DNA of 22,598 bases, from positions 1 to 22,598 of the IMG/VR virus record IMGVR_UViG_3300032668_000147. One strand, given 5' to 3'. The stretch is from a virus. Below are positions 1-22,598 of this stretch, piece by piece. Each line of letters starts with the position of its first letter. Position 1 is the first letter of the stretch. The notes under the pieces were generated by a model that searched no databases, was not told where the DNA came from, and saw nothing but the letters and a program-made list of their open reading frames with translations. A program made the position numbers and the translations under genes.

Positions 1-369
1 GATGACGCACCAACTAATACTTTTGCAGATGATGCTGATGAGCGTGAACGTATGCGTCGCGAGCGTGAGCAGATTTCACAGGATATGCGATCGCATGATG
101 ACGAGGATATCAATGACCTTATGGGCAGTGAGAGTGATGAAGAGGCTCCGCAAGGTGTTGATCCAGAGCACAGCGAATGGGAAATTTATAATCCCGCAAC
201 TGGTCAAGTGGTTAGTCGCGTAAGACAAGGCGATGTTGTTTATGCTGTAAGAAAAGCACGTGAACATGAACAAGATCTAGGATTAGCTACTGGTGCGTTG
301 GATATTCGTGCTATAAATCAAACAAACGAAAGCATTAACCTTTTACGTAAATTGGCAGGATTACTATAA
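1..369 (+). CDS. 3' end of an unknown acidic phage protein (5' partial)
   Basis: Frame 1 is open from the first base, so the gene begins upstream of the window; 122 residues are visible. The visible N-terminal part is rich in Asp, Glu and Arg (a DDADERERMRRERE stretch followed by a HDDEDIND stretch) and probably disordered. The C-terminal half looks folded, with EWEIYNPATGQVV and a long probable helix ending in LLRKLAGLL. The ATG at 52 is inside this frame and need not be the start. The stop codon shares one base with the start of the next gene (TAATG), so the two are probably co-translated. I do not recognise the family. The frame is well supported by the join and by ordinary phage codon use; the function is unknown. 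Confidence 0.7.
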   Translation, partial: DDAPTNTFADDADERERMRREREQISQDMRSHDDEDINDLMGSESDEEAPQGVDPEHSEWEIYNPATGQVVSRVRQGDVVYAVRKAREHEQDLGLATGALDIRAINQTNESINLLRKLAGLL

Positions 370-782
370 TGAACCTATTCGAAATGTTTGAACAGGAAGA
401 ATCTAAACAATTAACTTTAATTGATGCACTACGTGACTTCTTGCCTATTGCTGTTAAGCATTTGGGTTTAGATCACATTCCAAAAATTAAATTAGTTAAA
501 TCAATACCAGATGCAAATATTCCAACATTTGGTCGTTTTGTCAACGAAGAAAGAGCTATATCTGTAGTCGTAGCCAATCGCCAACCGGTGGATATTCTAC
601 GTACCTTAGCGCACGAAATGACACACTATGTACAAGGTGAAGAACATCGATTAGATTCAACCAGTTGGCACACAGGTAGCCCAATCGAAAATGAAGCACA
701 TGAAGTAGCTGGTATCATCATGCGTGATTTTGACAAGGCCTATCCTGAATACCTTAAAGCACCTCCGGTGGTACTACCATAA
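369..782 (+). CDS. Small HExxH zinc metallopeptidase-like protein
   Basis: A 137-residue protein with a clear zincin motif HEMTH at residues 82-86: two histidine zinc ligands and the catalytic Glu83. A glutamate-rich helix about 23-26 residues later (ENEAHEVAG, Glu109 or Glu112) could supply the third ligand, giving the HExxH...E arrangement of gluzincin-like minimal peptidases. There is no signal peptide or membrane segment, so it should act in the cytoplasm or inside the particle. The start overlaps the upstream stop by one base and the following gene starts right after its stop, indicating an operon. The substrate cannot be told; maturation of a virion protein or cleavage of a host regulator are possible. 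The fold assignment rests on the motif alone. Confidence 0.6.
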   Translation: MNLFEMFEQEESKQLTLIDALRDFLPIAVKHLGLDHIPKIKLVKSIPDANIPTFGRFVNEERAISVVVANRQPVDILRTLAHEMTHYVQGEEHRLDSTSWHTGSPIENEAHEVAGIIMRDFDKAYPEYLKAPPVVLP

Positions 783-1202
783 ATGACCAATTGGGAAGTC
801 TACGTTAAAGAATCTTACGAGCTTATTAAAGAAGCAGAGCAAGCATTAACTATTGAATTAGAACATACCGTAGAAGCATATCTAGTACATCTTTTTGCAC
901 ACTATCTAGACAAACCAACGATCAATACAGAACCCTTAGGTATCAAACTATTAGCCAGTGTTACCTTACCTGCACTCCAACGTAAAGAAGTGTTAAAAGC
1001 AGTAGGTGACGAGTGTTTATTAATTAATAGTATGGAATGGGGTAAACGCCGTTGGCCTAGTTGTAATTACTATAGTGATCTAGGTCAAAATGCTTATCTA
1101 ACTCGTGCATTTATGGCTCGTCCGTCAGAAGACTTATTTGACAATCTAGCAATACAATTTGAAACAGCTACCAAAATACTACGTAAGTGTAGAATTACCT
1201 AA
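783..1202 (+). CDS. Conserved-looking hypothetical protein, 139 aa
   Basis: Starts immediately after the stop of the metallopeptidase gene and is coded in the same style. The protein is mostly helical in character. It has a distinctive central part: LEHTVEAYLVHLFAHYLDKP, then VGDECLLINSMEWGKRRWPS and YYSDLGQNAYL. The VGD-CLL followed by an aromatic-SDLG-AY pattern faintly recalls an uncharacterised proteobacterial family, but I cannot confirm this without a search. There is no membrane segment or signal peptide. No function is assigned. Its place behind a peptidase gene suggests co-expression only. Confidence 0.6.
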   Translation: MTNWEVYVKESYELIKEAEQALTIELEHTVEAYLVHLFAHYLDKPTINTEPLGIKLLASVTLPALQRKEVLKAVGDECLLINSMEWGKRRWPSCNYYSDLGQNAYLTRAFMARPSEDLFDNLAIQFETATKILRKCRIT

Positions 1203-1213
1203 TAAGTAATTGC

Positions 1214-2431
1214 ATGAATAATGCTTTAATATGGGGCCGTACTGGTCCATTGTCTATTAACTATCTCCCACAGTGGGAATCTGGAATTCGAGAGTTATTT
1301 GACAATTTATGCAATGGTATCACTGATCAACTAGATGTAAATGGAATTACAGATTATCGACTTGTATTCACAGAATTATCTGATCATACTATAGCAGAAA
1401 ATATACATAAATTTTCCGAAAAGAATATTGTAATTTATCATTCAGATCATCTGCATCATTCTGATCTTCTCCGATATGTAAAATATGAAAATAATAATTA
1501 TTCTTTTCCGTTTCTAATTAGTGATACCATATTAAATTTAATAAATGCTGCTAACAACAATCCTAATAAAAATATCTTGTTTTATAGTGTTGTGGATTAT
1601 CTTGACAGAGAAACTACACAGTGCAATATACCCAGCAATCTAATTATCAAGTGTACTAAATCTGGAAATTTATTACGATCAAGTATACATTTTAAAGATT
1701 GTATAATTGAACCTAATAAAGATTTTAATTCAGATAAAACTTTTATCTGCCTAAACAATGTTAATAGGCCGCATCGACCTGCTGTAGTCAGCTACCTATT
1801 AGGCAAAGGACTAGACCCGTACGGTTATATTACATTAAGATCTTATGAGAATACCTCAATTGATTGTTTTTTAGATTGGTGTTTCGATACCGTGCATGAT
1901 CCTATTAAAAACATATTACTCTCAGGATTTTCAAAAATCTCTAAAGATACATTAACTGAGATAGCGTTTAATCCTACATTAAATAAAAATTACAATGCAC
2001 TCTCTAAGACATATCAGAAAACATTTATAGAGATTATTACTGATACTACCTATTTTGAACCAAGTGCCTTTACCAATGACAAATATGTTAATAATATACT
2101 AGGTGCCAATTTTCCTATTTTTATTTCTACACTAGGCACGGTTAATCATTTACGCCAACAGGGATTTGACATGTTTGATGATATTGTTGATCACAGTTAC
2201 GATAATATCGTTGATCCAGCACTTCGATTGTCTCAGGCAATAGAATTAAATCTATCGCTACTAAAAGACACGGAGGTAGTTAAGAAATTATGGAAGGAAA
2301 ATAAAAGTAGGTTTATAAATAATTACAATTTTTTTAAAAATGATTTTAAAACATTGGTCACAGACATAATAAATCAAGCCTGGGCAGAAGGTGCTGCAGA
2401 ATTAAAATTAAAATGTTCAAACACTGTTTGA
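1214..2431 (+). CDS. Glycosyltransferase-like protein (GT10/fucosyltransferase-like pattern)
   Basis: A 405-residue protein. Two regions suggest a GT-B type sugar transferase: FICLNNVNRPHR at residues 177-188, where a nucleotide-sugar enzyme often has its mid-protein strand and Arg, and FPIFISTLGTVNHLRQQGF at about 300-318, followed by a SYDN..DP..R helix. The same C-terminal pattern occurs in the gene at 19889-20965, which keeps a better TEK motif; here that motif is degenerate (TNDKY). It may therefore have altered donor specificity or weak activity. The coding is visibly more AT-rich than the replication genes: bases 1501-1560 contain only 15 G or C of 60. The 3' end overlaps the opposing acyltransferase gene by 58 bases. 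Sugar and acceptor are unknown. Confidence 0.5.
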   Translation: MNNALIWGRTGPLSINYLPQWESGIRELFDNLCNGITDQLDVNGITDYRLVFTELSDHTIAENIHKFSEKNIVIYHSDHLHHSDLLRYVKYENNNYSFPFLISDTILNLINAANNNPNKNILFYSVVDYLDRETTQCNIPSNLIIKCTKSGNLLRSSIHFKDCIIEPNKDFNSDKTFICLNNVNRPHRPAVVSYLLGKGLDPYGYITLRSYENTSIDCFLDWCFDTVHDPIKNILLSGFSKISKDTLTEIAFNPTLNKNYNALSKTYQKTFIEIITDTTYFEPSAFTNDKYVNNILGANFPIFISTLGTVNHLRQQGFDMFDDIVDHSYDNIVDPALRLSQAIELNLSLLKDTEVVKKLWKENKSRFINNYNFFKNDFKTLVTDIINQAWAEGAAELKLKCSNTV

Positions 2432-3063
2432 TCGTTTAATCGTCTAACAGGATTACCCATATATGTACCAGGTTCTTCTAGGGTTTTATTAACTGTAGAT
2501 ACCATACCCAAATATGTATTAGCTGTCACAGATACTCCATCTTTGAATGTACTTCTCGATCCTACATAACACCAATCACCTATAATAGTACTGCCATTGA
2601 TTACAGTAGCAGGACAGATGTTTACATTGTTGCCTAATTTTACATTGTGACTGATCAAACTATATGGTGCAATTAAACAATCTTCGCCTATTTCTGCTCG
2701 GTGTGCCAGGATGCAATACTGCATAACAATTGAACCCGGTCTAATTGTAATTTCTTTGATATTTAAACTAGATGAATCATGAATAAAACTAAATTTCTTT
2801 AGATTGTGTGTTTTTATATACTCAACTATTTGTTTTCTTTCAGTTAAGTCCTTAAATACACAAACAATAAATGCTGTATTTTTAAAATTACTTAGATCAG
2901 TTTTGTAGAATTCAGCAGGTTCAATTATATCAAAACTTTTAACTGAACGAATTTGCGAGTCAGATAGTATCTGATACTTAGTATCGGCTACATAAGTGGA
3001 ATCTTTATAACCAATAAGTTTAATATCAGTTTCGATTAATGAATAGTTGTAGCCAATAATCAA
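2374..3063 (-). CDS. Left-handed beta-helix (hexapeptide repeat) acyltransferase, PglD/NeuD-like
   Basis: A 229-residue protein. The N-terminus (IIGYNYS then alternating helix and strand) resembles the nucleotide-sugar binding domain of PglD/NeuD-type acetyltransferases. From about residue 105 the chain shows imperfect hexapeptide repeats with isoleucine, valine or leucine at every sixth place (IRPGSIVMQYCILAHRAEIG, then LGNNVNICPATVINGSTIIG). It ends with the YMGNPVR motif typical of sugar O- or N-acetyltransferases. The predicted role is transfer of an acetyl or similar group to a sugar. The start is a TTG at 3063-3061 with an AGGGG stretch about 9 bases upstream; no in-frame ATG gives this N-terminus. 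It faces and overlaps the previous gene. Confidence 0.75.
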   Translation of the reverse strand: MIIGYNYSLIETDIKLIGYKDSTYVADTKYQILSDSQIRSVKSFDIIEPAEFYKTDLSNFKNTAFIVCVFKDLTERKQIVEYIKTHNLKKFSFIHDSSSLNIKEITIRPGSIVMQYCILAHRAEIGEDCLIAPYSLISHNVKLGNNVNICPATVINGSTIIGDWCYVGSRSTFKDGVSVTANTYLGMVSTVNKTLEEPGTYMGNPVRRLNDQTVFEHFNFNSAAPSAQA

Positions 3064-3085
3064 TATGCAATGCCCCTGTTTTGAA

Positions 3086-3093
3086 TATTTATG
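3086..3093 (-). promoter_or_regulatory. T4-late-like promoter box (CATAAATA) for the acyltransferase gene
   Basis: Reads CATAAATA on the minus strand, seven of eight matches to the T4 late promoter box TATAAATA. Transcription starting about six bases downstream would give a leader of roughly 17 bases that includes the AGGGG ribosome binding site before the TTG start at 3063. In such AT-rich DNA a match of this quality also arises by chance. Confidence 0.3.
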
Positions 3094-3110
3094 AGCTTAG
3101 GGTATCCATA

Positions 3111-3128
3111 CTAAATATTTTTATATAC
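3111..3128 (+). promoter_or_regulatory. Candidate promoter element CTAAATA-N5-ATATAC before the oxygenase gene
   Basis: In the 75-base divergent gap, CTAAATA (3111-3117) is followed five bases later by ATATAC (3123-3128), 10 bases before the start of the plus-strand gene. The same two blocks, with slightly different spacing, occur upstream of the sliding clamp and folE genes. This third copy lacks a good -35 element (TTGAAT at 3081 is too far), so it is the weakest of the three. Confidence 0.3.
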
Positions 3129-3138
3129 GAGAATTTCA

Positions 3139-3813
3139 ATGAAATATTTTCTACAAACCGATATAGACCTATTAACACCTAGTATCGAACAACAAATTAA
3201 TCAACTGCTAACAATTGATCACGATAAACTTATATTAAACGGTGAATATCTCGAAAAAAGTGATTCTAAGATAAACAATCGTTATTTAGAAAGTATCGAA
3301 AGTTCCGAAGAACAAGTAATATTTGATCAATACAGACAAAAAATATTAGACTATTATGCAGGCCAAAAGCCAATTGAATTACGTGTATATCAATTGCCCG
3401 ACGATCTAGATAGAGAAATATTTAATCGGTTACCGGAATCAATTCGTAACATGCCTAAACCACCTTATGTTAGAATGCAGGTCATGACCAATGGCGATTA
3501 TCTTGCACCACATTCCGATGTCAACCGTGATGTTACACTTATTTGTCCAGTAACCACAGCTGATGAATCTACCTGTTGGTGGGCTGTAAGAGAACCACAC
3601 AAATTACCTGCTAAGTCTATTCCAGACATAGACAAAGTCGAGTGTGTAGCCATAGCACGCCCAGCTAAAGGTGAAACTTGGCTTTACAATATCAATGAAA
3701 TACACAGCGTTGAACGCCCAGCCGGACGTAGAGATGATTATAGAGTAACTATTCAGTTTAGGTGGACTAATACTTCAATGTTAGATGTAGCACGAGCATT
3801 ATGGTTAAATTAA
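3139..3813 (+). CDS. 2OG-Fe(II) oxygenase-like protein (aspartyl/asparaginyl hydroxylase type)
   Basis: A 224-residue protein. The iron-binding triad is visible: PHSDVNRD gives His125 and Asp127, and NEIHSVERP gives His189. Arg202 lies 13 residues after the distal histidine, where this superfamily binds the 2-oxoglutarate carboxylate. The strands between (VTLICPVT, TWLYNI, RVTIQFRW) fit a double-stranded beta-helix. The predicted reaction is hydroxylation of a substrate using 2-oxoglutarate and oxygen. The substrate is unknown; relatives act on protein side chains, lipid A acyl chains or nucleotides. Neighbours are an acyltransferase and a fatty acid desaturase, so a lipid or glycan substrate is worth considering. 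It has its own upstream gap and is convergent with the desaturase. Confidence 0.7.
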   Translation: MKYFLQTDIDLLTPSIEQQINQLLTIDHDKLILNGEYLEKSDSKINNRYLESIESSEEQVIFDQYRQKILDYYAGQKPIELRVYQLPDDLDREIFNRLPESIRNMPKPPYVRMQVMTNGDYLAPHSDVNRDVTLICPVTTADESTCWWAVREPHKLPAKSIPDIDKVECVAIARPAKGETWLYNINEIHSVERPAGRRDDYRVTIQFRWTNTSMLDVARALWLN

Positions 3814-3856
3814 TTTTAGATGGACTACTACTCCCCTAGACGACATTATTCAAGCA

Positions 3857-4594
3857 TTACTTTAACTGCATTAATCCAAGCAATATAAACAATCTGCAAT
3901 AAATCCAACCGGTATCAATTTCCCACCAATTTCTATGAAAGTAAGGTTTGCTGACATCATTATGATGATTGGCATGAAGGCTTTCTCCACCCATAATAAC
4001 TCCTATAGGGGATAAATTTACAGATTTATCTTTGGTTCCTTTTGGTCTAAATCCAATTACATGTAGACTATAGTTACCTGCTAAGATTGTATAATCTTTA
4101 ATAAAGAAGTATATGCAGGCTCCAGCAATAAATCCCGTAGCACCAAATAGAATAGTTTGTAGAATCCAATTTAATAAGATGCCACCCTTGGGGTATTGGC
4201 TGTATATGTGTTGTTGCATCCAATCATCAACAGGCATTACACCCGGGGCATATAATTTAATTTCATCGTCTGTGACAAAATTAGCCCTAGTAGGATCGTT
4301 ATGGCTATAGTCAAGCAATTGTCTAATTGTATAATGATGCGGGCTATGTGGATCTAAAGGTGTATCGGGATATCTATGATGTTTCCTATGCTGTCCTGCA
4401 TATTGTTCCTTCCAACGATAATAACTGCCAAAGGCTAAGGTAAACCATAGCCAAAATCTAAAAAAATGTTCTAAATAATAATTTATAACAAAATGATTAT
4501 GGCCCACTGACCTATGCACATATATAGAAAATATATTGTTAGCTAGATGATATACTATTAAAAATGTAATGAGAAAATATGGCCATGTAAACAT
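3857..4594 (-). CDS. Membrane fatty acid desaturase
   Basis: A 245-residue integral membrane protein with the three histidine boxes of acyl desaturases: HRSVGH at 27-32, HRKHH at 69-73 and HANHH at 207-211. Together these hold the di-iron centre. Hydrophobic segments occur at about 5-25, 44-58, 140-168 and near the C-terminus. The layout follows delta-9 (stearoyl-CoA type) desaturases, though the protein is shorter than most of them. It should introduce a double bond into fatty acyl chains in the host membrane using oxygen and an electron donor that is not encoded nearby. A phage-borne desaturase would alter membrane fluidity during infection. The start ATG at 4594-4592 has no ribosome binding site. 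Confidence 0.85.
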   Translation of the reverse strand: MFTWPYFLITFLIVYHLANNIFSIYVHRSVGHNHFVINYYLEHFFRFWLWFTLAFGSYYRWKEQYAGQHRKHHRYPDTPLDPHSPHHYTIRQLLDYSHNDPTRANFVTDDEIKLYAPGVMPVDDWMQQHIYSQYPKGGILLNWILQTILFGATGFIAGACIYFFIKDYTILAGNYSLHVIGFRPKGTKDKSVNLSPIGVIMGGESLHANHHNDVSKPYFHRNWWEIDTGWIYCRLFILLGLMQLK

Positions 4595-4599
4595 AAAAA

Positions 4600-4607
4600 T
4601 ATTTATA
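4600..4607 (-). promoter_or_regulatory. Exact T4 late promoter box (TATAAATA) upstream of the desaturase
   Basis: TATAAATA on the minus strand, with five bases between its end and the ATG of the desaturase. In T4 late promoters transcription starts about six bases after the box, which would put the first base of the mRNA on or next to the A of the start codon, giving a leaderless message. This fits the missing ribosome binding site. Another TATAAATA lies inside a gene at 2314-2321, so chance matches exist. Confidence 0.35.
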
Positions 4608-4615
4608 GATAGCTG

Positions 4616-4642
4616 TTGACATGGATAATTAATTAGTATAAA
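4616..4642 (+). promoter_or_regulatory. Candidate sigma70-like promoter for the DsbA-like gene
   Basis: A perfect -35 hexamer TTGACA (4616-4621) is followed by TATAAA (4637-4642) after 15 bases, or by TAAACT (4639-4644) after 17 bases. Neither pairing is ideal. The element sits 28 bases before the start codon at 4670 and faces away from the desaturase promoter, so the gap 4595-4669 holds two divergent promoters. Confidence 0.45.
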
Positions 4643-4669
4643 CTATATTTTTTAATAAGGAATCAACAC

Positions 4670-4930
4670 ATGGCATCACGTATGTTTTCAAGCGAGCAAA
4701 AGGCCAAATTGACACAGTTAGTAAACGAAGGCATTCAAGTAATGCAAGAAGTTGAAGATTTAAATGCAGGTCTAAGCGATACAATCAAAGCAGTAGCAGA
4801 AGAATTAGAAATTAAACCAGCTATCCTAAAAAAAGCTATTAAGATCGCACAAAAAAGTAAATTTACAGATACTAATGCTGATCACGAAGAACTTACAGAC
4901 ATCTTGGAAACTGTTGGTCGCACATTATAA
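4670..4930 (+). CDS. dsbA: DsbA-like small double-stranded DNA-binding protein
   Basis: An 86-residue, helical, charged protein. Length and layout match T4 DsbA (89 residues), a double-stranded DNA-binding protein that modulates late promoters: an N-terminal helix with a LxxLVxEG segment, a central DTIKAVAEELEIKPAILKKA block comparable to the T4 DIRxxAKDELGVxxxxFNxLL block, and an acidic C-terminus ending in LTDILETVGRTL. A good ribosome site AAGGA (4657-4661) precedes the ATG by 8 bases. It should bind viral DNA in the cytoplasm. Assignment is by pattern and size; overall identity to T4 is low. The gene symbol is by analogy and is unrelated to the bacterial disulphide oxidase of the same name. 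Confidence 0.55.
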   Translation: MASRMFSSEQKAKLTQLVNEGIQVMQEVEDLNAGLSDTIKAVAEELEIKPAILKKAIKIAQKSKFTDTNADHEELTDILETVGRTL

Positions 4931-4933
4931 ATT

Positions 4934-5542
4934 GTGAAGATATTAATCTGTGGCGATAGTTTTGCTGCTAACTGGCAAGTTAAGTATCCTGACAAAAAGG
5001 GATGGCCTAACTTGCTGGCAGATAAGTATGATGTTACTAATATAGCACAGGCTGCAGTAAGTGAATACAAAATCTTACAACAGATTAAATCAATTGATTT
5101 ATCTAAATTTGATACAGTGTTAGTTAGTCATGCAAGTCCCAATAGAATACATTGTAAATTGCATCCCATACATGCCAATAATGTATTACATAAAGACAGC
5201 GATTTAATATATACTGATCTATTAGCACATAAAGATGATTCTGATTGTCAGTTGGCAGTTGATTTCTTTGAACGCTATTTTGAACTCGACTATTATCATG
5301 ATATCAGTAATTTGATTTGTAAAGAAATTTTATCAATATTAGATAATTACGAGTTAAATCAAATACATTTGATCAATGTTAATAAGAAACAGTTATATAA
5401 TGTATTGTCCGACTACTACGACATTAATCGTATATTTGTTAAGAATAGAGGTGACATAAATCACTTAACCCCTAAAGGAAATCAACTTATGTTTAATAAA
5501 GTTGAAGAATTAATTAATGAAAAACTTAATCTTACGAATTAA
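4934..5542 (+). CDS. SGNH/GDSL-family hydrolase-like esterase
   Basis: A 202-residue protein. GDSFAANW at residues 7-14 carries the nucleophile Ser9, and DINHLTPKG near the C-terminus carries Asp174 and His177 in the DxxH arrangement of SGNH hydrolases. SHASPNRIH in the middle may carry the conserved Asn. No signal peptide is seen. Family members remove acyl groups from sugars, lipids or cell-wall glycans. With an acyltransferase encoded in the same block, an add-and-remove pair acting on the same kind of acyl group is possible, but this is inference. The start is a GTG three bases after the previous stop, placing the GDS motif at the expected distance from the N-terminus. The coding is AT-rich. 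Confidence 0.7.
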   Translation: MKILICGDSFAANWQVKYPDKKGWPNLLADKYDVTNIAQAAVSEYKILQQIKSIDLSKFDTVLVSHASPNRIHCKLHPIHANNVLHKDSDLIYTDLLAHKDDSDCQLAVDFFERYFELDYYHDISNLICKEILSILDNYELNQIHLINVNKKQLYNVLSDYYDINRIFVKNRGDINHLTPKGNQLMFNKVEELINEKLNLTN

Positions 5543-5609
5543 ATTATTTTTTACTACACTTAAAAAACGTAGAGAACTCAAGGAAGAAGATCCTTATATC
5601 TATAAATGA
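5517..5609 (+). CDS. 30-aa basic mini-protein, translationally coupled
   Basis: The apparent gap between the SGNH gene and the methyltransferase is filled by a 30-codon frame starting inside the end of the SGNH gene (26-base overlap). It ends in TGA at 5607-5609, interlocked with the ATG of the methyltransferase at 5606 (ATGA). The peptide starts MKNLILRIKLFFTTLKKRRE and ends in DPYIYK: a hydrophobic and basic helix followed by an acidic, aromatic tail. A ribosome site is not obvious. The stop/start coupling used throughout this genome is the main argument that it is real. I have an unverified impression of similar tiny proteins with a DPFIY-like end in marine T4-like phages. Function unknown; a membrane-associated helix is possible. 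Confidence 0.55.
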   Translation: MKNLILRIKLFFTTLKKRRELKEEDPYIYK

Positions 5610-6286
5610 GTGTACAAGAATTCTACAATAAAAATCCATTTCCCGGTCCATACACATTTGATCAGTTATCTAACTACGATGTAACTATTAATCCCTATGT
5701 TAAAGTCATTAATCACTATATAGATCACAAACAAAAGGTATTAGATGTAGGGTGCGGTACTGGGTTGCTTACTAATTTATTTGCATTAAGGTATGCCAGT
5801 GGTGAATTTCAAGGGTTAGATTTTAGTACAGGTGCCGATTATGCCAGTGATTTTGCCAAACAACATAGTGTGCTTAATGCAAAGTTTGTCAAGCAAAATT
5901 TCTTTGATTACTCTACTACGACCAAATTTGATATTATAATTGCCCAAAGTTTTATCACTCACGTATCCAATTATATAGATGCTGTAGATAAAATTAAACA
6001 GTTATTAAAACCTAATGGTATAGTCATTATAGGAGTATACAATAATTGGGGCAATTGTATTAAAAATTTATTATCTATTAGTTATAATAATAAACGATTA
6101 GAATTAGACCAAACAGCCAATCCATGCGAAATAGCCCTTACACATCGAGAAGTTCTTAATATGTTTAACGACTACGAATTACTAGAAGTAACCCCAAGTA
6201 TCAACAATAAATTAGTTAATTTAGCCAACTTATTTAACGCTAGAAACGGCGGACTAACTTTGTATGTGTTTAAAGGACTAACATGA
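5606..6286 (+). CDS. Class I SAM-dependent methyltransferase
   Basis: A 226-residue protein. Motif I VLDVGCGTG at residues 45-53 is a textbook S-adenosylmethionine site, followed by FQGLDFST (acidic residue at the end of strand 2), FDIIIAQSF (motif IV region) and LLKPNGIVIIGVYNN (motif V/VI region). The N-terminal YNKNPFPGPYTF is typical of small-molecule or tRNA-modifying methyltransferases of this broad family rather than of sequence-specific DNA methylases: there is no DPPY or PC motif. The substrate is unknown; a modified nucleobase, lipid or sugar is possible. It overlaps the upstream mini-gene and the next gene by 4 bases each. SAM could be supplied by the phage MetK. Confidence 0.8.
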   Translation: MSVQEFYNKNPFPGPYTFDQLSNYDVTINPYVKVINHYIDHKQKVLDVGCGTGLLTNLFALRYASGEFQGLDFSTGADYASDFAKQHSVLNAKFVKQNFFDYSTTTKFDIIIAQSFITHVSNYIDAVDKIKQLLKPNGIVIIGVYNNWGNCIKNLLSISYNNKRLELDQTANPCEIALTHREVLNMFNDYELLEVTPSINNKLVNLANLFNARNGGLTLYVFKGLT

Positions 6287-6843
6287 TTCAAGTGCAGGCC
6301 GCTATATGGGATTGGATTAAAAACTATGTTGAAGTAGATAACAAGTTTTATGACTATAAATTTGCAGTTTGTCCATATGCCAAAGCCGCAAGACTTAAGG
6401 GCATAGTTGACGTACAGGCGTGGAATGAAGGTAGTATTAAAAAATTTATCGCAGACAATATACGCAGACTTGTAGCAGATCCTAAATTAGAAATATGTGT
6501 ATTAGCTATGCCGCCTAGAACTAAATGGCATTGGGGAATCAAGCGCCTGATTAATAAACTTAATCAAGAAGTAATACCACAAGGGTACTACGTACAGTAT
6601 GGTCAAGCTATTAAAACTTCTAGCATATATCCAGGATTATTTAATGGTGGTAAATATTTTGTGGTATTAGTTAATCGGTTAGATCCTGTGCTCGATGGCC
6701 ATCGAGCACTGTTAAAAACATCGTACTATAAACCTTGGTCTAAGAAACACTATACCGCAGTAGTAACTCGTAGACAAGAACAATATGAAAAGTATAAAGA
6801 TGGTAACATTAAACGTTGCCCATTCCATAGATTTAAGTTATAA
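6283..6843 (+). CDS. Hypothetical protein, 186 aa
   Basis: Starts in an ATGA overlap with the methyltransferase stop, so it is likely translated together with it. Features visible: VCPYAKAARLKG near residue 30 with an isolated Cys, a PPRTKWHWG stretch, and a basic C-terminal third (SYYKPWSKKHYTAVVTRRQE) ending in a CPFHRFKL tail. Alternating hydrophobic strands and helices suggest a globular alpha/beta protein. The conserved-looking Cys, His and aromatic residues hint at an enzyme or metal binder, but I do not recognise a family. It is the last gene before the DNA polymerase leader. Confidence 0.6.
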   Translation: MIQVQAAIWDWIKNYVEVDNKFYDYKFAVCPYAKAARLKGIVDVQAWNEGSIKKFIADNIRRLVADPKLEICVLAMPPRTKWHWGIKRLINKLNQEVIPQGYYVQYGQAIKTSSIYPGLFNGGKYFVVLVNRLDPVLDGHRALLKTSYYKPWSKKHYTAVVTRRQEQYEKYKDGNIKRCPFHRFKL

Positions 6844-6885
6844 TAGTTATTTGAGTCGTACACTTACGTACATGCAGAAAAGTTA

Positions 6886-6901
6886 GCCAGCTACAAGTGG
6901 C
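6886..6901 (+). promoter_or_regulatory. Candidate translational operator hairpin upstream of DNA polymerase
   Basis: GCCA (6886-6889) can pair with TGGC (6898-6901) around an 8-base loop, three bases upstream of the ribosome site AGGAG (6905-6909) of the polymerase gene. T4 gene 43 is repressed by its own product binding a short hairpin with an 8-base loop immediately before its ribosome site. The layout is similar, but the loop sequence differs and the stem is only 4 base pairs. Confidence 0.3.
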
Positions 6902-6913
6902 ATTAGGAGTAAT

Positions 6914-9577
6914 ATGAGTTATGTAGACGCACTATACGATCGTGCTAAAGATCGTATCTATATCGTTGAACGCAACAACGGTAGTAGAGAATATAAAGAA
7001 TTCCCAGCAAATTATGTATTTTATTACGATGATCCCAAAGGTAAGTTCCGTACTATCTACGACACCCCTGTTAGTAGATTCAGCACTCGAGTAGGTAAAG
7101 AGTTCCATAAAGAACTACGCATGCAAAATGGTAAGCGTTTATGGGAAAGTGATATCAATCCTGTATTCCGTTGTTTAGAAGATAATTATTCTGGCGTTGC
7201 ATCACCTAAACTACAAACAGCGTTCTTCGATATTGAGGTAGACTTCGACCCCGAGCGTGGATATGCTCCTACTAATGATCCATTTAATGCTATCACTGCT
7301 ATTTCAGTATACTTAGATTGGTTAGACAAACTGGTTACCTTAGTAGTTCCTCCTAAGAGTTATAGTTGGGATTCAGCACAGGAAATATGTAATCAATATG
7401 AAAACTGTTTCTTGTTTGACCGTGAACAGGACATGTTAGACACATTCCTTAACTTAATCGACGATGCTGATATCTTAAGCGGTTGGAACAGTGAAGGCTA
7501 TGATATTCCCTATACAGTAGGTCGTATTGTGCGTGTATTAAGCAAAGATGATACTAGACGTTTATGTTTATGGGGTCAATATCCTAAACAACGTGAATTC
7601 GAGCGGTTTGGTGCTACCAGTATCACATTCGACTTAATTGGTCGTGTACACCTAGACTATATGCAATTATATCGAAAGTACACCTACGAAGAACGTCATA
7701 GTTACAGCTTAGATGCCATTGGTGAATATGAATTAGATGAGCGTAAGGTTGCCTATGAAGGTACCTTAGATCAACTGTACAACAAAGACTTTCCTAAGTT
7801 TATTGATTATAATAGACAGGATACTATGTTGCTAGGCAAGTTAGACAAGAAACTACGCTTTTTAGATCTGGCCAATGAACTTGCGCACGACAATACTGTA
7901 CTACTACAAACAACTATGGGTGCTGTAGCAGTCACAGAGCAGGCAATTATCAATCAAGCACATCAACAGGGCCTAGTAGTAATGAATCGTGCAGGCCGTG
8001 ATAGTCAAGGTGACACACAAGCGGCTGGTGCGTATGTAGCACATCCTAAAAAAGGTATGCATGAGTACATCGGTTCAGTGGATATTAACTCACTATACCC
8101 AAGTGCTATTCGTGCGCTGAATATGGGTCCAGAAACTATTGTAGGACAACTCCGTCCTATTATGACTGATCATTATATTCAACAAAAAATAGCTTCTGGT
8201 TCAAGTTTTGCTGATGCATGGGAAAATATGTTTGGCACCTTAGAATACGAAGCCGTTATGGAAAATAAAGCAGGTGTTGAAATTACTATCGATTGGGAAG
8301 GTGGGGCTGGGTCAACATCACATACCGCTAACGAAGTATGGAATATGATATTCAATAGCAATCAACCTTGGATTTTATCAGCCAATGGTACTATTTTTAG
8401 TTTTGAAACAGAAGCAATTGTACCTAGTTTGTTAAAGCGTTGGTATGCTGAACGTAAAGAACTACAGGCCAAAAAGAAAGAAGCCACTGATCCGGAAGAA
8501 ATTGCGTTCTGGGACAAGCGACAATTAGTTAAGAAAATTAACTTGAATAGCTTATATGGTGCACTATTGAATCCAGGTTGTCGTTTCTTTGATAAGCGTA
8601 TTGGACAGTCAACTACTCTTACTGGTCGTACTATTGCCAAACACATGGATGCGTTCATTAATGAATGTATTACCGGCAAGTATGATCACGTGGGCGATGC
8701 TATTATATACGGTGACACTGACTCATGTTATTTTAGTGCTTGGCCTGCCATTAAAGATGAAGTAGCTGCCGGCAATATCGAGTGGAATAAAGATATCGCT
8801 GTACAAATGTATGACAGCATATCAGATCAAGTTAACGAAAGTTTTCCAGCAATGATGGAACGTAGTTTTCATTGCCCACGCCATATGGGTGAAGTTATTA
8901 AAGGTGGGCGTGAAGTAGTTGCAAGCAAAGGTTTGTTTATTAAAAAGAAACGCTATGCTGTGTTGATCTATGACTTAGAGGGCAAGCGTTTAGATAAAGA
9001 AGGTAAACCGGGCAAAGTTAAGGCCATGGGTCTAGACTTAAAACGTAGTGATACTCCCAAAGTTGTGCAAGATTTCTTAAGTGATATTTTACATGATGTA
9101 TTAACTGGCAAGGATCGTGAATCTATTATTGAAAAAGTACGCGAATTTAAAATAGCATTCCAAGATCGTCCGGCTTGGGAAAAGGGCACACCTAAACGTG
9201 TTAACAACTTGACCAAATACACCGCCGCAGAAGCTCGTGAGGGTAAAGCCAATATGCCAGGACACGTTCGAGCCGCGATGAATTGGAATAACTTAAAACG
9301 TATGCATGGAGATAACTATAGTACCAGTATTGTTGATGGTATGAAAACTATTGTATGTAAACTTAAAGATAATCCTCTAGGATATACCAGTGTAGGTTAT
9401 CCAACAGATGAATTACATATCCCAACTTGGTTTAAAGATTTACCATTTGATGACGGATTAATGGAAACCACTATCGTAGATCAAAAGGTAGAAAATTTGC
9501 TAGGGGTACTTGATTGGGACATTGCTGCACATACTAATATTAACACAACATTTGACAGTTTGTTTAGTTTTGGATAA
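6914..9577 (+). CDS. 43: Family B DNA polymerase (T4 gp43-like)
   Basis: An 887-residue replicative polymerase, close to T4 gp43 (898). Proofreading domain: FFDIEVDFD with Asp106 and Glu108 (Exo I) and GWNSEGYDIPY (Exo II). Polymerase domain: motif A VDINSLYPS with Asp390, motif B KINLNSLYG with Lys541, Asn545 and Tyr548, motif C YGDTDS with Asp601 and Asp603. All catalytic residues are present, at positions parallel to those of T4. It copies the phage genome together with the sliding clamp encoded downstream. The start at 6914 has AGGAG four bases upstream, a rather short spacing. Clamp-loader genes 44/62 and regA, which lie between 43 and 45 in T4, are not present here. Several antisense frames inside it are shadows. 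Confidence 0.97.
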   Translation: MSYVDALYDRAKDRIYIVERNNGSREYKEFPANYVFYYDDPKGKFRTIYDTPVSRFSTRVGKEFHKELRMQNGKRLWESDINPVFRCLEDNYSGVASPKLQTAFFDIEVDFDPERGYAPTNDPFNAITAISVYLDWLDKLVTLVVPPKSYSWDSAQEICNQYENCFLFDREQDMLDTFLNLIDDADILSGWNSEGYDIPYTVGRIVRVLSKDDTRRLCLWGQYPKQREFERFGATSITFDLIGRVHLDYMQLYRKYTYEERHSYSLDAIGEYELDERKVAYEGTLDQLYNKDFPKFIDYNRQDTMLLGKLDKKLRFLDLANELAHDNTVLLQTTMGAVAVTEQAIINQAHQQGLVVMNRAGRDSQGDTQAAGAYVAHPKKGMHEYIGSVDINSLYPSAIRALNMGPETIVGQLRPIMTDHYIQQKIASGSSFADAWENMFGTLEYEAVMENKAGVEITIDWEGGAGSTSHTANEVWNMIFNSNQPWILSANGTIFSFETEAIVPSLLKRWYAERKELQAKKKEATDPEEIAFWDKRQLVKKINLNSLYGALLNPGCRFFDKRIGQSTTLTGRTIAKHMDAFINECITGKYDHVGDAIIYGDTDSCYFSAWPAIKDEVAAGNIEWNKDIAVQMYDSISDQVNESFPAMMERSFHCPRHMGEVIKGGREVVASKGLFIKKKRYAVLIYDLEGKRLDKEGKPGKVKAMGLDLKRSDTPKVVQDFLSDILHDVLTGKDRESIIEKVREFKIAFQDRPAWEKGTPKRVNNLTKYTAAEAREGKANMPGHVRAAMNWNNLKRMHGDNYSTSIVDGMKTIVCKLKDNPLGYTSVGYPTDELHIPTWFKDLPFDDGLMETTIVDQKVENLLGVLDWDIAAHTNINTTFDSLFSFG

Positions 9578-9580
9578 GAT

Positions 9581-10513
9581 ATGAAGACAATAAGTGAACT
9601 ATTAATTTTTAAAAATGATTTAACTAATCGATTAAAGACCTTAAACGATGGTTTGGCCGAATTTATGGATCAAAAAGCTATCAGCTTAAAGATGTCACAG
9701 ATTAATAACTTTAATGCTGGTTATGATGATCAAATACATCAATTAATTCAAATGTATCAGAATTTGGATACAGAAAATCAAAAGATTGTTCTTGGAGTAA
9801 AACAATTAATAGATCAGATTACTGTAGACATAGATGCATTAGCTAATCAACTGTTTAATACACCCGAGTTCCAAAGCAAGTTTGCTAATAAAGAGCCATC
9901 ATTGTATCCAATGAATCAAGATCTATTAGAAATCATCAAGGTTAGAATTCGACAATATGGTGATTGGCACTATCCAGGATTACAGCTTAATACACGAGAA
10001 AAGCAGTGGATTGACTGTATGATTACTTGTGATCCCCTGTATCTAGTAGGAGAAAACATAGATCAGCTTAATGATGTAATTAAAGATTATCCAAAACAAT
10101 ATCAAGATAGACTACGATTATACACAGTTGATCAATTTGGGGAATTACCTCAAGAGCAGTTTGGATTTATATTATGCTGGAATTTATTTGAATATTGCAC
10201 AATTACTGAAATTGAACCTTATTTAAACTCAGTCTACAACCTACTTAGACCAGGTGGGGTATTCATGTTTAGTTACAATAATTGTGATGTTGTTTCATCT
10301 GCTAAATCAACTGAATCAGAGATATTTAACTACAATACTGTGCGTGCTATGCAGGCCGCATGTGAAAAAACAGGATATGAAGTACTATCTTTCGAAGATG
10401 GAGGTGTTGAGCATTGGAAATCACCATATACCAGTTGGGCAGAAATTAAGAAACCGGGCGAATTATCTACAGTAAAAGCACACCAGGCACTTGGAAAAAT
10501 ATTACCGAAATAA
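9581..10513 (+). CDS. Methyltransferase-like protein with N-terminal coiled coil
   Basis: A 310-residue protein in two parts. Residues 1 to about 95 are polar and helical with heptad-like leucines and isoleucines, probably a coiled coil or helical bundle. The C-terminal half resembles the later part of a class I methyltransferase: FGFILCWNLFEYC, then YLNSVYNLLRPGGVFMFSYNN and a GYEVLSFEDGG strand. The glycine-rich motif I is poorly formed (DPLYLVGENI may be its place), so SAM binding is uncertain and a structural or degenerate role is possible. It lies three bases after the polymerase stop and before the clamp. That location suggests a replication- or DNA-linked role, but this is only context. 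Confidence 0.6.
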   Translation: MKTISELLIFKNDLTNRLKTLNDGLAEFMDQKAISLKMSQINNFNAGYDDQIHQLIQMYQNLDTENQKIVLGVKQLIDQITVDIDALANQLFNTPEFQSKFANKEPSLYPMNQDLLEIIKVRIRQYGDWHYPGLQLNTREKQWIDCMITCDPLYLVGENIDQLNDVIKDYPKQYQDRLRLYTVDQFGELPQEQFGFILCWNLFEYCTITEIEPYLNSVYNLLRPGGVFMFSYNNCDVVSSAKSTESEIFNYNTVRAMQAACEKTGYEVLSFEDGGVEHWKSPYTSWAEIKKPGELSTVKAHQALGKILPK

Positions 10514-10542
10514 TTGTAAAACCTAAATACATCATATACAAT
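10514..10542 (+). promoter_or_regulatory. Sigma70-like promoter for the sliding clamp
   Basis: TTGTAA (10514-10519), a 17-base spacer, then TACAAT (10537-10542, five of six matches to the -10 consensus). Inside the spacer is CCTAAATA (10522-10529). The stretch from CCTAAATA to 10550 aligns with bases 17479-17506 before folE at 23 of 28 positions with one gap. A strong ribosome site AAAGGAG follows at 10551-10557. Confidence 0.6.
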
Positions 10543-10563
10543 ATATTATCAAAGGAGAAGTAA

Positions 10564-11298
10564 ATGAAAGATCATCTATTAGACATCGTAAAAAACACTT
10601 ATGGATTAGGAATTATCGATCTAGTTAAAGTAACAGGTACAAGTAAAGAAACTTCGATCGAAGCAATTGCTGAAGATCGCAGTGTTATTGTACAAGCAAA
10701 AGTAAACAATCCAGTACCAGAGTTTATTGGTGTATTTGGTATGCCAAATTTAGGTAAACTAAACACAATCTTAGGTATTCCGGAATACAAAGAAAATGCT
10801 AAGATTTCATTAAACACACAAGACAAAGATGGTGTAACTGTGCCAACAGGACTACACTTTGAAAACAAAGCAGGCGACTTTAAAAACGACTATCGTTTTA
10901 TGAGTCAAGAAATTATCAGCGACAAAGTTAAAAGTGTTATTTCACGCAAACAACTAAGCTGGGACGTAGAGTTTGAACCAACTGTAGCAAATATTCAACG
11001 TTTAAAGTTTATGTCAAGTGCAAATAGTGATGAAGTAATATTTACTGCCAAGACTGACGGCAAAAACTTGAAAATGTTCTTTGGTGATCATAGTTCACAT
11101 GCAGGTAACTTTGTATTCCAAGCTGATATTACTGGTTCATTGACTAAACCATTGTCATTTCCTGTAGCGGCTGTGATCAGTATCTTAAATTTAAGCGGTG
11201 ATAAAACATTCCGATTAAGTAATGATGGTGTATTACAAATTAGTGTAGATACAGGTCTAGCAACTTACAACTATATCTTACCAGCACAATCAAAATAG
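10564..11298 (+). CDS. 45: DNA polymerase sliding clamp (T4 gp45-like)
   Basis: A 244-residue protein, near the 228 of T4 gp45. The chain follows the clamp pattern of repeated beta-alpha-beta units: EFIGVFGMPNLGKLNTILG in the first domain, WDVEFEPTVANIQRLKFMSS in the linker and second domain, then FVFQADITGSLTKPLSFPV and a C-terminal strand set ending in TYNYILPA. The clamp forms a ring on DNA that tethers the polymerase and, in T4, also activates late transcription. It has the best ribosome site in the window and its own promoter, as expected for a protein needed in quantity. It shares the replication neighbourhood with the polymerase gene. Assignment is by pattern and context. Confidence 0.85.
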   Translation: MKDHLLDIVKNTYGLGIIDLVKVTGTSKETSIEAIAEDRSVIVQAKVNNPVPEFIGVFGMPNLGKLNTILGIPEYKENAKISLNTQDKDGVTVPTGLHFENKAGDFKNDYRFMSQEIISDKVKSVISRKQLSWDVEFEPTVANIQRLKFMSSANSDEVIFTAKTDGKNLKMFFGDHSSHAGNFVFQADITGSLTKPLSFPVAAVISILNLSGDKTFRLSNDGVLQISVDTGLATYNYILPAQSK

Positions 11299-11299
11299 C

Positions 11300-11638
11300 A
11301 TGATTAAAAACCTAACAACAAGTAGTGCCTACGTAACAGTAACAGGAAACTATCCTCCAAACATTTACAATAATGGTATGCTGAATGTTGGGCAGTTAAG
11401 ATACAACCCCACTAATCAATCAGTAGAAGTCTATGACGGTAGTAGTTGGCAACTGATGAGTCAGGGTGTAACTGTTGGTCTAAGCTGGGATGCTGATAGT
11501 GCTATTCGTTGGGCTATAGAAAAACAGCGAGAAGAAGCTACTCTTAAAGAGCGCATGGAAAAGCATCCTGGGCTTAAAGATGCTTATGAGAAGTTTCAAG
11601 TCATGGATATTCTTACCAAAGAAGAAGATGCTCAATGA
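11300..11638 (+). CDS. Small phage protein with fibre-like beta motif and helical tail, 112 aa
   Basis: Starts one base after the clamp stop. Residues about 20-55 contain GQLRYNPTNQSVEVYDGSSWQ, a beta-hairpin motif often seen in tail-fibre and other virion proteins. From about 65 the protein changes to charged helices (SAIRWAIEKQREEATLKERM, then HPGLKDAYEKF). The C-terminal HPxLKDxxE segment resembles the next small protein, suggesting a shared module. Its exact role is unknown; a virion-associated or assembly role is a guess based on the beta motif. The gene ends four bases into the following 52-codon gene. Confidence 0.6.
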   Translation: MIKNLTTSSAYVTVTGNYPPNIYNNGMLNVGQLRYNPTNQSVEVYDGSSWQLMSQGVTVGLSWDADSAIRWAIEKQREEATLKERMEKHPGLKDAYEKFQVMDILTKEEDAQ

Positions 11639-11793
11639 CGCACAGTAATATTCGAACTACCTTTAAGTTAGTGGCAGAACGTCTGGTAGAATGGGAATGG
11701 TACGAACGCTTTATAGCACAAAACCCGGATTTAAAAGATCGCTGGGAACAACATAAAACATACGAGAAATTAAAAGATGACACACGAGATTGA
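11635..11793 (+). CDS. 52-aa small protein, related to the tail of the preceding one
   Basis: A short frame fills the space between the 112-residue protein and the DpdA-like gene: ATG at 11635 in an ATGA overlap with the upstream stop, TGA at 11791-11793. Its end overlaps the DpdA-like start by 17 bases. The product is helical and charged, with AERLVEWEWYERFIAQNPDL followed by KDRWEQHKTYEKL. NPDLKDRWE lines up with HPGLKDAYE of the preceding protein, and both are followed by similar helical ends, so a tandem duplication of a small module is likely. Start/stop interlocking supports a real gene. Function unknown. Confidence 0.65.
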   Translation: MTHSNIRTTFKLVAERLVEWEWYERFIAQNPDLKDRWEQHKTYEKLKDDTRD

Positions 11794-13342
11794 TAATTTA
11801 ACCAGTAAACAGAAAGATTATGCTGTATTCCTACCAGCATTGAGTGGTTTTTATGCCACTTACGTAGGAAAACAACGTTTTCCGGATGCTAACGGTAACT
11901 TGTATGTTGACAGCACACGTATTCCAGCAAACTTTGAAAATGGCATGGAAGGACTTAATTGGCTCAATCCAACTGAAGCTTACTTTCCCTATCACTGGAG
12001 TTTGTATTCAGCAGGTCACGCAGAGTTAGATGTTAACAAGCACAGTCCAAAAGAAGACATGGTCAGAAACAGAGATCGCAGTAAGAGTTTTATCCTAGGT
12101 GATTCAGGTGGTTTCCAAATTGGTAAGGGTGTTTGGGAAGGTGATTGGAAGGATCCTAACTGCCCTAAAGCACAAAAGAAACGTGAATTAGTATTAACTT
12201 GGATGGACGCATACATGGATTATGGTATGTGTTTAGATATCCCAGCTTGGGTGGCCCGTAGTCCGGCAGGTCGTAAAGCCACAGGTATTAATACCTATGA
12301 CGAAGCTGTACAAGGCACTTACATAAACAATGATTGGTTTATTAACAATCGTAATGGTAACTGTAAGTTCTTAAACGTTCTTCAGGGCGAAACACATGCT
12401 GATGCAGACGATTGGTATGATCGTATGAAAAAGTACTGTGATCCTAAGCAATATCCAGGCCGTCATTTTAATGGATGGGCTATGGGTGGACAGAACATGT
12501 GTGATGTTCATTTAATTCTAAGACGTTTAGTAGCATTGCGCTACGATAATTTACTACAAGAAGGCGTTCATGATTGGATGCACTTCTTGGGTACAAGTAA
12601 GCTAGAATGGGCTTGTTTGCTAACTGATATTCAACGTGCTGTAAGAAAATATGTCAACCCAGCATTTACTATATCCTTTGATTGCGCAAGCCCATTCCTG
12701 GCTTCTGCTAACGGGCAAATTTATATCCAAACTGAAATTGAAGATCGTAAGAAATGGGTATATCGTATGGTCCCAAGTGTAGATGATAAAAAATACGCCA
12801 AAGATTCACGTAAGTTTAGTGATGCTGTACTACAAGATGGTCGTTTTGCTAATTTCACAGACAGTCCTATAAGTAATCGTATACAGATCAATGATGTATG
12901 TTATTATGCTAAAGGTGACCTAAATAAAATAGGTAAAGAAGGTAAGACATCATGGGATAGTTTCAGTTACGCTATTCAAATGGGTCATAACGTTTGGAGC
13001 CATATTAATAGTGTACAAGAAGCAAATAGACAGTATGATCAAGGAGTTGTACCATATATGTTAGTACAAGAAACATTTGATCGTGTATACTTTAAAAATG
13101 TGGTTGATAGCATTTTTGCCGCACCAGATCGTGCAAGTGCAGAAGCTATTATTGAATATCATAATAAGTTTTGGCAACAGATTATCGGTACACGTGGCGC
13201 AACAGGTAAGAAAACTATTAATGCCAATACCTTTTATAATAGAAACTACCAAGAAGTTGAAGTTGAAGTAGAGCATCACCGTGATGACAGTGGTTTAGAT
13301 GAAAGCAAATTAGATGATTTAGAAGCAGGATTGGGGGAATAA
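11777..13342 (+). CDS. dpdA: DpdA-like DNA 7-deazaguanine transglycosylase (TGT superfamily)
   Basis: A 521-residue protein of the tRNA-guanine transglycosylase superfamily. DSGGFQIGKG gives Asp109, the substrate-binding Asp of the family; LDIPAW gives Asp154; GWAMGGQ is the substrate-loop glycine motif; FDCASPFLASANG gives Asp302, at the place of the catalytic nucleophile in TGT (DCxxPTRxARNG). I see no CxCxxC zinc motif of bacterial tRNA enzymes, and the protein is longer than bacterial Tgt (about 375). DpdA proteins exchange guanine in DNA for a 7-deazaguanine made by the FolE-QueD-QueE route, and those enzymes are encoded in this window. The acidic C-terminal tail (EVEVEVEHH then DESKLDDLEAG) is unusual. 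Archaeosine-type tRNA activity is the alternative. Confidence 0.8.
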   Translation: MTHEIDNLTSKQKDYAVFLPALSGFYATYVGKQRFPDANGNLYVDSTRIPANFENGMEGLNWLNPTEAYFPYHWSLYSAGHAELDVNKHSPKEDMVRNRDRSKSFILGDSGGFQIGKGVWEGDWKDPNCPKAQKKRELVLTWMDAYMDYGMCLDIPAWVARSPAGRKATGINTYDEAVQGTYINNDWFINNRNGNCKFLNVLQGETHADADDWYDRMKKYCDPKQYPGRHFNGWAMGGQNMCDVHLILRRLVALRYDNLLQEGVHDWMHFLGTSKLEWACLLTDIQRAVRKYVNPAFTISFDCASPFLASANGQIYIQTEIEDRKKWVYRMVPSVDDKKYAKDSRKFSDAVLQDGRFANFTDSPISNRIQINDVCYYAKGDLNKIGKEGKTSWDSFSYAIQMGHNVWSHINSVQEANRQYDQGVVPYMLVQETFDRVYFKNVVDSIFAAPDRASAEAIIEYHNKFWQQIIGTRGATGKKTINANTFYNRNYQEVEVEVEHHRDDSGLDESKLDDLEAGLGE

Positions 13343-13527
13343 TGGATAAAACAAAACTAGAAGGTCATTTAGCAGAGTTAGAACAATACCATACCGGGCT
13401 TGACAAACAGATCAAAGAAGGTTATACTAATTACTTAGATGATATCGGTTTAAGTAAAATGAAACAAGAGAAAGCGTATATACGTCGTCAAATTGAAGAA
13501 ACTAGGGAAAAGTTAATTAAACTATGA
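13342..13527 (+). CDS. DUF465/YdcH-like small coiled-coil protein
   Basis: A 61-residue helical protein: LEGHLAELEQYHTGLDKQI in the first helix, a short link around NYLDDIGLSKM, and a second helix KQEKAYIRRQIEETREKL. This helix-turn-helix hairpin with a leading LxxHLAxLExxHxxLD pattern matches the DUF465 (YdcH/SlyX-like) family, whose function is not established. Its start shares one base with the stop of the DpdA-like gene and its end interlocks (ATGA) with the next gene, so it is part of the same translational unit. It may be a scaffold or assembly partner; that is only inference. Confidence 0.6.
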   Translation: MDKTKLEGHLAELEQYHTGLDKQIKEGYTNYLDDIGLSKMKQEKAYIRRQIEETREKLIKL

Positions 13528-14081
13528 AACGTGTTTATAATGAAGGTGTAGCCGAAGCAGTAACATTCTTTGTAGGTGAAGAAATTGAGCGTACTCCCGC
13601 TTACGGAATGCCTACGTTATTTGTTGTAGGAGTACACGAGGCTGATGAAATCTTAGCAATAATCAACGATTACAATGCTAAATGTCAATTAACACCTAAT
13701 CAGATTAAACACATTTACTTTGGTGCTAATCAAAGTTTTGATGCCAACGGTGACGTTAACAATGTTGGTGTTTGGCGCCCTTGGGAAGATATGATCCATG
13801 TATGCTTAGAAGCAGGTTTCTGGTGTACCTTAGATTTAGATGTAAAGGATGTAGCAGGATTAGTAGAAGGTGGATTAATTGAGAAACGTAGATTTATTCC
13901 GCAGATTTCGGTTAAATTGCCCTATTTACAACATCTAGGTTATAATGCTACAATTAAGCTAGACGATGTAGACTTCAATGCAACCAATCCAGGTGTGTGG
14001 TGTCATACATTAAATTCATTAACCACTAGAGAAACCTTTACCGATTGGGATCAATATGGTAAAGATGAGATTATTAAATGA
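13524..14081 (+). CDS. Unknown protein next to DpdA, 185 aa
   Basis: An alpha/beta protein with several conserved-looking motifs: EEIERTPAYGMPTLFVVG near the N-terminus, YFGANQSF, then FWCTLDLDVKDV, RRFIPQISVKLPYLQHLGYN and DVDFNATNPGVWCH. The repeated beta-strand followed by helix spacing would fit a Rossmann-like or small barrel fold. I recall related proteins in T4-like phages of aquatic bacteria but cannot name a function. It sits four bases from a DpdA-associated gene and close to the QueD-like gene, with 4-base overlaps on both sides, so a role in base modification is a reasonable hypothesis. Confidence 0.65.
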   Translation: MKRVYNEGVAEAVTFFVGEEIERTPAYGMPTLFVVGVHEADEILAIINDYNAKCQLTPNQIKHIYFGANQSFDANGDVNNVGVWRPWEDMIHVCLEAGFWCTLDLDVKDVAGLVEGGLIEKRRFIPQISVKLPYLQHLGYNATIKLDDVDFNATNPGVWCHTLNSLTTRETFTDWDQYGKDEIIK

Positions 14082-14269
14082 TTAAATTATATAAAGAATG
14101 GGTAGAAAGCAAGCGTCTAGCTAATCTACAGGCCAGAGTAACTATAGCTACTGAATTAGAAAAACTTCCATATATGAGTAAACGTTTTATTCTAACAGAG
14201 TGTTTATTAACCCCAGACCAACTTGCTCGCAATGATGCGCTGTGGTCAGAAGAGCATGGTAGAGTATGA
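14078..14269 (+). CDS. Hypothetical small protein, 63 aa
   Basis: Starts in an ATGA overlap with the previous stop and ends in one with the next start. It is a helical, charged protein with the segment YMSKRFILTECLLTPDQLAR and the end NDALWSEEHGRV. The pattern of a basic helix, a turn and a helix ending in WSEE suggests a small DNA- or protein-binding unit. No family is recognised. An antisense frame over the same bases is a shadow. Confidence 0.6.
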   Translation: MIKLYKEWVESKRLANLQARVTIATELEKLPYMSKRFILTECLLTPDQLARNDALWSEEHGRV

Positions 14270-14715
14270 TACAAGCAGAACGTGATCTAGTAGATAGAAT
14301 TATAATTGCAGCTAAGAGAAAGATCTGGGTTAGCTTTACCAAAGAAGGAATTCACTGTTATCCAGCGGCCGCCACTGACCCATTACTTAAAACTGGAGAT
14401 GAATATGATGTATCGTTCCTTGCTAATCCTCATCGTCATATTTTCCATTTCAGGGTGTCAATTGATGTGTGGCACAATGACAGGGACATCGAGTTCATCC
14501 AATTCAAACGATGGCTTGAAAGCCTGTATGTGGGTCAGGGTTCCGTATTAGAATTAAATTATAAATCATGCGAAATGATCGCAGATGACCTATACGTGCA
14601 GATTGCACAAAAGTATCCCAATCGTGATGTTCACATTGAAGTAAGTGAAGATGGCGAAAACGGGTGTTTCATTGAGTACAACCGTACTCGTCCTCACCAA
14701 ACTGTCACTATTTAA
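14266..14715 (+). CDS. queD: QueD-like T-fold protein (probable 6-carboxytetrahydropterin synthase homologue)
   Basis: A 149-residue protein whose order of motifs follows QueD/PTPS: GIHCYPAA with His30 and Cys31, then PHRHIFHF with His56 and His58 (the HxH zinc pair, HGH in QueD), IEFIQFKRWLES where QueD has its DF--LK helix, SCEMIADDL with Glu103 where T-fold enzymes bind the pterin or purine ring, and VSEDGENGCFIEY at the end (ET----xY in QueD). QueD converts dihydroneopterin triphosphate, the FolE product, to the QueE substrate. Divergence is large (HRH not HGH, no clear Dh--LN motif), so it may be a QueD with changed chemistry or another T-fold member. Context with FolE, QueE and DpdA supports the call. 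Confidence 0.5.
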   Translation: MIQAERDLVDRIIIAAKRKIWVSFTKEGIHCYPAAATDPLLKTGDEYDVSFLANPHRHIFHFRVSIDVWHNDRDIEFIQFKRWLESLYVGQGSVLELNYKSCEMIADDLYVQIAQKYPNRDVHIEVSEDGENGCFIEYNRTRPHQTVTI

Positions 14716-14719
14716 GGAG
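14714..14719 (+). promoter_or_regulatory. Ribosome binding site that fixes a GTG start
   Basis: AAGGAG lies 7 bases before the GTG at 14727 and right after the previous stop codon. No ATG is available at this position and the protein N-terminus MANPAWLNKYL is coherent from here, so the GTG is the start. Confidence 0.6.
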
Positions 14720-14726
14720 ATTTAAC

Positions 14727-14963
14727 GTGGCAAATCCAGCATGGCTTAACAAATACCTTCGTATGAAGCCTGAAGTAACACAAATCTATAACGACTTAGA
14801 CGCATGGTTAAACTACTGTCGTTTCCACATGATCAAATACAACGAAGCTGACTTATATAAGTCACCTGCTTATCGTGAATGGCAAGAAAAGCGTAAACGT
14901 CGTGAACAATGGCGTCAACGTCAAGGCCAACCTACAGGTTATCAAGGTCGGAATCCACGCTAA
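14727..14963 (+). CDS. Small basic protein, 78 aa
   Basis: A helical N-terminal part (AWLNKYLRMKPEVTQIYNDL, then AWLNYCRFHMIKYN) leads into a SPAYREWQ segment and a strongly basic, glutamine-rich tail (RKRREQWRQRQGQ and GYQGRNPR). The tail would favour nucleic acid binding. It uses a GTG start with a good ribosome site. Its stop overlaps the start of the glycosyltransferase gene by one base. It is conserved-looking but I do not recognise a family. Confidence 0.6.
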   Translation: MANPAWLNKYLRMKPEVTQIYNDLDAWLNYCRFHMIKYNEADLYKSPAYREWQEKRKRREQWRQRQGQPTGYQGRNPR

Positions 14964-16027
14964 TGACAGTATTTGTTATAGATTTAGAGTCTGTTCCTAC
15001 GCGATATACTTGCGAATGGAAGACTCATGTACCTAAACTATTAGAGGAACATGGCCATGAAGTCTATGTTATTGCGGGCCCGACTGATATACCTAGTGCC
15101 ACTACTCCTGGGGCTTTCCTCAATTTTGGTGGTACTAATATCTATAAGGCTGCTCAAGTTGAGCGAATAGGAAGACTCTTCACTGAGGGCAGGGTTAAAT
15201 CGGGAGACCACTTCATTTTTACTGATGCTTGGCACCCTGGTATTATCAATCTTAAGTATATGTCTGAACTGCTGGGTATTAAAATAACCATACATGCACT
15301 TTGGCACTCTGGCAGTTATGATCCACAAGACTTCTTAGGACGTCTTATTGGTGACGCGGCTTGGGTTAGACATGCTGAACAAAGTTTCTTTTATGCTATC
15401 GATCACAACTACTTTGCCACAGATTTTCATATTGAAATGTTTGTTAACAATCTATTAGGTGATGACATCAGTGTAAAATCAAACTTTGCTGATGGTGCTA
15501 TTATACGCAGTGGTTGGCCTATGGAATATATGCCAGAAACACTTACCCCGTATAAACGTACCAAACGTGATTTAATCTTATTCCCGCATCGTATAGCACC
15601 AGAGAAGCAGGTAGAAATTTTTAAAGACCTTGCTCAATCTATGCCTGAATATGAATGGATTGTTTGTCAGGAACAGAACTTAACCAAAGAAGGATATCAT
15701 ACCTTATTAGGTGAAGCTAAGATGGTGTTTAGTGCTAACCTACAAGAAACACTAGGTATTAGCATGTATGAAGGTAGCTTAACTGATGCTATCCCAATAG
15801 TACCAGATCGACTAAGTTATAAAGAAATGTATGCTGAGATATGGAAGTATCCAAGTGAGTGGACAGAAAGTTATAGCAGTTACCTACATCACAAGCAAGA
15901 GCTGATAGCACACATTCGTGAGTTTATGTCTAACTATGATGAATATGCTAAATTTATTCATCAACAGGCTCGAGGCTTACATCACTATTTCTTTAGTGCT
16001 ACTAAACTATTAGAGAATATTAAGTAA
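14963..16027 (+). CDS. GT-B glycosyltransferase (GT4-like)
   Basis: A 354-residue enzyme. The C-terminal domain has the GT4 signatures: LILFPHRIAPEKQVEIF with Arg210 and Lys215 for the sugar-nucleotide diphosphate, the EX7E motif with Glu262 and Glu270 (QETLGISMYEG), and PIVPDRLSYKEMY after it. The N-terminal domain starts MTVFVIDLESVPTRY and includes FIFTDAWHPGI and ALWHSGSYD. It should transfer a sugar from a nucleotide donor; the acceptor is unknown (modified DNA base, capsid protein or host glycan). The start at 14963 shares one base with the previous stop; an ATG 54 bases earlier would add an 18-residue tail read out of the basic gene in another frame and is rejected. The aminotransferase gene follows with a one-base overlap. 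Confidence 0.8.
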   Translation: MTVFVIDLESVPTRYTCEWKTHVPKLLEEHGHEVYVIAGPTDIPSATTPGAFLNFGGTNIYKAAQVERIGRLFTEGRVKSGDHFIFTDAWHPGIINLKYMSELLGIKITIHALWHSGSYDPQDFLGRLIGDAAWVRHAEQSFFYAIDHNYFATDFHIEMFVNNLLGDDISVKSNFADGAIIRSGWPMEYMPETLTPYKRTKRDLILFPHRIAPEKQVEIFKDLAQSMPEYEWIVCQEQNLTKEGYHTLLGEAKMVFSANLQETLGISMYEGSLTDAIPIVPDRLSYKEMYAEIWKYPSEWTESYSSYLHHKQELIAHIREFMSNYDEYAKFIHQQARGLHHYFFSATKLLENIK

Positions 16028-16932
16028 TGGTTGCCTTACCTAATCTTAAACATCTACCCTATGGTGGAGCAGAAGCCGTAGTTGATCCTAATGCTATAGG
16101 TTTTGTACAAGCCATCGGGCAGTCTATGTTAGCGACTAATTGTTTGTTAGATCGTAACATACACACAGAGTTTGTTAATGAATATCGTAAATGGATCTTA
16201 TCTGGCCAATTGAATAATGTACAAGGGCTAGAAGAGTTTCCCATTGCTGCATACAGTAACGGTACCACAGAAGCATTTGATAAGTTTTACCTAAAGAATC
16301 GCACACGTAGATTTCGTTGCTTTAAAGGTGAGTATATGTATCATCAGGCCTCGTGGCGTAACTACTTTCCAGACTGGAAGTTTATCGATGATGCGGTAAT
16401 TAGTGAAAATGATGCTGTAGTTATCAGTTTACCATTTAGTGATCTAGGCGGTGAGCATCCTCGAATGCAGGCGGTGTTAGATCAATGTCTGGCATTAGGT
16501 GTACCTGTGTTAGTCGACTGTGCTTATTTTGGTATATGCAAGGATATCTCTTTTGACTTTACACATCCGGCTATAACAGATCTAACCTTTAGTCTAAGCA
16601 AATTTTTACCCGTAGCACACCTACGTATTGGTATTAGATTTACACGGTTTGATGACGATGATAGTCTATTAGTCAGTCACAAAACGCAGTATGTTAATCG
16701 ACTAGGCTGTGCTGTAGGATTAGAAATATTTAAAAATTATACACCAGACACTATCTATACCAGGTTTGAACAACAACAGACTAATTTATGCAGTTTATTG
16801 GGCGTAACTCCTAGTAAATGTGTGATTTTTGGCTTAGATTATAACAATATGTACCCAGAATATAACCGTGGTACAAAGACCAACAGATTAAGTTTGTCTA
16901 AATACTTATATGATAACCAATTACCTGACTAA
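16027..16932 (+). CDS. PLP-dependent aminotransferase-like protein (fold type I)
   Basis: A 301-residue protein with the landmarks of fold type I: AAYSNGTTEAFDKFYLK for the phosphate cup, VISLPFSDLGGEHPRM, VLVDCAYFG with Asp164 (pairs with the pyridine nitrogen) and Tyr167, and FSLSKFLPVAHLRIG with Lys192 as the Schiff-base lysine. The SLSKxxxxxxxRIG motif is that of aspartate/histidinol-phosphate type aminotransferases. The protein is shorter than typical members (350-400); the C-terminal small domain appears reduced. It could make an amino sugar or an amino-decorated base, or be a decarboxylase or lyase. It forms a tight three-gene cassette with the glycosyltransferase and the oxygenase-like gene. 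Confidence 0.7.
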   Translation: MVALPNLKHLPYGGAEAVVDPNAIGFVQAIGQSMLATNCLLDRNIHTEFVNEYRKWILSGQLNNVQGLEEFPIAAYSNGTTEAFDKFYLKNRTRRFRCFKGEYMYHQASWRNYFPDWKFIDDAVISENDAVVISLPFSDLGGEHPRMQAVLDQCLALGVPVLVDCAYFGICKDISFDFTHPAITDLTFSLSKFLPVAHLRIGIRFTRFDDDDSLLVSHKTQYVNRLGCAVGLEIFKNYTPDTIYTRFEQQQTNLCSLLGVTPSKCVIFGLDYNNMYPEYNRGTKTNRLSLSKYLYDNQLPD

Positions 16933-17473
16933 GAGTAAAATACCTGTTATTTGGGACTACCATCAAATAGAGTTCGCATGGACTGAACTTTATTCCTACG
17001 ATCAAGTTAATCCCGAGGATCCTTGGGATAGTCCTGCTACACAGTTAAAACTCGAACAAGAAGCCTTATATAATAGTTGGGGTATTGAAAAGGCCTGTAC
17101 CAAACATTACCAAAGTTATGTTACTAGATTAGACTTTGATCCCCGAGATATATTTGATCAACTGCCCGGACATACACATAACTATAACTTCTTAAAGTTA
17201 GGTGCTGGACGTATCCTACCTTGGCATTTGGATACCTATACCTACTACATACATACCAACAATGTGCCGCCTGAAGATATACACAAGGTACGCAGATCTA
17301 TAGTCCTAATGCAAGATTGGGCAAATGGACAAATACTTCAGTTCGATGACCAAGTTATTAGCCATTGGTCTGCAGGTGATACTTTAACTTGGTCACACAA
17401 CCTATGGCATGGTGCGGGCAATTTTGGTCATAATGACCTAGTTGTTATGATAATAAATTATCAAATAGTTTGA
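16910..17473 (+). CDS. 2OG-Fe(II) oxygenase-like protein lacking the usual Arg
   Basis: A 187-residue protein with RILPWHLDTYTYYI (His106, Asp108) and LWHGAGNFGHNDLVVMIINYQ, where His167 is the distal iron ligand. The strands QILQFDDQVISHW and GDTLTWSHNLWH fit a double-stranded beta-helix of the aspartyl/asparaginyl hydroxylase or prolyl hydroxylase type. An Arg about 8-13 residues after the distal His normally holds 2-oxoglutarate; here that stretch contains His174 and Asn175 but no Arg. The enzyme may use another residue or another cofactor. It overlaps the aminotransferase gene by 23 bases, the longest same-strand overlap in this operon. It is the last gene before the folE promoter. Confidence 0.6.
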   Translation: MITNYLTKSKIPVIWDYHQIEFAWTELYSYDQVNPEDPWDSPATQLKLEQEALYNSWGIEKACTKHYQSYVTRLDFDPRDIFDQLPGHTHNYNFLKLGAGRILPWHLDTYTYYIHTNNVPPEDIHKVRRSIVLMQDWANGQILQFDDQVISHWSAGDTLTWSHNLWHGAGNFGHNDLVVMIINYQIV

Positions 17474-17498
17474 CACCGCCTAAATAATCATGTATTAT
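17470..17498 (+). promoter_or_regulatory. Sigma70-like promoter for folE
   Basis: A perfect -35 TTGACA (17470-17475), a 17-base spacer and TATTAT (17493-17498; five of six matches). The spacer carries CCTAAATA (17479-17486), and the DNA downstream closely matches the clamp promoter. Transcription would start about 35 bases upstream of the folE ATG at 17541. The -35 overlaps the end of the oxygenase-like gene. Confidence 0.65.
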
Positions 17499-17531
17499 TA
17501 ATTATCAATGCCAATCCACTGGCTTAACATC

Positions 17532-17535
17532 GGAG
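17532..17535 (+). promoter_or_regulatory. Ribosome binding site that decides the folE start
   Basis: GGAG lies five bases before the ATG at 17541. An in-frame ATG at 17508 has no such site and would lie close to the expected transcription start, so 17541 is preferred. Confidence 0.55.
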
Positions 17536-17540
17536 ACACA

Positions 17541-18233
17541 ATGTCAAAATATAAATTTAGCGAACAACTTCGCAACAATCTAAAAGCAAATAACAAAAGA
17601 TTCTGGGCAGGCGACAATATCTCAGAATACATCACAGACGCAGGCAAAGAACAACTAATTGACGAAGCCACAGAAGCATTTGAAACTGTGCTTGATACCT
17701 TGTTAATTGATCGTGAAACAGATCCTAACAGTCACGGCACAGCACGTAGACTGGCTAAAATGTACTTTAACGAAATTATGGCGGGCAGATATGAACCAGC
17801 ACCTGATGCTACAGCTTTTCCAAATGATAGTGAGGATCGTTACGAAGGGATGTTGGTGGTTCGTAGCGAGTTACGTAGTATGTGTAGTCACCACCATCAA
17901 CCTGTCGCAGGAGTCGCTTACATTGGTATTATCGCTGCCAACAAGCTCATCGGACTATCTAAATATACTAGGATTGCTCAGTGGTGCGCTCGCCGTGGAA
18001 CTCTACAAGAAGAGCTTGCGAATGACATTACGAGAGAAATTGCTAAGGCGACTGGATCAGATAACGTAGCTGTTTACTTAGAGGCAGAACATGGTTGCTG
18101 CATCAATCGTGGCATCATGGCACATTCCAGCCTAACTCAAACCACAGTATTAACGGGTGCGTTTAGAGATGATCCTAGCACTAAAAAAGAGTTCTTTGAT
18201 AACATTAAACTTCAATCAAGAAATGGTAAGTAA
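17541..18233 (+). CDS. folE: GTP cyclohydrolase I
   Basis: A 230-residue enzyme. Zinc ligands are visible as MCSHHHQP (Cys115, His118) and EHGCCINRG (Cys186 or Cys187), matching Cys110, His113 and Cys181 of E. coli FolE. VRSELRSMCSHH, KLIGLSKYTRIAQW and RGTLQEELANDI are characteristic family blocks. It converts GTP to dihydroneopterin triphosphate, the first step of both folate and 7-deazaguanine synthesis. In a phage that also carries QueE and a DpdA-like protein, the 7-deazaguanine route is the likely purpose. It has its own strong promoter and a real leader, unlike most genes here. The C-terminal codons contain a 15-base segment that is repeated downstream of the gene. Confidence 0.95.
   Translation: MSKYKFSEQLRNNLKANNKRFWAGDNISEYITDAGKEQLIDEATEAFETVLDTLLIDRETDPNSHGTARRLAKMYFNEIMAGRYEPAPDATAFPNDSEDRYEGMLVVRSELRSMCSHHHQPVAGVAYIGIIAANKLIGLSKYTRIAQWCARRGTLQEELANDITREIAKATGSDNVAVYLEAEHGCCINRGIMAHSSLTQTTVLTGAFRDDPSTKKEFFDNIKLQSRNGK
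18201..18215 (+). repeat. Direct repeat, copy 1 (15 bases)
   Basis: AACATTAAACTTCAA near the end of folE, coding for NIKLQ. An identical copy begins 66 bases further on, in the space after the gene. Confidence 0.75.
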
Positions 18234-18263
18234 ATTGTTTTTTAAGCAATATAAAGGATTAAA

Positions 18264-18302
18264 ATGAACATTAAACTTCAACAGGAGTTTGCTCCAAGAT
18301 GA
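18264..18302 (+). CDS. 12-codon mini-ORF between folE and the membrane protein gene
   Basis: An AAAGGA ribosome site (18253-18258) precedes ATG at 18264 by 5 bases. The frame reads MNIKLQQEFAPR and stops at TGA 18300-18302, interlocked with the ATG of the next gene at 18299 (ATGA). The NIKLQ part is the same as the end of FolE because of the direct repeat. It could be a leader peptide that couples translation of the next gene, or the debris of a partial duplication. The next gene has no other good ribosome site, which favours a coupling role. Confidence 0.35.
   Translation: MNIKLQQEFAPR
18267..18281 (+). repeat. Direct repeat, copy 2 (15 bases)
   Basis: AACATTAAACTTCAA, identical to bases 18201-18215, here placed directly after the ATG of the 12-codon frame. 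Confidence 0.75.
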
Positions 18303-18535
18303 TAGGCGCTGATGTAGTATGGTTTGGTGTAGGACTAATCTTTGGAATATTCTTTGGGCTTAACATCTACAATGATCGTAGGGTCAAGGATCGCCAAAAG
18401 GCCTATGAACAAATAGATGAAGAAGTACGTAAAGATGCTATTCGCTACAAGAACCTAAGCGAAAGCCTGTTAGAAGATGTTAAATTTTGGCGTCATCGCG
18501 CTAATACACTTAGAGATATTAAGGAAAAGAAATGA
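18299..18535 (+). CDS. Small membrane-anchored coiled-coil protein, 78 aa
   Basis: One hydrophobic segment at about residues 5-23 (VVWFGVGLIFGIFFGLNIY) with a short N-terminus, followed by basic residues NDRRVKDRQK and a long charged helix to the end (QIDEEVRKDAIRYKNLSESL). The topology would be N-out, C-in if the positive-inside rule holds. It is similar in shape to small phage inner-membrane proteins such as i-spanins, but no lysis gene is visible nearby, so that identity is not supported. Its stop interlocks with the CDGSH-like gene. Confidence 0.65.
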   Translation: MIGADVVWFGVGLIFGIFFGLNIYNDRRVKDRQKAYEQIDEEVRKDAIRYKNLSESLLEDVKFWRHRANTLRDIKEKK

Positions 18536-18729
18536 CACCATCAGTAGAAACCATGAAACAAGGTACATGTGGATGTGGTCGCAGTCGTAGTGGTGATTGC
18601 GACGGTAGTCACAGTTATACTTCAGAGCAGTGGGCTAAAATACAGGAAGCAATTGCTCTGGATGAATTCTTAAACGAGAACAAAGATGACATTGACAGTG
18701 AACATAATGTCAGTGATCAAGGGGGTTAA
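18532..18729 (+). CDS. CDGSH-type iron-sulphur mini-protein
   Basis: A 65-residue protein with TCGCGRSRSGDCDGSH at residues 12-27. Cys13, Cys15, Cys23 and His27 are the 3Cys-1His ligands of a [2Fe-2S] cluster in the CDGSH family (consensus CxCxxSxxxPxCDGSH). Ser18 is also in place. The loop before the third Cys is one residue shorter than in mitoNEET-like proteins and the usual Pro is missing. The rest is an acidic helix. CDGSH proteins take part in electron or cluster transfer. In this phage it could serve the iron enzymes encoded nearby (QueE, desaturase, oxygenases), which is inference. The start interlocks with the upstream stop. Confidence 0.7.
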   Translation: MTPSVETMKQGTCGCGRSRSGDCDGSHSYTSEQWAKIQEAIALDEFLNENKDDIDSEHNVSDQGG

Positions 18730-19061
18730 TGATGAAATGGTTTGATAGTTGGATTCAACGTTGTTATAACCGAGCTCGCAGTCGTGATGAAAATCAAAGT
18801 ATTATGCTAGACGACAGCCCAAAGCTCAGTCGCAATGGTAAAACAGGCATTGGTAAAGTTATGCGCAGAGTAGAACACAATTATGACGATCGTAGTGTTA
18901 TTACTTTCAAAGTGTTTGGTGCTAACGGCGGTATGATTGTTGAAACTAATCGCTATGACGAAAAGCGTGATACCGAAGCTATTGGTCGTTATGTAATCAG
19001 CGACGATGCTAATTTAGTAGAATCATTGGGCAAGATTGTTAGTATGGAATATCTACGTTGA
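18729..19061 (+). CDS. Conserved-looking hypothetical protein, 110 aa
   Basis: Basic N-terminus (KWFDSWIQRCYNRARSRDE), then a beta-rich part with VITFKVFGANGGMIVETNRY, a DEKRDTEAIGRYVISDDAN segment and a final helix SLGKIVSMEYLR. I have an unverified impression of similar proteins with a Y--ISDD--L---L-KIV pattern in T4-like phages of aquatic bacteria, without known function. The start shares one base with the previous stop; a second ATG follows directly at 18732. The fold is probably small alpha/beta. Confidence 0.65.
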   Translation: MMKWFDSWIQRCYNRARSRDENQSIMLDDSPKLSRNGKTGIGKVMRRVEHNYDDRSVITFKVFGANGGMIVETNRYDEKRDTEAIGRYVISDDANLVESLGKIVSMEYLR

Positions 19062-19396
19062 TTAGGCTGCCGTCAGGCTGTACTATTAACTACGAAATAA
19101 CAGTCATAGTACACGATATGCCTGAAGATTTTCTAGTTTGGTGGCAAGAAGTAGGCGGCTTGATATCGTACGGTGAATACTATGACGCTAAAGGTCGAGT
19201 TACTAAAACTCCAATACTACGCTATGGGGTCGGGCGATCAAGTCACAAGTCAGCAGGTAATCCAGAATTCCTAATTAGATTTCGGGGCGAAGATGCCGGA
19301 GTGGCACTGATGATGCTAATGAGATGGACTGACTTGGTTGTTGGTCATAATATGAAAGAAGTAGAACACATAAAGGAATTACCCAATGCCGAATAA
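19058..19396 (+). CDS. Hypothetical protein, 112 aa (TTG start)
   Basis: The start is best placed at TTG 19058 in a TTGA overlap with the previous stop; the first in-frame ATG is about 20 codons later and would remove a beta strand (CTINYEITVIVH). The protein contains DMPEDFLVWWQEVGGLISYG, FLIRFRGEDAGVALMMLMRW and a HNMKEVEHIKELP tail. It looks like a small alpha/beta fold. No family is recognised. The final codons overlap the phosphoribosyltransferase start by 11 bases. Confidence 0.55.
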   Translation: MIRLPSGCTINYEITVIVHDMPEDFLVWWQEVGGLISYGEYYDAKGRVTKTPILRYGVGRSSHKSAGNPEFLIRFRGEDAGVALMMLMRWTDLVVGHNMKEVEHIKELPNAE

Positions 19397-19889
19397 ACAA
19401 TACTACGGTTACGAAGATATTCACCAAATGGTGAATAAGATTAGCCTACAAATGTATAAAGACGCATGGCGTCCAGACTATATTGTAGGACTTACCCGCG
19501 GAGGACTTGTTCCCGCGGTGATCATGAGCAATGCTTTAGATATTCCAATGCACACACTTAAAGTTAATCTACGTGATCATGTAGAAGGTTCAGAAAGTAA
19601 CCTATGGATGAGTGAAGATGCTTTTGGTTATAAACAAGAACCCAAAAATATTCTTATCGTAGACGACATCAATGATACAGGTGCTACCTTAGATTGGATT
19701 ATTAATGATTGGCAGTCTAGTTGCTTACCCGATGATCCAAAGTGGTTGAATGTTTGGGGCAGCAATGTACGCTTTGCTGTGCTAATTGACAATTTATCTA
19801 GCAAGTTTAGTCGTCAAGTAGACTACTGTGCCGAAACTATTAACAAAGCAGAAGATGATGTTTGGATTGTTTATCCCTGGGAAGCATAA
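19386..19889 (+). CDS. Phosphoribosyltransferase (type I, purine-like)
   Basis: A 167-residue protein with the PRPP-binding motif ILIVDDINDTGAT at residues 89-101. Upstream, YIVGLTRGGLVPAVIMSNAL is the flexible-loop and PPi-loop region seen in purine and xanthine-guanine phosphoribosyltransferases. It joins a nucleobase to PRPP or, less likely, acts as a regulator. In the context of 7-deazaguanine genes it could salvage guanine or a deazapurine base into a nucleotide; this is inference. AAAGGA at 19372-19377 is its ribosome site. Length agrees with bacterial Gpt-type enzymes (about 150-170). Confidence 0.8.
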   Translation: MPNKQYYGYEDIHQMVNKISLQMYKDAWRPDYIVGLTRGGLVPAVIMSNALDIPMHTLKVNLRDHVEGSESNLWMSEDAFGYKQEPKNILIVDDINDTGATLDWIINDWQSSCLPDDPKWLNVWGSNVRFAVLIDNLSSKFSRQVDYCAETINKAEDDVWIVYPWEA

Positions 19890-20965
19890 TGCTTAAAGTT
19901 AATTCCAGCGATAGTACCTTTAATAATTTTATTTGGGCATACAATTCATACCAACAGTACAAGTTTCTACATGAGACAGGTGATCCTGCTACATTAGATC
20001 GTCAAATTGAAATATCCAACGATATTGATGCTATTCCTGTGTTTAGTTTTCATGAATCTGAAAAGATTCATAATTCACTACATCCGACAGTTATAGTCAA
20101 TTCAGGTGAAGAAGGATCATATATATTTGATTTTCTAGGTGCTAAACCGTTTCCAACTGATAAAAAAGTTATCTTTTTTAGTGATTCAAATTTTAAATTA
20201 GTTGATAGAGAAAAATATAATTGCTTACCCATAGTATGGCATTGGTTCTTATTAGAGCAATTTACAGCAATTGCATCAAATAGACATATTGCGTCATTTG
20301 TTGACTTAACTAGAGATTTTACTAAAACAAGAAAATTTAATTTTTGTAGCTTAGTAGGGTTTGCAAGACCTCTTAGAGATACATTAGTTAATAAATTAAT
20401 ATCAAACTTGTCTAATAGAAATTTTGTTTTGCAATATAACGGCAATACATTAGGGCAAGAACCAATCGGCGATATTAAATATAAATTTTCAAATTATAAT
20501 AGTTACCAAAAATATGATATTCTTAATGCACAAAATGAACATTTTACAATTTCCAAATCTATCCCCATCGAATTATACAATAATTCCAACTTTATGTTAG
20601 TTGTCGAATGCCTATTACACGACAATTATGATACACATATAACAGAAAAAATAACCAAAGCATTAATTACAGGAATCCCATTCATTGTTGTTTCTTCCTC
20701 AAATTACCTTACGCAACTAAGGGAATTAGGTTTCCGAACCTACAATAGTCTATGGGATGAATCTTATGATACTATTACTCCCGCCGAAGATAGATTTGAT
20801 GCTATTGTTGATTTGATTAATCAATTAGATTCGTTTGACTGGATCGCTAATGCAGATAAATTAGAAGCTATTGCAAATCATAATAAATTAAATTTCTTTA
20901 ACCTAAATAAAACCATGATAGCGGCATTTGAACAGTTTGACAAATACATTTACGACGTGTTATAA
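19889..20965 (+). CDS. Glycosyltransferase-like protein, paralogue of the gene at 1214
   Basis: A 358-residue protein. HITEKITKALITGIPFIVV at about residues 250-268 (Glu253, Lys254) followed by YLTQLRELGFRTYNSLWDES and a YDTI---EDRF-AI helix is a GT10-like C-terminal pattern. FNFCSLVGFARPLRD in the middle corresponds to FICLNNVNRPHR of the first copy. The start is the ATG at 19889 sharing one base with the previous stop; an ATG 27 bases upstream lies within the phosphoribosyltransferase gene and is rejected. It is far more AT-rich than its neighbours: bases 20161-20220 have 9 G or C in 60, against 28 in 60 for bases 21061-21120 in queE. It therefore looks like a recent insertion. Confidence 0.5.
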   Translation: MLKVNSSDSTFNNFIWAYNSYQQYKFLHETGDPATLDRQIEISNDIDAIPVFSFHESEKIHNSLHPTVIVNSGEEGSYIFDFLGAKPFPTDKKVIFFSDSNFKLVDREKYNCLPIVWHWFLLEQFTAIASNRHIASFVDLTRDFTKTRKFNFCSLVGFARPLRDTLVNKLISNLSNRNFVLQYNGNTLGQEPIGDIKYKFSNYNSYQKYDILNAQNEHFTISKSIPIELYNNSNFMLVVECLLHDNYDTHITEKITKALITGIPFIVVSSSNYLTQLRELGFRTYNSLWDESYDTITPAEDRFDAIVDLINQLDSFDWIANADKLEAIANHNKLNFFNLNKTMIAAFEQFDKYIYDVL

Positions 20966-20991
20966 TTGTTATTATTACCTAGAGATATATT

Positions 20992-21849
20992 ATGAAATTA
21001 AAAGTTAGTGAAATATTTTATAGTGCGCAAGGTGAAGGACGTTTTGTAGGCGTTCCTAGTGTATTCTTGCGTACATTTGGCTGTAACTTCCAGTGTAGTG
21101 GCTTTGGTATGGCACGTGGTACTTGTAGTACAGAAGCAGATGAAGTTGCTAAAACTGTAGAACTATACAGTCGTTACGAAGACTTGCCGTTAGTTGACAC
21201 AGGCTGCGATAGTTACGCGAGTTGGCATCCTAAATTCAAACACCTAAGCCCAACATATGATACCAGTGAAGTAGTTGAAAAGATGTTAGCACTGACTCCT
21301 AATAATAAATGGATGCAGGTCAATGGTAATGATGTACATCTAGTTATTACAGGTGGTGAGCCATTACTAGGTTGGCAACGTGCTTATGGTGAATTATTTG
21401 AACATCCACGTATGCAAGATATCAGTAACATTACGTTTGAAACTAACGGTACTCAAGAACTAAGTGAAGACTTTAGAAATACTCTAGACGCATTACAATT
21501 AGAAGGTGACAGAGAAGTTACATTCAGCGTTAGTGCTAAATTAAGTGCCAGTGGTGAGAGTTGGGATGATGCTATCAAGCCAGAGATTGTGTGCAGTTAT
21601 GAAGAGTTTGGTACTACATATCTTAAATTTGTAGTTGAAAAACCCGGCGACTTTGATGAAGTTGATCGTGCAGTATCAGAATATAGACGTGCAGGCTTTA
21701 CAGGTGTTATATACATAATGCCAGTTGGCGGTGTTGTTAGCGTATATGATGGTAATAAATTTAACGTAGCTGACGAAGCTATGCGTCGTGGTTATTATTA
21801 CAGCCCAAGATTACATGTGGATCTTTGGGGTAATAGTTGGGGAAAATAA
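20992..21849 (+). CDS. queE: 7-carboxy-7-deazaguanine synthase (radical SAM), phage type
   Basis: A 285-residue radical SAM enzyme. Landmarks: EIFYSAQGEGRFVGVPSVFL at the start, GCNFQC with Cys31 and Cys35, TGCDSYASW with Cys72, VITGGEPLLGW (GGEP at 121-124), ITFETNGT and, near the end, YIMPVGG. It converts 6-carboxytetrahydropterin to 7-carboxy-7-deazaguanine. In standard QueE the three cluster cysteines lie close together and are followed by DS-F-W; here the CDSYASW block is separated from the first two cysteines by 36 residues, with an extra Cys45 in the insertion. I believe this arrangement is also seen in some myophage QueE proteins, but could not check. The next gene, metK, supplies its cofactor. 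Confidence 0.9.
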   Translation: MKLKVSEIFYSAQGEGRFVGVPSVFLRTFGCNFQCSGFGMARGTCSTEADEVAKTVELYSRYEDLPLVDTGCDSYASWHPKFKHLSPTYDTSEVVEKMLALTPNNKWMQVNGNDVHLVITGGEPLLGWQRAYGELFEHPRMQDISNITFETNGTQELSEDFRNTLDALQLEGDREVTFSVSAKLSASGESWDDAIKPEIVCSYEEFGTTYLKFVVEKPGDFDEVDRAVSEYRRAGFTGVIYIMPVGGVVSVYDGNKFNVADEAMRRGYYYSPRLHVDLWGNSWGK

Positions 21850-21858
21850 AAGGAAAAT

Positions 21859-22598
21859 ATGAGTTATCTATTTACAAGTGAAAGTGTTAGTGAAGGACAT
21901 CCAGATAAGGTAGCAGACGCTATCAGTGATGCAATTTTAGATTTAGCCATGTCTAGTGAAGATGCAAGTGTACGCTGTGCTTGTGAAACTTTAGTTACAA
22001 CAAACCGTGTAATTCTAGCTGGAGAATATAAAAATGTCATCCTACACCCAGAAGAAGTCGAAAGTACAGTACGCAAAGTTATCAAAAATATTGGCTACGA
22101 ACAAGATGGATTCAATTGGCGAACAGTGGAGATTACTAACCTACTACATGGCCAAAGTGCTGATATTGCTCTTGGTACTGACAATTTTGGAGCAGGTGAT
22201 CAAGGCCTAATGTTTGGCTATGCTACTAACGAAACTCCTAACTACATGCCCCCAGCAATTTACTACAGTCATGAAATCGTCAAAGAACTTAGTCGCCAAC
22301 GCAAAGGTGGTCAAGAATGGTTAGGACCAGATTCTAAAAGTCAAGTGACTGTTGAATACAACGACGATGGCACTATTAAGCGTATTGCTAAAATTGTATG
22401 TTCAACACAGCACAGCGCAACACCTGATATTGAAGATATACGCAGAGTAGTTAAAGAATACATTGAAGGGGTAATACCTGCGGAGTTAATTGATGCTGAT
22501 ACTGAGTTTCTTATCAATCCTACTGGCCGTTTTGTCATTGGTGGTCCCGATGGTGATACAGGACTTACAGGGCGAAAAATTATCGTTGACACGTACGG
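21859..22598 (+). CDS. metK: S-adenosylmethionine synthetase, 3' partial
   Basis: The first 246 codons of a MetK protein (E. coli enzyme 384 residues), cut by the end of the window. [15 protein letters not shown] at 11-25 contains the ATP-binding His14 and Asp16; [17 protein letters not shown] at 111-127 and [20 protein letters not shown] at the visible end are the other signature blocks. It makes S-adenosylmethionine from methionine and ATP. It starts nine bases after the queE stop with an AAAGGA ribosome site, so the SAM producer and the radical SAM consumer are made together. Two methyltransferases in the window are further users. Antisense frames over it are shadows. Confidence 0.95.
   Translation, partial: [246 protein letters not shown]

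Follow-up and report, generated by a model that had tools for sequence, protein, structure and literature searches.

The window analyzed here, a 22,598-nt stretch from a T4-like virus (IMGVR_UViG_3300032668_000147, positions 1–22,598), carries between positions 11777 and 22598 a set of genes that probably directs a QueC-free 7-deazaguanine DNA modification of the DpdA2 kind, in which a 149-aa protein would process 7-carboxy-7-deazaguanine (CDG), a DpdA protein would insert the product into DNA, and a glycosyltransferase (GT) would decorate it. A first-pass annotation had proposed, from open reading frames that are all present on the + strand, that the phage places a 7-deazaguanine in its own DNA. 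That proposal is well supported by inference from the tRNA-guanine transglycosylase (TGT) fold of the 521-aa protein, its profile kinship to DpdA2, and a conserved biosynthetic neighborhood, and we hold modification of DNA by this DpdA to be very probable; the annotation's overall interpretation is upheld in part.

In the pathway we propose, FolE, a true QueD expected past the end of the record, and QueE would produce CDG, on which a 149-aa T-fold-like protein would act in place of QueC, most likely decarboxylating it to 7-deazaguanine. The 521-aa DpdA would then swap guanine in DNA for the 7-deazaguanine base via Asp109 and Asp302, with the freed guanine presumably recycled by a phosphoribosyltransferase, and a GT4-like enzyme would probably attach a sugar to the base once it is in place, which would hide the DNA from host nucleases.

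A DpdA2-like transglycosylase and its neighbors

The 521-aa protein (11777–13342, +) was already described as a DpdA-like transglycosylase with Asp109 and Asp302. IMG/VR holds no fewer than 599 coding stretches related to it, of which the best 80 were kept; we name this subfamily DpdW. The 2 aspartates are at least 98% conserved across 83 sequences, and D109, D154, Q203, and D302, including the D109SGGFQ and Q203-G motifs, are invariant in an alignment of 31 sequences. We take these residues to include the aspartate pair that performs catalysis, and the motifs that recognize the base, in TGT and DpdA enzymes, and D109, D154, and D302 align with DpdA2. A structure search with the AlphaFold2 model (pLDDT 77) returned TGTs for 50 of the 50 matches listed (best Z 17.3, rmsd 4.7, 302 aligned). 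By hhalign, DpdW matches the DpdA2 of Vibrio phage nt-1 at 97.1% (E 5.3e-11) and bacterial TGT at E 4e-4, with DpdA2 and TGT themselves matching at E 2e-6; no grouping with the tRNA TGTs, an outcome that the first-pass annotation had set against its own reading, was seen in this profile comparison, in which the TGT profile is narrow (24 sequences, mostly gammaproteobacterial). The protein matched nothing in Pfam (PF01702, TGT), PHROGs, or NCBIfam (NF041059, DpdA), and since the DpdA2-type proteins of ACP17 and X1 likewise fail to match PF01702, a library match is not defining for DpdA2. On profile and model grounds, we identify the protein as a DpdA that is closer to DpdA2 than to tRNA TGTs.

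It is very improbable that the enzyme is instead a phage tRNA transglycosylase raising host queuosine. The TGT fold and TGT-like active-site motifs would suit that role, but the profile lies nearer DpdA2 than bacterial TGT, neither QueC above cut-off nor QueF, both required for queuosine, was found in any of 21 relatives of the window, and the gene adjoins DNA polymerase and clamp-like genes. The sliding-clamp-like protein upstream of dpdA (10564–11298, +), a genomic anchor outside the proposed chemistry, shares 32% identity over 250 columns with a Phosso protein annotated as a sliding clamp; it has no Pfam match of its own, and of the 86 sequences searched, with the window counted among them, 80 have a homologue.

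The earlier assignments of biosynthetic genes largely stand. FolE, GTP cyclohydrolase I (17508–18233, +), matches PF01227 at E 8e-39 (133.3 bits against a cut-off of 27) and is present in every one of the 32 loci that extend 8 kb or more past dpdA. The CDG synthase, a QueE-like radical SAM enzyme (20992–21849, +), matches phrog_2076 (3e-54), PDB QueE 6nhl by profile (9e-11), and the NCBIfam QueE models below their cut-offs. Its 3 cluster cysteines, C31-x3-C35-x36-C72, do not vary across 19 sequences, and the third follows a long insert, a departure from what we take to be the canonical spacing, C-x3-C-x2-C; QueE was not found near dpdA in 7 of the 32 long loci. MetK, S-adenosylmethionine synthetase (21859–22596, +), is also correctly identified, though the record ends inside the gene after 246 aa, and its match to NCBIfam TIGR01034 (1.5e-83) falls below cut-off because the protein is cut short. 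It appears optional: of the 30 relatives whose sequence runs 9.5 kb or more past dpdA, 8 have it. The phosphoribosyltransferase (19386–19889, +), which we propose may function in guanine salvage, matches PF00156 (E 2e-14), with xanthine phosphoribosyltransferase as its best NCBIfam match (1.6e-12, below cut-off), and is found in 28 of the same 32 long loci.

The 149-aa protein and the exclusion of QueC

The product of the gene at 14266–14715 (+) had been read as a probable QueD. We reject that assignment: the 149-aa protein matches no Pfam family, including PF01242, it lacks QueD's catalytic residues, and in relatives the true QueD is a different protein. Specifically, the Cys before HxH and the Asp-His dyad, which we take to be catalytic in QueD, are absent at the expected places in the 149-aa family (29 aligned sequences; 10 phages) and present in the true QueD of 2 relatives; Cys102 is invariant in the family. 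By hhalign, the protein aligns with QueD only across the 48 C-terminal columns (86%, E 5e-6), and at no more than 0.6% with 6 other profiles. From its sequence, a remote kinship to QueD is the most that can be claimed; its PHROGs match is PHROG 17812, a family of unknown function. No true QueD was seen in the 22,598-nt record. Of the 21 relatives, many of which are fragments, 7 have a PF01242 protein, true QueD lying beyond metK in the 3 examined, and QueD is present in 10 of 11 named phage genomes that carry the 149-aa gene.

In all 48 DpdW loci with at least 4 kb downstream (set A), DpdA is followed by the 149-aa gene, the GT, and ORF185 (13524–14081, +), a strictly linked gene of unknown function. 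Across 214 viral loci, 101 have only the 149-aa gene, 99 only QueC, 14 (short) neither, and none both; because these loci were picked via query genes and many are closely related, the counts lack independence, and the QueC profile used was built from 2 seeds only. Among loci with a DpdA match of at least 50 bits, 96 have the 149-aa gene, 33 have QueC, and again none has both, while 66 of the 99 QueC loci show no such DpdA match in the stretch covered. The 149-aa gene itself occurs with 4 DpdA types, and 30 of the 35 loci found with its ACP17 homologue have a DpdA match of at least 50 bits.

The first-pass annotation had noted that QueC is missing from the window and that the inserted base need not derive from preQ0. 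There is indeed no copy within the record, and the second point is supported by the lack of full-length QueC in the 21 relatives, a set that includes many fragments, and the 11 named genomes with the 149-aa gene. QueC was above cut-off in none of the 21, with weak partial matches in 2. In whole phage genomes, D479 gave a partial match above cut-off and X1 a weak one, and QueC was detected in both control phages. We judge it quite likely that the pathway has no preQ0 intermediate. The host might instead supply QueC, the phage then inserting preQ0 or a derivative: many bacteria have the enzyme (12 of 14 control genomes, 11 above cut-off), and a phage copy could hide behind fragmentary records. 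We give this only a small chance, as loci mixing the 149-aa gene with QueC would be expected if the 2 were functionally unrelated, and there are none, nor is full-length QueC found in any of the 11 named genomes.

A somewhat stronger, though still unlikely, alternative is that the inserted base is CDG itself (dCDG), with another role for the 149-aa protein and any sugar placed on the carboxylate. Neither QueC above cut-off nor QueF was found in the 21 relatives, the carboxylate would give a GT its handle, and dCDG has reportedly been found in phage DNA (Cui, 2023). CDG was allowed for phage Bipper, in which only QueC is missing (Hutinet 2019, PMC6884629). Against this reading, the 149-aa gene, being present in 48 of 48 DpdW loci and alongside 4 DpdA types, looks like the step that replaces QueC. 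We favor, with moderate confidence, action of the 149-aa protein on CDG or its product. Decarboxylation of CDG is the most likely chemistry, and a CDG decarboxylase, DpdL, is said to have been named in the 2023 work of Cui.

A linked glycosyltransferase

The first-pass annotation passed over the GT (14909–16027, +), ORF185 (13524–14081), and the xanthine/guanine-type phosphoribosyltransferase (19386–19889), and inclusion of the GT changes the final base predicted. The GT's 372-aa ORF probably has an internal true start, because homology begins near residue 18. Its model (pLDDT 85) adopts a GT-B fold over the whole chain (best VIA Z 23.9, rmsd 3.5, 317 aligned, residues 18–372), and E280 and E288 are invariant in 40 sequences, forming an E-x7-E that we take to be the GT4 motif. 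The protein has no Pfam match; its PA5oct homologue reaches E 0.0011 against Glycos_transf_1, below cut-off, and a GT-like protein of BUCT-ZZ01 that adjoins a 149-aa homologue matches Pfam just above cut-off.

The chance that the GT acts on the modified base is, in our estimate, about even. Glycosyltransferases are numerous in phage genomes, and the GT could be a chance member of the cluster or have a surface or protein target, a reading that we consider possible but weaker. It is consistent with the DpdST loci, where the 149-aa gene is present and the GT is found in 0 of 10, so the core pathway does not require it. However, the GT is present in all 48 DpdW loci and in none of the 99 QueC loci, and among DpdA2-type loci it accompanies the 149-aa gene in 7 of 10 and QueC in 0 of 13. 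The GT and 149-aa genes are also adjacent in ACP17, PA5oct, and Phosso, the Phosso pair lying apart from the DpdA relative. As to the chemistry of sugar transfer, a decarboxylated base offers no obvious sugar-accepting group, so decarboxylation and glycosylation fit poorly together; the fit would be eased if the sugar sits on carbon 7 or if the 149-aa reaction differs.

Comparison with known systems and implications

One of the closest known systems is that of Vibrio phage nt-1 and its relatives; nt-1 is a DpdA2 phage whose DNA is modified and which has ArcS (Hutinet 2019, PMC6884629). In 6E351A, a relative of nt-1, 15% of dG is changed, with a mass consistent with dPreQ1 (PMC12028318). The DSGG(F/L)Q, (L/F)D-x-IP, and S(F/Y)D motifs of the nt-1 and window enzymes align, and a further likeness is that FolE and a PTPS-like protein lie beside the nt-1 transglycosylase. 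However, nt-1 has QueC, whereas the 21 window relatives have neither QueC above cut-off nor QueF, and the 149-aa protein, ORF185, and the GT are further genes of the window family; nt-1 was not among tblastn matches to the GT or 149-aa protein in a phage collection that includes it.

Several other phages share the window's gene content. Acidovorax phage ACP17 carries QueD, FolE, an ORF185-like protein, a DpdA2-type transglycosylase, the GT, the 149-aa homologue, and QueE in one run, with no QueC found in its genome; unlike the window, it has a transglycosylase that groups with nt-1 DpdA2 (hhalign 100%) and not with DpdW, and its gene order differs. The ORF185-like protein, which is shorter and precedes DpdA2, was recognized by eye and then used as an HMM seed and is thus not an independent match. 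The PA5oct group of Pseudomonas jumbo phages, including Paride, is 36% (DpdA), 43% (GT), and 55% (149-aa protein) identical to the window and shares QueE and the same run after polymerase and a clamp-like gene, with FolE and QueD elsewhere in the genome and no QueC found in the PA5oct genome; ORF185 was undetected by HMM in the fetched stretch, and the GT precedes the 149-aa gene. Cellulophaga phage phiST resembles the window in having QueD, QueE, FolE, and a 149-aa homologue, with no QueC found in its genome, but has no GT in the stretch examined, and its small transglycosylase-like protein, a likeness read by eye, matches window DpdA by profile at 3%, which does not support kinship. For phiST, Cui in 2023 reportedly described dDG or dCDG and the name DpdL.

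Modification of DNA with 7-deazaguanines by DpdA is already known, and its best-studied branches pass through QueC; in the branch described here, a small protein stands in QueC's place, and a GT is often added with the larger DpdA types. T4 DNA contains glucosylated hydroxymethylcytosine, a postreplicative sugar masking to which our proposal is alike in principle, though the base and acceptor differ; among the 21 relatives, 3 each have one PF00303 match with the thymidylate-synthase motif PFNIA. Our tentative prediction, to which we assign slightly less than an even chance, is that a QueC-free base, DpdA2-like insertion, and GT4-like sugaring yield glycosylated 7-deazaguanine in the DNA of several phage groups, including PA5oct and Paride. 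Such a base in DNA would be new, and, if the prediction is true, viral DNA would contain a sugared purine, the guanine counterpart of T4 glucosylated cytosine, and hypothetical genes that recur together across hundreds of phage contigs from the environment would be explained. Cultured phages already exist in which to test the prediction, and it bears on phage sequencing and host range, because DNA with such bases would be expected to resist restriction enzymes and perhaps nucleases of other kinds.

A predicted DpdA2-like transglycosylase family

Pfam, PHROGs and NCBIfam contain no model that matches the 521-aa protein encoded at 11777-13342 (+), and neither the protein nor its profile found a credible match by sequence in the PDB. 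It is a member of a large environmental family in which D109SGGFQ, D154, Q203 and D302 are invariant and whose distant members, at 28 to 36% identity, occur in the PA5oct group of Pseudomonas phages, Vibrio phage 2.275.O and Sinorhizobium phage Phosso. An AlphaFold2 model of the protein (pLDDT 77) found TGTs as its best matches in Foldseek (E 2.5e-5), and all 50 best rows from VIA-align were TGTs as well (Z 17.3).

Profile comparison linked this family, which we call DpdW, both to DpdGR, another DpdA type (97.3%, E 2e-11), and to the DpdA2 of Vibrio phage nt-1 (97.1%, E 5.3e-11). The match to a bacterial TGT profile was more distant (35.6%, E 4e-4), while DpdA2 itself matched the same profile at 89.4% (E 2e-6); that profile holds 24 of 25 sequences picked from the 80 loci returned and E. 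coli K-12, one having been left out for a stop. The DpdGR member GR7B matched PF01702 (2e-5) just under the cut-off and TIGR00432 (4.5e-11) well under it. Comparison of DpdW with DpdST (3.2%) or with the DpdA of phage 9g (1.1%) gave no support, so that the kinship of DpdST with TGTs is one read by eye. Taken together, the profile distances to DpdGR, DpdA2 and TGT and the fold match show that the 521-aa protein is DpdA2-like and forms a subfamily of its own. The first-pass annotation had called it DpdA-like, and HMM and structure comparison bear this out, the HMM comparison placing it near DpdA2 and farther from TGT.

A 149-aa protein in loci that lack QueC

The 149-aa product of 14266-14715 (+) had been annotated as probably QueD-like, an assignment that we withdraw. 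QueD uses a Cys and an Asp-His dyad; the 149-aa protein lacks these catalytic residues and has no PF01242 match, and a separate, true QueD is present in 7 of 21 relatives, lying 3' of metK in three of their records (G003, G004 and G021). In the true QueD sequences of two relatives, the Cys, HLHGH, DH and Glu are all retained, while the most conserved residues of the 149-aa protein include H30, H56, H58, H70, R73, E76, C102-E103 and E128. A remote relationship is nonetheless visible in profile comparison of the 149-aa family with QueD (86%, E 5e-6, in the C-terminal half), six other profiles giving at most 0.6%. Members of the family occur in 26 phage records, which carry ten host names between them; a PDB search with its profile returned chance-looking matches or none, and a scan of viral contigs with the phiST homologue found no relative. 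PA5oct encodes a second QueD-like protein (L263:7502-7972) besides its canonical one.

The distribution of this gene was compared with that of QueC, the next standard enzyme after FolE, QueD and QueE, in 214 loci, none dropped. Set A (80 loci, the best of at least 599 DpdA-related IMG/VR stretches) was found by DpdA, set B (35) by the 149-aa homologue from ACP17, and sets C (80) and D (19) by QueC. Across these loci, which are non-independent samples and in which fragments can hide genes, the 149-aa gene occurred in 101, QueC in 99, neither in 14 and both in none; among loci with a DpdA of at least 50 bits, the counts were 96 and 33. In a scan of set A with profiles drawn in part from its own loci, ORF185 (13524-14081, +), the 149-aa gene and a glycosyltransferase gene were all present in 48/48 loci with at least 4 kb downstream, and the 14 of 80 without a 149-aa match all have less than 4 kb. 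Where at least 8 kb follows, FolE was found in 32/32 loci, a phosphoribosyltransferase in 28/32 and QueE in 25/32; QueC was found in 0/80. DpdA type varied in set B (DpdA2 in 10 loci, DpdST in 10, DpdW in 7 and DpdGR in 3, with 5 loci having none at 50 bits), and sets C and D held no 149-aa gene.

Whole-genome searches of the 21 relatives gave no QueC over the cut-off and no QueF. Two relatives have weak QueC-like matches, each spanning only profile positions 156-207; QueC is the best NCBIfam match of both proteins, yet a weak one (E 0.00085 and 0.00022), and one of them, searched across the relatives, was present in 1/21, its own. Given the partial coverage, the weak E values and the single occurrence of the one searched, we set these matches aside, but the two proteins may be divergent QueCs. 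Of 11 named phages that carry the 149-aa gene, none has a full-length QueC in its genome and 10 encode QueD; D479 has a partial QueC match over the cut-off and X1 a weak one, and the control phages 9g and 2.275.O gave strong matches.

The glycosyltransferase and other genes of the window

The glycosyltransferase is a 372-aa protein (14909-16027, +) whose model (pLDDT 85) has a GT-B fold (Z 23.9) similar to that of BshA, sucrose-phosphate synthase and other GT4 enzymes; a PDB search with its profile gave chance-looking matches or none. It may also resemble the tRNA-queuosine mannosyltransferase. Homologues are few in named phages (19 records, in the PA5oct group, Phosso, ACP17 and Xanthomonas phage X1, and weakly in the PhiXhv group and Ep032), and its neighbour in ACP17, PA5oct and Phosso is the 149-aa gene. 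At a threshold of at least 250 bits over the 214 loci, it was found in 7/10 DpdA2-type loci with the 149-aa gene, in 0/13 with QueC and in 0/10 DpdST loci. The glycosyltransferase thus goes with loci of the QueC-free branch rather than with DpdA in general, and the core does not require it. A role as a T4-like hydroxymethylcytosine glucosyltransferase was rejected: the PF00303 proteins of 3/21 relatives, one each, carry PFNIA, a thymidylate synthase motif; as many of the remaining 18 records are fragments, the lack of such a protein there carries little weight. Searches of Pfam and PHROGs with ORF185-like proteins were uninformative, and Phosso gp222 (hhalign 0.2%) and an X1 protein (0.1%) were discarded as ORF185 homologues.

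The window is the entire 22,598-base virus record and itself a fragment, with a family B DNA polymerase and a run of + strand genes from 10564 onward. Its nearest relative by DpdA among the matches listed, L001, has an identical protein on a contig that stops about 1.2 kb beyond it, so the rest of the virus's own pathway is not directly readable and other relatives serve as stand-ins. Methyltransferase-like proteins flank the polymerase, one on each side (5606-6286, above Pfam cut-offs, and 9581-10513, under them), and possibly have a link to MetK or to modification. Also encoded are a hexapeptide-repeat transferase (2374-3063, -; Hexapep 9e-15) and, recognized by eye with no corresponding Pfam match, a desaturase-like membrane protein with HRKHH (3857-4594, -), two 2-oxoglutarate oxygenase-like proteins with H-x-D (3139-3813 and 16910-17473) and a PLP aminotransferase-like protein (16027-16932) that only one related locus, L035, shares. 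In QueE (20992-21849), the third cluster cysteine is displaced by about 36 residues (C31-x3-C35-x36-C72); all three cysteines are invariant in 19 sequences.

A candidate pathway and its relation to known systems

FolE, QueD and QueE would make 7-carboxy-7-deazaguanine (CDG) by established reactions, and the 149-aa protein would take CDG in QueC's place, action on CDG being suggested by its replacement of QueC. The simplest reaction for it would be decarboxylation to 7-deazaguanine, which would match the role reportedly assigned to DpdL by Cui in 2023. DpdA would exchange guanine in DNA, the freed guanine could be recycled by the phosphoribosyltransferase, and action on the inserted base would best explain the glycosyltransferase. 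The decarboxylated base has no usual sugar acceptor, a plain difficulty for decarboxylation and glycosylation together, which would point to a sugar on carbon 7, another reaction of the 149-aa protein or another glycosyltransferase target.

Modification of phage DNA with 7-deazaguanines is already known, and nt-1 DNA carries dPreQ0, dADG and dG+ in small amounts (PMC6884629). In the nt-1 relative 6E351A, 15% of dG is altered and the mass fits dPreQ1 (PMC12028318). Loss of QueC was foreshadowed by Bipper, noted in Hutinet 2019 as missing QueC alone (PMC6884629). Homologues of the DpdA, glycosyltransferase and 149-aa genes are present in Paride, a PA5oct-group phage known to kill dormant cells, and the passages retrieved from the Paride paper report no DNA base modification of the phage.

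Gene arrangement differs among the other phages. In 2.275.O, QueF, a vitamin-uptake-type transporter, QueC and FolE are encoded close to the DpdA relative; between this relative and QueF, a protein at L084:13723-14835 matches Amidoligase_2 at 21.9 bits against a cut-off of 22 and may perform a further step on the modified base. Phosso gathers polymerase, clamp, the 149-aa gene, the glycosyltransferase, FolE and QueE in one cluster (L114:3130-13637), with its DpdA relative about 170 kb away, and X1 has a protein annotated as PAPS-reductase family (L111:1837-2370) inside its FolE-glycosyltransferase-TGT-QueE cluster.

Among the titles and abstracts listed from the open-licence literature, in one search 12 of the 66 papers, we found no report of glycosylated 7-deazaguanine in DNA, nor did searches pairing PA5oct with queuosine, or PA5oct or Paride with DNA modification, return one. 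Part of the story of the 149-aa protein may be covered by Cui in 2023. As far as we have seen, what is new is the DpdA2-like subfamily, the way QueC and the 149-aa family exclude each other, and the linkage of ORF185 and a glycosyltransferase.
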